From the NCBI RefSeq assembly GCF_012931845.1, contig NZ_CP051884.1, forward strand, positions 2,418,001-2,482,000: 64,000 nucleotides of DNA, read 5' to 3'. Shown piece after piece: positions 1 through 64,000 of the stretch; the stretch's first letter is position 1, and each line of letters opens with the position of its first letter. The notes under the pieces were generated by a model. The model worked only from the letters and a program-made list of their open reading frames with translations. It ran no database searches and was not told where the DNA came from. The stretch comes from Cellulomonas taurus (GTDB lineage Bacteria > Actinomycetota > Actinomycetes > Actinomycetales > Cellulomonadaceae). The translations under genes were made by a program, and so were the position numbers.

Positions 1-680
1 CCGCCCGGCTGTCGCACCAGTCCATCGACGGGCTGGTCATCATCCGCGCCGAGACGGCGACCCCGACCAACCTCGCCCTGCCGCCCCGGGTCCCGGTGGT
101 CGTGTCCGACAGCCGGTTCGCCGGGCACCACCCCGCCGTCGGCGCCGACCAGGTCACCGGCACCCACCTGGCCGTGCAACACCTGCTCGACCTCGGCCAC
201 CGCACCGTGCACCACCTCGCCGGACCGGTCAGCTCCGCTCCGGCCGAGATCCGGGTCGAGACCTGGCGCGAACACCTGATCGGTTCCGGCCGCGCCGTGC
301 CCGAACCCCTGCGCGGCGACTGGTCGGCCCGCTCTGGCTACCAGCAGGGCCAGCGGATCGCCGCCGCCGCCCGCCGCGACCGGATCACCGCCGTCTTCAC
401 CGCCAACGACGAGATGGCCGCCGGGTTGATCCGCGCGCTCTCCGAGGCCGGGCTACGGGTGCCGCAGGACGTGTCGGTGGTCGGCTTCGACGACATCCCG
501 CTCGCCGAGTTCCTCTGGCCGCCGCTGACCACGGTGCAGCAGGACTTCCAGTTGATCGGGCACCAGCTGATGGACCTGCTGCTACGCCAGATCCGGCACC
601 ACGAGCAGCTCTCCGATCAGCGGATCGTGGTGCCGACCCGGCTGGTGGAACGGGGCAGCACCGCCGCACCACGGGAGTGA
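1..680 (+). CDS. LacI-family transcriptional regulator, 3' part (5' end outside window)
   Basis: The reading frame is open from the left edge and ends with TGA at 678-680, leaving about 225 visible residues. They form the C-terminal periplasmic-binding-protein-like sensor domain of a LacI/GalR repressor. Typical blocks are an early DGLVII strand, the segment VTGTHLAVQHLLDLGH, the FTANDEMAAGLI helix region, and DVSVVGFDDIPLAEFLWPPLTTV near the end. The N-terminal helix-turn-helix lies upstream of the window. Such proteins bind a sugar effector and release an operator, usually next to carbohydrate genes. A xylanase lies 1.5 kb downstream but is separated by an opposite-strand gene, so control of the xylanase is speculation. 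Confidence 0.9.
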   Translation, partial: ARLSHQSIDGLVIIRAETATPTNLALPPRVPVVVSDSRFAGHHPAVGADQVTGTHLAVQHLLDLGHRTVHHLAGPVSSAPAEIRVETWREHLIGSGRAVPEPLRGDWSARSGYQQGQRIAAAARRDRITAVFTANDEMAAGLIRALSEAGLRVPQDVSVVGFDDIPLAEFLWPPLTTVQQDFQLIGHQLMDLLLRQIRHHEQLSDQRIVVPTRLVERGSTAAPRE

Positions 681-715
681 CGGTCCGACGGGACCCCGCC
701 GGCGACCAGCGAGGT

Positions 716-785
716 GTGACCGACCCGACCGAGGCCCCGACCTACGCGGTGTGACCGGCCCGACCGAGGCCCCGACCGGCGCGGC
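716..785. repeat. Tandem duplication, 2 x 35 bp
   Basis: Two adjacent copies (716-750 and 751-785) share the core CCGACCGAGGCCCCGACC and differ at a few bases. A third unit start (GTGACC) follows at 786. It sits in the gap between the LacI end and the convergent stress protein. No function is evident. Confidence 0.75.
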
Positions 786-858
786 GTGACCACCACCGGA
801 ACGAGTGGACCCGCGCCCGCTCCACAGCGCCCAGCCGGAACACCCCGGACCGCGCGAC

Positions 859-1824
859 TCAGCGCGCCGTCCGTTCCGGTGCCACCGGGGCGTCCTCCGC
901 CGGCCCGCCGCGCTGTCGAGGCACCGCCGACAGCGCCCCGATCGCCCGGCTCACCGCCTCCGGGTCCCGGGTCACCAGCACCGGGCACTCGGCGCGGTGG
1001 GCCACCGCGCGGCTCACCGACCCGAGCACGAGGCTGACGAACCCACTCCGTCCCCGGGCGCCGACCACCACCAGCGCCGCATCCGCCGACCGTCGCACCA
1101 GCACGTCCTGCGTGCGCCCCTCGACCAGCCGCACCTCGGTGCGCAGCTCCGGCCGGGTGGCGCACCAGCTCACCGCCCGGTCGGCGACCTGCTGCGCCGC
1201 GAGCCGGGCACCCTCGGCGGTGGACGGCGCTCGCAGGCCGCACAACGGCGGCGCCGAGGTCTGCGCCACCGCGGTCCACGCCACCAGGACCTGCAACGGG
1301 ACGCCCAACGCCTCCGCGGCGTCGCGCCCCTCCTCGATCGCGACGAAGGATGCCGGCGACCCGTCGAAGCCGACCACCACCGGTCCCTGCCGGATCGGCG
1401 CGGCATCCGGCACCACGGCCACCGCCGTCGGCGCATTGTGCAGCACACCGGAGGCCACCGACCCGATCAGCGGACCGCCACGGCGACCCGCTCCGTGGCG
1501 ACCGATCACCACCATCGGCGCATGGATCGCCCGCTCGGTCAGCACCGCCACCGGCGAGCCGAAGTCCAGCACCGGCCGCACCGTGATCTCCGGCGCCGCC
1601 TCGGCCGCGATCCGTGCCCCTTCGGCGGGCACCTCCCGGACCTGCTCGACCACCCGTCGACCGAGCCAGGTGTCCCCGGCTCCACCATTCGGTTGCCCGG
1701 CGAATCCCCAGGCGCACACCACCTCGACCGGCCTGCCGCGTTCCCTGGCCCGGGCGGCCGCCCACCGCACGGCGGTGGCGGCCTGCGGCGACCCGTCGTA
1801 CCCGACCACGATCGCGCTCCGCAT
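859..1824 (-). CDS. Universal stress protein, tandem UspA domains
   Basis: A 321-residue cytoplasmic protein made of two UspA folds. The first begins MRSAIVVGYDGSP. The second begins near residue 150 with GPVVVGFDGSP and ends with GARGRSGFVSLVLGSVS, which fits the ATP-binding pattern G-2X-G-9X-G-S. The first domain has a similar loop, IGRHGAGRRGG...GSVAS. The ATG at 1824 was chosen because GAGGAGG lies 5 bases upstream and the fold starts there; the open frame extends further but has no UspA sequence. Tandem Usp proteins are common in actinobacteria and respond to hypoxia or stationary phase. It is transcribed alone, convergent to the LacI fragment. The exact ligand and role cannot be read from the sequence. 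Confidence 0.93.
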   Translation of the reverse strand: MRSAIVVGYDGSPQAATAVRWAAARARERGRPVEVVCAWGFAGQPNGGAGDTWLGRRVVEQVREVPAEGARIAAEAAPEITVRPVLDFGSPVAVLTERAIHAPMVVIGRHGAGRRGGPLIGSVASGVLHNAPTAVAVVPDAAPIRQGPVVVGFDGSPASFVAIEEGRDAAEALGVPLQVLVAWTAVAQTSAPPLCGLRAPSTAEGARLAAQQVADRAVSWCATRPELRTEVRLVEGRTQDVLVRRSADAALVVVGARGRSGFVSLVLGSVSRAVAHRAECPVLVTRDPEAVSRAIGALSAVPRQRGGPAEDAPVAPERTAR

Positions 1825-2199
1825 GACGCCCTCCTCGACGTTGCCATCTCCACCATGCGTCGAATCGCGACCGCGCGCCAAGGGACGAGGGTCCCGGACC
1901 GACGCATCGCGCGGATCCGGCACCACCCGCCCTATCGTGGGCGCACCGCACCGCACCGCACCGCACCGCACCCACCCCACCACCCGCCTCCGCCCGCACC
2001 CACCCCGCCACTCACGCCCGGCCCGCCGCCCGCCTCCGCCAGCACCCATCCCCCGGCCGCTTCGGCTTCCGCCGCCGAGTTCGGCAGTCCCGCCCCGAGG
2101 TCGCTGTCCTCGATGCCGAACTCGGGGCCGATGTCACGACTTCGACACCCACCCGGGGGACGCCGACCCCCGCACCCTCCGCCGACCGAGAGGTTCCCC
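1825..2199. other. Intergenic region between divergent stress protein and xylanase
   Basis: 375 bases with no supported gene. It holds the promoters of the two divergent genes, a run of six CGCAC pentamers, and near 2077-2134 several copies in both orientations of a GCCGAGTTCGGCAGT-like motif that recurs at 22.4-22.6 kb. No LacI-type palindrome was seen. Confidence 0.6.
1942..1971. repeat. Simple tandem repeat (CGCAC)x6
   Basis: Six perfect copies of the pentamer CGCAC, followed by degenerate CCCAC units. It lies about 120 bases upstream of the stress-protein start, so copy-number change could alter its leader or promoter, but this is only a possibility. Confidence 0.85.
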
Positions 2200-3861
2200 G
2201 TGCGCCGTCCGGCCCTGATCCTCGGCACCGTCGCCCTCACCGTCGTCGCCGTCGTGCTGGTGGTCCTGGTCCTGCGCGATCCCCCGGCCCCGACCCCCAC
2301 CGCGAGTGCCACCATGCAGCCCACACCGAGCGTCACCCCCGTCGTCCCCACCGAGCTGAGCACGGTGCTGACCACCGACTTCGACGACCCGGAGCAGGAC
2401 GCGGCGGGTTGGGAACCCCTGGGTGAGGGCGTCGAGGCGCTCCGCTCCGAGGAGGTGCCGCACACCGGGACCGGGTCGTTGCTGGTGACCGGCCGGTCGG
2501 CGCCGTGGAACGGGGCACAGGTGGATGTCACCGGGCTGGTCTCCCCCGGCATCCAGCACACCGTCGCCGCCTGGGTCCGGCTGGGCCAGGGCGGTGGTGA
2601 CGATCCCGGTGCCGTGCGCTCCGGCACCGTGCGCATGACCCTGCAACGCACGGGGGACGCCGAGCAGTTCTGGCACGTTGCGGACGCACGGGCCACCGCC
2701 GACGGCTGGACCGAGCTGACCGGCACCGTCACCCTGCCCGCCGACACCACCGACGGTCAGTGGCGGCTGTACCTGGAGAGCGCCGATACCCTCGCCGACC
2801 TGCGACTGGACGAGGTCCGGGTGTCCCGGCCGACACCGCCGGTCCAGACGGAGATCGCCTCGCTGGCCGGATCCACCGACGTGCCGATCGGCACCGCGGT
2901 CGCCGAGCAGGACCTGTCCGGCCGCCCGGCGGAGCTGCTGCTGCGGCACTTCGATCAGCTCACCGCCGAGAACGCGATGAAGCCGTCGGTGGTGCAGCCC
3001 ACCGAGGGGCAGTTCGACTTCGGTCCGATGGACACGATCCTGGACTTCGCGGTCGCGCACGGCCTGGCGGTGCACGGCCACACCCTGGTCTGGCACCGGT
3101 CGACGCCGGACTGGTTCTTCACCGACCCGGACGGCCGCCCTCTGACCGCGGACCCGGCCGACCAACAGCTGCTCCGGGACCGCATGCGCGCCCATATGCA
3201 GGCCATTGCCGAGCACCTGACCGAGCGCTACGGCGCAGCGAACCCGGTGAACTCCTGGGACGTGGTCAACGAGGCACTGGACCCCGGGGAGGGCGACGGT
3301 CTGCGTCATTCCCGCTGGTACGACGTCCTCGGCCCGACCTACATCGGCACTGCCTTCGACACCGCCCGTGCGGTCTTCGGTCCCGATGTCACGCTCGTCC
3401 TCAACGACTACGACACCGACGCCCCGGACCGCCGCCGCGCCCTGTCGTCCCTGCTGAGCACGCTGATCGCCGACGGGGTGCCGATCGACGCGGTGGGCCA
3501 CCAGATGCACCTGCGGGTCGGGTCGTCGGTCGCTCAGGTGGACGCCACGCTGGATGCGGTGGCGGACCTCGGTCTGCGGCAGGCGATCACCGAACTCGAC
3601 GTGGCCCTCACCGCGCCCGACCAGCAGCTCGACACGGTCACCGCCGACCAGCTCACCGCACAGGGCACCCTGGTGCGGCAGCTGGTGGAGACCTTCCTCG
3701 CCCACGACCCGGAGTTCATCAGCGTCTGGGGCCTTTACGACACCCGGACCTGGCTGCGCAGCTGGCCCCGCGACCGACCGCTGGAGGCACCCCTGCTCTT
3801 CGACGACGACCTGCAGGCCAAACCCGCCTACCACGGCTTCCTCGCCGCCCTCACCTCCTGA
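2200..3861 (+). CDS. Endo-1,4-beta-xylanase, GH10, N-terminally membrane-anchored
   Basis: A 553-residue exported enzyme that cleaves internal beta-1,4-xylosyl bonds of xylan. Residues 5-25 form one hydrophobic helix after VRRP with no clear signal-peptidase site, so it may stay anchored. A Pro/Thr linker (28-50) follows. Residues about 56-205 look like a CBM4/9 or CBM22 jelly-roll (DFDD...GAGSLLVTGR-like strands, LRLDEVRVS end). The GH10 barrel runs from about 215 to 550. Its acid/base is E358 in WDVVNEAL and its nucleophile E465 in ITELDV; HGHTLVWH is also typical. GTG at 2200 was chosen for GAGAGG six bases upstream and its position before the hydrophobic helix; in-frame ATGs upstream would add a Pro-rich lead. 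Confident for GH10, moderate for the start. Confidence 0.92.
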   Translation: MRRPALILGTVALTVVAVVLVVLVLRDPPAPTPTASATMQPTPSVTPVVPTELSTVLTTDFDDPEQDAAGWEPLGEGVEALRSEEVPHTGTGSLLVTGRSAPWNGAQVDVTGLVSPGIQHTVAAWVRLGQGGGDDPGAVRSGTVRMTLQRTGDAEQFWHVADARATADGWTELTGTVTLPADTTDGQWRLYLESADTLADLRLDEVRVSRPTPPVQTEIASLAGSTDVPIGTAVAEQDLSGRPAELLLRHFDQLTAENAMKPSVVQPTEGQFDFGPMDTILDFAVAHGLAVHGHTLVWHRSTPDWFFTDPDGRPLTADPADQQLLRDRMRAHMQAIAEHLTERYGAANPVNSWDVVNEALDPGEGDGLRHSRWYDVLGPTYIGTAFDTARAVFGPDVTLVLNDYDTDAPDRRRALSSLLSTLIADGVPIDAVGHQMHLRVGSSVAQVDATLDAVADLGLRQAITELDVALTAPDQQLDTVTADQLTAQGTLVRQLVETFLAHDPEFISVWGLYDTRTWLRSWPRDRPLEAPLLFDDDLQAKPAYHGFLAALTS

Positions 3862-3913
3862 TCCCGGCCCCGCAGCTGCGAACCCGGGCCAGCAGGGTTC
3901 GCCGGACCGGACG

Positions 3914-3975
3914 GCGGGGTCGCGGACCGGCGGACCCGAGTCGGGCGGGGTCGCGGACCGGCGGACCCGAGTCGG
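3914..3975. repeat. Perfect tandem duplication, 2 x 31 bp
   Basis: Two identical 31-base units (3914-3944, 3945-3975) containing GGGTCGCGGACCGGCGGACC, placed in the gap where the xylanase and the methyltransferase genes converge. Confidence 0.85.
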
Positions 3976-3998
3976 TCGGGTTCGGGGCCCGGGGGCGG

Positions 3999-5120
3999 TC
4001 AGCGGCGCGTCGACGCCGTCACGGTGAACTTCGGGTTCCGGGCGACCTGGCGGGTCGGTCCGACCAGCGCGTCCAGGCTCGGGCGGTACCGCAGGTGGGA
4101 GTTCCACACGCACCAGAGTTCCCCACCGGGCCGCAGCACCCGGGCGGCGGCGGCGAACAGCTCGCGCGCCAGGGAGTCCTCCACTGCCGCCCCGATGTGG
4201 AAGGGCGGGTTCAGCAGCACCAGGTCGACGCTGCCGGCGGCGATGCCGTCGGTCCCCCGCGCCCGCTGCACCCGCACCCGGTCGGTCAGGTCGTTGGCGG
4301 CGACGGTGGCGCGGGCGGAGGCGACGGCGGCGGCCGACTCGTCGGTGGCGATCACCCCGATGTCCGGTCGGCGCAGCGCGAGCGTCCCGGCGAGCACCCC
4401 GGTGCCGCAGCCCAGGTCGACAGCCTGCCGGGCATCCGGCACCGCCGCCGCCAGGTGCTCGACCAGGAAGCGGGTGCCGATGTCGATCCGCGCCCCGGCG
4501 AAGGCCGCCCCGTGCGCGCAGACGGTCAGCCCCAGGTCGTCGTGCCGCACGGAGACCGGCCACCGGACCGGCGCCGAGGCGGGGCCGCTGGCGTGCAGCA
4601 CCCGGGACTTCTGCCGACCCCGGCTGGCGTGCACCGCCGAGAAATGACGGCCCAGCACCTCGTTCATCGCCGGTGACATGTGCTTGTCCCGACCCCCGGC
4701 GACCAGGACCACCTGCGGGTCGGCATGGGCGGCGATCAGGCCGGCGACCTCGTCCAGCGCGTCCAGTGACCGGGGCAGTGCGAGCACCACCACCCGGGCA
4801 CCCGCGACCAGCTCGGGCACCAGATCGCATGACCGGTACGCGGCGGTCATCCCGGCCCGTTCGGCGTTGGCCGCGAGCGCCAGTTCACCGGTCAGCCGGT
4901 CGGAGTGGCTGCGCAGCCCGGTCAGGCCGAAGCGCGCTGCCGCACCCAGGGTGAGTGCCCCGTACCGGTCACCGATCACCACCACCGTCCCCGGCGCGGC
5001 ATCCGCCAGCGCCGGTGCCGCCTCGTCCAGGATCAACCGGTCGGCGGCGTCGACGGCGACCAGATCCGGCGACGGGATCTCCGGCTCGCATCGCAGGGCG
5101 GCGAACAGGTCGTCGGTCAT
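3999..5120 (-). CDS. Class I SAM-dependent rRNA guanine-N2 methyltransferase, RsmC/RlmG type
   Basis: A 373-residue protein with the duplicated methyltransferase layout of RsmC and RlmG: a degenerate N-terminal half (1-185) without a SAM motif and a catalytic C-terminal MTS half. The SAM-binding loop is VDLGCGTG at 234-241 and the catalytic motif NPPF at 304-307, typical of enzymes that methylate an exocyclic amino group. HIGAAVEDSLARELF and LRPGGELWCVWNSHLRY are typical of the family. It would methylate a guanine of 16S or 23S rRNA; which one cannot be decided here, so no symbol is given. It starts with ATG at 5120 and ends in the gap with the xylanase. Confidence 0.88.
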   Translation of the reverse strand: MTDDLFAALRCEPEIPSPDLVAVDAADRLILDEAAPALADAAPGTVVVIGDRYGALTLGAAARFGLTGLRSHSDRLTGELALAANAERAGMTAAYRSCDLVPELVAGARVVVLALPRSLDALDEVAGLIAAHADPQVVLVAGGRDKHMSPAMNEVLGRHFSAVHASRGRQKSRVLHASGPASAPVRWPVSVRHDDLGLTVCAHGAAFAGARIDIGTRFLVEHLAAAVPDARQAVDLGCGTGVLAGTLALRRPDIGVIATDESAAAVASARATVAANDLTDRVRVQRARGTDGIAAGSVDLVLLNPPFHIGAAVEDSLARELFAAAARVLRPGGELWCVWNSHLRYRPSLDALVGPTRQVARNPKFTVTASTRR

Positions 5121-5138
5121 CCGTCCAGTATCGCAGCG

Positions 5139-5169
5139 GCCGGGTGATCACCTGTCGTGATCACCCGGC
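5139..5169 (-). terminator. Perfect hairpin between chemotaxis receptor and methyltransferase
   Basis: GCCGGGTGATCA at 5139-5150 pairs perfectly with TGATCACCCGGC at 5158-5169 around a 7-base loop. It follows the receptor stop on the same strand, so it probably ends that transcript. It is also only 18 bases upstream of the methyltransferase start and contains TGATCA palindromes, so an operator role is possible. There is no U tract. Confidence 0.6.
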
Positions 5170-5200
5170 CCCGCTGGCGTCGAACCCGCGTCGGCCTCAT

Positions 5201-5280
5201 CGGGCTGCGCCGGGCCGTGTCGGGCTGCGCCGGGCCGTGTCGGGCTGCGCCGGGCTGTGTCGGGCTGTGTCGGGCTGTGT
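5201..5280. repeat. Eight tandem decamers CGGGCTGTGT / CGGGCTGCGC / CGGGCCGTGT
   Basis: 80 bases of back-to-back 10-base units; the first six alternate CGGGCTGCGC with CGGGCCGTGT or CGGGCTGTGT and the last two are identical CGGGCTGTGT. The array ends exactly on the first base of the receptor stop codon (TCA at 5280-5282 on the plus strand). Confidence 0.9.
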
Positions 5281-6827
5281 CAGTCCAGGATCGCCTTGGT
5301 GACCGCCACCTGCTCGGTCAGCACCCCGCCGATGGTCTGCTGGGTCTCGTTGATCCGCTCGACCACGCCGCCGATCTTGGCCAGCGAGGAGATCACTCCG
5401 TCCACCTGCTGCTGGATGGTGCGCACCTTCTCCCCGACCTGCGTGGTGGCGGCGGCGGTCTCGTTGGCGAGCTCCTTCACCTCGTGTGCCACCACGGCGA
5501 AGCCGCGGCCTGCCTCCCCGGCCCGCGCCGCCTCGATGGTGGCATTCAGGGCGAGCAGGTTGGTCTGGGCGGCGATCTGCTGGATCACGGTCACCACCTC
5601 GCTGATCTCGGCACTCGACGCACCGAGTCCGGCGACCTCACGGTTGGCGTCGTCGGCCAGGCGCTGCCCGTCACCGGCGACGGTGGTGGCGGCCAGCACA
5701 TTGCGCTCCACCTCCTGGATCGAGGTGACCAGCTCCTGGCCCGCGGTGTGCAGTCGCGCCGCGGCGGCGTGCCGCTCCAGCGCCTGTCCGACCAGGAAGG
5801 CGGTGTTCCGCAGCGCCTCGCGGCGGCTGTCGGACAGGTCCAGCGTCCGGGTGGCGAAGAAGTCCATAGTGCCGACGACCCGTCCGTTGACCTGGATCGG
5901 CAGGCACACGCCCGACTTCACCCCCGCGCGCTGGGCGGCCGGTGCGCGCACGCAGTCGGTCAGCTCGCCCAGATCGGCGACGAACACCAGGTCCCGTGCC
6001 CGCCAGGCACGTCCGGCCAGTCCGACCCCTTCGGCGAAGGAGGCGGTCCGGGTCACCTGACGGAACTCCGCCCCGGCGTCGCCCAGCTCCTGCAGGAAGG
6101 TGAGGGCACGCTGGTGCTCGTCCAGCTCCCACACCGAGGAGTACGCCCAGCCGAAGCCCTCCTTGATCGCGACCTGGGCGCGGCTGATCGCGTCCTGTGC
6201 GGTGTCGGCGCTGGTCACCTCGTGGATGACCCGGTTCACCGCCGCGATGTCCTGTGCCGCGTCGGCCTGGCGCTCGGCGGTGGCGATCCGCTCGATCGCC
6301 TGGGAGACCAGGACGCCGATCGCGCGCAGGGTCTCCAACCGTTGCGCGGACGGGGCGAGGGTCTCGGTGCTGAAGAAGTCCATCGTGCCGGTGACCTGGC
6401 CGTCCTCGGTCAGCGGGAAGCAGATCCCGGACCGCACCCCGGCGCGCTGGGCGGCGGGCGAGCGCACGCAGTCGGTCAGCTCACCCAGATCGGCGACGAA
6501 CACCAGCTCCCGCGCCCGCCAGGCGCGGCCGGAGAGTCCGACGCCCTCGGTGAACGATGCCGAGCGGGTGACCTGTCGGAACTCCTGCCCGGCGTCACCG
6601 GACTCCTGGGCGAAGTGCAGCGCGTTGTCCTCGGCGATCCGCCAGTAGGACCCGTACGCCCAGCCGAACCGCTCCCGCACCACATCGAGGGCCACGCGCA
6701 CGGCGTCCTGGGAGGTGTGCGCCTGGGCCAGCGCGAGCACCACGGCGGTCACGGCGTCGACATTCGCCCGGGATTCGGACAGTTCCAGGGCGGCGAGCGA
6801 CGACGCGACTCGGGATCGGGACAGCAT
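5280..6827 (-). CDS. Methyl-accepting chemotaxis protein, soluble, two GAF domains
   Basis: A 515-residue protein without membrane segments, so a cytoplasmic receptor. Two GAF domains (about 25-175 and 200-345) are followed by a short linker and an MCP signalling coiled coil. The hairpin-tip region reads [20 protein letters not shown] and then [13 protein letters not shown], the part that contacts CheA/CheW. The two GAF domains are nearly identical over [26 protein letters not shown], indicating internal duplication. ATG at 6827 was chosen because GAGGAG lies eight bases upstream; an in-frame start 13 codons earlier lacks a good site. No chemotaxis operon lies nearby. The ligand is unknown; GAF domains often sense small molecules or redox state. 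Confidence 0.92.
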
Positions 6828-6980
6828 TGTGGGGACTCCTCGGTTCTCGGCACACACCCCCGTCATCGGACCTGATCGGCCCGCGCTCAGTGGGGATGAG
6901 GCAACCGCCCGGGGTTCACCCGCAGGTCAGGCACCTGGGGTCCACGATGCATCGCCGCTGGTCATGCGGCCACCCGAAGA

Positions 6981-7017
6981 CGAACGGGGCCCGGGTGAAT
7001 CCCCGGACCCCGTTCGT
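6981..7017 (-). terminator. Hairpin terminator of the surface-protein gene
   Basis: CGAACGGGG plus CCGGG on the left pairs with the CCCGG and CCCCGTTCG segments on the right across a loop around TGAAT. It lies 17 bases past the surface-protein stop codon on the minus strand. Confidence 0.7.
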
Positions 7018-7033
7018 TCACGACCGACCTGGA

Positions 7034-10000
7034 TCAGGCCTCGTGACGGCTCGCGCGACGCCGCAGCAGCGCACCTAGCCCGACCAGCAGCAGGGCGACC
7101 AGCCCAGCGCCGCCGACGCTGGCACCAGTGATCGCCAGCTTCGTGGTGGTCGACGGCGGAGCGTCGTGCGGCGGGTTCCGCGTCGTCGGCGGGTCCGCCC
7201 GCGGCGGGTCGTCCTGCCCCCGGTCGGACGCCGTGTACACCGCGGTGCCGGTGCCGGTCACCGTGCTGCCCGCTTCGGTGCCGGTCGCGGTCACGGTGAG
7301 CGTGTGCGATCCGGCCACGGCGGTCTGCGTCGCGGTGACGGTGAGCGACTCGCCCGGTGCCAGGTTGCCGGTGAAGCCGGCGGGCAGCTGCCACGCGACC
7401 TCGTCCGACAGGGTGATCCCGGTCAGGGTGGTCGCCCCGGTTTTGGTGATCACCGCCGAGACCTCCAGTTCGTCACCGGTGGTCACCGCGGCACCCGTGC
7501 CGGTCGGGTACTCCTGGTCACCGATCAGCACACGAACGCCGATCGCCGACGCCGCGGGGACCTGCACCTCGGCCTGCGCGGCCGCGGTCAGGGTCGCCCC
7601 GGAGCGAGTGATCGCGGTGACGGTGACCTGCGAGCCGACCAGGTGCGCGTCCAGATCCGCCTGGGTCAGGACACTGGTCGCGGTCGCCGTGGCGCTCGCC
7701 CCCGGTGCCAGGGTGCCGTCGCAGTCCAGCGTCCAGCCCGCGCCGAGGCTCACCCCGGTCAGAGTGGCCGGACCGGTGTTGGTCACGGTGGCTGTCCAGG
7801 TCACGGTGCCGCCGACCACTGCCTCACCGGCCAGCACGCCGACCTCCGAGACAGTGACCGCGGAGGCGGTGACCAGCTCGGCGGAGACATCGGCACTGGC
7901 GGTGACGGTCTCGGCAGCGATGTCCGTCCCGGTGGCGGTGCCGGTCACGGCGAGGGTCCCCGCCGCCACCTGCTCCTCGGTCAGCACGCTGCTGACCACC
8001 ACGGTCACCGACTCACCCGGAGCCAGCTCACCCGGGGTCCCGGGCCAGGTCCAGGTGAGCTCGGCACCGGCCAGCGCGGTGTCCACCCCGAGGTCGGTCA
8101 GGGTGTTCTCCCCGGTGTTGGTGATCGTGTAGGTGATGGTCACCGGGTCACCGGCGATCGGGTCGGCCGGCAGCGGCGTCAGCTCGGCGGTCACCGACAT
8201 CCCGGACTCCAGGAGGTCGTAGCCGAAGTCGACGCCGGTCAGTGCCTGCGATTCGGCCACGGTCACCGCGGCGGAGTCGCTGCCCGCCGGGGAGACGGTC
8301 ACCGCCGCGCGCCCGGCGTTCACCGTCGACCGGTCGACGGTGACGGTGTAGTCGCCGGCCACCAGCCCGCCGAACCGATAGGTCCCGTCGGCGTCCGTGG
8401 TGGTGGTCGCCCCGGTGGACAGCGTGACGGTGACGCCCGCGATCCCCGGCTCGTCGGCGGTCAGCTCGCCGTCTCCGTCGAGGTCGGCACGCACCTGCCC
8501 GGTGATGGACGAGGCGCTGATCGGTTCGGCGGTGTAGGTCGCCGCGTCGGTGGCGGTGATCGTCGCACCGTCCGGGCCGCCAACGGCGGTGACCGTCACG
8601 GTGCCGGTGTGCTCGCCCAGCGCGGCGGTGGTCGTCCCGGTGACGACCGCCGACTCCCCCGGCGCCAGCGTCCGGTCCGCCAGGGTGATGCCGGTCAGAC
8701 CATCGGCGTCGACCAGGGTGATCCCGGTGAGCGTGGTGTCACCGGTGTTGGTCACGGTCGCCGACCAGGTCAGCGCGTCCTTGTCCGTGACGATCAGACC
8801 CGGTGCTGCCTGGTGCTCGCCGTTCACCGTGAGGTCGACGGTCACGGTGGACTCCGGAGCGAAGGTCACCGCACCCGAGCCGGTCGACGTGGCCTGCTCC
8901 GCGGTGGCGGTGATCGCCCCGCTCGCCGACCCCGCGTCCACCTGCGCCTGGGTCAGGGTCGAGGTCCCGGTCACGGTGACCGACTCCCCCGGCGCCAGGC
9001 TGGTCGGCACACCGGTCCAGGTGACGGTGCCGTCGGTGCCGTCGCTGCCGGTCAGGCCGGTGAGCGTGACGGCGCCGGTGTTGGTCAGCGTGGCCGACCA
9101 GGTGTTCCCGGCCCCGGCCTTCGCGGCGCCGTCCAGGACACCGGTCACCGTGCTGGTCATGGCAGCGGCGGCGTCGAAGCTGACCGCCACCTCCTCCGTG
9201 GCCGTCAGCCCGGTGCCCGCGTAATCGGCGGTGGCGGTGCCGGTAGTCGACACCCGCCCGGCGTCCACATCGGCCTGGGACAGCGTGTAGTCGACGGTGT
9301 AGGTCGCCGACTCGCCGGCCGCCAGGGTCCCGGCGGTGCCGGGCCAGGCCCAGCTGCCGTTGCTCTGTGCCGCGTCCAGCCCGTGTCCGACCGCCACCTC
9401 CGAGACCGGGGTGTTGCCGGTGTTGGTCACGGTGAAGGTCAGCGTGACGGTGTCCCCGGCCTTCGCGGACTCCGGTGCGGTGCCGGTGGCGTCGAGCGTG
9501 ATCGCCGCGTCGGCCTCGTGGTAGCCGAAGTCCTGTTCGGCGACCGTGCTGTCCTGCGGCACGCTGACCGTCGCACCGCTGCCCAGGGTGTCGCCCATAC
9601 CGGCGGTCTGCAGCACCGGGTTCGGGAAGGTCGAGCCGTCGGCGGTGAGGGTGTAGTCGCCGCTGCTCAGCTGCGTGAGGGTGTACCCGTCCTGCGCGTC
9701 GGTCCGGGTGCTGTGCTCGACGCCGTCGGCACCGACCAGGGTGATCAGCACACCGCCGATGCCGTTCTCACCGGAGCCGCGGATGCCGTCACCGTCCGCG
9801 TCGTTCCACAGCGTGCCGGTCACGGTGGAACTGACCACCTGCACCGGGTAGCTCGGGCTGGACACGCTGACGCTGCTGCCGACCCACGCCTCGGCGCTGT
9901 TGGCGAGCACGTCGCCGCCGTGCTGACCGGTGGCGTTCAGCACCAGACGCACGGTGCCGGCCGCACCGCTCGCCGGGGTGGCGACCCGCACCGCGGTCAC

Positions 10001-10393
10001 AGTGGACATGTCCGTGTCGGCGGTCAGCGGCGCCCAGGTGGCTCCGGCCCCCTGGGTGCCGATGCTCGCGGGGTCGGTGCTGGTGACCTCGATCGCGCTG
10101 TCGGCCAGATCGCCGAGCAGCTCGACGCTGGCCAGGCTCAGGGTCGCGGAGGTGCTGGTGCCCCGGCTGTCACCCTCGTACGGCAGCACGTCCAGCAGGT
10201 AACCCGCCTGGTTCGCGGTGGACGCGCCGTAGTTGTACCAGTTGGCGTTCCATTGCACCGTGGTGTCGGCGGTCTCGATCACGGTCGGGGTGGCCGTCCC
10301 GTCGACCGCCAGCGCCTGCAGCTGCGTGATCCGGGTCGATCCGCTCGCCTTGGCCGTGCCGTCCCCGAGGGGGTCGACCGAGTAGGTGAGCAC
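7034..10393 (-). CDS. LAITG-anchored repeat surface protein, C-terminal part (frameshifted gene, segment 3)
   Basis: This frame, open back to about 10417, carries the C-terminal two thirds of a surface protein; the GTG at 10393 is only the first start-like codon after a frameshift. Residues about 190-290 and 640-715 are SdrD B-like domains (TGTLWNDADGDGIRG; TGQVRADLDGDGELTADEPG...YRFGGLVAGDYTVTV). About six DUF11/DUF7507-like repeats of roughly 100 residues surround them, each with VTNTG and LAPGES signatures. The end has a Pro/Thr wall-spanning stretch, then LAITG at 1086-1090, a hydrophobic helix and RRRASR, the class E sortase signal of actinobacteria. The product would be wall-linked, perhaps an adhesin. 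It continues from segment 2 (10170-12098). Confidence 0.85.
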   Translation of the reverse strand: MLTYSVDPLGDGTAKASGSTRITQLQALAVDGTATPTVIETADTTVQWNANWYNYGASTANQAGYLLDVLPYEGDSRGTSTSATLSLASVELLGDLADSAIEVTSTDPASIGTQGAGATWAPLTADTDMSTVTAVRVATPASGAAGTVRLVLNATGQHGGDVLANSAEAWVGSSVSVSSPSYPVQVVSSTVTGTLWNDADGDGIRGSGENGIGGVLITLVGADGVEHSTRTDAQDGYTLTQLSSGDYTLTADGSTFPNPVLQTAGMGDTLGSGATVSVPQDSTVAEQDFGYHEADAAITLDATGTAPESAKAGDTVTLTFTVTNTGNTPVSEVAVGHGLDAAQSNGSWAWPGTAGTLAAGESATYTVDYTLSQADVDAGRVSTTGTATADYAGTGLTATEEVAVSFDAAAAMTSTVTGVLDGAAKAGAGNTWSATLTNTGAVTLTGLTGSDGTDGTVTWTGVPTSLAPGESVTVTGTSTLTQAQVDAGSASGAITATAEQATSTGSGAVTFAPESTVTVDLTVNGEHQAAPGLIVTDKDALTWSATVTNTGDTTLTGITLVDADGLTGITLADRTLAPGESAVVTGTTTAALGEHTGTVTVTAVGGPDGATITATDAATYTAEPISASSITGQVRADLDGDGELTADEPGIAGVTVTLSTGATTTTDADGTYRFGGLVAGDYTVTVDRSTVNAGRAAVTVSPAGSDSAAVTVAESQALTGVDFGYDLLESGMSVTAELTPLPADPIAGDPVTITYTITNTGENTLTDLGVDTALAGAELTWTWPGTPGELAPGESVTVVVSSVLTEEQVAAGTLAVTGTATGTDIAAETVTASADVSAELVTASAVTVSEVGVLAGEAVVGGTVTWTATVTNTGPATLTGVSLGAGWTLDCDGTLAPGASATATATSVLTQADLDAHLVGSQVTVTAITRSGATLTAAAQAEVQVPAASAIGVRVLIGDQEYPTGTGAAVTTGDELEVSAVITKTGATTLTGITLSDEVAWQLPAGFTGNLAPGESLTVTATQTAVAGSHTLTVTATGTEAGSTVTGTGTAVYTASDRGQDDPPRADPPTTRNPPHDAPPSTTTKLAITGASVGGAGLVALLLVGLGALLRRRASRHEA

Positions 10394-12098
10394 GGAGTTG
10401 GCGTATGCCCGATCGGCGGGGGGCGCCCAGGGCGGTGGTGCCGAGGAGGTTGAAGGCGTACATCGTGGTGGTCGTGCTCGACACCGTGATCGGGTCGTGC
10501 TCGAACACCAGGACGGGTCCGCTCACGTCGTCGCTGGTGGCGGGCAGACCGTCCGGGCCGTAGTCGGCGTCGGTCATCGACACCAGCGTCCAGCCCTGGT
10601 CCAGTGCGTCCTGGTAGTCGACCGTGGTCAGCACCGCCGGCAAGGTCACGGTGAGACTGACGTCCTCGACCACCAACGGATCGGTGGTGGCGGGCGTGAA
10701 GCGACCCAGACCGAAGCCCTGCCGCACCAGGTACGTGATGTCGCTACCGCTCATCACCACGTCGGTCGGCGCCACCAGGCTCGACACGACCAGAGGGGTG
10801 ACAGCGAGGCTCGCCTCCCGGGTCAGGGTGTCCTGGCCGTCGGCCGTCCAGACCGCGGTGGTGGCGAAGGTGGTCGATCCGAGGGCATCGGTGTGCACTT
10901 GGACCGGGACGTTCAGCAGCAACTGGGTGGCGCTGGATGCCGTCCCGCCCACTGCCCACGGGTCGGTCAGGACCACCCGGACACCCTGCACCGCGTCGGC
11001 ACCACCGGCGGCCGCGACGGAGTCGACCCACGTGTTCGCGGCCGGATCGGTGGTGGTGTTCCCGGCGGTGTACTGCACGGTGTACCGGTCGGGATCCACG
11101 GCCTGTCGGGCGGCGGTGAACACCGCGATGTCCGAGGCGTCGCCGACCAGGGTGCCGATCGAGCCGTCCCAGAACTGGTAGCCGACCAGGTTCGTCGCGC
11201 CGACCGATCCGGCATCCCGCCAGTACGCGGGCACGTACTGGGTGCTCAGCAGGGTGGTCGCGTCGTTGCCGATCGGCGAACCGGAGCTCATGGTGGTCCA
11301 GTCGACGTACGGCAGCCACCCCACCGGCAGTGTGTCCACCGGGTCGGCGGTGCCGGAGTACCCGCCGATGGTCTCGGACGCCGAGGCGTTGTACAGCTGG
11401 TCCGGGTCGGTCTTCTCCTCGTAGTACACCGGGATGGCCCTGCTCGCCGAGTAGGCGGGCAGCAGCGTGCTGCCGTCGGCGGCGGTCACCGCGTCGTAGC
11501 TGGTGGTGTACGTGACGTTCGTGGCGTCCGCCTCGGACTGCGGGAGCTTGGCCGCCTGGTAGTACAACGAGACGGTCGGCTCAACCGTGCTGGTCGGCAT
11601 CTGCAACAGACTGAGCGTGATGGTGTTGCCGTCCACGCTGTCCACCCGCAGGTATGCGGCCGAGGTGCCGTTCACCGTGACGGCGTCCGCCACCGGACCG
11701 TCGTAGCTGAGCGTGATCGTGATCGGCAGCGTGAGGGTCGACGGGTCACCGGAACCCGCCTGCTCCACGACCGCGCGCACCTGGACACCCAGGGAGACGC
11801 TGCTGGCCTTCTCGGTGCCGGACCCGAAGTCGTAGCGGGTCGGGGTGGTGAGGCTCGGGGTGGTGGCGGCGACCAACACCTTCAGCTTGCTGGCCACGGT
11901 CAGCGCGGCGGCGGTGGCGGTCTTCGTGCCGGTGCCGTCGGTGCCGATCAGCTCCGGGGTGTACACGCTCCCGTTGGGCACCGTGTTGGCCGGTGTGGCC
12001 TTCAGCCCGGGGATCGTGACCATGGTGCTGTTCGGCACGGACATGGTCGAGGTCAGGGTGCGCCCGCCGTCGGTGACCTGGTAGCTCGACGAGTACAC
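10170..12098 (-). CDS. Surface protein, middle part (frameshifted gene, segment 2)
   Basis: The frame is open from about 12147 and encodes the Thr/Ser-rich middle of the same surface protein. It begins in context as SSPTNLNSTSAVYSSSYQVTDGG and continues to NLLGTTALGAP. After that the frame gives a non-family Arg-rich tail (RRSGIRQL and onward) until the stop at 10170. Removing one C from the six-C run of the coding strand (10418-10423) restores ADRAYANSVLTYSVDPLGDG, which joins segment 3 smoothly. The fold of this part is not recognised; it resembles large actinobacterial isopeptide or beta-sandwich ectodomains. The GTG at 12098 has no ribosome-binding site and is not a genuine start. Confidence 0.8.
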   Translation of the reverse strand: MYSSSYQVTDGGRTLTSTMSVPNSTMVTIPGLKATPANTVPNGSVYTPELIGTDGTGTKTATAAALTVASKLKVLVAATTPSLTTPTRYDFGSGTEKASSVSLGVQVRAVVEQAGSGDPSTLTLPITITLSYDGPVADAVTVNGTSAAYLRVDSVDGNTITLSLLQMPTSTVEPTVSLYYQAAKLPQSEADATNVTYTTSYDAVTAADGSTLLPAYSASRAIPVYYEEKTDPDQLYNASASETIGGYSGTADPVDTLPVGWLPYVDWTTMSSGSPIGNDATTLLSTQYVPAYWRDAGSVGATNLVGYQFWDGSIGTLVGDASDIAVFTAARQAVDPDRYTVQYTAGNTTTDPAANTWVDSVAAAGGADAVQGVRVVLTDPWAVGGTASSATQLLLNVPVQVHTDALGSTTFATTAVWTADGQDTLTREASLAVTPLVVSSLVAPTDVVMSGSDITYLVRQGFGLGRFTPATTDPLVVEDVSLTVTLPAVLTTVDYQDALDQGWTLVSMTDADYGPDGLPATSDDVSGPVLVFEHDPITVSSTTTTMYAFNLLGTTALGAPRRSGIRQLRAHLLGRPPRGRHGQGERIDPDHAAAGAGGRRDGHPDRDRDRRHHGAMERQLVQLRRVHREPGGLPAGRAAVRG

Positions 12099-12112
12099 GG
12101 CGGAGGTCGAGT

Positions 12113-12442
12113 TCAGGTTGGTCGGCGAGCTGGTGACCAGGTCCAGCCCTCGGGCAGCGTCTGGCTGATCGTGCCGTCGACCAGGTTGCTGGCGGTGATC
12201 GACCAGGCGAAGGTGGCGGCGACGTTGGTGCCGATGATGCCGTTGCCGTCGACGGTGTCGTCGACACCGGGCGCCGTGCCGTCACCGGTCACGCTGATGC
12301 CCAGCGCGTCGATGGTGCCGGTGACGGCGCGGGCGGAGGAGGCGGGCATGGTCACCAGTCCGACAGCCGTCAGGATGACGACGATCAGGCCGGCGACCGC
12401 ACGGACAGCACGGGCGCTGCCAGGCGAGGCTGAGATGGACAA
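12113..12442 (-). CDS. Surface protein, N-terminal part with signal peptide (frameshifted gene, segment 1)
   Basis: 109 residues holding the export signal and the first ectodomain strands of the broken surface protein. A hydrophobic core (AVAGLIVVILTAVGLVTM) is followed by a likely signal-peptidase site at SSARA-VTG, then TGTIDALGISVTGDG. TTG at 12442 is proposed because GGGAG lies six bases upstream; a GTG at 12487 is the alternative. The frame stops at 12113 after TLPEGWTWSPARRPT, while a one-base shift near 12137-12148 continues as LVTSSPTNLNS in segment 2. The intact gene would span 7034-12442 and encode about 1800 residues. Confidence 0.75.
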   Translation of the reverse strand: MSISASPGSARAVRAVAGLIVVILTAVGLVTMPASSARAVTGTIDALGISVTGDGTAPGVDDTVDGNGIIGTNVAATFAWSITASNLVDGTISQTLPEGWTWSPARRPT

Positions 12443-12606
12443 TGAGGCTCCCAAGAGGACAGGTGCCGCCAGACGATCTGGGCACACTGCCTGTCAGGTT
12501 CAGCCTGCTGAGTAGGCCCCCTACGCACAGCGGTGGAGCGAAGCGGGAAGATCAGCGTCGATCTGAGTGCGCATGCCCGACGTTCTGGGTGGGACACCCC
12601 TACGGC

Positions 12607-13278
12607 TCATGGCCGGAGCTGCACGCTCCACCTACCGGCGGTGTCCAGCCCCACCAGCACCGGCCCCGCCAGCTCGAGGGTCTGTTCCACCCCGCCGTCC
12701 GCACCGAAGCTCATCGACCGCCGATCGCCCGTCAGCGCCACGGCGCGGGCCGTCAGTTCGGCGTCGGCCAGCACCCAGAGCTGCGCCCCGGTGTCGGTCA
12801 ACCGGACCACGGCGGGGCCGGTGCCTTGCTGGACACCGGCCGACGGCGGGACGTCCTCGGCCGCCAGCACCCGCAGCGACCACTCACCCTCGGCCTCGAC
12901 CAGCAGCCCGGGATCGTCACCGCGGCTGAGGTCCACCAGGTACTGCCCGGTCAGCGGTGCGGCACCGTCGACCCAGCGGCTGCCGGTGGCGACGCTGCTC
13001 ACCGCGACCGGACCCGAGCAGGCCGAGCAGTCGAGTGCGGCGACGACGGCCGGGTCGCCGCTCGGGGCCGTGAGGTCGACCACCGCCGGTCCGGTGGCGG
13101 TGACCTGCGCCGGGGCGCCGGCCAGCACCGCCCCCAGCTGGAGTTCCTGATCCGGCAGCTGGACCGTGGACGCCGTCGGCATCAGCGGTGACTCGGTGCT
13201 CGGCACCGGCTCCGGGTCGGCCGGCGATGAACACCCGGCGACGACGAACACGCAGAGGACGAGGAGGGCGGGACGCAC
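12607..13278 (-). CDS. Putative lipoprotein of unknown function
   Basis: A 223-residue protein with a lipoprotein signal: MRPALLVLCVFVVAGC, where C16 is the predicted lipidated cysteine (lipobox VAGC), then a Pro/Ser-rich linker. The rest is beta-rich and alternates short hydrophobic strands (GPAVVDLTAP, GQYLVDLSRG, GPVLVGLDTAGRWSVQL), suggesting a small beta-sandwich, but no family is recognised. Two cysteines in LDCSACSG (about 83-86) might form a disulphide or bind metal. It would be anchored on the outer face of the membrane. It lies upstream of, and in the same direction as, the surface-protein gene but over 160 bases away, so co-expression is uncertain. Confidence 0.8.
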   Translation of the reverse strand: MRPALLVLCVFVVAGCSSPADPEPVPSTESPLMPTASTVQLPDQELQLGAVLAGAPAQVTATGPAVVDLTAPSGDPAVVAALDCSACSGPVAVSSVATGSRWVDGAAPLTGQYLVDLSRGDDPGLLVEAEGEWSLRVLAAEDVPPSAGVQQGTGPAVVRLTDTGAQLWVLADAELTARAVALTGDRRSMSFGADGGVEQTLELAGPVLVGLDTAGRWSVQLRP

Positions 13279-13332
13279 CCGACCATTCTCACCGACCGCG
13301 GGCCACCCACCCCCGGGACAGCGGTCCCGGGG

Positions 13333-14532
13333 TCAGTCCGGCAGGTGGCCGTGCACCAGCCGACCGCGGGACACCACGGCGACGATGTTCTCGGTGCGCA
13401 GGTCCGCGATGTCCTCCCACGGCCGTCCGCGCAGGATCACGAAGTCGCTGCCCAACCCGGCACGCAGCCGCCCGGTCACCCCACCCAGACCGATCGCGTC
13501 CGCGGCGTCCGAGGTGGCCGACACCAGAGTGCGCTCGGCCGACCAGCGGAACATCGCCGCCATCGTGCGCACCTCCTCCATCTGGTCGCCGAACTGGACG
13601 AACTGCCCGGAGGCGTCGGTGCCGAGCACGAACCGCACCCCGGCCTCGGCGGCGGTGGTGAACCCGGCGTCCCGGATCGCGACGACCTCCTGCGCCTTGG
13701 CCTGGGCCTCCGCGGAGACCGGGCGCCGCGCCTCGGCGATGATGTCGTTGATCAGCAGGGTGGGGGCCACCGGCAGGTTCCGCTCGACCAGGGTGGCCAG
13801 GTGCCGCTCCTCGATCGCGGTGCCGTGCTCGATCGAGTCGACGCCCTCGGCCAGGGCGATGTCCAGGCCCTCGGCGGAGTGGGTGTGCGCGGCGACCAGC
13901 AGGTTCATCGCGTGCGCCTCGTCGACGGTGGTGGCGATCTCGGCGCGGGTCTGGTTGCGCCAGCCGACCTTGTCGCCCATCGAGAGCACCCCGCCGGAGG
14001 TGTAGATCTTCACGCCGCTGGCCCCGGCCCGCGCCCAGGTGCGGACCAGCTTGCGGCACTCGTCCGGGCTGTCGGCGGTCGGCGGGCGGTACGGGTAGTG
14101 CGGCGGCACGAACAGGTCACCGTGGCCGGCGGTCATCCCGACCTGGCCGTGGGACAGCAGGCGCGGACCGGTGAGGATCCCGGCGTCGAAGGCACGGCCG
14201 ACCGCGAGCTGGATCGAGTCCGCCGCCAGGTCCCGCAGCGTGGTCACGCCGCCCCGGGCGCACCGCAGCGCATTGGCCGCCAGGTGCAGCGAGCGCTCCT
14301 CGGCCGGGGTGATCAGCGGCCAGGTCGACGCGTCCTTGGCGGGTTCACCGGCCGGGTACCCGAGGTGCACGTGGGTGTCGATCAGCCCCGGGATCACCGC
14401 CAGGTCGGTGTGCCGTCCGGCCGCTTCCTCCACCGCGAGGATCCGGTCCTCGGACCAGGTGAGGCGGCTCGGGCCGTGCAGGCGCTCGCCGTCCCAGAGC
14501 GGGAGCCCGTCCAGGTGCTGCTCGATCGTCAT
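13333..14532 (-). CDS. Amidohydrolase-superfamily enzyme (imidazolonepropionase/prolidase-like)
   Basis: A 399-residue TIM-barrel metal hydrolase. The metal-binding HxH is H54/H56 in IDTHVHLGYP; later ligands fit AAHTHSAEG, SIEHGT and the terminal Asp in GTDASGQF. The region AGILTGPRLLSHGQVGMTAGHGD and TSGGVLSMGD matches the subgroup that includes Xaa-Pro dipeptidase-like and carbamoyl-hydrolysing amidohydrolases. The substrate cannot be predicted closely. ATG at 14532 has AGGAGA upstream and falls 14 bases after the preceding gene, so it is the last gene of a coupled operon with an ABC importer and a D-aminoacylase-like enzyme. It probably acts in the cytoplasm on an imported compound. Confidence 0.88.
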   Translation of the reverse strand: MTIEQHLDGLPLWDGERLHGPSRLTWSEDRILAVEEAAGRHTDLAVIPGLIDTHVHLGYPAGEPAKDASTWPLITPAEERSLHLAANALRCARGGVTTLRDLAADSIQLAVGRAFDAGILTGPRLLSHGQVGMTAGHGDLFVPPHYPYRPPTADSPDECRKLVRTWARAGASGVKIYTSGGVLSMGDKVGWRNQTRAEIATTVDEAHAMNLLVAAHTHSAEGLDIALAEGVDSIEHGTAIEERHLATLVERNLPVAPTLLINDIIAEARRPVSAEAQAKAQEVVAIRDAGFTTAAEAGVRFVLGTDASGQFVQFGDQMEEVRTMAAMFRWSAERTLVSATSDAADAIGLGGVTGRLRAGLGSDFVILRGRPWEDIADLRTENIVAVVSRGRLVHGHLPD

Positions 14533-14546
14533 GCTGAAAGTCTCTC

Positions 14547-15587
14547 CTAGAGCTGGGGATGAACGGTGGCCAGGACGGTGCCGTCGTCGCCGACGACCGG
14601 GATCTCCCGCCACCGGTCGAACGCACCGCACGGGTGGCTGATCCCGAACCGCAGCGCGGTGCCGGGGGCGAGCCGGACGCCCGCGGGCAGGCGCAGGAAC
14701 GCGTGGTGGTCGTTCACCCCGGTCACCGTCCAGTCCTCGTGGCCGAGCACCACCGGCAGCCGGTCGTCGGTGGGCACCTCGCGCCGGCCGAAGTCGACGA
14801 TCGCCAGGGTGTCCTCCGGCTGGGACAGCACCCGGGCGTGCAACTCCAGCGCCGCCCGGAAGGTGTCCCGCAGCGGCGAGGTGCGCTGGTAGACGCCGTG
14901 ATCATGGGTGAGGTAGCAGCCGGAGCGCAGCACCAGGGTCCCCGGCAGATCGCCGAGGACCGCCAGCACCTCGTCGAAGTAGGAGGAGCCACCGGCGGTG
15001 ACCAGCGGGGCGTCGACCTGCTCGGCCAGCGCCCGGACCCGGTGCAGCAGCGCCGCGCGGGGCGCGGGGTCGTGAGTCAGCCCCTCGAAGGCGGCGATCC
15101 CGGCGAAGGCCACCGCCGGGGTGCCGCGCAATCGGTCGATCAGCGCGCGGGCGGCGTCGTCGTCCCGGAACCCGGTGCGACCACCCGGGGCGCCGAGCTC
15201 CACCAGCAGCCGCAGCGGACGGTCCGGGGTGTGCCGGGCGAGCCGGTCCAGCACCAGGTCGAGCCCGGCGTCCGAGTCGACGTAGGTGAGCAGGTCCGGC
15301 GCACCGTCGACCAGCAGGTGTCCGGCCACCCAGTCGATCGCCTCGGGGTCGACCAGCAGGTTCGCGTGCAGGATCCGCGGCACGCCCCAGTCGGCCAGCG
15401 CGCGGATCTGCCGGGGGGTGGCGGCGGTCATGCCCCAGGCACCCGCGGCCAGCTGCCGACGGACCAGTTCCGGGGACATGTGGGTCTTGGCGTGCGGGGC
15501 CAGTGCGGCACCGGCGGCGCGGCAGTACTCGGCCATCGTCGCCAGGTTGTGCGCGAGGGCGGACTCGGAGAGCACCATCCGGCTCAT
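14547..15587 (-). CDS. PLP-dependent fold-type III enzyme, D-threonine aldolase/alanine racemase-like
   Basis: A 346-residue protein of the DSD1/D-threonine aldolase group. PLP would bind K34 in APHAKTHM. GRTGFRD, FEGLTH, TAGGSSYFDEVL and RSGCYLTHDHGVY follow the family pattern. Near the C-terminus, FGISHPCGAFD supplies the His and Cys that bind the divalent metal in this family. Known members cleave D-threonine, dehydrate D-serine or act on 3-hydroxy-D-aspartate. Beside a D-aminoacylase-like gene, it plausibly processes the freed D-amino acid, which is inference. ATG at 15587 overlaps the previous stop (ATGA), indicating translational coupling. Confidence 0.9.
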   Translation of the reverse strand: MSRMVLSESALAHNLATMAEYCRAAGAALAPHAKTHMSPELVRRQLAAGAWGMTAATPRQIRALADWGVPRILHANLLVDPEAIDWVAGHLLVDGAPDLLTYVDSDAGLDLVLDRLARHTPDRPLRLLVELGAPGGRTGFRDDDAARALIDRLRGTPAVAFAGIAAFEGLTHDPAPRAALLHRVRALAEQVDAPLVTAGGSSYFDEVLAVLGDLPGTLVLRSGCYLTHDHGVYQRTSPLRDTFRAALELHARVLSQPEDTLAIVDFGRREVPTDDRLPVVLGHEDWTVTGVNDHHAFLRLPAGVRLAPGTALRFGISHPCGAFDRWREIPVVGDDGTVLATVHPQL

Positions 15588-17137
15588 GCCCGCAGCACCC
15601 GGCCCGCCCGCTCACCGGTGAACTCGCCGTCCACCACCACCGGGGTCCCGGCCAGCACCGTCCACCGCACGCCGGTCGGTCGCCGCCACGGCTGCTGCAC
15701 GGTGCCGTCGTGGCCCACGGTCTGCGGGTCGATCACCGCGATGTCCGCGATGGCGCCGGGGGCCAGGTAGCCGCGGCCGGGCAGCCCGATCGCCCGGGCC
15801 GGCAGGCTGGTCATCTTGCGCACCGCCTCCGGCCAGCTCAGCACCCCCAGCTCGCGGACGTAGCGGCCCAGCACGGTCGGGAAGCAACCCCAGCCGCGTT
15901 GGTGGGCGTTGCCGACCGGCACCGAGTTGTCCGAGCCGATGGCGATCAGCGGGTCGGCCAGGATCGCGCGCACGTCTTCCTCGGCCATCAGGCGGTAGAC
16001 CATCATCGCGCCGGGGTCGGCCACGATCAGGTCGCACAGGGTGTGCCAGGGATCGCCGCCCAGCTCGGCCAGCGACCGACCGAGCTTCGTGGTGTCCCGG
16101 TGCATGGAGACGAACACGCCGTCCGGGCTGGTCTGCGACCAGGAGCCGGAGCCGGGCCCACCGGCGGCGCCCCGCTGGAACAGGTCATGTCGACCCTCCG
16201 GCGTGGACAGCCGCCGCACCAGTGCCTCGCGGCCACCGATCTGCGCGGCGGCGGGCAGCAGGGCGGTCAGGAAGCTCTCCCCGGTGGTGTACGGGTAGGC
16301 GTCACCGAGCACCTCGATCCCCCGGCCGCGCGCCTCGTGCAGGGTGGCGAGCAGCTCCGCCGACCGGCCGTGGTTCGCCGATCCGGCCGCCTTGCAGTGC
16401 GAGACCTGCACCCGGACCCCGGTGCGCCGCGCCACCTCCAACGTCTCGGCCAGGGAGGCGGTCAGACCGTCCCCCTCGTCGCGCATGTGGGTGGCGTAGG
16501 GCCGACCCCAGCGCGCGGCGACCGCCGCCAACGCAGCGACCTCCTCGGTGTCGGCGTACACCCCCGGGGCGTAGATCAACCCGGTGGACAGGCCGAACGC
16601 CCCCTCCGCGAAGGCCCGGTCGGCCAGCGCGACCATCCGGTCCAGTGCGCCGGGTCGCAGACCCTCGTCCATGCCGTTGGCGCTGATCCGCAGGGTGTGG
16701 TGCCCGACCAGCGACGCGACATGCGTGGTGGGTCCGTGCTGCTCGACCGCGTCCAGGTACTCGGCGAAGGACCTGGGCCAGGAGTCCACACCGGCGGCGA
16801 CCGTGGAGCTGATCGGCCGGTGCAGCTCGACCGCCGTGTCGTCGACCAGCGGTGCCGCCGAGTTGCCGCAGTTGCCGACCACCTCGGTGGTCACTCCCTG
16901 CAGCACCTTGAACGGCTGCGGGTCGGCCATGAACGGCACCACGTCGGAGTGGGTGTGCGGGTCGATGAACCCCGGCGTGACCAGCAGGCCGTCGGCCTCG
17001 ATCACCCGGGTGCCGGTCGGGGTATCCAGGTCGGTGCCGATCGCGGCGACCCGGTCACCGATCACCAGGACATCGGCACGCACCCCGTCGGTCCCGGTGC
17101 CGTCCAGCACCGTCCCACCCCGGACCAGCAGGCTCAC
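15584..17137 (-). CDS. N-acyl-D-amino-acid deacylase (D-aminoacylase family)
   Basis: A 517-residue amidohydrolase. The beta-sandwich start (LLVRGGTVLDGTGT) is followed by GFIDPHTHSD with metal ligands H61/H63 and by EVVGNCGNS with C90, the cysteine metal ligand of D-aminoacylases. HMRDEGDG and the late AIGSDNS motif, with the Asp that acts as general base, also fit. The reaction would free a D-amino acid from its N-acyl form; some relatives act on other acyl or carbamoyl substrates. GTG at 17137 was chosen since it overlaps the permease stop (GTGA). It sits between the importer genes and the PLP enzyme, which suggests uptake and stepwise breakdown of one compound. Confidence 0.92.
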   Translation of the reverse strand: MSLLVRGGTVLDGTGTDGVRADVLVIGDRVAAIGTDLDTPTGTRVIEADGLLVTPGFIDPHTHSDVVPFMADPQPFKVLQGVTTEVVGNCGNSAAPLVDDTAVELHRPISSTVAAGVDSWPRSFAEYLDAVEQHGPTTHVASLVGHHTLRISANGMDEGLRPGALDRMVALADRAFAEGAFGLSTGLIYAPGVYADTEEVAALAAVAARWGRPYATHMRDEGDGLTASLAETLEVARRTGVRVQVSHCKAAGSANHGRSAELLATLHEARGRGIEVLGDAYPYTTGESFLTALLPAAAQIGGREALVRRLSTPEGRHDLFQRGAAGGPGSGSWSQTSPDGVFVSMHRDTTKLGRSLAELGGDPWHTLCDLIVADPGAMMVYRLMAEEDVRAILADPLIAIGSDNSVPVGNAHQRGWGCFPTVLGRYVRELGVLSWPEAVRKMTSLPARAIGLPGRGYLAPGAIADIAVIDPQTVGHDGTVQQPWRRPTGVRWTVLAGTPVVVDGEFTGERAGRVLRA

Positions 17138-17913
17138 GACAGCTGGCCCATCCGATCCAGCACCAGGGTGTCCGCGATCGAGACCACCGCGTAGGCCAGC
17201 ATGGTGACCGCCGCGATGGTGATCGCCGCCGCCCACATCTGGTCGTAGCCGAAGGACCCGGCAGCGCGGGAGATCGCCCCGCCCAGACCCTCACCGGTGG
17301 ACAGCCACTCGGCGATCATCGCGCCGGTGACGGCGGTCGGCACCGACACCCGGGCGGAGGCCAGGGTTGCCGGGATCGCCGCCGGGAGCGCCACCTTGCG
17401 CAGCACCGTCCAGGACGATCCGCCGTAGGCCAGCACCAGGTCGCGGTGCTCGCCGGTCACCGAGCGCAGTCCGAACAGGATGTTCGCCAGCGCGGGCAGG
17501 AAGACCACCAGCAGCACGATCACCGTGACCCCGGTGACGTCCCGGCCGAAGATCAGCGTGATCAGCGGGGTCATCACCACCAGCGGGATGGATCGCAGCA
17601 CCATCGCGGTCGGCATCACGATCCGCTCCGCCACCGGGGAGATGCAGAAGACCACCGCGAGCAGGAAGGCACCGGCCAGTCCGACCAGGTAGCCGATCCC
17701 GGCGTCACGCAGCGTGACGGCCAGGTTGTCGGCGATCACCGTGCGGTTGTCGGCCGCGCCGTCCGTGGTGAACAGCCACTCGAACACCTGCCACGGCTGG
17801 CGGGCGATCAGCGGGTTGACGTCGAAGGCGAACAGCACCAGCGACCAGATGGCGACGGCGATCACGACCGCGATCAGCAGGGTGCCGATCCGGCGGAGCA
17901 GGAAGGTGGTCAT
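17134..17913 (-). CDS. ABC transporter permease, SsuC/ThiX type (second)
   Basis: A 259-residue integral membrane protein with about six helices. The cytoplasmic coupling loop lies around DLVLAYGGSSWTVLRKVALPAAIP, matching the EAA motif of the nitrate/sulfonate/taurine/HMP permease group. An N-terminal helix (LLIAVVIAVAIWSLVLFAF) precedes a short external stretch. ATG at 17913 overlaps the stop of the neighbouring permease, and the two probably form a heterodimeric channel. Substrate follows the binding protein and is unknown. Confidence 0.92.
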   Translation of the reverse strand: MTTFLLRRIGTLLIAVVIAVAIWSLVLFAFDVNPLIARQPWQVFEWLFTTDGAADNRTVIADNLAVTLRDAGIGYLVGLAGAFLLAVVFCISPVAERIVMPTAMVLRSIPLVVMTPLITLIFGRDVTGVTVIVLLVVFLPALANILFGLRSVTGEHRDLVLAYGGSSWTVLRKVALPAAIPATLASARVSVPTAVTGAMIAEWLSTGEGLGGAISRAAGSFGYDQMWAAAITIAAVTMLAYAVVSIADTLVLDRMGQLS

Positions 17914-18683
17914 CCGCGGCGCTCCTTCGCCCAGGGGGTGGCCAGTCGGCCGAGCAACCCGACCAGCCCGTACCCGGCCAGCGAGATCAGCCCGGTGAGG
18001 ATGCTCAGCGCCCACACCCGGTCCGGCATGATCTGGCGCTGCGCGGCATTGAGCGCCACGCCGATCCCGGAGTCGATCCCGCCCAGGTACTCCCCGACGA
18101 TCGCGCCGAGCAGCGCGCCGGGCACCGCCACCTGCAACGCGGTGGCCAGGGCGGGCAGCGCGGAGATGAGCTGCACCTTGCGGATCTGGGTCCACCGACC
18201 ACCGCCGTAGGCGGCGACCAGGTCCAGCGAGCTGCGGGAGGCCGACTTCATACCCAGCAGCGCACCGACCAGCGTGGTGAAGAAGACCAGCAGCGCACCC
18301 AGGAAGATCGCCGAGGCCCGGCCGCCGAACATCGCCATGATGATCGGGCCGATCGCGGTCAGCGGCAGGCAGGAGCTGATCACCCCGACCTGGGTGACCA
18401 CGCCCTCCAGCTTCGGGACGACCAGCACGAGGGAGGCGACCGCCAGGGCGATCAGGTTGCCCCACAGGTAGCCCTGACCGGCCCGGCTCAGCGTCGGTGC
18501 CAGGTTCGCGGAGTAGAACGACCAGCCGTCCCGGCCGACCGAGCGCAGCACGGCGTCCGGGGTCGGGAAGCTGGTGGAGTTGGTCAGCCCGGCGGTCATC
18601 GCCCACCACAGGGCGATCAGCAGCAGGATGCCGACGGTGCCGCCGACCCAGGGGCGGGCCAGCGCGGAACGGAATGCCGACAC
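17910..18683 (-). CDS. ABC transporter permease, SsuC/ThiX type (first)
   Basis: A 257-residue membrane protein with the same fold as the next permease. The first helix is VGILLLIALWWAMTAGL and the EAA-like loop is DLVAAYGGGRWTQIRKVQLISALP. It has about 30 percent visual similarity to its neighbour, so the pair probably arose by duplication. It starts one base before the ATPase stop and ends overlapping the second permease. Having two permeases with one ATPase is normal for part of the NMT1/THI5-type importer family. Confidence 0.92.
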   Translation of the reverse strand: MSAFRSALARPWVGGTVGILLLIALWWAMTAGLTNSTSFPTPDAVLRSVGRDGWSFYSANLAPTLSRAGQGYLWGNLIALAVASLVLVVPKLEGVVTQVGVISSCLPLTAIGPIIMAMFGGRASAIFLGALLVFFTTLVGALLGMKSASRSSLDLVAAYGGGRWTQIRKVQLISALPALATALQVAVPGALLGAIVGEYLGGIDSGIGVALNAAQRQIMPDRVWALSILTGLISLAGYGLVGLLGRLATPWAKERRG

Positions 18684-19517
18684 TCAGTGCTCCCCGAACA
18701 ACAGTCCGGACAGGTGGTCGACCACCTCGTGGAACTCGGGTGTGCGCATCAGTTCCGGGGTGCGCGGCCGCTCGAACGGGATCTCCACGATCTCGACGAT
18801 CCGGCCCGGCCGGGCGGACATCACCGCGACGTAGTCGGACAGCAGCGCCGCCTCGGAGATGCCGTGCGTGACCATCAGGGTGGTGGCCGAGCGCTCGGTC
18901 CAGATCCGCTGCAGCTCGAAGTTCAGCCGCTGCCGGGTCATGTCGTCCAGCGCGCCGAAGGGCTCGTCCAGCAGCAGGAAGTCCGGGTGCACCGCCAGCG
19001 CCCGGGCGATGGACGCGCGCTGGCGCATGCCGCCGGACAGGTGTGCCGGACGGGCGTTCTCAAAGCCGGTCAGGCCGACCAGCTCGATCAGCTCGTCCAC
19101 GGTGCCGTCGTCCTGGCGACCCTGGATCTCCAGCGGCAACTGGATGTTCTTGCGCACCGACCGCCAGGGCAGCAGCGCCGGGTCCTGGAAGGCGATGCCC
19201 ATCCCGGGGGCGCGCTTGCCGGTGGCGACCTCGGTGCCGTTGACCGCGACGGTCCCGGCCGTGGCGGTCTCCAACCCGGCCAGGATGCGCAGCACCGTCG
19301 ACTTGCCGCAGCCGGAGGGGCCGAGCAAGGACAGGAACGACCCGCGCGGGGTGCTCAGGCTGACGTCGGCCAATGCCTGCACCTGGCGGCGGCCGGTCGT
19401 GAACACCTTGTCCAGGCCGGTGATCTGGATGCCGGGCGGAACGGGCGCACCCGCCCCCGCGTCCACCGAGGGGGGCGGGGACGGGGAGGCGGGTGCGGTC
19501 TGGGGGGATTCGGTCAC
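18684..19517 (-). CDS. ABC transporter ATP-binding protein, nitrate/sulfonate/HMP type
   Basis: A 277-residue nucleotide-binding subunit. After a 28-residue Pro/Ala-rich lead it has Walker [10 protein letters not shown], the Q-loop ([10 protein letters not shown]), signature LSGGMRQR, Walker [12 protein letters not shown] and the switch His in MVTHGISEA. The FGALDDMTR sequence is characteristic of SsuB/TauB/ThiZ ATPases. GTG at 19517 overlaps the stop of the binding-protein gene (GTGA). It energises the two following permeases. Confidence 0.95.
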
Positions 19518-20587
19518 TTCAGAAGATCCGGGTTCTCCGCGATGACCTCGTCCAGCAGGCTGAGGTCGAACAGTTCGTCGGCGGTGATGTCGATGCCGGC
19601 GAAGGCCAGCGAGTCGATGGTGCCCTGCTGCAGATCGTCCGAGATCGTCAGCAGGCCGTTGGCCTGGGTGTCGTCGGTGGCGATCAGCTCGGCCTGCCGG
19701 TCGAAGGCCAGGGTCATCGCGTCGCGGTCGTACTCCTGGTCCTTGCCGTACTTGTCGACGGTCAGGGAGACGGCGCGCTCCGGGTCGTCCAGCGCGCCCT
19801 GCCAGCCCTGCACGGTGGCGAGCAGGAACGCCTTGAGCTCGTCCGGCCGCTCGTCGATGGTCTGCTGCGAGGCGACCAGCACCTCGCCCACGATCGGCAG
19901 CCCCTCGTCGGCGAGCAGGAACTCGACGGCGTCGAAGCCCGCCTGCACCAGGGTGGTGGCGCCGGAGGTGGTGTAGCCGATGTAGCCGTCGACCTGGCCG
20001 GTGGTCAGCATCGAGGTGTCGGACAGCGGCACCGTGGTCACGTCCGCGGCGTCGATGTCGTTCGCGGCCAGGAACGCGTTCCAGACCAGAGTGTTCGAGT
20101 CGGAGACGGCGATGGTCTTGCCCGCCAGGTCGTCCGGGCCCTCGATCGGGTCGGAGGCGGCGGAGACCAGCGCGAACGGGTTGCGCTGGTAGGTGGCACC
20201 GATGATCTTGACCTCGGCACCCGCCTGGATCGCGGGGGCGGTGATCAGCGGGGAGGACAGGCCGACCAGCGCCTGGCCACCGGCGACCGCGGCCTCGGCG
20301 GAGGTGGCCGAGGAGCCACCGGCGGTGAGCGTGACGTCCTCGAACCCGGCGTCGGTGTAGAGCCCGTCCTCGACGGCGACGTACTCACCGGCGAACTGGG
20401 TGTTCTTCAGCCAGGACAGCTGCACGCTCACGGCCGGGAAGCCGCCGTCGGAGCCGGAGGTACCGGCGGAGCTGGTGCCGTCGGCACCGTCGGAGCTGGA
20501 GCAGGCGGTCAGCAGCAGGAGTCCAGCGGCTGTTGCGGCGACCGCGGAGAGCAGCCCCTTGACACGGGCACGGGAGGTGCGGGTCAC
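19514..20587 (-). CDS. ABC transporter substrate-binding lipoprotein, NMT1/THI5-like
   Basis: A 357-residue lipoprotein: signal helix [14 protein letters not shown] with C29 at the lipobox, a Ser/Gly-rich linker, then the NMT1 fold starting [25 protein letters not shown]. That opening is typical of binding proteins for pyrimidine precursors and other small N-heterocycles. A hinge segment [19 protein letters not shown] follows. GTG at 20587 has GAGG five bases upstream. It heads the seven-gene operon. Relatives bind HMP, formylaminopyrimidine, riboflavin or other ligands, so the substrate is open. An HMP precursor is less likely because no thi gene is nearby, while a D-aminoacylase and, divergently, adenine deaminase are. 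Confidence 0.92.
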
Positions 20588-20900
20588 GTCTACCTCGGAT
20601 CAGGTTCGGGCGGCCCTCGGACGGGCCACGAGTACGACGGGGTTCATGCAACCCTCCAGCCCCGGCGCGCCGCCATGTGGGATCGTCCGAAGTCCGACCG
20701 CCCCGATGGTGCGATCCGTTGTGCATCCCACCGAGGGCGGTCACATGCCGGACATCTGATCACCCCGCGCTGGCCGATCCTCCAGCCGCAGGAGGCACCC
20801 GCGGCCTGGTCGTTGGGTGATCGTCCGATGTTGCGTCCGAGACCGCTGTGATGGACTTTTCGGCACCCCCGATTCCCCTGTCGAGAGGACGCGCGTCCCT
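20588..20900. promoter_or_regulatory. Divergent promoter region, importer operon / adenine deaminase
   Basis: 313 bases without a supported gene that must hold the promoters of both operons. A small perfect hairpin GGGTT-CATGC-AACCC lies at 20641-20655. GATCACCC at 20758 and GGGTGATC at 20815 form a widely spaced inverted pair that could be a regulator site. On the minus strand the leader ends GAACCTGATCCGAGG, which resembles the 3' part of a TPP riboswitch, but the required CUGAGA element is absent. Confidence 0.4.
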
Positions 20901-21908
20901 GTGTGGCCCACCGCTGAACTCCATGTGCACATCGAGGGCACCCTGGAGGCGCCCCTGATCCGTGCCCTGGCCCAGCGCCACGGCCTGCCCGTCCCTGCCG
21001 GGATCGACGACCGAGCTCCCTACCCTGATCTGCAGGCGTTCCTGGACGTCTACTACGCGAACCTCACGGTGCTGCGCACCGAGCAGGACTTCGCCGAGTT
21101 GACCACCGCCTACCTGGAGCGGGCTGCGGCCGCCGGGGTGCGGCACGCGGAGATCTTCGTCGACCCGCAATCGCACACCGACCGCGGCGTCCCGATCGCC
21201 GCGGTGCTGGACGGCGTGCTCGGCGCCCTGGAGGCCGGACGTGAGCGGTTCGGCATCAGCTCGGGTCTGATCGTCTGCTTCCTGCGCCACCTCGGTCCGC
21301 AGGCGGCCGCCGACACCCTGGAGGCCGTGCTGCCCTGGCGGGACCGCCTGCTCGGGGTCGGCCTGGACTCCTCCGAGGTGGGCTTCCCGCCGTCGCTGTT
21401 CCGCGCCGTGTTCGCCCGGGCCGCCGAGCTGGGGCTGCGCCGGGTCGCGCATGCGGGCGAGGAGGCCGGGCCGGACTACGTGTGGGAGGCCCTGGACGTG
21501 CTGGGTGCGGAGCGGATCGACCACGGCAACCGTGCCCTGGAGGACGCCGAGCTGGTCGCGGTGCTCCGCGAGCGCCGGATCCCGCTCACCGTCTGCCCGC
21601 TGTCCAACCTGGCACTGCGCACCGCCGGACCCGACCTGGCCGACCACCCGCTGGCCGTGATGCTCGACGAGGGCCTGCTCGCCTCGGTGCACTCCGACGA
21701 CCCCGCGTACTTCGGCGGCTACCTGGACGACAACGTCCGGGCGCTGACCACCGCGGGCGCCCTGCCCGAGTCCCTGCTCGGACCGCTGGCGGTCAACGCC
21801 GTGCGTTCCGCCTTCGTCGACGAGGAGCGGCGCGCCGAGCTGCTCGCCGCGATCAGCGCGCACGCCGCCCGGATCGGCGCACCCGACCCGGTGGGGGTGG
21901 CCGCCTGA
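20901..21908 (+). CDS. Adenine deaminase (adenosine deaminase family)
   Basis: A 335-residue metal-dependent deaminase. Motifs in order: ELHVHIEGTLE (H8, H10), GVGLDSSEVGFPPSLF, RVAHAGEEAG with the catalytic His/Glu, ERIDHGNRAL, LTVCPLSNLAL and SDDPAYFGGY. HIEGTLE, AHAGEE and SDDPAYFGGY follow the adenine-deaminase branch rather than true adenosine deaminases, which show HLDG and NTDDP. It would convert adenine to hypoxanthine and ammonia in the cytoplasm. GTG at 20901 was chosen since it places HVH at the usual position; GAGAGGA lies 11 bases upstream. The stop overlaps the DUF296 start by one base. Whether it accepts a modified purine imported by the divergent operon is unknown. Confidence 0.9.
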   Translation: MWPTAELHVHIEGTLEAPLIRALAQRHGLPVPAGIDDRAPYPDLQAFLDVYYANLTVLRTEQDFAELTTAYLERAAAAGVRHAEIFVDPQSHTDRGVPIAAVLDGVLGALEAGRERFGISSGLIVCFLRHLGPQAAADTLEAVLPWRDRLLGVGLDSSEVGFPPSLFRAVFARAAELGLRRVAHAGEEAGPDYVWEALDVLGAERIDHGNRALEDAELVAVLRERRIPLTVCPLSNLALRTAGPDLADHPLAVMLDEGLLASVHSDDPAYFGGYLDDNVRALTTAGALPESLLGPLAVNAVRSAFVDEERRAELLAAISAHAARIGAPDPVGVAA

Positions 21909-22366
21909 TGCGCGCCGCCGAACTGACCGTCGGTCGCCGGTTCGTCGTCGCGCTCGACCCCGGCGACGAGGTGCTGGAGGCCCTGGCGAAGCTCTGCGCG
22001 GAGCAGGACATCCGCCAGGCCACCATCCCGGTGTTCTCCGGTGCGTTCCGCAGCGCCCGGTTCATCGCCGCGCACACCCCGGTGGACGATCAGGAGCCGC
22101 CGCTGCCCCAGGAGGTCACCGTGACCTACACCGAGGGCATCGGCTCCGGCACCATCCTGTGGGACCAGGACACCGCCCGCGCCGTCCCGCACCTGCACGT
22201 CGCCCTCGGGGTGAAGAACACCGGCGCCACCGGCTACGCCGGGCACCTGCTCGGCGGCGAGGTGCACTACACCGCGGAGGTCGTGGTCGAGGAGGTGCTC
22301 TCCCCCGCCCTGCTCCGGGTGCCGGACGCCCGCGCCCACGGGATCGCAACCCTGCACTTCGGCTGA
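21908..22366 (+). CDS. PPC/DUF296-domain protein
   Basis: A 152-residue single-domain protein of the plant-and-prokaryote-conserved family. It keeps the metal-binding HxH motif in PHLHVALG and the trimer-forming core (VPVFSGAF-like strands, GHLLGGEVHYTAEVVVEEV). Bacterial members often sit beside metabolic genes and have no established role; some are called DNA-binding by analogy with plant AHL proteins. ATG at 21908 overlaps the deaminase stop (TGATG), so the two are made together. Its position suggests a role in purine salvage, sensing or complex formation with the deaminase. Confidence 0.88.
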   Translation: MRAAELTVGRRFVVALDPGDEVLEALAKLCAEQDIRQATIPVFSGAFRSARFIAAHTPVDDQEPPLPQEVTVTYTEGIGSGTILWDQDTARAVPHLHVALGVKNTGATGYAGHLLGGEVHYTAEVVVEEVLSPALLRVPDARAHGIATLHFG

Positions 22367-22433
22367 GCCACCCCCGCGCCCCGCGTGCCCGCCCCGGGAG
22401 CGGCGGTTCCCCCGCGCCCGCCCGCACTCCCAC

Positions 22434-22668
22434 GCCGAGATCGGCAGCTTGCCCCCCGCACCCCCACACTCCCGCGTCGAGGTCGGCGCCCTCGGGGGCC
22501 CGGCGCGCTCCGCGCCGAGGTCGGCAGTTCGCGCCGCATCCGGCCCGGCGAACTGCCGAACTCAGGGCGCTACTGCCGACCTCGGGCGCGCGTGCCGACC
22601 CCGGGGGCGCGTGCCGACCTCGGGGGCGCGTGCCGACCCCGGGGGGCGCGTGCCGGCCCCCGGGACCA
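22434..22668. repeat. Intergenic repeat block: GCCGAGNTCGGCAG motifs and 19-bp tandem TGCCGACC units
   Basis: The 387-base gap 22367-22753 holds no gene. Direct motifs occur at 22434 (GCCGAGATCGGCAG), 22476 (GTCGAGGTCGGCG) and 22514 (GCCGAGGTCGGCAGT). Inverted forms occur at 22552 (ACTGCCGAACTC) and 22572 (ACTGCCGACCTCGG). From 22574 to about 22668 the sequence becomes a tandem array with TGCC at 22574, 22593, 22612, 22631 and 22651, separated by CCCGGGGGCGCG-type spacers. The 22514 and 22552 motifs face each other and could form a cruciform. Confidence 0.85.
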
Positions 22669-22708
22669 CCCGCCGCACCCGGGGGGAGGGCTGAGCCGGG
22701 CGCGCGAA

Positions 22709-22739
22709 GGCCCCCGCACCCGGTCGGTGTGCGGGGGCC
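22709..22739 (-). terminator. Terminator of the GH1/importer operon
   Basis: GGCCCCCGCAC (22709-22719) pairs perfectly with GTGCGGGGGCC (22729-22739), 11 base pairs with a 9-base loop, 15 bases past the GH1 stop codon. Confidence 0.85.
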
Positions 22740-22753
22740 GTCCTCGCGGCGGA

Positions 22754-23938
22754 TCAGCGCACGGTCAGCGCGTTCGCCTTCGCCTGGGCACCGAGCCACG
22801 CCAGGCTGGGCTTCGGGTGACGCTCGAACGTCTCCCGGTCCCAGCCGATCAGGCCGAAGGTCGGCCGGAAGCCGCTGGCCCACTCGTAGTTGTCGAGCAG
22901 GCTCCAGTGCAGGTACCCCTCGACGGTGATCCCGTCGGAGATCGCCTCGTGCAGGTGGGCCAGTGCCGCCTCGGTGTAGTCGATCCGGCGCGGGTCGTCG
23001 CTGGTCGCGATGCCGTTCTCGGTGACGAACACCGGCACGCCCCCGGTCAGCTCCCAGGCGGAGCGCACGCCCTCGGCCATCGCCGCCGGGTAGTACTCCC
23101 AGCCGGTGAGGGTGGTCTCCACCCCGTCCGGCACCTGGCGCGGTCCGTCCGGTCCGATGATGGTGCGGGTGTACGCCTGGACGCCGACCCAGTCGTCGCC
23201 CTTCGACATCTCCAGGTACCAGTCGTCGCGCGGGTAGCCGTACTCGTGCTTGACGTCCTCGCAGCCGGGTTCGGCCTGGAACGCCTGCGTGGCGATGGTC
23301 CACCCGGCGCGGATGCCGCCCACGCCGGACAGGATCTCCTGCGCCCGGTGGTGGCAGTCGAGCAGGGTGTCGGCGACCGCCAGGTCGGGGGCGGGCAGGC
23401 CATACGCGACCAGGTTGGCCGGGTCCTCGCCGCCGGCGATCATCGCGGCGATGTTCGGCTCGTTGATCGTGGTGACCCACTCGACGTCGTTGCCGAGCAC
23501 CGGCAGGGCGGTCTCCACGTACCGGGCGAAGCGGTCGGTGGCGTCCGACGCCCGCCACATCCCCTCCTGCGCGAACCAGCGCGGCACGGTGAAGTGCATC
23601 AGGGTGACCATCGGGGTGATGCCCAGTTCGAGTGCGGTGTCCACCATGCGCCGGTAGTGGTCGATCTCCGCCCGGGAGACGAAGCCCTTCTCCGGCTCGA
23701 TCCGTGCCCACTCGATGCTGAACCGGTAGGTGTCCAGGCCGGAGTCCTTGAGCAGCCGCATGTCCTCGGCGTACCGGTGGTAGCTGTCGGCGGCGTCGCC
23801 GGAGGGCTCGACGATGCTGGTGCCCTCGGCGTGCTCACGCGGCCACCAGTCGGAGTTGATGTTGTTGCCCTCGACCTGGTGGCCGGCGGTGGCGGCGCCC
23901 CAGTGGAAGCCGTCGGGGAACTGCAGGGTGTGTGCCAC
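22754..23938 (-). CDS. Family 1 glycoside hydrolase (beta-glucosidase type)
   Basis: A 394-residue intracellular TIM-barrel enzyme that removes terminal beta-linked sugars from oligosaccharides or aglycones. The start FPDGFHWGAATAGHQVEG is the family N-terminal signature (FxWGxATAAYQxEG). The acid/base is E160 in TTINEPN and the nucleophile E307 in VFVTENGI. SLLDNYEW is the substrate-site loop. It is shorter than the usual 440-480 residues and has H20 and H22-region changes (GHQVEG for SYQIEG), so specificity may differ from classical beta-glucosidases. GTG at 23938 has AAGGA eight bases upstream and follows the hydrolase stop. It is the last gene of an importer operon under LacI control. Confidence 0.93.
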   Translation of the reverse strand: MAHTLQFPDGFHWGAATAGHQVEGNNINSDWWPREHAEGTSIVEPSGDAADSYHRYAEDMRLLKDSGLDTYRFSIEWARIEPEKGFVSRAEIDHYRRMVDTALELGITPMVTLMHFTVPRWFAQEGMWRASDATDRFARYVETALPVLGNDVEWVTTINEPNIAAMIAGGEDPANLVAYGLPAPDLAVADTLLDCHHRAQEILSGVGGIRAGWTIATQAFQAEPGCEDVKHEYGYPRDDWYLEMSKGDDWVGVQAYTRTIIGPDGPRQVPDGVETTLTGWEYYPAAMAEGVRSAWELTGGVPVFVTENGIATSDDPRRIDYTEAALAHLHEAISDGITVEGYLHWSLLDNYEWASGFRPTFGLIGWDRETFERHPKPSLAWLGAQAKANALTVR

Positions 23939-23949
23939 GGGATGTGTCC

Positions 23950-24789
23950 TTACTCGGTGTGGGAGGCCCAGAAGTCGGCCAGCAGGTCCGCTGTCGCTGC
24001 CGGGGCCTCGAGATTCGGTGAGTGCGCCGCGCCCGGCAGCACCGCGTAGCGGCCGCCGAGTTGCTCGGCGGTGCGGCGCTGCCATGACTGCGGCCACGCG
24101 ATGTCGTCGTGCTCGCCGTGCGCCACCAGCACCGGCAGGCCGGTGGCGGCCAGTGCGGGGGTGACGTCCGTGGTGTCGGCCAGGATGTCGATGGCGGCGA
24201 TGAGCTGGGCGGTGCTGGTGGCCAGGGACCGCTGACGGTGGAACTCCGCCTCCGGGTCCAGCTCGACCGGTTCGCCCTGGGCCAGGGACCAGGCGAGCTC
24301 GGGGTTGTCCAGACTCCACAGGTCGGCCGCACCACCCGCCGCCAGGAGCCGTGCGCGGAGGTCGGCCTTGCGACCGGGCCAGCCGTGCGGGCCGGAGCAG
24401 AGCAGGGTGAGCGACCGGAACCGCGCCGGGTCGGCCACCGCGGCGGCCGAGGCCACCGTGCCGCCGAAGGAGTGCCCGAGCAGGTGCACCGGGCCGCCGA
24501 TCAGGTCGACCACCTGGTGCAGGTCGCCCGCCAGCAGGTCCAGGCCGTAGTCGGCCACCCGGGGCAGCGACACCGAGTCGCCCTGCCCGCGCTGGCTGAT
24601 CGCCCAGGCGTCGAACCCGCGCTCGGCCAGCAGCGGCAGCAGCACCCGGTGGTCCTCCTTGGACCCGGTGAACCCGGGGACCAGGAGCGCCGTGCCACGG
24701 CTCCGGCCGGAGGGCACCGCGTGCAGGGCCGTCAGCTCGCCCACGCCGATCCGCAGGGTGGTCGCGCCCGCACCGCCGAAGCCGGTCAT
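23950..24789 (-). CDS. Alpha/beta hydrolase
   Basis: A 279-residue alpha/beta-hydrolase-fold protein. LLVPGFTGSKED supplies the oxyanion region, GHSFGG holds the nucleophile S107, HGEHDDI the acid Asp and AAHSPN the catalytic His. The substrate is not predictable; in this context it could remove acyl groups (acetyl, feruloyl) from imported oligosaccharides before GH1 acts, which is inference. ATG at 24789 overlaps the stop of the ATPase gene (ATGA). The stop TAA at 23950 lies 11 bases before the GH1 start. Confidence 0.9.
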   Translation of the reverse strand: MTGFGGAGATTLRIGVGELTALHAVPSGRSRGTALLVPGFTGSKEDHRVLLPLLAERGFDAWAISQRGQGDSVSLPRVADYGLDLLAGDLHQVVDLIGGPVHLLGHSFGGTVASAAAVADPARFRSLTLLCSGPHGWPGRKADLRARLLAAGGAADLWSLDNPELAWSLAQGEPVELDPEAEFHRQRSLATSTAQLIAAIDILADTTDVTPALAATGLPVLVAHGEHDDIAWPQSWQRRTAEQLGGRYAVLPGAAHSPNLEAPAATADLLADFWASHTE

Positions 24790-26429
24790 GAGGCCTCGAA
24801 CCGTCGGCTCGGCTGCGGCACGGCGGCCAGCAGCTCGGTGGTGTACGCGTCCTCGGGGAAGCGCATCACCTGGGCGGTCTCGCCGCGTTCGACCACCCGG
24901 CCGTGGTGCAGCACCATGATCTGGTCCGCGATCACCCGGGCCGACAGCAGGTCGTGGGTGATGTAGAGCAGCGACACCCCGGTCTCCCGGCGCAGCTCCT
25001 GCAACAGGGCCAGCACCCCGGCCCGCAGCGACACGTCCAGCATGGACACCGGCTCGTCGGCGATCAGCACCTGGGGATCCGACGCCAGCGCCCGGGCGAT
25101 CACCACCCGCTGCCGCTGACCACCGGACAGCTGATGCGGGAGCTTCGCGGCGAACTGCTCCACCGGGGTCAGGCCCACGGTCTCCAGCAGTTCGAGCACC
25201 CGCGCCCGGGCCGCCTCGCCCCGCAGGCCGGTGAAGTTCTCCACCGGTCGGGTCAGGGTGTACTCGACGGTGTTCAGCGGGTTCAGCGCCGAGTACGGGT
25301 CCTGGAACACCATCTGCATGTCCGCGTGCAGGCCGCGCAGCTGGCGACGGCTCAGCTTCTCGACCCGCCGCTCGCCGAAGGTGACGCTCCCGCTGGTGGG
25401 CTTCTCCACCCCGGTCAGCATCTTCGCGATCGTCGACTTGCCCGACCCGGACTGCCCGACCAGTGCCAGCGCGCCACCGGGTTCCAGGGTGAAGGACACG
25501 TCGTCCACCGCCGTCACCGCCTGCTCGCCGCGCCGCGGCGCCGGGTAGACCTTGCTGACGTGGGAGACCACCACCGCGTCCTGCGCGACCCGGTCGGTGG
25601 GCGCCGTGACATCACGCGAGGTGATGCCGGGCAGCTCCACCACTTCGGCCCGCGGGTCGGCGTAGTGCGACAGCAGCATCCGCGTGTACTCGTGCTGTGG
25701 CCGCTGGAACACCTCACGAGCGGGGGCGTCCTCCACGATCCGGCCGTCGTGCATCACCGCCACCCGCTCGGCGGATTCCAGCACCACCCCCAGGTCGTGC
25801 GAGATCAGCACGGCGGTGAAGCCCTCGGCCTTCTGCAGCTCGCGGATGGTGTCCATCACGGCGTGCTGCACCAGCACGTCCAGGGCGGTGGTCGGCTCGT
25901 CGAAGACCATCAGCCGAGGTTCGAGGGACAGCGCCAGCGCGATCGACACCCGCTGCCGCATGCCGCCGGACAGTTCGCCGGGATACCGGTCGAGCACCGT
26001 GGCAGGCAGCTGCACCTTGTCCAGCAGTTCGATCGCCCGGGCCCGCCGCTTCGGCTTCGGCACGTGCTGGTGCGCGGCGAAGATGTCGCCGAAGTGGTGC
26101 CCGATCGACCGCACCGGGTTCAGGGCGTTCATCCCGGACTGCAGCACCATCGCGAAGCCGCCGCGACGCTGCTCACGCAGTTGCTCGGCGTCCATCTGGG
26201 CGATGTCGGTGCCGTCGAACAGGATCCGCCCGGAGGCGATCCGCGCCGGGGCCTTCGCCAGCCGGGTGACGGCGAAGCCCAGGGTGGATTTGCCCGAGCC
26301 GGACTCGCCGACCAGGCCGATGAACTCGCCCTCCGCCAGGCTCAGGCTGACCCGGTCCACCGCGGTGGTCGGTTCGGCGCCGCGGGGTTCGTAGACGACC
26401 GTCAGGTCCTCGATCTGCAACAGGCTCAT
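24786..26429 (-). CDS. ABC transporter ATP-binding protein, DppD-DppF fusion
   Basis: A 547-residue protein with two complete ATPase domains of the oligopeptide-transport type. Domain 1 has Walker A GESGSGKST, signature LSGGMRQR and Walker B MVFDEPTTALD. Domain 2 has GQSGSGKST, LSGGQRQR and LIADEPVSMLD. Each is followed by a family-typical C-terminal extension (the first has RPQHEYTRMLLSH). The fusion replaces separate D and F subunits. ATG at 26429 overlaps the upstream permease stop. It powers the two permeases just upstream. Confidence 0.95.
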   Translation of the reverse strand: MSLLQIEDLTVVYEPRGAEPTTAVDRVSLSLAEGEFIGLVGESGSGKSTLGFAVTRLAKAPARIASGRILFDGTDIAQMDAEQLREQRRGGFAMVLQSGMNALNPVRSIGHHFGDIFAAHQHVPKPKRRARAIELLDKVQLPATVLDRYPGELSGGMRQRVSIALALSLEPRLMVFDEPTTALDVLVQHAVMDTIRELQKAEGFTAVLISHDLGVVLESAERVAVMHDGRIVEDAPAREVFQRPQHEYTRMLLSHYADPRAEVVELPGITSRDVTAPTDRVAQDAVVVSHVSKVYPAPRRGEQAVTAVDDVSFTLEPGGALALVGQSGSGKSTIAKMLTGVEKPTSGSVTFGERRVEKLSRRQLRGLHADMQMVFQDPYSALNPLNTVEYTLTRPVENFTGLRGEAARARVLELLETVGLTPVEQFAAKLPHQLSGGQRQRVVIARALASDPQVLIADEPVSMLDVSLRAGVLALLQELRRETGVSLLYITHDLLSARVIADQIMVLHHGRVVERGETAQVMRFPEDAYTTELLAAVPQPSRRFEAS

Positions 26430-27367
26430 CGGCCGGTCCCCTCTCGCAGGCGCGGGTTGGACAGGCCGTCCACGCCGAAGTTCACCAGGGTCATGGAGGT
26501 GGCGAGCAGGGCGATGCACAGGCCGGGGGCGAACAGCAGCACCCACTGCCCGGTCAGGATCGCCATCGAGTTCTGCGCCCAGAAGATCATCGATCCCCAG
26601 CTCACCGTGGCCATGTCGCCCAAGCCCAGGAACGACAGCCCGGACTCGGCGAGGATGGCGGAGGTCGCGGCGCCGAAGAACGATCCGGCGATCATCGACG
26701 TCATGTTCGGCAGGATCTCCCGGAACACCACCCGGGCCGGTCGCTCGCCGGAGAACACCGCCGCGGTCACGAAGTCGCGGCTGCGCAGCGACTGGGTCTG
26801 CGAGCGCAGCACCCGGGCACCCCAGGCCCAGCCGGTGATGACCACCACCAGGATGATCATCGGCAGCCCACCGTTCTGCAGGTAGGCGGCGATGATGATC
26901 ATCAGCGGCAGCCCCGGCATCACCAGGAACAGGTTGACCAGGAAGTTCACGACGTCGTTGCCCCAGCCGCGCAGGTAGCCCCACGACAGGCCGATCACGA
27001 CCGCGACCACGGTGGACAGCCCGCCGGCGATGAAGCCGACCAGCAGGGAGATCCGCGAGCCGTAGATCACCTGGGACAGCACGTCCTCGCCGTTGCCGGT
27101 GGTGCCGAGCCAGTGCGCCGACGACCCCGCCTCGTTGCGGGCGAAGGAGTCGTCGTGCGGACCGTAGGGGGCGAGCACCGGGGCGAAGATCGCCATCAGG
27201 ACGAACAGGCCGAGCAGGATCAGACCGACCCGTGCCTTGGGGTTGGCCCACACGGTGGCGACGCCCCGGCTGAGCACCTGGAACGCCCGGCCGACCCGGG
27301 TCCGGCTCGGTCGACGCGGCGGCTTGGGGACCACCGTGCGATCGGGCATGGTTGTGGATTCAGTCAT
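26426..27367 (-). CDS. ABC transporter permease, DppC type
   Basis: A 313-residue membrane protein of the oligopeptide/nickel permease C family. A cytoplasmic N-terminus (to about 45) is followed by helix LILLGLFVLMAIFAPVLAPYGP, then HWLGTTGNGEDVLSQVIYGSRISL, the OppC N-terminal family signature, and about five further helices with the EAA loop near FREILPNMTSMI. ATG at 27367 begins three bases after the DppB stop. Together with DppB it forms the channel. Confidence 0.94.
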   Translation of the reverse strand: MTESTTMPDRTVVPKPPRRPSRTRVGRAFQVLSRGVATVWANPKARVGLILLGLFVLMAIFAPVLAPYGPHDDSFARNEAGSSAHWLGTTGNGEDVLSQVIYGSRISLLVGFIAGGLSTVVAVVIGLSWGYLRGWGNDVVNFLVNLFLVMPGLPLMIIIAAYLQNGGLPMIILVVVITGWAWGARVLRSQTQSLRSRDFVTAAVFSGERPARVVFREILPNMTSMIAGSFFGAATSAILAESGLSFLGLGDMATVSWGSMIFWAQNSMAILTGQWVLLFAPGLCIALLATSMTLVNFGVDGLSNPRLREGTGR

Positions 27368-27370
27368 GAG

Positions 27371-28351
27371 TCACCGCCTCGTCCGCGGGTCGAGGACGCC
27401 GTAGAGGATCTCGACCAGGAAGTTCGCCACCAGCACGCTGACCGTGATCATCAGGAACAGCGCCTGCATCAGCGGGAAGTCCTGGTTGGTCACCGCGTTG
27501 TAGAGCAGATAGCCCACGCCGGGGTAGGCGAAGACCTGTTCCACCAGCAGCGAGCCGCCGACCACACCGCCGAGCGCCATGCCGAAGCCGGTGAGGTTGG
27601 GCAGGATCGCGTTCCGTGCGGCGTAGCGGATCGCCACGGTGCGACCGCGCAGGCCGTTGGCCTCGGCGAAGGTCACGTAGTCCTCGCCCAGGGTGTTGAT
27701 CATCGTGTTGCGCATCCCGAGGATCCAGCCACCGAGGGAGGTGAGCAGGATCGTGATCGCCGGCAGCGCCGCGTGGTAGAGCGCGTCACCGATGAACTCC
27801 GGGGAGAAACTCGGCACCGTGCCCGCCGAGTACGCACCGGAGGTCGGGAACCACCCGGCGACGTACCCGAGGAAGAACACGATCAGCAGCGCGGTCCAGA
27901 AGTACGGGAAGGCCGACAGGAAGCTCCCGGTCATGGTCGGCAGCGAGTCCATCCAGGTGCCGCGCTTCCACGCCGCGCCGATCCCGATCAGGGTGCCGAT
28001 CACGAAGGCGATGATCGTGACCAGGCCGACCATGATCAGGGTCCAGGGCAGCGCGCCGGCGACCAGTTCGGACACCTGCTGGGGGAAGAACGTGTAGGAG
28101 ACCCCGAAGTCCAGGGTGACCACGTTGTGCAGGTAGCTGACGTACTGGTCCCAGATGCTGCCACCGGGGACACCCAGTTGGGTCTCGATCGCCCGCTGCA
28201 CCGCCGGGGTGACCGGGCCGTTCTGGGCCAGCCGGGCGATGGCGGCGTCCGCCGGGGACCCGGGCATCAGACGCGGCAGCAGGAAGTTCAGCGTCACCGC
28301 CGCCCACAGGGTCAGCAGGAGCAGACCGAATTTGCGCAGGGCATAGCGCAC
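27371..28351 (-). CDS. ABC transporter permease, DppB type
   Basis: A 326-residue membrane protein with a first helix at 8-28 ending in LPRLMPGSP, the DppB-family signature, a long periplasmic segment and about five more helices. The EAA motif sits in FAEANGLRGRTVAIRYAARNAILP. GTG at 28351 has AAGGAGG five bases upstream. A hairpin separates this gene from the binding-protein gene, consistent with higher expression of the latter. Confidence 0.94.
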   Translation of the reverse strand: MRYALRKFGLLLLTLWAAVTLNFLLPRLMPGSPADAAIARLAQNGPVTPAVQRAIETQLGVPGGSIWDQYVSYLHNVVTLDFGVSYTFFPQQVSELVAGALPWTLIMVGLVTIIAFVIGTLIGIGAAWKRGTWMDSLPTMTGSFLSAFPYFWTALLIVFFLGYVAGWFPTSGAYSAGTVPSFSPEFIGDALYHAALPAITILLTSLGGWILGMRNTMINTLGEDYVTFAEANGLRGRTVAIRYAARNAILPNLTGFGMALGGVVGGSLLVEQVFAYPGVGYLLYNAVTNQDFPLMQALFLMITVSVLVANFLVEILYGVLDPRTRR

Positions 28352-28379
28352 CGGAGCCTCCTTCGAAGGGGTGAGGGCC

Positions 28380-28407
28380 GCACCCGGGCCGTGACCGACC
28401 CGGGTGC
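28380..28407 (-). terminator. Attenuator hairpin between binding-protein and permease genes
   Basis: GCACCCGGG (28380-28388) and CCCGGGTGC (28399-28407) form a perfect 9-bp stem with a 10-base loop, just past the binding-protein stop. Such hairpins often protect or partly terminate the message so the binding protein is made in excess. Confidence 0.7.
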
Positions 28408-28415
28408 GACGGTGA

Positions 28416-30068
28416 TCAGGAAGCCGGCTTCAGGCTGGTCAGGATGAGCAGCGGCGTCTGGTCCCAGGTCTTGGGCGACGCGTACGGGTCGTCGGCGCTC
28501 GGCCAGCCGGTGAACGACTTGGTGGAGAACAGACCCCAGGACCCGCCGTAGAACAGCGAGATCACCGGCAGCTGGTCGTAGGCGATCTGCTGCAGCTCCT
28601 GCGCGATCTCGTCCTGGCGCTGCTCGTCGACGGTGACCTTCAGCTCGTCCAGCAGGGCGTCGGCCTCCGGGGACTGGAAGCGACCGAAGTTGCCGGCCGC
28701 AGTGGTGCCGACCTCCTCGTAGAACTGGGCGCCCATCATCGCGCCGAAGTCCTGGTAGGGCTGGCCGGTCCCGCCGACCGTGCCCATCACCATGTCGAAG
28801 TCACCCGAGCGCATCTCCTTCTGGTACGCGGCGGGCTGCGGCTGCACGACCTCGACGTTGACGCCCACGGCGGCCAGCTGGTTCTTCACCTGCTGCACGC
28901 CCTGCAGCCAGTCGGACCAGCCGTTCGGGGTGGTGATCTTGATCGTCAGCTGCTGGCCGTTCGCGTCCACCAGCTGATCGCCGGACATGGTGTAGCCGGC
29001 GGCGGCGAAGTGCTCCAGCGCGGCGTCGTTGTCCTGCTCGATGATGCCCTGGTTCGGCAGATCGGGGTTCAGGATCTTCTCCTGCGAGGGCAGCATCAGA
29101 CCGGACTGGCTGGCCTGGTCGACGTAGCCCTGTTCGGCCTTGTCGGCGATGGCCTGCTTGTCCAGGGCCGCGGCGATGCCCTGCCGGAAGTCCAGGTTGT
29201 TGTACGGCGCCTTGGTCATGTTCGGGATCAGCGCGATGGTCGCACCCGCCGGGTACCAGTAGGTGTTGTGGTCCGGGTTGGCGGCGACCCAGGTGTCCTC
29301 GACGTCGCTCATGAACGCGTATGCCCAGTCGTAGCCCTTGTTCACGATGTCCAGCTCGGAGTTCGCGGCTGGCTGGATCAGCTCGTCGGCCGCGACCTTG
29401 TCCGCCTGCCAGTACGACTCGTTCTTGACCAGGGTGTACTGGTTCGGGCTGAAGTCGCCGAGCGTGTACGGGCCGGTGCCGATCGGGTCCTCGTTGGCGT
29501 AGGTGACCGGGTCGGCGACGCCGGACCAGATGTGCTCCGGCACGATCATGGTCTGGGCGATGATGACCGCGGCCGGCACGTCCTCGCTGGACAGGTGCAC
29601 GATCACGGCGGAGTCGTCACTGCTGTCGACCTCCGTCGACGCGATGTGCTCGCCGATCCCCTTGAGGTCGAGCTGCGGGTTCTTCATCAGCAGGTCGAAG
29701 GTGTAGACCACGTCCTCGGCGGTGAAGTCCTCGCCGTCCGACCACGTCACGCCGTCCCGCAGGTGGAAGACGATGGTGCTGGCGTCCGGCTGCTCGTAGG
29801 ACTCGGCGAGCCAGGGGGTCTCCTCGCCGGACATCTCGTTGACGATCACCAGCGGCTCGTAGATGTAGCTCGCGGTGTTCCGCTTGGTCGGCGAGTACGG
29901 GTTGAAGTTGCGTTCGAAGGTCGGCGAACCGTTGTCCGCCGCGATCAGCATCGAGGTGGTGCCGTCGGCGGCGTTGCCACCGCCCGAGGTCTGGACCGGG
30001 GCCGCACAGGCCGTGGTGACCAGCACTGCCGCGGTGACAGCCGCCGCAGCGAGCGTCCAGCGCTTCAT
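28416..30068 (-). CDS. ABC transporter substrate-binding lipoprotein, SBP_bac_5 family
   Basis: A 550-residue extracytoplasmic binding protein. The signal AAAAVTAAVLVTTAC puts the lipidated Cys at position 21. The family 5 signature appears as VNEMSGEETPWLAESYEQPD...IVFHLRDGVTWSDGEDFTAEDVVYTFDLL. Members bind peptides, nickel or, in cellulolytic bacteria and Thermotoga, cello-, xylo- or manno-oligosaccharides. The GH1 enzyme and LacI repressor in this cluster favour an oligosaccharide. ATG at 30068 has GGAGGAG eight bases upstream. A LacI-type operator lies 56 bases before the start. Confidence 0.93.
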   Translation of the reverse strand: MKRWTLAAAAVTAAVLVTTACAAPVQTSGGGNAADGTTSMLIAADNGSPTFERNFNPYSPTKRNTASYIYEPLVIVNEMSGEETPWLAESYEQPDASTIVFHLRDGVTWSDGEDFTAEDVVYTFDLLMKNPQLDLKGIGEHIASTEVDSSDDSAVIVHLSSEDVPAAVIIAQTMIVPEHIWSGVADPVTYANEDPIGTGPYTLGDFSPNQYTLVKNESYWQADKVAADELIQPAANSELDIVNKGYDWAYAFMSDVEDTWVAANPDHNTYWYPAGATIALIPNMTKAPYNNLDFRQGIAAALDKQAIADKAEQGYVDQASQSGLMLPSQEKILNPDLPNQGIIEQDNDAALEHFAAAGYTMSGDQLVDANGQQLTIKITTPNGWSDWLQGVQQVKNQLAAVGVNVEVVQPQPAAYQKEMRSGDFDMVMGTVGGTGQPYQDFGAMMGAQFYEEVGTTAAGNFGRFQSPEADALLDELKVTVDEQRQDEIAQELQQIAYDQLPVISLFYGGSWGLFSTKSFTGWPSADDPYASPKTWDQTPLLILTSLKPAS

Positions 30069-30123
30069 GGGTCGATCTCCTCCACATTGAGGGCGGCCCG
30101 GGCGGGCCGAACATGTGGGCGAC

Positions 30124-30137
30124 TGTATGCGCTTACA
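30124..30137. promoter_or_regulatory. LacI-family operator TGTATGCGCTTACA
   Basis: A 14-base near-perfect palindrome around the central CG/GCGC step typical of LacI/GalR operators (ideal form TGTAAGCGCTTACA). It is 56 bases upstream of the binding-protein start and directly follows the LacI gene, so that LacI is the probable ligand. Confidence 0.75.
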
Positions 30138-30173
30138 TCGAATCGGGCAACACCGGCCCCGGCGAGCCGACGC

Positions 30174-31289
30174 TCAGGCCGCGCAGCCGCAGGAACGCCG
30201 CAGCAGCACCCGCACCGGCAGGTTGATCGTCGCCGGAGCCAGCGTCGGGTCGGCCATCCGCAGCCGCAACCGCTCCACCGCCGCCCGACCGAGTTCGACC
30301 ATCGGCTGACGCACCGTGGTCAAGGTCGGCGACACCGCCAGACCCGCGTCGATCCCGTCGAAACCGGTCAACGCGACCCGCCCGGGCACATCCACCCCGG
30401 CCGCCGACAGCTCGTCCAGGAACCCGAGCGCCGTCTGGTCGTTCGAGCAGACCAACGCCCGGGGCAGCTCCCCCGCAGCCAGCATCCGCGCCGCCAGACC
30501 GCGCGCGGTGTCCCGGGTGAAGTCACCCCGCACCGCCGGGGTGTTCGGCACCGGCAACCCCGCCTCGGCGAGCGCCGCGCAGTAGCCGAGGAACCGTTCG
30601 GCGTCGTCCGGCGCATCCGCCGGACCACCGATGAACAGCAGGTCGCGCAGCCCGTGATCGGCGATCAGGTGCGCCGTCAACGCCCGCATGCCCGCCGCGT
30701 TGTCCACGCTGATGTGATCGTGCGCGTCGCCCTCGATCCGCGGCCCGGCCATCACCACCACCGGGATCCGGCGCGCGATGTGGCTCAGCACGTCGTCCGG
30801 CACCGTCGCCGACAACACCGCCAACCCGTCCACCCGACCGGCCAGATCCGAGACCAGCGCCGCCGGCTCCGCGCCGCGGGCCACCGCGATCATCACCGCG
30901 AGCCCGGTCCGCCACGCCTCCAGCTCGGCACCGCGCATCACCTCGCCCATGTAGAGGCTGCCGGGATGGACCGCCGGCTGGTCACCGCTGTCGGTGATCA
31001 CCTCCACCGTCTGCCCCACCGCGACCGGCGCGGGCAGATCGGCCGGGTCGTCGATCCCGTCCACATCCGGGAAGCACAGCCCGAGCACTCCCGTCTGCCG
31101 GGCCGCCAACCCGCGCGCCGACCCCGACGGCACGTAGCCCAGCTCCTGGATGGCCGCATGCACCAGCGCCCGAGTCTGCGCGCGCACCTCATCCGGCCGC
31201 CGCAGCACCCGCGAGACCGTGGCGATCGACGTACCCGCCCGCTCCGCCACGTCATACACCGTCGGCGTCTTCGCCACCGGTCCTCCCAT
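30174..31289 (-). CDS. LacI-family transcriptional repressor of the oligosaccharide operon
   Basis: A 371-residue regulator. The helix-turn-helix TVYDVAERAGTSIATVSRVLRRPDEVR is near the N-terminus, then a hinge helix (SGSARGLAARQTGVLGL) and a sugar-binding domain ending RVLLRRSCGCAA, a tail frequent in actinobacterial LacI proteins. ATG at 31289 has GAGGAGG ten bases upstream; a GTG four codons later is possible. It is transcribed in the direction of the importer genes and probably binds the palindrome at 30124. The effector would be the imported sugar, for example cellobiose or another beta-glucoside. Confidence 0.93.
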   Translation of the reverse strand: MGGPVAKTPTVYDVAERAGTSIATVSRVLRRPDEVRAQTRALVHAAIQELGYVPSGSARGLAARQTGVLGLCFPDVDGIDDPADLPAPVAVGQTVEVITDSGDQPAVHPGSLYMGEVMRGAELEAWRTGLAVMIAVARGAEPAALVSDLAGRVDGLAVLSATVPDDVLSHIARRIPVVVMAGPRIEGDAHDHISVDNAAGMRALTAHLIADHGLRDLLFIGGPADAPDDAERFLGYCAALAEAGLPVPNTPAVRGDFTRDTARGLAARMLAAGELPRALVCSNDQTALGFLDELSAAGVDVPGRVALTGFDGIDAGLAVSPTLTTVRQPMVELGRAAVERLRLRMADPTLAPATINLPVRVLLRRSCGCAA

Positions 31290-31310
31290 ACTGCGCTGGC
31301 CTCCTCGCAC

Positions 31311-31340
31311 CGCCGAGACTACTGAAACCGACTCTCGGCG
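31311..31340 (-). terminator. Hairpin downstream of the PucR gene
   Basis: CGCCGAGA (31311-31318) pairs with TCTCGGCG (31333-31340) across a 14-base loop, 50 bases past the PucR stop and just before the LacI gene. Probable terminator, without a U tract. Confidence 0.5.
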
Positions 31341-31389
31341 ACCTCCGATGCGTCGGTCTCCGTCGTCTCGACGCCAGCACGATCGCGGC

Positions 31390-32943
31390 TCATGCGTCCG
31401 GGTCTTCTTCGTCGAGGCAGACCATGGCGAGGAAGAGGTCGACGCGGTCGGCCATGGTGCTCATGTCGCGGTTGGTGAGTTCTTCGATCCGCGCGATCCG
31501 GTAGCGCAGCGTGTTCGTGTGCAGGTGCAGGGTCCGGGCGGTCTCCTGCCAGGCACCGCCGCCGTCCAGGAACGCCCGCAACGTCCCGACCAGATCCGCG
31601 TTGTGCCGCTGGTCGTAGGACAGCAGTGGCGCCAGCACCTCGTGGGCGTAGCCGTGCCGGGTGCTCTCGCCCAGCATCCGCAGCAGCGCCCGGTGCCCCT
31701 GCACGTGCAGGGCGGTGGACACCAGCACCGGGTCAGTGCCCACGGCGTTCTGCGCTCGCTCCAACGCCGTCGCCAACGCCGAGTTCAACCGGCTCACCCC
31801 GGACACCGGGTCGCTGATCCCGATCCGCAGCTGACGACCCGCCAACAATGACCCGTGCTCGGCGGTCAACTGGTCGGCCAGCGGCAGCTCCGGCTCCTCC
31901 GACCCGTTCACCAGCAGGAACACCGTGTCGTCGATCGGCGCGCCCATCACCCGGTGCCCCCGCGCCGCCAGCGTGCGCTGCACCATGTCCTGCACGGCCG
32001 CCACCGGGAACCGCGGATCCTCCACCCGGGCGACCAGCACCGTCTTCTCGTCCTGCGGCGCCAGACCCTCCAGCCGCATCCGCGCCGAGATCGCCCCGGG
32101 CGATGCCTCCTGGTCCCGGATCGAGCGCACCAGCTCCGCCACCTGGGCATTGCGGGTCTGCCGCCACCGGCTGGTCAGCTCCATCTCCACCCGAAGCGCA
32201 CCGACCAGGGCATCCACCGCCAGGCCCATCTCCTCCGAGAACCCCCGGTGGTCACCCCAGCAGCCGAAGAACCCGGTCCGATCCCGACCACCGATCCGGG
32301 TGACCGTCGCCGGGCCGCGCTCCCCCACCACGATCAGGCGCTGCTCCTCGTCGCGGCGCAGCATCGTGTTCCACTGCTCCGCCACCTGCACCCGCTCCGG
32401 CACCTCGCCCGCCGACGCCAGCATCGTCCCGGTCTCGTCGATCACCCAGCAGCCCACCGCGAACTCCGCGCTGAACAACGCGAGCAGCTCGCTCAGGCCG
32501 CCGCCCCGGGACACCGTGTCCGCCAGCCGCCGACTGAACTTCATCGAGCGCTCGGCCATCCCGCTCGCCGAGCCCGGCTGCCCGCCCGCGATCACATCGG
32601 CGATCCGCCGGAACGACACCCCCGGCGACACCGTCAGAAGCGTCAGCCCCAGCTCCCGCGAGCGCTCGATCACCTCGTCCGGGATCACGCCGATCTCGAT
32701 CAACCCCACGACCACCGCTGCCACCTGCTGCCGCGCCAGCGCCCCGAGGAAGGTCGCCGCCCCGTCCTCGCGGTCCAGCCACAGGCCACTGGTCAGCACC
32801 AGGTCGCCCGTGGACAGGAACCGCGACGGGTCGGGCAGGTCGGTGATGTACGCGGCGGTGACCGGCCGATCCAACGCGTCGGGCTCGGCGGTCACCAGGC
32901 TCAGGCCGAGCTCCGGCGTCGCGAGCAGCTCACGGACGTCCAA
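31390..32943 (-). CDS. PucR-family transcriptional regulator
   Basis: A 517-residue regulator. Residues 1-120 form the PucR N-terminal domain (ITDLPDPSRFLSTGDLVLTSGLWL, then a VVGLIEIGVIPDEVI segment). A central GAF/GGDEF-like region follows. The C-terminus has the PucR helix-turn-helix FLDGGGAWQETARTLHLHTNTLRYRIARIEELT, which differs from the classical type because DNA binding is C-terminal. Family members control purine, amino-acid or polyamine catabolism. Neighbours are sugar-uptake genes; the purine-related genes lie 10 kb away, so its target is not evident. Confidence 0.93.
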   Translation of the reverse strand: MDVRELLATPELGLSLVTAEPDALDRPVTAAYITDLPDPSRFLSTGDLVLTSGLWLDREDGAATFLGALARQQVAAVVVGLIEIGVIPDEVIERSRELGLTLLTVSPGVSFRRIADVIAGGQPGSASGMAERSMKFSRRLADTVSRGGGLSELLALFSAEFAVGCWVIDETGTMLASAGEVPERVQVAEQWNTMLRRDEEQRLIVVGERGPATVTRIGGRDRTGFFGCWGDHRGFSEEMGLAVDALVGALRVEMELTSRWRQTRNAQVAELVRSIRDQEASPGAISARMRLEGLAPQDEKTVLVARVEDPRFPVAAVQDMVQRTLAARGHRVMGAPIDDTVFLLVNGSEEPELPLADQLTAEHGSLLAGRQLRIGISDPVSGVSRLNSALATALERAQNAVGTDPVLVSTALHVQGHRALLRMLGESTRHGYAHEVLAPLLSYDQRHNADLVGTLRAFLDGGGAWQETARTLHLHTNTLRYRIARIEELTNRDMSTMADRVDLFLAMVCLDEEDPDA

Positions 32944-33023
32944 GGGTCACCACCGTCCGTGCGCGCATCGGCACATCTTAGGCGGCGGTGCCGTAGCGCC
33001 GCAGAGCCGTCTCTCGGCTCCGA

Positions 33024-33446
33024 TCAGCTAGCTGCCCCCGCGATGTTCACCAACCAGGTCACCCCGAACCGGTCGATCAGCATCCCGAACGCGTCCCCCC
33101 ACGGCGCCACGGTCAGCGGCTCGATCGAGGTCGACCCCTCGGACAGCTTCTCCCAGTACCCGCGCAGCTCGGCATCGGAGTCGGCGTCGCCGCTCAGCGA
33201 CACCGAGATGGCGCCACCCGGGGTGTAGTCCATCGAGTTCGGGGTGTCCGCGGCCATCAGCACCAGCCCGTTCGACCCGACCAGCTGCGAGTGCATGATC
33301 TTGTCCTGCTCGTCGGGGTCCTGGCTGACGCCGAACTCGGCGAACGTGCTGCGGGTCAGCTCACCGCCGAACACCGACTGGTAGAAGTCCATCGCCTCCC
33401 GCGCGTTGTCGCGGAAGCTCAGATACGGGGCGAGGCGCGTGGGCAT
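33024..33446 (-). CDS. VOC-superfamily protein, PhnB-like
   Basis: A 140-residue protein of the vicinal-oxygen-chelate fold, subgroup PhnB/3-demethylubiquinone-like. It shows LSFRDNAREAMDFYQSVFGGEL, a central HSQL strand and the end WGDAFGMLIDRFGVTWLVNI. The canonical metal ligands are only partly kept (H near 54), as usual in this subgroup, so enzymatic activity is uncertain. ATG at 33446 has AAGGAG six bases upstream; eight more codons are open before it. Confidence 0.88.
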   Translation of the reverse strand: MPTRLAPYLSFRDNAREAMDFYQSVFGGELTRSTFAEFGVSQDPDEQDKIMHSQLVGSNGLVLMAADTPNSMDYTPGGAISVSLSGDADSDAELRGYWEKLSEGSTSIEPLTVAPWGDAFGMLIDRFGVTWLVNIAGAAS

Positions 33447-33515
33447 GACCGGCTCCTTCGACGACGCCATGTGACACAGCTCACTGTCCAGCCGCGCCCG
33501 GTCGCCGTCAAGGGC

Positions 33516-34418
33516 TCAGACCAGGTCCAGCGCCGACGCCGCCGCCAGCAGCTCGTCCACCACCGCCGCCACCGCGGGACCGGGTTCACGTCGGGTCGCC
33601 CGGTGCCGCGCCACCAGCCGCCGGGACCCGAGACCCGGCACCGTCGCCACGGTGACCTGCTCCGGCAGGTCGCCCTGCAACGCCAGCGCGGGCAGCATCC
33701 CGATCCCCTGCCCGGCGGCGACCAGCGACAGCGCCACGTCGAAGTCGTAGTAGACGTGCCGGACCGTCATCGGTGCCACCGATGCGGCGATCCGGCCCAG
33801 CGCGCGCGCCGCCGCCGTCCCGGGCTCGGCGCCCAGCCAGGTCGCTCCGGCCAGGTCGCTCAACTGGGTCGGGGTCGCCACGGCAGGGGGCAGCACCGCC
33901 CGCCACGGCTCCTCCAACAGCACCACGTCCCGCTGTCCGCGCGGGACGTGACTGTCCGCGTCCTCGTCCCGCTCCAGCAGCACGATGTCGGCGTCACCCT
34001 CACGCAGCCGCCGCAGCGACTCCGCCGGCTCGCGCTCCTCGATCACCAGATCGATGCCCGGATGGCGTTCGGCGATCACCGCCAGCGCCGGAGCGATCAC
34101 GGTTCGGATCGCGGTCTGGAACCCCGCCACCGTCACCCGGCCGGAGAGTTCCCCCTCCATCGCCGCCAGCGACTTGCGCGCCTCGACCAGCTCCGCCTCG
34201 ATCCGTTCGGCCGCCTCGGCCAGGATCCGGCCCGCCGCCGTCAACGTCGCCCCGCGCGGCCCCCGGTCCAGCACCGCGACACCTTCTTCGGCCTCGAGGC
34301 GCTGAATCTGCTGTGACACGGCGGAGGGCGTGACATGAAGCAGATCCGCCGCTGCCAGCACCCCACCTGCCCGGTGCACTGCCAGCAGGACAGCAAGTCT
34401 TCGCGGGTCCGTTGCCAA
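33516..34418 (-). CDS. LysR-family transcriptional regulator
   Basis: A 300-residue regulator: winged helix-turn-helix at 5-63 (VHRAGGVLAAADLLHVTPSAVSQQIQRLEAEEG), linker helix, and a two-lobed effector domain from about 90. The start is TTG at 34418, supported by AAGGAG seven bases upstream and by the position of the helix-turn-helix. It is divergent from the small membrane protein at 34581, a common LysR target arrangement. The shared gap is comparatively AT-rich. The inducer is unknown. Confidence 0.92.
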   Translation of the reverse strand: MATDPRRLAVLLAVHRAGGVLAAADLLHVTPSAVSQQIQRLEAEEGVAVLDRGPRGATLTAAGRILAEAAERIEAELVEARKSLAAMEGELSGRVTVAGFQTAIRTVIAPALAVIAERHPGIDLVIEEREPAESLRRLREGDADIVLLERDEDADSHVPRGQRDVVLLEEPWRAVLPPAVATPTQLSDLAGATWLGAEPGTAAARALGRIAASVAPMTVRHVYYDFDVALSLVAAGQGIGMLPALALQGDLPEQVTVATVPGLGSRRLVARHRATRREPGPAVAAVVDELLAAASALDLV

Positions 34419-34580
34419 CGCTTTACTCCTTAAGCTCCGCTACATCCCTGGTCCAACTTTGTTCGATTGTGCTGAAGCGCGCAAGCGGTCAAACTCGTGG
34501 TGTCGCACCGGCTCCGGGTCGGATCGCACGGGCGACTCCCCCCACCCCTCAGCCGCTTTCGTCATGCCCGGAGAACGCCC

Positions 34581-34949
34581 ATGTCCGCAGTCATCACCGC
34601 CCTCGGATGGGTCGGCGCGGTCACCTGCCTGATCGCCTACGTCTTCGTCACCCGCGGCACGTGGGCCCCCACCTCCGGTCGTTACCAGCTCGCCAACGTG
34701 ATCAGCGGCCTGTTCATGGGCCTGGTCGCCGCGTCCTCCGGGGTGTGGCCCTCCGTGCTGACCAACGTGGTGTGGATGGTCGTCGGGGCGCACGCCGTGA
34801 TGGTGGTGCTGCGGGCGCGTCGGCAGCGGGCCCGCGACCGGGCGGCGGCGGGCGCGATGATCCCGACCCAGGCGGCCGCACCGGCGATGGAGTCGACGCC
34901 GGTCGGGCTGGTCGCGGACGCGGCTCCGGTGGGGCTTGCGGCGGCCTGA
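34581..34949 (+). CDS. Small integral membrane protein, CBU_0592-like
   Basis: A 122-residue protein with three predicted helices: ALGWVGAVTCLIAYVFVT, the segment around NVISGLFMGLVAASSG and NVVWMVVGAHAVMVVL. The motif TSGRYQLANVI between helices 1 and 2 is typical of the CBU_0592 family, whose function is unknown. An Ala/Pro-rich cytoplasmic tail follows. ATG at 34581 has GGAGA seven bases upstream. It is divergent from a LysR gene that may control it. Confidence 0.82.
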   Translation: MSAVITALGWVGAVTCLIAYVFVTRGTWAPTSGRYQLANVISGLFMGLVAASSGVWPSVLTNVVWMVVGAHAVMVVLRARRQRARDRAAAGAMIPTQAAAPAMESTPVGLVADAAPVGLAAA

Positions 34950-34962
34950 CCGGCTCCCGCTT

Positions 34963-35256
34963 CTAGAAGTCCACCAGCCGCAGCGTCACCCGCACCGGCC
35001 CACCCAACGACAACCCTTCCGCGTCCCGCACCACCCGCTTGATCGGCAGCCAATAGCCGTCCTCACCCGGGAAGATCGACGTGCGCCAGGCGGTCCCGCC
35101 GACAGTCACGTCCACCCGCACCGATCCGAACCCCCGCGTGCGGCCCTCGGCGCGGTCGAGGATCCGGTCCGACTCCTCTTCGGGCACTGTGACGAACGTC
35201 CACAGGTCGGGTCGCGCGTCCCACTTCCACAGGGGCGCGGTGAAGGTCAGGTGCAT
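34963..35256 (-). CDS. DUF1905-domain protein
   Basis: A 97-residue protein covering one DUF1905 domain, a small beta-barrel: MHLTFTAPLWKWDARPDLWTFV-type start, GFGSVRVDVTVGGTAWRTSIFP in the middle and VRVTLRLVDF at the end. Family members occur alone or fused to YdeI-like domains; function is not established. Its end nearly abuts the end of the convergent small membrane protein gene. Confidence 0.85.
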   Translation of the reverse strand: MHLTFTAPLWKWDARPDLWTFVTVPEEESDRILDRAEGRTRGFGSVRVDVTVGGTAWRTSIFPGEDGYWLPIKRVVRDAEGLSLGGPVRVTLRLVDF

Positions 35257-35311
35257 GGGGCCATGCTGCCCGAGTGAACCGACAGTGCGGCGCAGTCGTC
35301 CCGCACTGCCC

Positions 35312-36811
35312 CTAGCCGCGCACGCGTTCGCCCGAATCCTGCGCCAACTCGCCCTTCAGCGAGACGCCCGGCCGCATGTGGAGCCGACCCGTCATCCGGG
35401 CACGTGAACGGTCGACCATGGACGGACCTGAACGAGTATCGGTCAGAGAAACCGCCGAAAGCACGGCGTCGCACAAGGACACGGTCCCACCGACGCTCGC
35501 ACCAGAGGCCTTGACCGTCGCGCCAATCTCGGCGTGATCGAGCACGACGTCCTTCCCACACGTTGCGCCCGCGAGTTGCACCCCGCCAACGACCTGCACC
35601 GAGCTCAGGTCCACGACCCCAGCGATCGAGGCACCGCCAAGAGTGATGGCCCCGAAGACACGGGAGTCCTTCATCACCAAGTCGCCACCTACATTCAAGC
35701 CCGAAAGTTGCGCCACCACGGGCTGACCGAGATTGCGCATGCCCGCCATCTTCAGATCACCATGGCATCGGGCGTCATCGAACCGAAGCTCGCGACCCCA
35801 CGTTGTTCCGTTGAACGAGGCGACACCTTCGAACGCCGTACGCGCGAACCATGATCGATCGACGAACCTCGCTTCATCGAACCAGGCCGCCTTGTAGAAG
35901 GTCGCGTCGGAGAAGGACGAATCCGATTCGATGGTGGCGCCGACTAGCGTCACCGCGCCGTGAAAACGCGTCCCGTTTGCGCGGATACGCAGCCGGACGC
36001 CACGGAAGTCAAGGTCTTCGACGTCCGCGCCGGAGAGGTCAACCGTGTACACGGTGTCGCCCGCGTCGTCAGCGGGAGGGAGTAGGCGTCGCATCGCCCG
36101 CAGTGCAGCTTCCTGCACGATGTCGTCCCGGTTGCGCGCCCGGGGACGGGCCACCCGCGTCCGCGTCCGGACGACGGCGGGGATCCGGATGACCGCGCCG
36201 AGGATGTCCAGCACCGCTTGGGTACGATCGGGTTCGAGCGTGGCGAGATCGCGAAGCATCTCGATCGCACCGATGCGTGCTGCGTCCCCCTCCTCCTTCA
36301 GCATGGACACTGCCTGGCCGAAGCGCTGGTCATCGAGTCGGCGGCGTTCCATCGCCAGCTGGCTTCGATCGTGATCACGCCTGATGTTGGACAGCCACAG
36401 CGTGATCGCTCCGCCGATGACAGCGGCACACACCGAGGCAGCCTGCACCGCCTGACTCGATCGGGACGCGGCACGACCCGCCACCTCGGGAGTCGTCACG
36501 AAGACGAAGATGCCGACCGCCACTGCCACGACGATCGTGGCGATGATCGCGACCGCGACGGCGAGTCCTGCGGTCATGCGCCGACGATTCCGCCCGGCCA
36601 GAGACCGTCGCCAAGAAACGATCTGCGTGCCGATCAGTGTGGCCGATCCTGCCCCGACCGCAACCGCAACGAGCGTCAACCAAGAGTCGATGGAGTCCCG
36701 TTCCGCGAGAACCCAGGCGGCACTTACCAGCAGCAGCGCTGCCGGGATGACGATCCTCCTCAGCCGGCGATCTCCGAACACGGACGTGGGCGCAAATATC
36801 TGACCAGGCAC
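35312..36811 (-). CDS. Pentapeptide-repeat membrane protein
   Basis: About 499 residues. Four hydrophobic helices (VIPAALLLVSAAWVLA; LTLVAVAVGAGSATLIG; LAVAVAIIATIVVAVAVGIFVFV; AVQAASVCAAVIGGAITLWL) precede a linker RRRLDDQRFGQAVSMLKEEGDAARIGAIEMLRDLA, typical of actinobacterial pentapeptide proteins. The C-terminal half holds A(D/T)xxx repeats (SGADVEDLDFRGVRL, FSDATFYKAAWFDEARFVDRSWF, FDDARCHGDLKMAGM) that fold as a right-handed square beta-helix. GTG at 36811 is preferred; the frame extends to 36925, overlapping the neighbour. Its lower GC content and codon use stand out, suggesting acquisition by transfer. Function unknown. Confidence 0.85.
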   Translation of the reverse strand: MPGQIFAPTSVFGDRRLRRIVIPAALLLVSAAWVLAERDSIDSWLTLVAVAVGAGSATLIGTQIVSWRRSLAGRNRRRMTAGLAVAVAIIATIVVAVAVGIFVFVTTPEVAGRAASRSSQAVQAASVCAAVIGGAITLWLSNIRRDHDRSQLAMERRRLDDQRFGQAVSMLKEEGDAARIGAIEMLRDLATLEPDRTQAVLDILGAVIRIPAVVRTRTRVARPRARNRDDIVQEAALRAMRRLLPPADDAGDTVYTVDLSGADVEDLDFRGVRLRIRANGTRFHGAVTLVGATIESDSSFSDATFYKAAWFDEARFVDRSWFARTAFEGVASFNGTTWGRELRFDDARCHGDLKMAGMRNLGQPVVAQLSGLNVGGDLVMKDSRVFGAITLGGASIAGVVDLSSVQVVGGVQLAGATCGKDVVLDHAEIGATVKASGASVGGTVSLCDAVLSAVSLTDTRSGPSMVDRSRARMTGRLHMRPGVSLKGELAQDSGERVRG

Positions 36812-36893
36812 GCCCTTACTCTTGCGCGATTCGATAACCGGGCACTGCAATGTGCGCCACCTGGGTGACCCGCGCGTGTCGCGCTCTCGGAAG

Positions 36894-38576
36894 CTAGAAC
36901 CGCCGCCGCCCCGCCCACACCGCATGCCCCAACGGCAGCACCGACGCGAGCATCAACCCGGTCCCCCACCCCGGCGCGTCCACTCGGAGCACCGCCCCCG
37001 CGACGATCAGCCCGACGAAGACCACCGCCGACACCACCCGCCCGACAGCCCGTTCGACCGCGGCGATCCGCCGCTCGGCGGCCGGCGCGGCGACCGACAG
37101 CCGCCCCTGTTCGGCCTGCCGCAGCACGCTGTCCATCCGGCTCGGCAGACCGGCGATCACCGAGGCTGTGGCCAACGCCCGCCGGCCGAGGTCCTGGACG
37201 GTGCGCCCACCCTCGTCCCGGACCAGCGTCCCGGCATAGGGCTCGACGGCCTCCCACATGTTGAACGTGGGGTTCAGCGTGCTGCACACGCCGGACACCA
37301 GGGAGATCGCCCGGATGATCAGCAGGAAGTTCTCCGGCAGCTGCACCGGCAGGGTGCGCAGGGTGTCCCCGAACTCGTCGGCGAAGGCTGCCATCTCGCG
37401 CCGGTCGACCACTGCCAGCTCGGAGACCGCCATGCCGCCGAACCGGTCGAAGAGCTCGGTCATCGCCCGCTCCAGTCCGGCGGTGTCGGCGGTGGGCAGC
37501 AGCACACCGATCCGCTGGATCCCGGCGACCATGCCCCGGGCGTCCCGGGCGACGATCGCGATCACGACCTCCCGCAGGCCGGCGCGCAGGGTGTCCGGGA
37601 TCTCGCCCATCATCCCGAAGTCGACGAATGTCAGCGTCCAGTCCGGGTCGCCCGGTGTGACGAACATGTTGCCGGGATGCGGGTCGGCGTGGAAGAAGCC
37701 GTGCACGAACAACTGCTCGAAGGTGACCCGCGCGAGCTCGTCGGCGACCGCGTTCGGGTCGATCCCCGCTGCGCGCAGCCGGTCCAGGTCGGAGATCTTG
37801 ATCGCGCTGACGTCTTCCAGCGTGAGCACCCGTCCGGCCGTCCGCTCCCACGCGACCCGGGGCGTGGCGACCCGGGCGTCGTCGGCGAATCCGTCCCCGA
37901 ACCGCTCGGCGCTGCCCGCCTCGTGCAGGTAGTCGATTTCCAGCAGGCTGGTGGTGGCGAACTCCTCGACGATCGCGGGCGCGTCGACCCGGGAGGACAC
38001 GAACCGCACCCGGCTCAGCCACCCGGCGATCTTCCGCAGCGCCGCCAGGTCGATCCGCACGATGGTGTCGATCCCCGGCCGCTGCACCTTGACGATCACG
38101 TCGCCGAACCCGGCGTCCTCGGCCAACGCCGTCGACAGCCGGGCACGGTGCGCCTGGCCGAGCGACGCCGCCGCCACCGGCTCCGGGTCGAAGGCGGCGA
38201 AGGCCCGCTCCAACGGCACTCCGAGGTCCTGCTCGGCCACCCTCCGGATGCCGTCGAAAGGCACCGCGGGCACCTCGTCCTGCAACCCGTCCAGCTCGGC
38301 GGTGATCTCCGGCGGCAGCACGTCCAACCGGGTCGACATGAACTGCCCGACCTTGATCATCAGCCCGCCGAGCTCCAGCGCCAGCCCGTGGAACCGCCGG
38401 GCGAACCGCCGCAGGCGCTCGGTGCGGCCCCGGTCGGACAGTCCTTGCAGCCCGAACCGGGGCAGCACGAGCTCGAACCACCACTCGACCACCATGAATC
38501 GCGCGGCGAACCGTACGATCCGCCGATACCGAGCCTGCGCCTCGCGCGCCGTCAGCTCGCGGTGCCTTACCGGCAT
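36894..38576 (-). CDS. ABC1/AarF/UbiB-type atypical kinase
   Basis: A 560-residue protein-kinase-like enzyme. The ADCK signature KVGQFMSTR (KxGQ) in the N-terminal extension is followed by the Ala-rich nucleotide loop AAASLGQAH, VIVKVQRPG with the invariant Lys, the catalytic FFHADPHPGN and the metal-binding VDFGMMG. Two C-terminal helices (VVSAVVFVGLIVAGAVL and GLMLASVLPLGHAVWAG) anchor it in the membrane. Such proteins support isoprenoid quinone or lipid metabolism; actinobacteria use menaquinone, so the target is uncertain. ATG at 38576 follows the PadR stop by three bases, giving a two-gene operon. Confidence 0.92.
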   Translation of the reverse strand: MPVRHRELTAREAQARYRRIVRFAARFMVVEWWFELVLPRFGLQGLSDRGRTERLRRFARRFHGLALELGGLMIKVGQFMSTRLDVLPPEITAELDGLQDEVPAVPFDGIRRVAEQDLGVPLERAFAAFDPEPVAAASLGQAHRARLSTALAEDAGFGDVIVKVQRPGIDTIVRIDLAALRKIAGWLSRVRFVSSRVDAPAIVEEFATTSLLEIDYLHEAGSAERFGDGFADDARVATPRVAWERTAGRVLTLEDVSAIKISDLDRLRAAGIDPNAVADELARVTFEQLFVHGFFHADPHPGNMFVTPGDPDWTLTFVDFGMMGEIPDTLRAGLREVVIAIVARDARGMVAGIQRIGVLLPTADTAGLERAMTELFDRFGGMAVSELAVVDRREMAAFADEFGDTLRTLPVQLPENFLLIIRAISLVSGVCSTLNPTFNMWEAVEPYAGTLVRDEGGRTVQDLGRRALATASVIAGLPSRMDSVLRQAEQGRLSVAAPAAERRIAAVERAVGRVVSAVVFVGLIVAGAVLRVDAPGWGTGLMLASVLPLGHAVWAGRRRF

Positions 38577-38579
38577 CCC

Positions 38580-39107
38580 TTAGCCCTCGGCGAGGATCGT
38601 GTAGATCTTCCGGCGGGCGTCGTTCACCACCTGCACCGCCTGGTCGATCTGCTCCGGTGTCGCGTCGTGCCCGAACTGGGTCAGCGCCTGCGCCAGCTTC
38701 ACCCCCGCCTTCGGCAGCGCCGACGCGCGCTCGGCATTCTTGCTCTGCGCCGACTCCCACGGGGCCGAGTCCGCGTCGGCGGCGGCAGCCCTGCCCGCCT
38801 CGGTCAGCGCGTAGGTCTTCTTCTCCCCGAGCGTCTCGACCCGGACCAGCCCCTCGTCGGCCAGCAGCTGCAGCGTCGGGTACACCGATCCCGGGCTGGG
38901 CCGCCAGGTGCCGCCGCTGCGCTTCTCGATCTCGCTGATCAGCTGGTAGCCGTGCATCGGCTCCTCGGCCAGCAGCGCCAGGATCGCGGTGCGGACGTCA
39001 CCACGCGCGCGGCGGGTCTGTCCGGGACGGTGCTCCAACATCTCGCGGGCGCCCTCGACCATCTCGCGCAGGCCGGAGCTGAGTCGGTCCGTGGTGAACC
39101 CTTGCAT
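38580..39107 (-). CDS. PadR-family transcriptional regulator
   Basis: A 175-residue repressor with the PadR winged helix: ILALLAEEPMHGYQLISEIEKRSGGTWRPSPGSVYPTLQLLADEGLV, then the wing TYALTEAGR, and a C-terminal helical part for dimerisation. ATG at 39107 has GGGAGG six bases upstream. It precedes the AarF-like kinase gene by three bases and probably represses both through the AT-rich palindromes just upstream. PadR proteins respond to phenolics or other small hydrophobic molecules; the ligand here is unknown. Confidence 0.93.
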   Translation of the reverse strand: MQGFTTDRLSSGLREMVEGAREMLEHRPGQTRRARGDVRTAILALLAEEPMHGYQLISEIEKRSGGTWRPSPGSVYPTLQLLADEGLVRVETLGEKKTYALTEAGRAAAADADSAPWESAQSKNAERASALPKAGVKLAQALTQFGHDATPEQIDQAVQVVNDARRKIYTILAEG

Positions 39108-39124
39108 GGCAACCTCCCGAGGTA

Positions 39125-39145
39125 GCGATACGTACCGATATATCG
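39125..39145. promoter_or_regulatory. Probable PadR operator/promoter
   Basis: An AT-rich patch with nested palindromes, TACGTA (39129-39134) and CGATATATCG (39136-39145), 20-40 bases upstream of the PadR start. It stands out in a region of about 70 percent GC and fits the ATAT-N-ATAT-like sites of PadR proteins and a sigma-70 -10 box. Confidence 0.6.
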
Positions 39146-39181
39146 TAAACCCGTGTACCGAAGCGCGCAGGGACGACAACG

Positions 39182-39209
39182 CCCCGGCCCGCACGATGGC
39201 GGACCGGGG
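39182..39209 (-). terminator. tmRNA terminator
   Basis: CCCCGGCCCGC (39182-39192) pairs with GCGGACCGGGG (39199-39209) with one mismatch and a 6-base loop, ten bases past the tmRNA 3' end. Confidence 0.7.
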
Positions 39210-39218
39210 CGCGGTCGA

Positions 39219-39586
39219 CAGTGGAGGTGGCGGGAATCGAACCCGCGTCCGATGACGTGGAACCAGGGCTTCTCCGGGCGCAGTCCGCAGCTGCTTTTCT
39301 CGGCCCCCACCATCACGCGGACAAGTAGTGGACGGGCCCAGTCATCTAAAAGTCCCCGCAGCCCCGATGACAAAGGCTACGAGCAGTGGCTCCCTAGATG
39401 ACGCCAGGAACTGAGACGGAAGCTAGCTCAGGCTGACGGACTTCGGGACTCGCTCAGGCGGCGAGGGCGAAGTCGGTGCGCTTGGAATCGGCACCTATAG
39501 GTTTGCATGGAGCGTTGACGAGATGACCATGCATCCTCGGCCCGCTTCCCCTGGATCGACGATCACCGTCGAAACCGATCACCCCC
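39219..39586 (-). ncRNA. ssrA: Transfer-messenger RNA (tmRNA)
   Basis: The 5' end GGGGGTGATCGGTTTCGACGG and the 3' end GGGTTCGATTCCCGCC-ACCTCC form the tRNA-like domain: GGGGGTG pairs with CACCTCC (one G-U pair), with a T-arm and the loop TTCGATT. The CCA end is not encoded. The tag frame at 39454-39492 reads ADSKRTDFALAA followed by TGA, starting at the resume codon GCC; the ALAA end directs ClpXP. tmRNA with SmpB frees stalled ribosomes and tags the unfinished protein. smpB lies 4 kb to the right. The outer ends are accurate to a few bases. Confidence 0.96.
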
Positions 39587-39782
39587 TGTGAAGTTGTCAA
39601 GCACCACGCGAACGCGGCACGGACAGTCTACGGCTCCAACCACGTGGTGCGCACCGTGATTCCCGACGCGGCCACGCCCGCCGTGCGGACTCCTGACCGC
39701 GCCGTCCAGCCGGGGTTCCGGGTCGCGTCGCTCGCTCCGGGTCCGGCGTGCGATCCCCCACCCTCGGCGGGACGATGCCGCG

Positions 39783-40265
39783 ATGACGCATGATGCCGAC
39801 CCCACCGATGGCCGCCGGGAGACCGTCGACGAGCGGATGGACCGCAACTGGAACGAGCTGCTGCAGGAGCTCCGGGTGGCGCAGACCGGGGTGCAGATCC
39901 TGACCGGGTTCCTGCTGACGGTGCCCTTCCAGTCGCGGTTCACGGAGCTGGACGGGTATCAGCGGTCGGTGTGCCTGGTGCTGGTGGTGCTGGCGATCAC
40001 CGCGACGGCGCTGATCGTGGCGCCGGTGTCCCTGCATCGGGTGCTGTTCCGGCGGCACCGCAAGGAGTCGTTGGTGGCGCATGCCGACCGGTTGGCGCAG
40101 GCCGGGTTGGCGGCGCTGGCGCTGGTGTTGGGCGGGTCGGCGCTGCTGCTGTTCGACATCGTGCTGGGCCGGGCGGCGGGGGTGGTGGCCGGGGCGACGG
40201 TGCTGCTGGTGCTGGCGGTGCTGTGGGTGGTGGTCCCGGTCCGGTTGGCCCGGGCCGCGCGGTGA
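39783..40265 (+). CDS. DUF6328-family membrane protein
   Basis: A 160-residue membrane protein with a charged N-terminus (RMDRNWNELLQELRVAQTGVQILTGFLLTVPF) that is the hallmark of DUF6328, then about four helices ([71 protein letters not shown]). Between helices 2 and 3 it has FRRHRKESLVAHADRL. Function is unknown. The start is ATG at 39783, near an in-frame set of close ATGs in GATGACGCATGATG. It is alone on the plus strand between tmRNA and the ligase gene. Confidence 0.88.
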   Translation: MTHDADPTDGRRETVDERMDRNWNELLQELRVAQTGVQILTGFLLTVPFQSRFTELDGYQRSVCLVLVVLAITATALIVAPVSLHRVLFRRHRKESLVAHADRLAQAGLAALALVLGGSALLLFDIVLGRAAGVVAGATVLLVLAVLWVVVPVRLARAAR

Positions 40266-40331
40266 CCGACCCGCGACGGCGGTGACGGGCGCGGCGAGGT
40301 CGGGTCGCCCCTGATCGCACGCGGGGCCACG

Positions 40332-41399
40332 ATGTGCCCCATGGACCTGCCCGTGATGCCCCCGGTGAAGCCGATGCTGGCGAAGGCGGTGACCGCGATC
40401 CCGCCGGGCCACGTCGAGCCGAAGTGGGACGGCTTCCGCACGATCGTGTTCCGGGACGGCGACGAGGTGATCCTCGGCAGCCGCAACGAGAAGCCGATGA
40501 CCCGGTACTTCCCGGAGCTGGTGGAGTCGATCAAGGCGAACACCCCGGACCGGTGTGTGTTGGACGGGGAGATCGTGCTGGTCGCCGGCGACCGGTTGGA
40601 CTTCGACGCGCTGCAGCAGCGGATCCATCCGGCGGCGAGCCGGGTGCAGCTGCTGAGCGAGCAGACGCCGACGTCCTTCGTGGCCTTCGACCTGTTGGCG
40701 CTGGGCGACGAGGATCTGATGGGCACCCGGTTCGCCGAGCGGCGGTCGCGGCTGGTCGAGGCGCTGCACGACGCCGACGACCCGATCTTCCTCACCCCGG
40801 CGACCACCGACCCGGACGAGGCGCAGGACTGGTTCACCCGGTTCGAGGGTGCCGGGTTGGACGGGGTGGTCGCCAAGCCGCTCGACGGGATCTACCAGCC
40901 GGACAAACGGGCGATGTTCAAGGTGAAGCACCAGCGGACCGCCGACTGCGTGGTGGCGGGCTTCCGCTGGCACAAGACCGGTGACGTCCTCGGGTCGTTG
41001 CTGTTGGGGCTGTGGACCGAGGACGGCCGGTTGCAGCACGTCGGGGTCGCCGCGTCGTTCCCGATGGCCCGCCGCAAGGCGCTGGTCGAGGAGCTGGCGC
41101 CGTTGCGGACGGACGTGCAGGACCACCCGTGGTCGCAGTGGTCGGACCAAGCGGCGCACGAGGGGCAGCGGATGCCGGGGGCGGTGAGCCGGTGGAGCGG
41201 CGGGAAGGACCTGTCGTTCGTGCCGCTGCGACCGGAGCTGGTGGTCGAGGTGTCCTACGACCACATGGAGGGCGACCGGTTCCGGCACACCGCGCAGTTC
41301 CAGCGCTGGCGACCGGACCGCGACTCCGCCAGCTGCACCTACGCCCAGCTGGAGGAGCCGGTGCGCTTCGACCTGGCGGAGGTTCTGGGCCAGCATTGA
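40332..41399 (+). CDS. ligC: ATP-dependent DNA ligase, LigC type
   Basis: A 355-residue polynucleotide ligase. The adenylated lysine is K31 in VEPKWDGFR (motif I KxDGxR). Motif III follows as VAFDLLAL, motif IV as LDGVVAKPLDG and motif V as MFKVKHQRTADCVV. The C-terminal OB-fold domain begins near 210. It lacks the polymerase and nuclease domains of LigD and resembles mycobacterial LigC, an auxiliary ligase linked to base-excision and other repair, while replication uses NAD-dependent LigA. The start is ATG at 40332, with another ATG three codons later. No Ku gene is visible beside it. Confidence 0.92.
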   Translation: MCPMDLPVMPPVKPMLAKAVTAIPPGHVEPKWDGFRTIVFRDGDEVILGSRNEKPMTRYFPELVESIKANTPDRCVLDGEIVLVAGDRLDFDALQQRIHPAASRVQLLSEQTPTSFVAFDLLALGDEDLMGTRFAERRSRLVEALHDADDPIFLTPATTDPDEAQDWFTRFEGAGLDGVVAKPLDGIYQPDKRAMFKVKHQRTADCVVAGFRWHKTGDVLGSLLLGLWTEDGRLQHVGVAASFPMARRKALVEELAPLRTDVQDHPWSQWSDQAAHEGQRMPGAVSRWSGGKDLSFVPLRPELVVEVSYDHMEGDRFRHTAQFQRWRPDRDSASCTYAQLEEPVRFDLAEVLGQH

Positions 41400-41402
41400 G
41401 GC

Positions 41403-41897
41403 ATGCGCATCCGCTCGATCACCCCCGATGACGCCGACGCGGTGCGGGACATCTTCGCCGCCGGGATCGCGTCCGGGAACGCCACCTTCGAGGTCGCGCC
41501 GCCGAGTTGGGCCGACTGGGACGCCAAGCATCACCCGGACCTGCGCTACCTGGCCGTGGACGACGACGGCACCGCGCTTGGCTGGGTCTCCGGCACTCCG
41601 GTGTCGGCACGGGCCGCCTACGCGGGGGTGCAGGAGCTGGGGCTGTACGTGGCCGAGCATGCCCGGGGTCGTGGCATCGGCACCGCGCTGCTGCGCACCG
41701 CCGTCGAGCGTGCGCCGGGCCTGGGGTTGTGGACCTTGCAGTCGACGATCTTCCCGGAGAACACCGGCAGCCTGACCGTGCACCGTCGGCTGGGTTTCCG
41801 AGAGGTCGGCCGCCGCGAGCGGATCGCCTTGATGACGGTGGGACCGTCCGCCGGGCGGTGGCGGGACACCCTGCTGCTGGAACTGCGACTGGCGTGA
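41403..41897 (+). CDS. GNAT-family N-acetyltransferase
   Basis: A 164-residue acetyltransferase of the phosphinothricin-acetyltransferase-like group. The start IRSITPDDADAVRDIFAAGIASGNATFEVAPPSWADWD matches that group, the acetyl-CoA loop is HARGRGIGTALL, and NTGSLTVHRRLGFREVG is the C-terminal motif. It would acetylate an amino group of a small compound such as an amino-acid analogue. It begins three bases after the ligase stop, so they are co-transcribed. Confidence 0.9.
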   Translation: MRIRSITPDDADAVRDIFAAGIASGNATFEVAPPSWADWDAKHHPDLRYLAVDDDGTALGWVSGTPVSARAAYAGVQELGLYVAEHARGRGIGTALLRTAVERAPGLGLWTLQSTIFPENTGSLTVHRRLGFREVGRRERIALMTVGPSAGRWRDTLLLELRLA

Positions 41898-41967
41898 ACG
41901 CGCGCAGCCGACGATCCGCTCCTAGGGTCGACCGGGTCCGATGCCCGATCCGGAAGGACCGACTCCG

Positions 41968-43323
41968 ATGACCCGCACCCGCCCGCACGATGTCGTGGTG
42001 ATCGGCTCCGGCTTCGGTGGCCTGTTCGCCACCAAGGCTCTGGCCGACGAGTCCGATGTCCGCGTGACCGTGATCGACGGCACCGCCCAGCACCTGTTCC
42101 AGCCGCTGCTCTACCAGGTGGCGACCGGTGTGCTCTCGATGGGCGAGGTCTCCCCCGCCACCCGCGAGGTGCTCAAGAACCAACGCAACGCCCGCGTCCT
42201 GATGGGCACGGTGACCGACATCGATGTCGACGCCCACGAGGTGATCTCCACCAGCCCGATCGGGGAGAAGCGCGTCCACTACGACAGCCTGATCGTGGCC
42301 GCCGGTGCCGGGCAGTCCTACTTCGGCAACGACCAGTTCGCCGACCACGCCCCCGGGTTGAAGAGCATCGACGACGCCCTGGAGCTGCGCGGGCGGATCT
42401 TCGGCTCCTTCGAGCTGGCCGAGCTGTCCACCGACCCGGAGGAACGCCGGATGCTGACCACGTTCGTGGTGGTGGGCGCCGGACCGACCGGGGTGGAGAT
42501 GGCCGGACAGCTGGCCGAACTGGCGCACCGGTCGCTGCGCGGCAACTTCCGCGGCCTGGATCCGGCACAGGCGCGCATCCTGCTGGTCGACCCGGTCCCC
42601 GCGGTGCTCCCCGGCTATCCCCGCTCGCTGCAGCAGGCGGCCGCGCACACCCTGGAGGGCCTGGGCGTGGAACTGCTGATGGGCCACAAGGTGGTCGACG
42701 TCAGCTCCGACGCGGTCGAGGTCGAGGACAAAGACGGCAAGCGCACCCGGATCGCCAGCCGGTGCAAGGTGTGGGCGGCCGGGGTGGCGGCCTCACCGCT
42801 CGGCAAGATCCTGGGCGAGAAGACCGGTGCCGAGGTGGACCGTGCCGGTCGCGTGGTCGTGGAGCCGAACGGCTCGCTGCCCGGGCACCCGGAGGTGTTC
42901 GTGGTCGGCGACATGGCCTCGCGCCAGGGGGTGCCGGGGGTGGCACCGGCCGCCATGCAGACCGGCCGGTACGCGGCCGAGGAGATCCTGCGCGCCGTGC
43001 GCGGCGAACCGAGCGCCGGACCCTTCGAATACCACGACAAGGGCAGCCTGGCGACGGTCTCGCGGTTCCAGGCGGTCGCCCAGATCGGGCCGGTGCGCAC
43101 CTCCGGGTTCACCGCCTGGCTGCTCTGGCTCGGCGTGCACCTGTTCTACCTGGTCGGCTTCAAGAACCGGCTGACCACGTTGCTGCACTGGACGGTGAGC
43201 TTCATCGGGCGGGGACGCTCCGAGCGGACGGCGACCTGGCAGCAGGTGGTCGGTCGCACGGCGCTCCGCAAGCACAACGCCGACCAGGCCACCGCCGAGG
43301 CGGCCAGGGAGACGACGCTCTAG
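41968..43323 (+). CDS. ndh: Type II NADH dehydrogenase-like NAD(P)/FAD oxidoreductase
   Basis: A 451-residue flavoprotein. The FAD-binding motif [13 protein letters not shown] is at the N-terminus, [19 protein letters not shown] is the NADH-binding motif, and [10 protein letters not shown] closes the FAD site. The C-terminal amphipathic/hydrophobic segment [25 protein letters not shown] binds the membrane as in NDH-2, which passes electrons from NADH to menaquinone without pumping protons. ATG at 41968 has GGAAGGA upstream; an ATG nine codons earlier is the alternative. The gene ends convergently with smpB, the two stop codons sharing bases. Confidence 0.9.
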
Positions 43324-43790
43324 CGGTCGCGCTGCTCGCGCATCGCCCGCTGGGCCTCGAGGTTGTCCTGGCGCTCGCGCAACGACTGGCGCTTGTCCCA
43401 GTCCTTCTTCCCGCGCGCCAGGGCGATCTCGACCTTGGCCCGACCGTCGAGGAAGTACAGCGACAGCGGGACGATGGTCTGACCCTTCTCCCGGGTCTTC
43501 GCCTCCCAGCGGTCGATCTCCTGGCGGTGCAGCAGCAGCTTGCGCTTGCGGCGCGGTGCATGGTTGGTCCAGGTGCCCTGCGAGTACTCGGGGATGTGCA
43601 CGCCCTCGAGCCACATCTCGCCGCCGTCGATGGTGCACCAGCCGTCGACCAGTGAGGCCCGGCCGGCCCGCAGCGCCTTTACCTCGGTGCCGCTGAGCAC
43701 GACACCGGCCTCCATCACGTCCTCGATGAAGTAGTCGTGGCGGGCCTTCTTGTTGGAGGCGACCAGCGCCCGTCCCTGTTGCTTGGCCAT
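43320..43790 (-). CDS. smpB: SsrA-binding protein SmpB
   Basis: A 156-residue small basic protein that binds tmRNA and places it in the stalled ribosome. Conserved blocks include [32 protein letters not shown], the segment around [23 protein letters not shown], and the C-terminal tail [16 protein letters not shown], which enters the mRNA channel. Its partner ssrA is encoded 4 kb to the left. It is the last gene of the prfB-ftsE-ftsX-peptidase-smpB series, all on the minus strand. Confidence 0.98.
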
Positions 43791-43867
43791 CGGCCCCTCC
43801 TTCCGCGTGTGCGATCTACCGGCCCGACAGCCTAACCGGGGACGACGGGTCGCCCCCAGTCAATTCG

Positions 43868-45199
43868 CTACAGGCCGAGCAGCGGCCGCGGGTTCACCGT
43901 GGCGCCGTTCACGTACACCTCGAAGTGCAGGTGGCAGGCGGCGGAGGTCCCGGTGTTGCCGGAGTAGCCCAGCAGCTGGCCCTGGGACACCGACTGCCCA
44001 CCGCTGACCACGAAGGAGGTCATGTGGTTGTAGGAGGTCATCAGCGACGACCCGTTGTACAGCCCGTGGTCGACCATCACCTGGTTGCCGAAGCCGTTGC
44101 GCCACTGCGCCCACTGGACGGTGCCGTCCTTGGCCGCGTAGATCGGCGTCCCGCAGTAGGTGCGCAGGTCGATCCCGGCGTGCAGTCGGTAGTAGCCCAG
44201 GATCGGGTGCAGGCGCATCCCGTACTCGCTGGTCACGTGGATCGGGTTGATCGATGTCGGGTTGCCGAACAGCGCTCCGGTGACCGGACCGGCGGCCGGG
44301 GCGGGCTGACCCGCTGCCGCCGCGGCGGCCGCCGCGCGCTTCTGCTGCTCGGCGGCGATCGCGGCGAGCTGGTTCTCGATCTTGGTCGCCTCGGCGTCGA
44401 TGGCCGCGATCTGCGACTCCACCGCTGCCTTCTGGGTGGCGAGCTGGGCCTGCTTCGCCTGCTCCTGGGAGATCAGGTCCTCGACCTCGGCCTTGCGGGC
44501 GGCCGCCTCCTGGCGGGCGGTCTCGGCCTGGGCGACCTTCGCGTCGGCGTCGGCCTTGAGGGTGGTGATCCGCTCGCGGACGGCGGTGAGCCGGGCCTGG
44601 CTGTTGCGGTTGTTCGCCTCGACGGCGGTCAGCTCGTCCAGCACCTGACCCTGGGCGCGCTGGGCGGTGTTGGCGGCGCTGTAGCTCTCGGTCAGGTCCT
44701 CGACGCTGGTCGCGCCCATCACCAGGCTGAACGCGCTGCTCTCCGAGTCACCGCCCTGGTAGGCCTGGCGTGCCATCTGACCGACCTGGGTGCGGATCTG
44801 GTCCGACTTGGCCGAGTCCTCCTCGATGGTCGCGCTGATCGTGGCTTCCTGGTCCTGGGCGTCCTGGAGCTGGCTGGCGATCAGCGCCTGCTCCCGCTCG
44901 TACCCGGCCAGGGTGGACTCCGCCGTGGCGAGTGCCTGCTGGGCGGCCGGGAGCTGCTGCTGGACCTGCTGCAACGCGATCGCGGTGTCCGCGTACTCGG
45001 CGTTCAGGCCCTCCAGGGCCGCCTCGGCGTCGGCCTTCTGCTGTTCGTTCGCCGACTGCTGGCTCTGCGCCGTCGACTTCTGGTCGTCCAGGTCGTCGGC
45101 GGCGGCGGGTCCGGCCAGCACCACACCGGCGAGCAGCGCGAGGGTGGTGGCGAGGGTTGCCGACACCGACCGACGACGGGGACGCGACTGTGCTGCCAT
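43868..45199 (-). CDS. M23-family peptidoglycan endopeptidase with coiled coil (EnvC-like)
   Basis: A 443-residue exported protein. A signal peptide (ATTLALLAGVVLAGPAAA) is followed by a long coiled coil from about 36 to 285 rich in Gln, Ala and Glu, an Ala linker, and a LytM/M23 domain at about 320-440. Zinc ligands fall in RLHAGIDL (His, Asp) and ACHLHFEVY (HxH). It would cut peptide bridges of peptidoglycan. Its place four bases after the ftsX stop, with its coiled coil, fits an FtsEX-controlled septal hydrolase like EnvC or PcsB; the interaction is inference. A second start-like ATG is not needed: ATG at 45199 begins a normal signal peptide. Confidence 0.93.
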   Translation of the reverse strand: MAAQSRPRRRSVSATLATTLALLAGVVLAGPAAADDLDDQKSTAQSQQSANEQQKADAEAALEGLNAEYADTAIALQQVQQQLPAAQQALATAESTLAGYEREQALIASQLQDAQDQEATISATIEEDSAKSDQIRTQVGQMARQAYQGGDSESSAFSLVMGATSVEDLTESYSAANTAQRAQGQVLDELTAVEANNRNSQARLTAVRERITTLKADADAKVAQAETARQEAAARKAEVEDLISQEQAKQAQLATQKAAVESQIAAIDAEATKIENQLAAIAAEQQKRAAAAAAAAGQPAPAAGPVTGALFGNPTSINPIHVTSEYGMRLHPILGYYRLHAGIDLRTYCGTPIYAAKDGTVQWAQWRNGFGNQVMVDHGLYNGSSLMTSYNHMTSFVVSGGQSVSQGQLLGYSGNTGTSAACHLHFEVYVNGATVNPRPLLGL

Positions 45200-45203
45200 C
45201 GAC

Positions 45204-46121
45204 TCAGACCTTCGTGTATCGACTCAGGGTGACCAGGGAGGAGATCGCCGCCAGCAGGATGGCGACCCCGACCAGCGCCGGGGCGATCAACCACACTTCG
45301 TGCGTGGAGACGTAGGGCACCCATTGCAGGGTGCCGCCCAGCCAGTCGCCGATCACGAACTTCACGGTCGCCCACAGCCCGGCCACCGACAGCAGGGCTC
45401 CGATGGTGGCGGCGATCGCGCCCTCCAGCATGAAGGGCAGCTGGATGAACAGGTTCGACGCGCCGACCATCCGCATGATCCCGGTCTCGCGCTTCCGGCT
45501 CATCGCCGACAACCGGATGGTCGTGGTGATGAGCAGCACCGCCGCGAGCAGCATCACCCCGGCCAGGCCCACCGACAGCAGGGTCGCCCGGTTCAGCACC
45601 AGGAACAGGGTGTCGTAGATCTCGCGCTGGTCCTGCACGGTCTCCACGCCCTGACGGCCCTGGAGCACGTCGGCGACCACCTGGTACTGCTCGGGGTCGG
45701 TCAGCTTGATCCGCAGCGACTCGTTCATGTCGTCCGCGGTGATCACCTGGGACCAGAAGTTGCCGGAGAACCGCTTCTGGAACGAGTCGTAGGCCTGCTG
45801 CTTGGTCTCGGTGTAGATGTGCTCGATGTAGGGCTTGATGTCCGGGGCGTCCAGCGCCTCGGTGATCGCGTCCTTCTGCTCCTGGGTGACCTCGCCACCG
45901 GCGCAGGTCGGTTCGGTCGACTCCCCCGCCGGGCAGAGGTAGACCGACACCTCGACCTTGTCGTACCAGTCGTCCTTCATCTTGCTGATCTGCATCTGCA
46001 GCAGCGCGGCGGAGCCGACGAAGGTCAGCGACACGAAGGTCACCAGCACGACGGAGATCGCCATGGACAGGTTCCGGCGCAGGCCGATCCCCATCTCGGA
46101 GAGGATGAATTGCAGTCTCAT
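45204..46121 (-). CDS. ftsX: Cell-division permease-like protein FtsX
   Basis: A 305-residue membrane protein with four helices: SVVLVTFVSLTFVGSAALL near the start and three in the C-terminal half (GVMLLAAVLLITTTIRL, IGALLSVAGLWATVKFV, LIAPALVGVAILLAAISSL). Between helices 1 and 2 lies the extracellular domain (about 45-170) that contacts peptidoglycan hydrolases; it contains the pair of cysteines in YLCPAG...PTCAGG. RETGIMRMVGASN is the conserved cytoplasmic loop facing FtsE. ATG at 46121 starts the typical MRLQFILSEMGIGLRRN. Confidence 0.97.
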   Translation of the reverse strand: MRLQFILSEMGIGLRRNLSMAISVVLVTFVSLTFVGSAALLQMQISKMKDDWYDKVEVSVYLCPAGESTEPTCAGGEVTQEQKDAITEALDAPDIKPYIEHIYTETKQQAYDSFQKRFSGNFWSQVITADDMNESLRIKLTDPEQYQVVADVLQGRQGVETVQDQREIYDTLFLVLNRATLLSVGLAGVMLLAAVLLITTTIRLSAMSRKRETGIMRMVGASNLFIQLPFMLEGAIAATIGALLSVAGLWATVKFVIGDWLGGTLQWVPYVSTHEVWLIAPALVGVAILLAAISSLVTLSRYTKV

Positions 46122-46131
46122 GATCGTCCCC

Positions 46132-46821
46132 TCACCGGTCCGAGCCGTAGACGCCGCGGGACTGGTCGCGGACCAGCTCACCGCCGGACAGCTCGATCAC
46201 GCGCTTGCGCATCTGGTCCACGATCTCGTCGTCGTGGGTGGCCATCAGCACCGTGGTGCCGGTCCGGTTGATCCGGTCGAGCAGCCGCATGATGCCCAGC
46301 GAGGTCGTCGGGTCCAGGTTTCCGGTCGGCTCGTCCGCCAGCAGGATCGCCGGGCGGTTCACGAACGCGCGGGCGATCGCCACCCGCTGCTGCTCACCAC
46401 CGGACAGCTCGTGCGGACGACGCTTCTCCTTGCCCGCCAGCCCGACCATCTCCAGCACGTCCGGCACGGTGGACAGGATGTGGTGCCGGGGCTTGCCGAT
46501 CACCTGCAGCGCGAAGGCGACGTTCTCGAACACCGTCTTGTTGTGCAGCAGCCGGAAGTCCTGGAACACCGCACCGATCTGGCGGCGCAGCTGCGGCACC
46601 TTCCAGTTCGACAGCGTGGTCAGGTCCTTGCCCGCGACGAAGACCTTGCCGCCGGTCGGCCGTTCCTCACGCAGCACGAGCCGCAGGAAGGTCGACTTCC
46701 CGGAGCCGGAGGCACCGACCAGGAAGACGAACTCCCCGCGCTCCACCTCGAGGGAGATCTGGTCCAGCGCGGGACGTGCGCCCCGGGCGTAGACCTTGGT
46801 GACGTTCTCGAATCTGATCAC
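46132..46821 (-). CDS. ftsE: Cell-division ATP-binding protein FtsE
   Basis: A 229-residue ABC ATPase, the usual actinobacterial length. It has [14 protein letters not shown] at the start, Walker [10 protein letters not shown], signature LSGGEQQR, Walker [12 protein letters not shown] and switch His in MATHDDE. With FtsX it drives activation of septal cell-wall hydrolases. GTG at 46821 is chosen from the family N-terminus; the frame is open further but shows no ribosome-binding site, so translation may be from a leaderless or weakly led message. It lies ten bases before ftsX. Confidence 0.96.
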
Positions 46822-46964
46822 AAGCGTGGCGGGCCAGCTGTCGGGGACGGGAGGGTCGTGCGCCTGGCCTTCGGGCACGGTACGCAGCCCGGTGCCGTGA
46901 CCCGACCGTGACACGCCGCCCGCTCGCTGTGAAGCGGGGCACCCCGCCCGGTATGCGCGGTTTG

Positions 46965-48080
46965 TCAGTCGATCGAGGCGGACCGGCGCCAGCGGATGCC
47001 GGCCTCGATGAAGCCGTCGATGTCACCGTCGAACACCGAGGCGGTGTTGCCGACCTCGTGCTCGGTGCGCAGGTCCTTGACCATCTGGTACGGGTGCAGC
47101 ACGTAGGAGCGCATCTGGTCGCCCCAGGACGCCTTGATGTCGCCGGCCAGTTCCTTCTTCTTCGCGTCCTCCTCGGCCTTGCGGACCAGGAGCAGGCGGG
47201 ACTGCAGCACGCGGAGCGCGGCGGCCCGGTTCTGGATCTGCGACTTCTCGTTCTGCATCGAGACCACGATGCCGGTCGGGATGTGGGTCATCCGCACCGC
47301 GGAGTCGGTGGTGTTCACCGACTGACCACCCGGGCCCGAGGAGCGGAACACGTCGACCTTGATCTCGTTCTCCGGGATCTCGATGTTGTCGTCGCTCTGC
47401 TCGATCAGCGGGATGACCTCGACGGCGGCGAACGAGGTCTGGCGGCGGCCCTGGTTGTCGAAGGGCGAGATCCGCACCAGGCGGTGCGTCCCGGCCTCGA
47501 CCGACAGGTGACCGAAGGCGTAGGGGGCCTTCACCTCGAAGGTCGCGGACTTCAGCCCGGCCTCCTCGGCGTAGGAGGTGTCCAGCACCGAGGTCGGGTA
47601 CCCGTGGCGCTCGGCCCAGCGCAGGTACATCCGCATCAGCATCTCGGCGAAGTCCGCCGCGTCCACACCACCGGCACCGGCCCGGATCGTCACGACCGCC
47701 TCACGCTGGTCGTACTCGCCGTTCAGCAGGGTGCGGACCTCGAGCTCGCCCAGGTCCTTGCGGATGGTCTCCAGCTCGGCCTCGGCCTCGGCCAGGGTCT
47801 CGGCGTCGCCACCGTCCTCGGTGGCCATCTCGACCAGGGTCTCCAGGTCGTCGATCCGGGCCGCCAGCTTGTCCACCCGGTCCAGCTCGGCCTGGGTCGA
47901 GGACAGGGCGCTGGTGACCTTCTGCGCCGCCTCGGGGTCGTCCCAGAGGTCGGGGGCCGACGCCTGCTCGGTGAGCTGGGCGATCTTGGCCTGGAGGGCG
48001 GTGGGGTCGGAGACCGCCTGGATCGTGCCCAGCGTGGAACGCAGGTCGCGGATCTCGGCGGGGAAGTCGGTGGCTGCCAC
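46965..48080 (-). CDS. prfB: Peptide chain release factor 2
   Basis: A 371-residue class I release factor. The stop-codon tripeptide SPF is at 205-207 (recognition of UGA/UAA) and the catalytic GGQ at 251-253 in [10 protein letters not shown]. The frame is continuous from ATG at 48080; there is no autoregulatory frameshift near codon 25 as in E. coli. It opens the conserved prfB-ftsE-ftsX-smpB block. Confidence 0.98.
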
Positions 48081-48129
48081 GACGAGTCAGGCTACCGTCC
48101 CACGGCGCCCACCGGTGACCGACTAGCGT

Positions 48130-49047
48130 GTGAGCGTGAACATCCCCTTCCCTTCCGGGACCCAGCACACCCTGACCCTCGGTGAGCAGCGGGCAGTGAT
48201 CGCCGAGGTCGGCGCGAGCGTCCGCGAGTTCTCCGTGGGCGGCCGGGACGTGGTGCTGCCGTTCCCCGCCGAGCAGATCCCGCCCGCGTTCTCCGGTGCC
48301 GTGCTGGCCCCGTGGCCCAACCGCCTGGCGGACGGTCAGTACACCTGGCTCGGCGTCGAGCACCAGGTCCCGCTGACCGAGCCGGACCGGCGCAACGCGC
48401 TGCACGGGCTGGCCGCACAGGTGCGCTGGACCGCCGTCGAGGTCGGTGCCGACGCCGTGACCTTGCAGCACGACCTGGTGCCGACGCCCGGGTACCCGTT
48501 CCCGCTGCGACTGACCGCGTCCTATCGCCTGACCGCCGACCGCGGCCTGACCGTGCAGGTCACCGCGACCAACCTGGGCGACCAGCCCGCACCCTACGGG
48601 GTCGGCTTCCACCCGTGGCTGTCCCCCGGCGACGCGACGGTCGACGAGTGCACGCTGCGGGTGGACGCCGCCGCCATCGTCACCGTCGACGACCGCCTGC
48701 TGCCCACCGGCACCGCCCCGCTGACCGGGTCCGCCGACCGGCGCAGCCCGCAGCCGCTGGCCGGGGTCGCCCTCGACGACGCGTTCCTGGACGTGAACCG
48801 GGACGCCGACGGCCTGTCCTGGATCGTGCTCGGCTCCCCCGACGGCCACGGGTCGGCGGTCTGGATGGACGGGTCGATGGACACCTGGCAGGTCTGCACC
48901 GGCAACGGCATCCCGACGATCAACCGGCGCGGGGTGGCCGCCGAACCGATGAGCTGCATCGCGGACGCCTTCCGCACCGGTGAGCGCCTGGTCCGGATCG
49001 AGCCGGGTGCCGCGCACACCGTCACCTGGGGCATGACCCTGGTCTGA
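48130..49047 (+). CDS. galM: Aldose 1-epimerase
   Basis: A 305-residue mutarotase-family protein that interconverts alpha and beta anomers of hexoses. The substrate-binding Arg is in LAPWPNRLADGQYTW; the catalytic His residues lie in ALHGLAAQVRW and in GFHPWLS; a late Glu in RIEPGAAHT fits the general base. GTG at 48130 (MSVNIPFPSG) is chosen; it is divergent from prfB by 49 bases. A strong terminator follows. It may belong to Gal or other sugar use; no gal operon is visible here. Confidence 0.9.
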   Translation: MSVNIPFPSGTQHTLTLGEQRAVIAEVGASVREFSVGGRDVVLPFPAEQIPPAFSGAVLAPWPNRLADGQYTWLGVEHQVPLTEPDRRNALHGLAAQVRWTAVEVGADAVTLQHDLVPTPGYPFPLRLTASYRLTADRGLTVQVTATNLGDQPAPYGVGFHPWLSPGDATVDECTLRVDAAAIVTVDDRLLPTGTAPLTGSADRRSPQPLAGVALDDAFLDVNRDADGLSWIVLGSPDGHGSAVWMDGSMDTWQVCTGNGIPTINRRGVAAEPMSCIADAFRTGERLVRIEPGAAHTVTWGMTLV

Positions 49048-49061
49048 GGCCGGAGACGACG

Positions 49062-49092
49062 AGGCCCCCTCCGGATGATCCGGAGGGGGCCT
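49062..49092. terminator. Bidirectional terminator between convergent genes
   Basis: A perfect 14-bp stem, AGGCCCCCTCCGGA (49062-49075) with TCCGGAGGGGGCCT (49079-49092), and a 3-base loop. It lies between the ends of galM and the M15 peptidase gene and can serve both. Confidence 0.92.
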
Positions 49093-49099
49093 TCGTCTG

Positions 49100-49969
49100 T
49101 CACTCGCCGTAGTAGAACCCGTCGGTCTGCACCTTGGTGTACTCCCAGTGCCAGCGCTCGTACGGGCCGGAGCCGCCGGGCTTGGCCCACGCGGGGTTCT
49201 CCCAGCCGAAGGTGGCCGCGTTCTCGTTCAGCCAGTCCCACTGCACGCCGGTGGTCAGACCGGAGCAGAAGTCGACCGCCAGGCCGAAGCCGTGGTTGGA
49301 CTTGCCGGTGGCCGCCGCGAAGCTGCCACGGGACGCCTTCACCGCGCTCTGCTGCGCCAGGGTCCGGTAACCGGAGGACAGGCACATGTCCGAGCCGAAC
49401 TTCGCGACGTACATCGCGTTCAGCTCGGCCAGTGCCTCGGCGGCGTCGGCCCGCAGCTGGGTGCCGCCGTCCCACAGGGTGCACAGGTCGGCGGAGGGCA
49501 GCTGTCCGTTCGGCGCGTTCGGGTTGGCCACCTGACCGGAGCAGCCGGGCAGGATCTCCCGCTCGGCACTGCGGCTGGCGGCCACCTCGCTGCGCACCTC
49601 GGCGGCGTCGGTGGACAGCAGCGACGACGGCGGCACCAGGGTCGATCCCGGCGTGCCGGTCAGCGCCTCGACGGTGCTGGGCAGGTTCGCGTCGTCCACG
49701 GTCGACTCACCGGTGGCGGCGACCGAGCGGTCCTCGTGCTGGGTCAGCGGGACGGCGACCGTGACGGCCGCCAGCGTGACGAGCACGCCGGAACGAACAC
49801 CCCAGCGCGCGGCCGGGTGACCGGTGTGCGCAGGCTTGTCCTGGGCGACGGCCGGGGCCGCGGGGGTGGGGCGACGACGGGAGCGCCGGGTGCCGGCCTG
49901 CTCCGCCTCTCGCAGCTGCCGACGGGTCGCCGGTGCGGCGATGTCGGCGGGCGCGATCTGCGACGCCAC
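49100..49969 (-). CDS. M15-family D-alanyl-D-alanine carboxypeptidase (VanY-like)
   Basis: A 289-residue single-pass membrane protein. A basic cytoplasmic N-terminus rich in Arg and Pro (1-58) precedes the helix GVRSGVLVTLAAVTVAVPL, then an extracellular stalk and the VanY domain. Zinc-site motifs: SSGYRTLAQQ, KSNHGFGLAVDF (His and Asp ligands) and RWHWEY (catalytic Glu and His). It would trim the terminal D-Ala of peptidoglycan stem peptides. GTG at 49969 has GGAGG four bases upstream. The catalytic domain carries cysteines (DMCLSSG, VDFCSG) that may pair. Confidence 0.92.
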   Translation of the reverse strand: MASQIAPADIAAPATRRQLREAEQAGTRRSRRRPTPAAPAVAQDKPAHTGHPAARWGVRSGVLVTLAAVTVAVPLTQHEDRSVAATGESTVDDANLPSTVEALTGTPGSTLVPPSSLLSTDAAEVRSEVAASRSAEREILPGCSGQVANPNAPNGQLPSADLCTLWDGGTQLRADAAEALAELNAMYVAKFGSDMCLSSGYRTLAQQSAVKASRGSFAAATGKSNHGFGLAVDFCSGLTTGVQWDWLNENAATFGWENPAWAKPGGSGPYERWHWEYTKVQTDGFYYGE

Positions 49970-50148
49970 GGGACCTCCGTTGTGGTGCGGACATGGGGAT
50001 CCCCGGTGACCCGGACACAGGTCGACCCTGTGGGAGGGATCCGGGGGAACGATCACGGAACAATAACGGCTGCGGGCACTCGGTTCCAAGACCCCTGATC
50101 AGATCCGGTGCGGACGATGCCTGATATGTCGAGGACCCGGCCCCCGAC

Positions 50149-51219
50149 TCAGCGCGGCGGAATCCGCAGGTGTCCGCGCTGCATCGCGTCCCTGACCTCG
50201 CCGACCAGCTCCTCGAGGATGTCCTCGAGGAAGACAGCACCCACGACGACGGTGTGACCGGATTCACCCGTCTGCTCCACCCGGGCCACGTGCACCCCCG
50301 AGCGCTGCATCGCCGCGAGCGCCTCCTCGACCTCGTCCCCGGGGGCGACCACCGCGGTGGTGCGCACCCGCCAGGCCGGCACCGGCAACCGGCGGGACTC
50401 CCCGTCGGCGTAGAGCACGTCCTTGACATGCAGGTAGCCGGTGGGGGCGCCGTGGGCGTCCAGCACCGGGAACCGGCTGAAGCCGGTCTTGGCAACCAGC
50501 CGCTCCACCTCCTCCGGCGTCACGTCCACCGGGACGGTCACCAGCTGGTCGCGCGGGATCATCACCTCGGCCGCGGTCCGGTCGGAGAACTCCAGCGCAC
50601 CGGACAGCAGGCCCTGCTCGTCCTCCAGCAGACCCTCCGCCTGCGACTGCTCGACGATGGACTGCACCTCCTGTGCGGTGAAGGCGGAGGCGACCTCGTC
50701 GCGCGGGTCGACCCGGAACAGGCGCAGCACGTGGTTCGCCAGCCAGTTCAGCGCCGTGATGATCGGCTTGACCACCCGGCCGAGCCAGACCAGCGGCGGC
50801 CCGAAGACCAGGACCGCACGATCCGGGCCGGAGACCGACAGGTTCTTCGGCACCATCTCGCCCAGCACCACGTGCAGGTAGACCACCAGCAGCAGCGCGA
50901 CCACGAAGCCGATCGGGTGCGTGAACTCGCTGCCGACACCGAGGGCGTGCAACGGCCCCTCGATCAGGTGCGCGATCGCCGGTTCGGCGACCACACCGAG
51001 GGTGGTCGAGCAGATCGTCACGCCGAGCTGGGCGCAGGCCAGCATCAACGACACGTGCTCCATCGCCCACAGCACCGTCTGCGCGCGGCGGTCACCGGCG
51101 GCCGCGAGCGGCTCGATCGCCGAGCGACGCGCGGAGATGATCGCGAACTCGGCGGCCACGAAGAACGCGTTGCCGGCCAGCAACAGCACCGCCAGCACCA
51201 GGGCCACGGTCGGGTTCAC
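50149..51219 (-). CDS. CNNM/HlyC-CorC-family membrane protein (second of pair)
   Basis: A 356-residue protein: DUF21/CNNM transmembrane domain (1-150, about four helices, with AGNAFFVAAEFAIISARRS and LGEMVPKNLSVS), followed by a CBS pair (about 205-340; MIPRDQLVTVPVDV, FSRFPVLD, GYLHVKDVLY). It ends without the CorC_HlyC transporter-associated domain. Relatives act in magnesium/cobalt efflux or uptake regulation. GTG at 51219 overlaps the stop of its paralogue (GTGA). Confidence 0.92.
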   Translation of the reverse strand: MNPTVALVLAVLLLAGNAFFVAAEFAIISARRSAIEPLAAAGDRRAQTVLWAMEHVSLMLACAQLGVTICSTTLGVVAEPAIAHLIEGPLHALGVGSEFTHPIGFVVALLLVVYLHVVLGEMVPKNLSVSGPDRAVLVFGPPLVWLGRVVKPIITALNWLANHVLRLFRVDPRDEVASAFTAQEVQSIVEQSQAEGLLEDEQGLLSGALEFSDRTAAEVMIPRDQLVTVPVDVTPEEVERLVAKTGFSRFPVLDAHGAPTGYLHVKDVLYADGESRRLPVPAWRVRTTAVVAPGDEVEEALAAMQRSGVHVARVEQTGESGHTVVVGAVFLEDILEELVGEVRDAMQRGHLRIPPR

Positions 51220-52526
51220 TCGGTCACGTCCTCGTCCTGCGGCAGCACGACGACCCGGTCCACCCGGCGCCGCTGCATCGACTCCACCGTGAGCTCGATC
51301 CCGGGCAGACGGACCGTGTCACCGACCTCCGGCACCCGGCCCAGCTCGGCCATCACCAGACCACCCAGCGTCTCGTAGCGGGCATCGTCCGGGACCACCA
51401 GCCCGGTCTGCTCGGTCAGCTCGTCCGGGCGCAGCAGCCCGGAGACCACCCAGGCGCCGTCGGCCCGGCGGGAGGCGGCGGTGCGGCGGCGGTCGTGCTC
51501 GTCCGCGACGTCACCCACCAGCTCCTCGACCACGTCCTCCAGCGTGACCACCCCGGAGGTGCCGCCGTACTCGTCCACCACCACGGCCATCTGCAGGCCC
51601 TGCTCGCGCAGCTCCACCAGCAGCGGACCGAGGTGCACGGTCTCCGGCACCCGGGGCGCCTCGACCATCAGCGCCGCGGCCGGGACCTCACCGCGTCGCT
51701 CGTAGGGCACCGCGATCGCCCGGCGCAGGTGCACCAGGCCGATGATGTCGTCCGAGTCCTCGCCGAGCACCGGGAAGCGGGAGTGCCCGGTCTCCCGGGC
51801 CAGCCGGATCACCTCGGTCGCCGGGTCCTCGCGGTCCACGGTGACGATCCGCTGCCGGTCGGTCATCACATCCACCGCCGACAGGTCGGTGAACTCGATC
51901 GAGTTGGTCAGCAGGGTGGCAGTCGACTCGTCCAGGGTGCCGACCTGCGCCGAGCGCTTGACCAGCGCGGCCAGCTCCTGGGGCGAGCGCGCGCCGGACA
52001 GCTCCTCGCGCGGCTCCACCCCGAACCGGCGCAGGATCGCGTTCGCCGACGAGTTGAACAGGGAGATCAGCGGCCGCAGCCCGGTGGTGAACCCGTGCTG
52101 CAACGGCGCGACGAACCGCGCGGTGCCCATCGGACGACTGATCGCGAAGTTCTTCGGGACCAGCTCGCCGAACAGCATCGAGAACCCGTTCACCAGGATC
52201 ACCGTGATCACCCCGGCCACCGCGACGCCCGCCGCCTGCCCCAGGGTGCCGGTCAGCGCGCCGCCGAGCAGCCGGTTCACCGCCGGCTGGGTGGTGTAGC
52301 CGAGCAGCACGGTGGTCAGCGTGATGCCGACCTGCGCGCCGGACAGCTCAGTGGACAGTCGCCGCAGCGCCTTGAGCACCGTGTTGCCCCGGCGGTCATC
52401 GGCCCGGGTCTCCTTGGCGACCACCCCGGGGTCCAAGGTCACCAGGGAGAACTCACTGGCGACGAAGAGGGCGGTCCCCGCCGTGAGCAGCACGCCGAAG
52501 AGGATCAGCAGCCAGTCGGTCAGCAC
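51216..52526 (-). CDS. CNNM/HlyC-CorC-family membrane protein (first of pair)
   Basis: A 436-residue full-length member: DUF21/CNNM domain (1-195, with [19 protein letters not shown] and [12 protein letters not shown]), CBS pair (about 210-335, with [26 protein letters not shown]) and a C-terminal CorC_HlyC domain (about 345-425, ending [16 protein letters not shown]). The CBS part may bind adenine nucleotides. The pair probably works together in divalent-cation export. The start is GTG at 52526. Confidence 0.93.
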
Positions 52527-52656
52527 CGGTCACCGCCGGTCACATCGTGAGGAGGAACAGTTCTGAGGAAGCCGGCGCGACGCCGGCCACGACTTGAGCT
52601 GGGCATGGTCGCAGCATCATACGAAAACCTCCACACCCGTGTGCCACGCTGAGTCC

Positions 52657-53427
52657 ATGACCTTTGCCACTCGCCCCGGGTCCCCGGCGGCATCCTCCGG
52701 TCCGGGTGCCGTCACCGCCACGGTGCTCGTCGTCGAGGACGAGCCCGCCATCGCCACCGCCGTCGCACGTCGACTGGCGGCCGAGGGCTACCAGGTCGAG
52801 ACGGTCGGCGACGGTCTCGCGGCGGTGGACGCGGCCACCAGGATCCGCCCGGACGCCGTGGTGCTGGACGTGATGCTGCCCGGCATCGACGGCCTGGAGG
52901 TCTGCCGCCGGATCCAGGCCGACCGCCCGGTTCCGGTGCTGATGCTCACCGCCCGCGACGACGAGACCGACATGCTGATCGGCCTCGGCGTCGGCGCCGA
53001 CGACTACATGACCAAGCCGTTCTCCATGCGCGAGCTGGTCGCCCGGGTCAAGGCCCTGCTGCGGCGCCAGCAGCGCGCCGCCCTCGCCGCCGAACAGGCC
53101 AGCACCACCAGCGGTGCCGAGCCGCCGGTGACCATCGGCGACCTGGTGATCGACCGGGCGCAGCGCCGGGTGCACCGGGCCGGCACCGAGGTGCACCTGA
53201 CCCCGACCGAGTTCGACCTGCTGCTGGCCCTGGCCGCCAGCCCGCGCACCGTGCTCACCCGCGAGCGTCTGCTGGCCGAGGTCTGGGACTGGGTGGACGC
53301 GTCCGGCACCCGGACCGTCGACTCCCACGTCAAGGCGCTGCGGCGCAAGCTCGGCGCCGACCTGATCCGCACCGTGCACGGCGTGGGCTACGCACTGGAG
53401 CCCGCCACCGGCACCGACGATGAGTGA
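52657..53427 (+). CDS. Two-component response regulator, OmpR/PhoB family
   Basis: A 256-residue regulator. Receiver domain (about 22-140): acidic pair E27/D28, phospho-acceptor D71 in VVLDVMLPGIDG, T in MLTARDD and K in MTKPF. The winged-helix domain (about 160-250) contains VHLTPTEFDLLLALAASP and RTVDSHVKALRRKLGADLIRTVHGVGY. ATG at 52657 has no strong ribosome-binding site; a 20-residue Ser/Pro-rich extension precedes the receiver. It is followed after three bases by its sensor kinase. Confidence 0.95.
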   Translation: MTFATRPGSPAASSGPGAVTATVLVVEDEPAIATAVARRLAAEGYQVETVGDGLAAVDAATRIRPDAVVLDVMLPGIDGLEVCRRIQADRPVPVLMLTARDDETDMLIGLGVGADDYMTKPFSMRELVARVKALLRRQQRAALAAEQASTTSGAEPPVTIGDLVIDRAQRRVHRAGTEVHLTPTEFDLLLALAASPRTVLTRERLLAEVWDWVDASGTRTVDSHVKALRRKLGADLIRTVHGVGYALEPATGTDDE

Positions 53428-53430
53428 CCG

Positions 53431-54552
53431 GTGACCGGCACGCCCCGCCGTGACCGCGAGCGACCGATCGCGGCGGCGACCTCGCTGCCCCGGCTGCCGG
53501 ACGTGCGGCCGCTGGACCGGTTCAAGTCGCTCAAGATCAAGCTCGGGGTGCTGGTCGCCGCGTCCTCCGGTGTGGCGGCACTGCTCACCTGGTTCGGGCT
53601 GAACAACACCCTCGGCCCCACCCGGACCTTCCCGGTGGTGCTGGTGATCGTCCTGGTCTTCACCCAGTTGCTCGCCCGCGGCATGACCTCTCCCCTGCGC
53701 GAGATGACCTCGGCCGTGCGGTCGATGGCCGCCGGTGACTACACCCGCCGGGTGCGGGCCACCTCCCGGGACGAGGTCGGGCAGCTCGCCGAGGCGTTCA
53801 ATCGGATGGCCGACGAGCTGGAGCAGACCGACACGATCCGTCGCGAACTGGTCGCCAACGTCTCGCACGAGCTGCGCACCCCGGTGACAGCGCTCCAGGC
53901 GTCGCTGGAGAACATCGTCGATGGGGTGGACGACCCCGACCCGGAGACGATGAAGGCCGCCCTCGCGCAGACCCAGCGCCTGAGCCGCCTGGTGTCCACG
54001 CTGCTCGACCTGTCCCGCCTGGAGGCCGGTGCGGTCGAGCTGAACCTGACCGATGTGCCGCTACGCGAGTTCCTGGAGGAGGCCGCCAGCGAGGGTCGGC
54101 TGGTCGGCGCCAGCAAGGCGCTGACCTTCCCCGTGGTGGTCGAGCCGGAGAACCTGGTGATCCCCGCCGACCGCGAGCGCCTGCACCAGATCCTGGCCAA
54201 CCTGGTGCAGAACGCCGTCCGGCACTCCCCCGTCGGCGCGGAGATCCGACTGGAGGCGCACCGCTCCGGCGGCTGGGTGCGGCTCGACGTGGTCGACCAG
54301 GGTCCGGGCATCCAGCCCGATCAGCGCGAGCGGGTCTTCGAGCGGTTCGCCCGGGGCAACACGCCGGCGATCACCGGGCAGATCTCCACCGGTGGCACCG
54401 GGCTGGGGCTGTCGATCGTCCGCTGGGCGGTGAACCTGCACGGCGGGACGGTGGGGGTGGCGGACACCCCGGTGGGCTGCACGATGCGGGTGATGCTGCC
54501 GTCGCGGCGGCAGAGTCGGCGCAGCGGCGGGAGTCCCGCGACCAGCGGATAG
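53431..54552 (+). CDS. Sensor histidine kinase
   Basis: A 373-residue membrane kinase. Two helices (LGVLVAASSGVAALLTWFGL and FPVVLVIVLVFTQLLA) enclose only a few external residues, so it lacks a large sensor domain and may sense the membrane. A HAMP segment (about 85-135) is followed by the H-box VSHELRTPV with phospho-acceptor H146, N-box LANLVQNAVRHSP, D-box DVVDQGPGI and G-box GGTGLGLSIV. GTG at 53431. It pairs with the regulator at 52657. The short external loop resembles intramembrane-sensing kinases that often control adjacent ABC exporters such as the one that follows. Confidence 0.94.
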   Translation: MTGTPRRDRERPIAAATSLPRLPDVRPLDRFKSLKIKLGVLVAASSGVAALLTWFGLNNTLGPTRTFPVVLVIVLVFTQLLARGMTSPLREMTSAVRSMAAGDYTRRVRATSRDEVGQLAEAFNRMADELEQTDTIRRELVANVSHELRTPVTALQASLENIVDGVDDPDPETMKAALAQTQRLSRLVSTLLDLSRLEAGAVELNLTDVPLREFLEEAASEGRLVGASKALTFPVVVEPENLVIPADRERLHQILANLVQNAVRHSPVGAEIRLEAHRSGGWVRLDVVDQGPGIQPDQRERVFERFARGNTPAITGQISTGGTGLGLSIVRWAVNLHGGTVGVADTPVGCTMRVMLPSRRQSRRSGGSPATSG

Positions 54553-54557
54553 GCACT

Positions 54558-54578
54558 TGTTCTACCCCCAGTAGAACA
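54558..54578. promoter_or_regulatory. Perfect inverted repeat TGTTCTAC-N5-GTAGAACA
   Basis: An 8-bp perfect inverted repeat with a five-base spacer, 16 bases upstream of the ABC ATPase start. It is comparatively AT-rich and probably an operator or overlaps the promoter. The partner regulator is not evident; the response regulator and the MarR protein are candidates. Confidence 0.75.
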
Positions 54579-54593
54579 GCTACGGTCGACCGC

Positions 54594-55511
54594 ATGACCG
54601 CTCCGGCCATCGAGATCCGCCACCTGACCAAGACCTTCGGCCCCGTGCGCGCCGTGGACGACCTGAACTTCACGGTGGCCCCCGGCCGCGTGACCGGCTT
54701 CCTGGGCCCGAACGGCGCGGGCAAGACCACCACGCTGCGGATGCTGCTGGGCCTGGTCTCCCCCACGTCGGGGACCGCCACCATCGGCGGTCAGCGCTAT
54801 GCCGAGCTCGACCAGCCGTTGCGCGCGGTGGGCGCCGCCCTGGAGGCGAGCGACTTCCATCCGGGCCGGACCGCCCGCGACCACCTGCGGGTGTCGGCGC
54901 CGAAGGCCGGGGCGAGCGACGCGCGGGTCGACGAGCTGCTGGAGCTGGTCGGACTGGGCACCGCGGCGACCCGCCGGGTCGGCGGCTTCTCCCTGGGCAT
55001 GCGGCAGCGACTCGGACTGGCGGCCACACTGCTGGGCGACCCGCCCGTGCTGTTGCTCGACGAGCCGGCGAACGGGCTGGACCCGGAGGGGATCCGCTGG
55101 TTGCGGGACCTGCTGCGCAGCCTGGCGGCCGAGGGCCGGACGGTGCTGGTGTCCAGCCACGTGCTGTCCGAGGTGCAGCAGACGGTGGACGACATCGTGG
55201 TGATCGCCCGGGGCCGTCTGGTGCACGCCTCGACGTTGCCGGAGCTGGTGGCGATGGCCGAACACCGCGTCGTCGTGCGCACGCCGAACCCGGCCGGGTT
55301 GCACGCCCTGGCGGAGCGCTCGGGCTGGACGGCCCGGGCCGGACACGAGGGCGCGGTGGAACTGAGCGGCGTCGACCCGGCGACGGTGGGCCATGCGGCC
55401 TTCACGGCCGGGATCGAGCTGCACGAACTCAGCAATCGCGGGGCATCACTGGAGGACGTGTTCCTCGGCCTGACGGCCCCGGCAGCATCGACCGAGGGGG
55501 CGACCCGATGA
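54594..55511 (+). CDS. ABC exporter ATP-binding protein
   Basis: A 305-residue ATPase of the drug/bacitracin-export type. Walker A is GPNGAGKTT, the signature appears as FSLGMRQRLGLAATLL, Walker B as VLLLDEPANGLDPEG and the switch His in VSSHVLSEV. The C-terminal extension (about 220-305) is typical of multi-drug DrrA/BcrA-like proteins. The stop overlaps the permease start (ATGA). Likely exports a lipophilic or peptide compound. Confidence 0.94.
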   Translation: MTAPAIEIRHLTKTFGPVRAVDDLNFTVAPGRVTGFLGPNGAGKTTTLRMLLGLVSPTSGTATIGGQRYAELDQPLRAVGAALEASDFHPGRTARDHLRVSAPKAGASDARVDELLELVGLGTAATRRVGGFSLGMRQRLGLAATLLGDPPVLLLDEPANGLDPEGIRWLRDLLRSLAAEGRTVLVSSHVLSEVQQTVDDIVVIARGRLVHASTLPELVAMAEHRVVVRTPNPAGLHALAERSGWTARAGHEGAVELSGVDPATVGHAAFTAGIELHELSNRGASLEDVFLGLTAPAASTEGATR

Positions 55512-56317
55512 CCGACACCCTGCGGGCCGAGTACCGCAAGCTCGTCACCACCCGGCTGTGGTGGGTGCTGCTGCTGACCATGTTCGCCTACATGGTGTTC
55601 ATCGCCGCGGTGATGGCCTTCGCGCTGACGGCATCGCCCGGCTCCGGGGTGGAGACCGACCTCCCGGCAGCGACGATGGACGACAGCACGGCCGCGATCA
55701 CCATCTACACCCTGGCCGCGGCCCTGGGTTTCGTGTTCCCCCTGCTGGTCGGGGTGCTGTCGGTGACCGGCGAGTTCCGGCACCACACGATCACCCCGAC
55801 CCTGCTCGCCGAGCCGAACCGCACCCGGCTGATCGTGGCGAAGCTGCTGGCCAGCGTGCCCCTCGGCGTGCTGTTCGGGTTGGTCGGCGCCCTGGCGACC
55901 ACCGGGACCGGCGCGGCGGTCCTGGCGGTGATGGACCACCCGACCATGCTGACCGACCCGCAGGTGCTGGGATCGGTCGGTCGCACGGCACTGGCCCTGA
56001 CGGTCTGGTGCGTGCTCGGCGTCGGACTGGGCTGCGTCCTGACAAATCAGGTGCTGGCCATCGTCGCGGTGCTGGCGTTCACCCAGTTCGTCGAGCCGCT
56101 GGCCCGGCTGCTGTTCGGCCAGATCGATGCGCTCTCCGGTGTGGCGGCGTTCCTGCCCGGTGCCGCCGGTGAGGCGATCAGCGGCGGGTCGTTCTACAGC
56201 CAGGCCGGTGCCGGTGACCTGCTGCCGGGCTGGGCGGGTGCGGCGGTGCTGATCGGCTACGCGGTGCTGTTCGCGCTGATCGGGCGACTGACCACCTTCC
56301 GCCGGGACATCAGCTAG
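55508..56317 (+). CDS. ABC exporter permease
   Basis: A 269-residue membrane protein with six helices, beginning LRAEYRKLVTTRLWWVLLLTMFAYMVFIAAVMAF. The segment VLSVTGEFRHHTITPTLLAEPNRTRLIVAKLL is the cytoplasmic coupling region of ABC-2 type permeases such as BcrB. It partners the ATPase upstream. Its end overlaps the convergent MarR gene by eight bases. Confidence 0.92.
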   Translation: MTDTLRAEYRKLVTTRLWWVLLLTMFAYMVFIAAVMAFALTASPGSGVETDLPAATMDDSTAAITIYTLAAALGFVFPLLVGVLSVTGEFRHHTITPTLLAEPNRTRLIVAKLLASVPLGVLFGLVGALATTGTGAAVLAVMDHPTMLTDPQVLGSVGRTALALTVWCVLGVGLGCVLTNQVLAIVAVLAFTQFVEPLARLLFGQIDALSGVAAFLPGAAGEAISGGSFYSQAGAGDLLPGWAGAAVLIGYAVLFALIGRLTTFRRDIS

Positions 56318-56750
56318 ACGTCAACCGGTCGGCCAGCGCCGCCAGCGGACCGATGGCGGAGCGGATCGCCTGCGCGTCCGCGGCGTCGAGTTCCGCCAGC
56401 GCGGAGGCCAACGTCTCGGCCCAGCTCGCCTCGATGGGCTCGCGACGACCGGCGCTGCGCGCGGTGGTGGTCAGTCGCACGACGCGCCGATCGGCCTCGT
56501 CCGGGTGTTTCTGGACCAGACCGCGCTCGATCAGGCCCCGCACCGCTGCGCTCGCGTTGCTCTGCCGCAGCCCGAGCCCGCGGGCCACCTCCCCCAGCGA
56601 CGACGAGGGTCGGCGATCGAGGAAGCGGACGATCTGGAACTCGGTGGGCGGCAAGGGCTCGACGTCGTCGGCGGGGGGTTCGGCGTGCCGGAGCGCCCAG
56701 GACAGATCGTGGACGGCGGACCCGAGGCGGCGCAGCGCTGCGGTGGACAT
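56310..56750 (-). CDS. MarR-family transcriptional regulator
   Basis: A 146-residue winged-helix regulator: FQIVRFLDRRPSSSLGEVARGLGLRQSNASAAVRGLIERGLVQKHPDEADRRVVRLTTTARS, followed by a dimerisation helix. The DxRxxxxxLT wing (DEADRRVVRLT) is present. It is divergent from a Bcr/CflA-type efflux gene with a 47-base AT-rich gap that likely holds a shared operator, so it probably represses that pump and itself. Confidence 0.94.
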   Translation of the reverse strand: MSTAALRRLGSAVHDLSWALRHAEPPADDVEPLPPTEFQIVRFLDRRPSSSLGEVARGLGLRQSNASAAVRGLIERGLVQKHPDEADRRVVRLTTTARSAGRREPIEASWAETLASALAELDAADAQAIRSAIGPLAALADRLTSS

Positions 56751-56797
56751 GGCACCAGCTTACCGATTACTTATGAACTGATATACAGTCCGCTGCC
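56751..56797. promoter_or_regulatory. Divergent MarR/efflux promoter region
   Basis: 47 AT-rich bases (TTACTTATGAACTGATATAC) in otherwise GC-rich DNA. The box TATACA is about 17 bases before the efflux ATG, so that message may be leaderless. A MarR site is expected here but the palindrome is imperfect. Confidence 0.5.
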
Positions 56798-58015
56798 ATG
56801 TCCGTCACCACCGCGCCGCCGCGCACCGCACCCCTCGGCACCGGCCTGCCGCTCGCCGTCACGACCGTGCTGGCATTCCTCACCGCCGTCGCACCGCTCG
56901 CCACCGACATGTACCTGCCGGCCTTCCCCGGCATGGCCCAGGACCTCGGCACCACCGCCTCGGCGGTGCAACTCACCCTGACCACGTTCATGATCGGGCT
57001 GGCCATCGGACAACTGGTGATCGGCCCGCTGTCCGACCAGCGCGGACGGCGAGGGCTGCTGATCCTCGGCACCGCGGTGTTCACCCTCGCCGGTGCCGCC
57101 TGCGCACTGGCACCGAACATCGGCGTCCTGATCGGCGCCCGCTTCGTGCACGGCTTCGCGGGAGCGGCGGGGATCGTGCTCGCTCGCGCCGTCGTCGCCG
57201 ACCGGGCCAGCGGTGCCGCCGCCGCCAAGCTGTTCGGCCTGATGATGATGATCCAGGGCATCGCCCCGGTCGCCGCCCCGCTGCTCGGCGGCGCGCTGTC
57301 CGAGGCGATCGGCTGGCGCGGGATCTTCTGGGTGCTGACGGCGATCAGTGCCGTGATGCTGGCCTGCGTCCTGACGCTGGTGCCGGAGACCCTGCCGCGC
57401 GAGCGGCGCACCACCGGCGGGCTGCGGACCACCGCCGCCGATGCCCGCCGGGTGCTGAGCAACCGCCGCTACCTCGGCTACACCGGCGCGATGGTGTTCG
57501 GCTTCGCCGGGATGTTCGCGTACATCTCCGCCTCGCCCTTCGTGCTGCAGAACGTGCTCGGGCTGTCGGTCGGCTGGTACTCGGTCGCCTTCGCGGTCAA
57601 CGCCCTGGGCATCGCGGTCGCCAGCGCGGTGAACGCCCAGCTGGTCGGACGGTTCCGGCCGCTCGCTCTGCTGCGCACGGGTGTGATCGCCCTGGTGGTG
57701 GTCGGCGTGCTGCTGGTGGTGGACGCGACGGTCCTCGGCCTGCCACTGTGGCCGACCCTGATCCTGCTGTTCGCCTCCACCGCGAGCCTCGGCCTGGTCG
57801 CCGGGAACGCCACGGGCCTGGCCACCGACGAGGCATCCGGTGCGGCCGGGACCGGATCGGCGGTGATGGGCGCGTTGCAGTTCGCCCTCGGTGCCGCCGT
57901 GTCGCCGGTGGTCGGGCTGGCGGGTGAATTCTCGGCCGTGCCGATGGCGGTCACGATGATGGTCGTCGCCCTGCTCGCAGCGGGCTCCCTGGGGCTGGCC
58001 CGGACCCGTTCTTGA
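56798..58015 (+). CDS. MFS drug efflux transporter, Bcr/CflA type
   Basis: A 405-residue, 12-helix major facilitator. The family marks are ATDMYLPAFPGMAQDLGTTASAVQLTLT in helix 1-2, GPLSDQRGRRGLLILG (motif A), the ARAVVADRASG segment, and IAPVAAPLLGGALSEAIGWRGIFWVL. Members export chloramphenicol, bicyclomycin, sulfonamides or cysteine by proton antiport. The MarR gene is divergent. ATG at 56798. Confidence 0.94.
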   Translation: MSVTTAPPRTAPLGTGLPLAVTTVLAFLTAVAPLATDMYLPAFPGMAQDLGTTASAVQLTLTTFMIGLAIGQLVIGPLSDQRGRRGLLILGTAVFTLAGAACALAPNIGVLIGARFVHGFAGAAGIVLARAVVADRASGAAAAKLFGLMMMIQGIAPVAAPLLGGALSEAIGWRGIFWVLTAISAVMLACVLTLVPETLPRERRTTGGLRTTAADARRVLSNRRYLGYTGAMVFGFAGMFAYISASPFVLQNVLGLSVGWYSVAFAVNALGIAVASAVNAQLVGRFRPLALLRTGVIALVVVGVLLVVDATVLGLPLWPTLILLFASTASLGLVAGNATGLATDEASGAAGTGSAVMGALQFALGAAVSPVVGLAGEFSAVPMAVTMMVVALLAAGSLGLARTRS

Positions 58016-58021
58016 CCTCTC

Positions 58022-58050
58022 TTGACATCAAGACAACTCGTGGATGATGT
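58022..58050 (+). promoter_or_regulatory. Candidate sigma-70-type promoter of kgd
   Basis: TTGACA (58022-58027) and TGATGT (58045-58050) are separated by 17 bases. The -35 is perfect and the -10 partial. It lies seven bases after the efflux gene and 141 bases before the likely kgd start, giving a long leader. Confidence 0.5.
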
Positions 58051-58190
58051 GCCCTTGAGCAGGCACGGAACCCGCCCGGCGCGTTCACCCGCCCGGTGAG
58101 GAGAGTGTGCTCCGGACCACGTATGGTGGCCGGGACAGAACCGGCGATGACGCGGTCCGATCGACCGCGGAGGAAGTGGGCGATCCTCGC

Positions 58191-61100
58191 GTGTCCCAGC
58201 AGGCGGATCCAGACGTGAACCGAGCCGATTTCGGCGCGAACGCGTGGCTGGTGGACGAGCTCTACGAGCAGTACCTCCAGGACAAGAACGCGGTCGACCC
58301 CGCGTGGTGGGAGTTCTTCGAGGGCTACCGGCCCTCCCCGCCGGACGGGACCGGCTCCGGTGAGGAGGCGACCCCCGCGAAGCCGGAGCTGTCCGAGCCC
58401 CCCACCCCCACGGCCAAGCACCCGCAGCCGCAGGCGAAGACCGCCGAGCCGGAGACGAAGTCCCCGGGCACCCCGGCCCAGCCGAGCGAGCCGACCGACG
58501 TGTCCAACCCGCCGACCGCGCCGATCGCGACCGCGCAGCCGGCCACCGCCGCGTACGCGGCCCAGGCGCGTTCCGACCAGCCGGAGCCGGAGCCGGAGCC
58601 CACCGACGAGGTGCAGCGCCTGCGCGGCCCCGCGGCCCGGGTGGTCACCAACATGGAGGCCAGCCTGGAGGTGCCCACCGCCACGTCGGTGCGCGCCATC
58701 CCGGCCAAGCTCCTGGTCGACAACCGGATCGTCATCAACAACCACCTCGCCCGCGGGCGGGGCGGCAAGGTGTCCTTCACCCACCTGATCGGCTTCGCGC
58801 TGGTCGAGGCGGTGGGCGAGATGCCGTCGATGAACGCCGCCTACACCCTGGTCGACGGCAAGCCCGGTGTGATGAGCCCCGCGCACGTCAACCTGGGCCT
58901 GGCCATCGACCTGGCGAAGCCGGACGGCACCCGCCAGCTCCTGGTCCCGAGCATCAAGAAGGCCGAGACCCTCGACTTCGCCCAGTTCTGGTCCGCCTAC
59001 GAGGACGTGGTCCGCCGCGCCCGCGGCGGCAAGCTCGGGGTCGACGACTTCGCCGGGACCACGATCTCCCTGACCAACCCCGGCACGATCGGCACCGTGC
59101 ACTCGGTGCCGCGGCTGATGGCCGGCCAGGGCGCGATCATCGGCGTCGGCGCGATGGACTACCCGGCCGAGTTCGCCGGGACCAGCGACGAGCAGCTGAA
59201 CAAGATGGGCGTCTCCAAGGTGCTCACCGTGACCAGCACCTACGACCACCGGATCATCCAGGGCGCCGCCTCCGGCGACTTCCTGCGCATCCTGGCCCGC
59301 AAGCTGCTCGGCGAGGACGGCTTCTACGACCGCGTGTTCACCTCGCTGCGGGTGCCCTACGAGCCGATGCGCTGGGTGCGCGACGCCGGGCACGACCCGG
59401 ACGCCGAGGCGATCAAGCCCGCCCGGATCGCCGAGCTGATCCACTCCTACCGCTCGCGCGGCCACCTGATGGCCGACACCGACCCGCTGGCCTACCGGCT
59501 GCGCAAGCACCCGGACCTGGACATCCAGAACCACGGCCTGAGCGTCTGGGACCTGGACCGGGCCTTCCCGACCGGCGGCTTCACCGGCAAGCCCCGGGCC
59601 ACCCTGCGCCAGGTGCTGGCCCTGCTGCGCGACTCCTACTGCCGCACCACCGGCATCGAGTACATGCACCTGCAGGACCCGCGGCAGCGTCGCTGGCTGC
59701 AGGAACGACTGGAGTCCGGCTACGCGCCCACCCCGCGCGAGGACCAGCTGCGCATCCTGCGCCGGCTGAACGGCGCGGAGGCCTTCGAGACCTTCCTGCA
59801 GACCAAGTATGTCGGCCAGAAGCGGTTCTCCCTGGAGGGCGGCGAGTCGCTGATCCCGCTGCTGGACGCCATCCTGTCCCGGGCCGCCGAGGGCGGGCTG
59901 GACGAGGTCGCGATCGGCATGGCCCACCGTGGTCGCCTGAACGTGCTGGCGAACATCGCGGGGAAGTCCTACGGCCAGATCTTCAGCGAGTTCGAGGGCA
60001 ACCAGGACCCGAAGTCGGTGCAGGGCTCCGGTGACGTGAAGTACCACCTCGGCACCGAGGGTCACTTCACCGCCGAGTCCGGTGCCACCACCCGGGTGTA
60101 CCTCGCCGCGAACCCCTCCCACCTGGAGGCGGTCGACCCGGTGCTGGAGGGCATCGTCCGGGCCAAGCAGGACCGGATCGACCTCGGCGGCGACGGCTTC
60201 TCCGTGCTGCCGATCCTGATCCACGGCGACGCGGCCTTCGCCGGGCAGGGCGTGGTCTTCGAGACCCTGAACCTGTCCCAGCTGCGCGGCTACCGCACCG
60301 GCGGCACCGTGCACGTCATCATCAACAACCAGGTCGGCTTCACCACCGGGCCGAGCAGCTCGCGGTCCTCCCAGTACGCCACCGACGTGGCCAAAGGTCT
60401 GCAGGTGCCGATCTTCCACGTCAACGGCGACGACCCGGAGGCCTGCGTCCGCGCCGCCGAGCTGGCGTTCGAGTACCGCGAGCAGTTCGACCGGGACGTC
60501 ATCATCGACCTGGTCTGCTACCGGCGTCGCGGCCACAACGAGGGCGACGACCCCTCGATGACCCAGCCGCTGATGTACAACCTGATCGAGGCCAAGCGCT
60601 CGGTGCGCAAGCTCTACACCGAGTCGCTGGTCGCCCGCGGGGACATCACCCTGGAAGAGGCGGAGCACGTGCTGCGCGACTACCAGGCACAGCTGGAGCG
60701 GGTCTTCGCCGAGACGCGCGAGGACGGCTGGACTCCCCCGCCCGCCGACGCCGAGCCGGTCGCCGGGCTGGAACGCCCGGAGTCCCAGCGCGAGGACGCC
60801 GGGGTCATCATCGGCTGGCAGACGGCGGTGTCCGCCAAGGCGCTGGAACGGATCGGCGCCGCGCATGTGCGCGCCCCGGAGGGCTTCACCGTGCACCCGA
60901 AGCTGGCCCAGTTGCTGGCCAAGCGGGAGCAGATGTCCCGCGAGGGCGGTGTGGACTGGGGCTTCGGCGAGCTGCTGGCCTTCGGGTCCCTGCTGATCGA
61001 GGGCACCCCGGTGCGACTCGCGGGGCAGGACTCGCGGCGTGGCACCTTCGTCCAGCGACACGCCGTGCTGCACGACCGCAACACGGGTGCCGAGTGGACC

Positions 61101-61967
61101 CCGCTGCTGTACCTCTCCGGCGACCAGGCGAAGTTCTGGGTGTACGACTCCTCGCTGTCCGAGTACGCGGCGCTGGGCTTCGAGTACGGCTACTCCGTCG
61201 AGCGGCCGGACGCGCTGGTGCTCTGGGAGGCCCAGTTCGGCGACTTCGTCAACGGGGCCCAGACCGTGATCGACGAGTTCATCAGCTCGGCGGAGCAGAA
61301 GTGGGGCCAGCACTCCAGCGTCGTCCTGCTGCTGCCGCACGGGTACGAGGGCCAGGGGCCGGACCACTCCTCCGCCCGGATCGAGCGGTTCCTCCAGCTG
61401 TGCGCCGAGGGCAACATGGTGGTCGCCCAGCCGACCACGCCCGCGTCGTACTTCCACCTGCTGCGCCGCCAGGCCTACGCCCGGCCCCGTCGACCCCTGG
61501 TGGTGTTCACCCCCAAGTCGATGCTCCGGCGCAAGGAGGCGGCCTCGCCGATCGCCGACTTCACCTCCGGCACGTTCCGCCCGGTGATCGGCGACGAGCA
61601 GGCACAGGCCGAGGCCGTGGACCGCGTGCTGCTCTGCTCCGGCAAGATCTACTGGGATCTGGTCGCCCAGCGGGAGAAGCTCGGCGACCACCGCACCGCG
61701 ATCCTCCGGGTGGAGCAGCTCTACCCGCTGGACGTGGAGTCGATGCGGGCAGCGCTCGCGCCCTTCGACGGGGCCGAGCTGGTCTGGGTGCAGGACGAGC
61801 CGCGCAACCAGGGTGCCTGGGGCTACCTGTCCCTGGCGCTGCCGCAGCTGGTCGGCGCACCGGTGCGGGCGGTCAGCCGTCCGGCCTCCGCGTCCACCGC
61901 CGCCGGTACCGCCAAGGCCCACCAGGCCGAGCAGGCCGAGCTCCTCGCGGAGGCGTTCGCCCGCTGA
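58191..61967 (+). CDS. kgd: Multifunctional 2-oxoglutarate decarboxylase / dehydrogenase E1-E2 (Kgd)
   Basis: About 1258 residues. An N-terminal 2-oxoglutarate-dehydrogenase segment ([27 protein letters not shown]) is joined by a Pro/Ala/Glu linker (about 50-145) to an E2 acyltransferase domain (about 150-380) with [16 protein letters not shown] holding the catalytic His, but no lipoyl domain. The E1 part follows: [24 protein letters not shown], the thiamine-diphosphate region [18 protein letters not shown]...INNQVGFTT, and the C-terminal transketolase-like halves. It decarboxylates 2-oxoglutarate to succinate semialdehyde or forms succinyl-CoA with partner subunits, controlled by GarA-type proteins. 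GTG at 58191 matches family N-termini; GTG at 58107 has a closer GAGGAG and cannot be excluded. Confidence 0.96.
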
Positions 61968-61975
61968 CCCGGGCA

Positions 61976-62014
61976 GCGGCGGGGGTGGGGACGAACCGTC
62001 CGCACCCCCGCCGC
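61976..62014 (+). terminator. kgd terminator
   Basis: GCGGCGGGGGTG (61976-61987) pairs perfectly with CACCCCCGCCGC (62003-62014), with an inner GGACG/CGTCC stem (61989-61993 with 61997-62001). It starts 9 bases past the kgd stop. Confidence 0.88.
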
Positions 62015-62016
62015 TC

Positions 62017-62056
62017 GGTCCGGCCCGGTCCGGCCCGGTCCGGCCCGGTCCGGCCC
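62017..62056. repeat. Tandem decamer (GGTCCGGCCC)x4
   Basis: Four perfect copies directly after the kgd terminator and about 100 bases before the next start codon. Confidence 0.9.
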
Positions 62057-62157
62057 GGATCCACCCCGGGGTCGCGCGTCGGAATCGCCCGAATCGCCAC
62101 GCGTGGGCGAGGATGGGCACCGCGCGGGGTCCGCGTGTGACACGAAGGGTGGGAACT

Positions 62158-62757
62158 GTGGGTGAGCAGCCGCTGCGCCTCCTGGTGATCGGCGACGAGC
62201 TGGCCGCCGGGTCCGGAGATCCGCGGGCACTGGGCTGGGTGGGCCGCGTGGTCGCCCGGACGACAGCCCCACAACCGCCCACCGTGCTGACCCTGGCCGT
62301 GCCGGGCGAGAGCACCAGTGAGCTCGCCGCGCGCTGGGAGCAGGAGGTCGACCGGCGCCTGTCCCCCGAGGCCGACAACCGTCTGGTGATCGCCCTCGGC
62401 CGCACCGACCTGACCCAACGGGTGTCCCTGGCCCGCAGCCGACTCAACCTGGCCAACATCCTGGACGCCGCCGACCAGCGCCGGGTGTCCGCCTTCGTGG
62501 TGGGCCCGCCCCCGGGCGGCGGGGTGGACGGCACGGCCCTGGCGGATCTGTCGGCCGCCTTCGCCGACGTCGCCGGTCGCCGCCGGGTGCCCTACGTCGA
62601 CACCTACACCCCGCTCGCGGCGCACGAACAGTGGCTGGCCGACCTCGCCGCCGGTGACGGGTCGCTGCCCGGCCAGGCCGGTTACGGCCTCATCGCGTGG
62701 TTGGTCCTCCACAACCACTGGAACACCTGGCTCGGCCTCCCCGAGGACCTCGGCTGA
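62158..62757 (+). CDS. SGNH-fold hydrolase-like protein with altered catalytic residues
   Basis: A 199-residue cytoplasmic protein with the GDSL/SGNH fold. Block I reads VIGDELAAGSGDPRALGWVGR, where Glu replaces the nucleophilic Ser of GDS. Block III-like LGRTDLTQ has Arg-Thr in place of GxND. The last block PGQAGYGLIAWLV carries Tyr where the catalytic His of GHxxIA is expected, although D is kept upstream of it. The fold thus looks intact but the triad does not, so an esterase role is doubtful; it may bind a ligand. GTG at 62158 is chosen; GGGTGGG is nearby. It lies 190 bases after kgd. Confidence 0.82.
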   Translation: MGEQPLRLLVIGDELAAGSGDPRALGWVGRVVARTTAPQPPTVLTLAVPGESTSELAARWEQEVDRRLSPEADNRLVIALGRTDLTQRVSLARSRLNLANILDAADQRRVSAFVVGPPPGGGVDGTALADLSAAFADVAGRRRVPYVDTYTPLAAHEQWLADLAAGDGSLPGQAGYGLIAWLVLHNHWNTWLGLPEDLG

Positions 62758-62820
62758 CCCGCCGACCCTGGACCCCGCCGATGGCCCCCGCCAGCGCTAT
62801 CGCGCGACCGGGCCGTCGAA

Positions 62821-63909
62821 TCAGGACAGCAGCCCGGCGGCGCGCAGCTCGACGGTGAGGTCCTGCGGGTTCGAGGCGGCGGCGCACGCTTCCTCGTAGT
62901 CGACGATCCCGTCGGCGAACAGCTGGACCAGATGCTGGTCGAAAGTCTGCATCTTGTAGTACTCGCCGCCGCGGATCAGGTCGGCCAGCGGCTCGGTGCT
63001 GGTCGGGTCGACGATCGCCTCGGCGGTGCGCCCGGTGTTCACCAGCACCTCGATGACGGCGATCCGGCCACCGGAGTGGGCGCGGCGGGCCAGACGCTGC
63101 GACACGATCCCCCGCAGGGACTGGGACAGCGCCACCCGGATCTGCTGCTGCTCGTGCGGCGGGAAGAAGTCGACGATCCGGTTCACCGACTCGGCCGCGT
63201 CGATGGTGTGCAGCGTGCTCAGCACCAGGTGACCGGTCTCCGCCGCGGACAACGCCGCGCGCACGGTCTCCACGTCACGCATCTCACCGACCAGGATCAC
63301 GTCCGGGTCCTGGCGCATCGCGGCCCGCAGCGCGACGGTGAAGTCGGCGGTGTCCTGCCGGATCTCGCGCTGGGAGACGATGCTGCGCTTATCGGAGTGC
63401 AGCACCTCGATCGGGTCCTCGATGGTGACGATGTTGGCCTCGCGCACCGTGTTGATCAGGTCGATCATCGACGCCAGCGTGGTCGTCTTGCCGGAGCCGG
63501 TCGGGCCGGTGACCAGCACCAGACCGCGCGGCTCCAGGGCCAGCTCGCCGACGATCTCCGGCAGGCCGAGCTCCTGCAACGACTGCGCGCCCACCCCGAC
63601 CAGACGGAAGACCATGCCGAACGTGCCGCGCGCCTGGTAGGCGTTGACCCGGAACCGTCCCACCCCGGACAGAGAGAACGCGAAGTCGGCCTCGTGGTGG
63701 TCGGCGAAGGTCGGCATCAGGTCGTCCGGCAGCACCTCCTCCAGCATGAAGGCGGTGTCCTTGGGGCTCAGCGAGGGCACCTGCAACCGGCGCAGCCGGC
63801 CGTCCACCCGGACGCGCGGCTCGGAGCCGACCTTGACGTGCAGGTCGGAACCACCCGCCTGGACCAGGGCGTGCAGCAGGGGGACGACGGACTGGGGCTG
63901 ATCGCTCAC
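62821..63909 (-). CDS. pilT: Type IV pilus twitching-motility ATPase PilT
   Basis: A 362-residue secretion-type ATPase. The N-terminal PAS-like part begins VVPLLHALVQAGGSDLHVKVGSEPRVRVDG, the PilT opening signature. Walker A is GPTGSGKTTT, the Asp box reads TIEDPIEVLH, Walker B VILVGEMRD, the His box GHLVLSTLHT, and the AIRNLIRE-like retraction motif is changed to EPLADLIRGG. It powers pilus disassembly and retraction. GTG at 63909 gives the usual N-terminus. Other pilus genes are expected beyond the right edge. Confidence 0.94.
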   Translation of the reverse strand: MSDQPQSVVPLLHALVQAGGSDLHVKVGSEPRVRVDGRLRRLQVPSLSPKDTAFMLEEVLPDDLMPTFADHHEADFAFSLSGVGRFRVNAYQARGTFGMVFRLVGVGAQSLQELGLPEIVGELALEPRGLVLVTGPTGSGKTTTLASMIDLINTVREANIVTIEDPIEVLHSDKRSIVSQREIRQDTADFTVALRAAMRQDPDVILVGEMRDVETVRAALSAAETGHLVLSTLHTIDAAESVNRIVDFFPPHEQQQIRVALSQSLRGIVSQRLARRAHSGGRIAVIEVLVNTGRTAEAIVDPTSTEPLADLIRGGEYYKMQTFDQHLVQLFADGIVDYEEACAAASNPQDLTVELRAAGLLS

Positions 63910-64000
63910 ACAGGTCCTATCGGTCACCCGGGCACGAAGGATGAGCCCCAGACCGCGCATGACGCGGAGCACCCGAGGGATGTGGGACGATATCGGGTGA
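63910..64000. other. Right edge, upstream of pilT
   Basis: 91 bases to the window end with no supported feature. Confidence 0.5.

What the first reader, a model, noticed from the sequence alone, without database searches (positions are those of the whole stretch)
13333..20587. Fully coupled seven-gene operon for uptake and breakdown of an unknown acylated or N-heterocyclic compound
An NMT1-type binding protein, ATPase and two permeases are followed by a D-aminoacylase-like enzyme, a D-threonine-aldolase-like PLP enzyme and another amidohydrolase. Five of the six junctions are 4-bp ATGA/GTGA overlaps. Strict coupling of importer and three enzymes implies one pathway: import, deacylation to a D-amino acid, then PLP chemistry, with the last amidohydrolase acting on another amide or ring. 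No described pathway with exactly this set comes to mind.
Basis: partly seen in the sequence, partly recalled or inferred. Interest (0 to 1): 0.7.

Follow-up and report, generated by a model that had tools for sequence, protein, structure and literature searches.

The report
Purine-linked D-amino-acid scavenging operon
A set of genes that travels as one block in some Cellulomonas soil bacteria and appears to import a purine-type compound and strip nitrogen from it with a purine deaminase, two other amide-cutting enzymes and a D-amino-acid deaminase; what the compound is remains unknown.

Summary
The seven-gene operon is real, but 4 (not 5) of 6 junctions are 4-bp overlaps, and the PLP enzyme is of the D-serine-dehydratase type (H318/C320), not the aldolase type. 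The unit is larger than described: a divergent A_deaminase gene (ADD, probably adenine-type), usually a PCC/DUF296 gene and a PucR regulator go with it. In 81 genomes of the genus, orthologues of SBP, DAA, DTA, AH and ADD are in the same 16 and in none of the other 65. The importer belongs to a purine-linked family: its relatives in 14 sister genomes lie beside guanine deaminase in 12, and 14 of 20 loci read across the order carry xanthine dehydrogenase, guanine deaminase or ADD, against 0 of 27 controls. No TPP riboswitch was found. Three relatives keep importer genes, AH and PucR without the D-aminoacylase/deaminase pair, and that pair also occurs alone. Best reading: nitrogen scavenging from a purine (probably adenine) conjugate, with an N-acyl-D-amino-acid cassette added. 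The substrate is inferred; t6A-like nucleobase breakdown is a bold, untested reading. New variant of a known kind; moderate interest.

The parts
19514..20587 (-). SBP: NMT1/THI5-type binding lipoprotein, 357 aa
   Evidence: PF09084 2.5e-38; purine-linked importer family by context and tree
18684..19517 (-). ABC ATPase, 277 aa; 4-bp overlap with SBP
   Evidence: PF00005; junction
17910..18683 (-). permease 1, 257 aa; abuts the ATPase stop
   Evidence: PF00528
17134..17913 (-). permease 2, 259 aa; 4-bp overlap
   Evidence: PF00528
15584..17137 (-). DAA: D-aminoacylase-like amidohydrolase, 517 aa, GTG start, 4-bp overlap
   Evidence: best PDB 1m7j D-aminoacylase 2.7e-82, 159 of 385 residues identical in the printed blocks; 10 of 10 checked residues kept
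14547..15587 (-). DTA/DSD: fold-type III PLP enzyme of the D-serine dehydratase type, 346 aa; PLP Lys34, metal His318/Cys320; 4-bp overlap
13333..14532 (-). AH: Amidohydro_1 enzyme related to prolidases and L-Arg carboxypeptidase, 399 aa; 14-bp gap with SD upstream
   Evidence: best PDB 3mtw 1.9e-44; H54, H56, K175, H216, H236, D306 invariant in 20 sequences
20817..21908 (+). ADD: divergent A_deaminase gene, probably adenine-type; the true start is probably downstream of the listed GTG
   Evidence: PF00962 1.7e-84; PDB 3rys 2e-100 and 3ou8 1.4e-91, both named adenosine deaminase there; SDDPAYFGGY motif; conserved partner
21908..22366 (+). PCC/DUF296 protein, 152 aa, ATG overlapping the ADD stop by 1 bp; H95, H97, H113 invariant in 12 sequences
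   Evidence: PF03479 1e-15
31390..32943 (-). PucR-family regulator; close to the cluster in most relatives, about 9 kb away here
   Evidence: PF07905 and PF13556; family in 12 of 15 compared loci, window included
20676..20690 (-). putative operator copy 1, TCGGACGATCNCNCA
   Evidence: 2 matches in the window, mean 0.39 in shuffles, 5 of 100 shuffles reach 2; conserved in alignment
20814..20828 (-). putative operator copy 2, overlapping the listed ADD start

Best explanation
The unit scavenges nitrogen (and some carbon) from a purine conjugate, most likely one carrying an adenine-type ring and an amide-linked amino-acid part. A purine-family ABC importer takes it up. AH, a metal-dependent hydrolase related to prolidases and carboxypeptidases, cleaves an amide bond. 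ADD, expressed from the shared divergent region, removes the 6-amino group of the purine. DAA frees a D-amino acid from an N-acyl or N-carbamoyl group, and the D-serine-dehydratase-type PLP enzyme turns it into a 2-oxo acid and ammonia. PucR probably senses the compound. Shown: gene set, families, kept catalytic residues, linkage, all-or-none inheritance. Inferred: the substrate, the order of steps, and that one molecule feeds all enzymes.
For: All-or-none: orthologues of AH, SBP, DAA, DTA and ADD in the same 16 of 81 genomes (sets compared). ADD recurs in other arrangements: ADD-AH in L094, ADD-PucR-AH in L111, another ADD subtype after AH in L053 and L115. Importer family is purine-linked: 12 of 14 sister loci have GuaD and XdhC, 8 of 14 XDH (GuaD); 14 of 20 order loci have XDH, GuaD or ADD, 0 of 27 controls; L166 reads SBP-ADD-ATPase-permeases-nucleoside hydrolase-ADD2. 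The SBP tree groups module and minimal loci (17 tips, support 0.984) beside a clade that includes three ADD-linked importers. PucR in 10 of 12 module loci. DAA and DSD residues kept. Published DAA/DSD logic: OngB-OngC (passages); a D-aminoacylase homologue in purine breakdown, UacY (passages).
Against: No ligand or activity is known. DAA and DTA also pair without purine genes: 23 of 27 control loci hold both and none has XDH, GuaD or ADD, and in the genus itself weaker DAA and DTA relatives lie 419-699 bp apart in 4 genomes without the module (G222, G235, G238, G240) and 50-585 bp apart in 3 with it. AH is not tied to the NMT1 importer: L093 and L112-L114 have an oligopeptide-type importer and L052 a BMP-type one. 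Of 10 variant loci only 7 have ADD, 6 PCC and 5 PucR. Six of 20 order loci show none of the three purine genes. PCC was not found in L054 and L055. NCBIfam and the PDB entries call the ADD family adenosine deaminase; 'adenine-type' rests on a motif distinction that I recall. The window genome has no XDH match.
Confidence: 0.47

Rival explanations
1. Two nitrogen pathways under one control: purine import and deamination (importer, ADD, AH) plus an independent N-acyl-D-amino-acid cassette (DAA, DSD); no single molecule feeds both.
For: DAA and DTA occur together without XDH, GuaD or ADD in 23 of 27 control loci and as weaker neighbouring relatives in 4 genus genomes without the module; L094, L111 and L117 lack the pair.
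Against: The orthologous DAA and DTA are found only in the 16 genomes that have importer, AH and ADD; the 4-bp overlap of permease 2 and DAA suggests coupled translation.
Confidence: 0.33
2. One reading: importer of N-acyl-D-amino acids or D-dipeptides, with purine-like neighbours incidental.
For: DAA and DSD keep their catalytic residues; AH resembles dipeptide and carboxypeptidase enzymes.
Against: The importer family sits with purine genes across the order; ADD co-inherited in 16 of 16.
Confidence: 0.1
3. An ong-like route for oxidised amino-sugar acids (N-acetylglucosaminate to KDG).
For: OngB and OngC are annotated as a D-aminoacylase and a D-amino-acid deaminase (PMC9537276 passages).
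Against: None of the 11 window proteins scanned against Pfam is a sugar kinase, hexosaminidase or RidA; ADD and a purine-family importer are there instead.
Confidence: 0.04
4. Thiamine-pyrimidine salvage through a ThiY-like binding protein.
For: One of the two solved-structure sequence hits of the SBP is the N-formyl-aminopyrimidine-binding protein 3ix1 (2.1e-9).
Against: No TPP riboswitch in 12000-33500; none of the 11 scanned window proteins is a thiamine enzyme; purine-linked family.
Confidence: 0.03

Closest known systems
ong cluster of Pseudoalteromonas (OngB-OngC; PMC9537276, passages seen)
   Same: D-aminoacylase-like deacetylase followed by a fold-III PLP D-amino-acid deaminase as two successive catabolic steps
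   Different: Its passages name two transporters (one SSS-type), a sugar kinase, hexosaminidase, RidA and a MurR/RpiR regulator; here an NMT1 importer, ADD, AH and PucR
Reductive urate pathway with UacY (PMC12507026, passages seen)
   Same: A D-aminoacylase homologue used in purine breakdown
   Different: The passages describe reductive dearomatisation by XDH-like and flavo- or PydA-like enzymes; nothing like ADD, DSD or an NMT1 importer appears in the passages seen
Purine catabolic clusters with the same importer family (L118, L119, L123-L133; 14 of L165-L184)
   Same: Homologous SBP (40-55%) and ATPase (61-71%) with permeases
   Different: No AH, DAA or DTA (0 of 14 and 0 of 20)
DAA-DTA pairs of Nonomuraea (among L057-L089)
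   Same: D-aminoacylase-like and DSD-type genes close together on one strand
   Different: DAA only 32-39% identical; no SBP of this family, ADD or AH found

Membership tests
D-aminoacylase / N-acyl-D-amino-acid deacylase (DAA) | metal and substrate residues of A. faecalis D-aminoacylase (roles recalled) | tested here: met
   10 of 10 positions identical to 1m7j: H61, H63, C90, Y189, H217, H247, K249, Y281, D403, R414
D-aminoacylase / N-acyl-D-amino-acid deacylase (DAA) | activity on N-acyl-D-amino acids | not testable with these tools
   -
D-threonine aldolase | His-x-Asp metal pair (AxDTA H347/D349) | tested here: not met
   H318/C320; distinction from PMC4401734 passages
D-serine dehydratase/deaminase | PLP Lys, His-x-Cys metal pair, D-ser_dehydrat domain | tested here: met
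   K34, H318, C320, PF14031 5.2e-16, 3gwq best hit; invariant in 11 sequences
D-serine dehydratase/deaminase | activity | not testable with these tools
   -
adenosine/adenine deaminase (A_deaminase) | family score and HxH, HAGE, DD motifs | tested here: met
   TIGR01430 329.6 against 216.55; motifs
adenine (not adenosine) subtype | SDDPAYFGGY in place of NTDDP (distinction recalled) | tested here: inconclusive
   motif present, but NF006850 'adenosine deaminase' scores 412.5 against 419 and PDB names are adenosine deaminase
Xaa-Pro dipeptidase NF051886 (AH) | score above curated cutoff | tested here: not met
   187.9 against 500 bits
amidohydrolase superfamily (AH) | metal residues (ligand roles by homology, recalled) | tested here: met
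   H54, H56, K175, H216, H236, D306 invariant in 20 sequences
ThiXYZ thiamine-precursor importer | TPP riboswitch nearby | tested here: not met
   Rfam, 12000-33500: none
purine importer family | linkage to purine catabolic genes | tested here: met
   12 of 14 and 14 of 20 loci, 0 of 27 controls
purine importer family | purine binding by SBP | not testable with these tools
   model obtained (mean pLDDT 81.7), but fold searches were not accepted

The most novel reading that the evidence does not exclude
The module is a catabolic route for modified RNA nucleobases that carry an amino acid on adenine N6, such as N6-threonylcarbamoyladenine (t6A base): AH or DAA splits the carbamoyl-amino-acid part, ADD deaminates the adenine (or N6-substituted adenine), and the DSD-type enzyme deaminates the hydroxy-amino acid. 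It would be a route for environmental turnover of a universal tRNA modification; my library searches listed none. The D-specificity expected of DAA and DSD against the L-threonine of t6A is a real problem for this reading.
Probability: 0.06. Interest if true: 0.8.

Novelty: new variant of a known kind. Interest (0 to 1): 0.45.

Why it matters
It ties an uncharacterised branch of NMT1-type importers to purines, gives a concrete ligand class to test, and shows D-amino-acid enzymes joined to a purine-scavenging core in recognisable partial forms (importer with ADD; importer with AH, PucR and ADD; the same with DAA; the full set). If one molecule feeds all enzymes, it would be a purine-amino-acid conjugate whose breakdown I did not find described in the library searched.

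Tried and rejected
Thiamine salvage: set aside on Rfam and linkage. Aldolase chemistry: rejected on His-x-Cys. Chance neighbours: rejected by co-inheritance in the same 16 genomes. RNA elements: only one sub-threshold miRNA match, 26 against 88 bits. Alphaproteobacterial SBP relatives: three of the listed plasmid hits were looked at (H33, H36, H46); in all three the SBP, ATPase and a permease gene are followed by a glycosyltransferase gene, and no purine gene is annotated in the stretch shown. Plasmid hits of DTA (535 records, all under 60% identity) and most of those of AH (312 records) and SBP (339 records) were not followed. Paper searches whose listings showed no description of this gene set: (open-licence PMC library; for broad searches only the top 10-20 titles and abstract starts were seen). 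Papers seen as passages only: PMC12507026, PMC9537276, PMC4401734, PMC13054789 (51, one reference passage), PMC7356986, PMC9870897, PMC10781821, PMC13081902; none was read whole. Structure: the SBP model arrived late (mean pLDDT 81.7, pTM 0.78; residues 1-47 below 50); comparison with solved structures could not be run.

Choices before counts: the 27 control loci are those of L056-L089 of at least 14 kb, without L088 (27 of 34); most are Nonomuraea, so not independent. Of the SBP matches (71 of 396 genomes) I read 20 loci from 13 genera. ORF calling was a simple GC-position script, which merges or misses some genes; counts come from tblastn.
Full report
What is there. The window lies in a complete 3.44-Mb genome whose nearest named relatives at this locus are Cellulomonas; the genus is inferred from that. 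Seven minus-strand genes run from 20587 to 13333: binding protein, ATPase, two permeases, D-aminoacylase-like enzyme (DAA), PLP enzyme (DTA), amidohydrolase (AH). Four junctions overlap by 4 bp, ATPase and permease 1 abut, and DTA/AH has a 14-bp gap with AGGAG.

It is a larger unit. On the other strand an A_deaminase gene (ADD, listed ORF 20817-21908) and a PCC/DUF296 gene (21908-22366, start codon overlapping the ADD stop) diverge from it. A scan of named genomes with DTA gave 48 loci. Nine show all seven genes in order with ADD divergent (L042, L043, L044, L047, L048, L050, L051, L054, L055); L045 and L049 show the same up to DTA, where the contig ends; L046 and L086 begin at or inside DTA and go on to AH; L053 (Subtercola) is rearranged; L052 (Glaciihabitans) keeps PCC, AH and DTA with another importer; the other 33 have DTA with or without DAA and no AH, ADD, SBP or PCC match. 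PCC was not found in L054 and L055. A PucR-family gene is in 12 of 15 compared loci, window included; L042, L043 and L046, where it was not seen, do not cover the place. In the window it is about 9 kb off, at 31390-32943.

All-or-none inheritance. In the 81 genomes of the genus held, AH is in 16. SBP at 78% or more, DAA at 76% or more, DTA at 66% or more (partial at a contig start in one, G266) and ADD at 70% or more are in the same 16 (sets compared). The other 65 have only weaker relatives: 14 an SBP at 43-48%, 8 a DTA at 46-48%, 5 a DAA at 35-38%, 3 an ADD at 55-56%. In four of these genomes (G222, G235, G238, G240) the weaker DAA and DTA lie 419-699 bp apart, and three of the 16 (G209, G260, G269) have such a second pair as well. 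Outside the genus AH is rare: 10 of 396 order genomes at 1e-70, three of the ten in this genus; 3 of 394 class genomes at 1e-80, own included.

The importer belongs to a purine-linked family. The 14 SBP relatives in sister species lie beside a guanine-deaminase-type gene and XdhC in 12 of 14 loci and xanthine dehydrogenase in 8 of 14. The guanine-deaminase name rests on 1wkq and 1tiy at about 5e-40; NCBIfam gave only below-cutoff TadA and RibD matches, and the XDH and XdhC proteins also score below their NCBIfam cutoffs. With an SBP profile, 71 of 396 order genomes match. Of 20 loci read from 13 genera, 10 have XDH, 5 an ADD member, 1 GuaD and 14 at least one of these; of 27 control loci around unrelated DTA genes none has any (the controls are mostly one genus). 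In one locus (L178) an allantoinase (TIGR03178, 533.5 bits against 357.85) and an 8-oxoguanine deaminase (NF006055, 634.9 against 532) were confirmed by profile. In L166 one run reads SBP, ADD (52%), ATPase, permeases, nucleoside hydrolase (PF01156), second ADD. The tree of 56 SBPs, rooted on three alphaproteobacterial ones, puts window, module and minimal loci (and the unlinked L184) in one clade (17 tips, support 0.984) beside a clade with three ADD-linked (L166, L169, L172) and three unlinked importers; the other main clade holds the XDH-linked ones, both copies of L177 and four unlinked loci. Support of the deeper nodes was not printed. Against: six of 20 loci show none of the three purine genes (L165, L167, L168, L173, L179, L184); three of these are one shared block in one genus, and L184 is cut at a contig end. 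None of the 16 module genomes, the window's included, has an XDH match at 1e-80, whereas 26 of the other 65 do, so hypoxanthine would presumably be salvaged rather than oxidised by such an enzyme.

Enzymes. The PLP enzyme has K34, H318 and C320 where the aldolase AxDTA has K59, H347 and D349; the AxDTA paper says that chicken D-serine dehydratase uses His and Cys (PMC4401734 passages). So dehydration/deamination is the expected chemistry. AH's best solved relative is named an L-arginine carboxypeptidase, and others prolidases, an ochratoxinase and putative amidohydrolases; its metal residues are invariant in 20 sequences, but it scores 187.9 against 500 for the Xaa-Pro dipeptidase model, so its substrate is open. 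An aminoacylase paper that cites the cog1228 prolidase work (PMC10781821 passages) describes hydrolysis of N-acyl-L-amino acids; its kinship to AH was not tested. ADD: the databases used call this family adenosine deaminase; that the SDDPAYFGGY subgroup is adenine-specific is recalled.

Variants. L094 and L111 have importer, ADD, AH and PucR but no DAA or DTA. L117 has permeases, ATPase, PucR, PCC and AH on a 6-kb contig, without SBP, DAA or DTA; the same genome has an SBP at the end of another contig (L184). L115 has PucR, an LLM monooxygenase (TIGR03860), PCC, importer, DAA, AH and an ADD with the NTDDP motif, but no DTA. L053 has an LLM gene, DTA and an ADD of that other type (its locus ends before the motif). 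L112-L114 join AH and PCC to an oligopeptide-type importer (Pfam checked in L112 only), an ade-family protein (L112: 347.9 against 472.5 bits for TIGR01178; seen in L113 by eye, not resolved in L114) and an ADD with NTDDP. L093 has AH and an importer that looks the same by eye. L116 has AH with a 24% ADD. L052 has a BMP-type importer (by eye) and a creatininase-family enzyme (PF02633). Over these 10 variant loci (L052, L093, L094, L111-L117), 7 have ADD, 6 PCC, 5 PucR, 1 DAA and 1 DTA. This fits stepwise growth on a purine core, and it is also the main evidence against a fixed single pathway.

Regulation. TCGGACGATCNCNCA lies at 20676-20690 and 20814-20828 in the divergent region; with up to one mismatch there are 2 matches in the window against a mean of 0.39 in shuffles, and 5 of 100 shuffles reach 2, so alone this is weak. 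A longer form (TTCGGANGATCCCACATGGCG) has an exact match in 13 of 184 loci, all of them copies of this divergent region; L054 and L055 have it only with changes. The second short copy overlaps the listed ADD start, so the real start is probably downstream.

What it is. Best reading: nitrogen scavenging from a purine, probably adenine, conjugate with an N-acyl-D-amino-acid cassette. The nearest described logics are OngB-OngC (PMC9537276 passages) and UacY (PMC12507026 passages). The listings of my paper searches showed no description of this gene set. The substrate is not shown.

Noticed in passing
L118, L119, L123-L133: A related NMT1-type importer, in all but one of these loci (L127) beside guanine deaminase and XdhC, often XDH: an apparently uncharacterised purine importer branch in Cellulomonas, with kin across the order.
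   Followed up: yes
L112-L114: Cluster of AH, PCC, an adenosine-type deaminase and an oligopeptide-type importer, in L112 also an ade-family protein, a GntR-UTRA regulator and an acyl-CoA-dehydrogenase-like flavoprotein.
   Followed up: partly
L053 12015-13385, L115 1872-3236, L172 10474-12048: LLM flavin monooxygenases near the importer and ADD (TIGR03860 in L053 and L115; L172 judged by eye), suggesting an oxidative step in some versions.
   Followed up: partly
21908-22366 (+): PCC/DUF296 protein with three invariant histidines; it could be a metal enzyme rather than a DNA-binding protein (relation to the acetolactate decarboxylase fold is recalled, not tested).
   Followed up: no
L095 (own genome 2629374-2630942) and L096 (504898-505941): A second D-aminoacylase-like gene next to a RidA-like ORF (by eye), and a second DSD-type gene (45%) far from it, both outside the operon.
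   Followed up: no
7034-12098 (-): Large ORFs (1119 and 642 aa) that look like repeat-rich cell-surface proteins, by eye.
   Followed up: no
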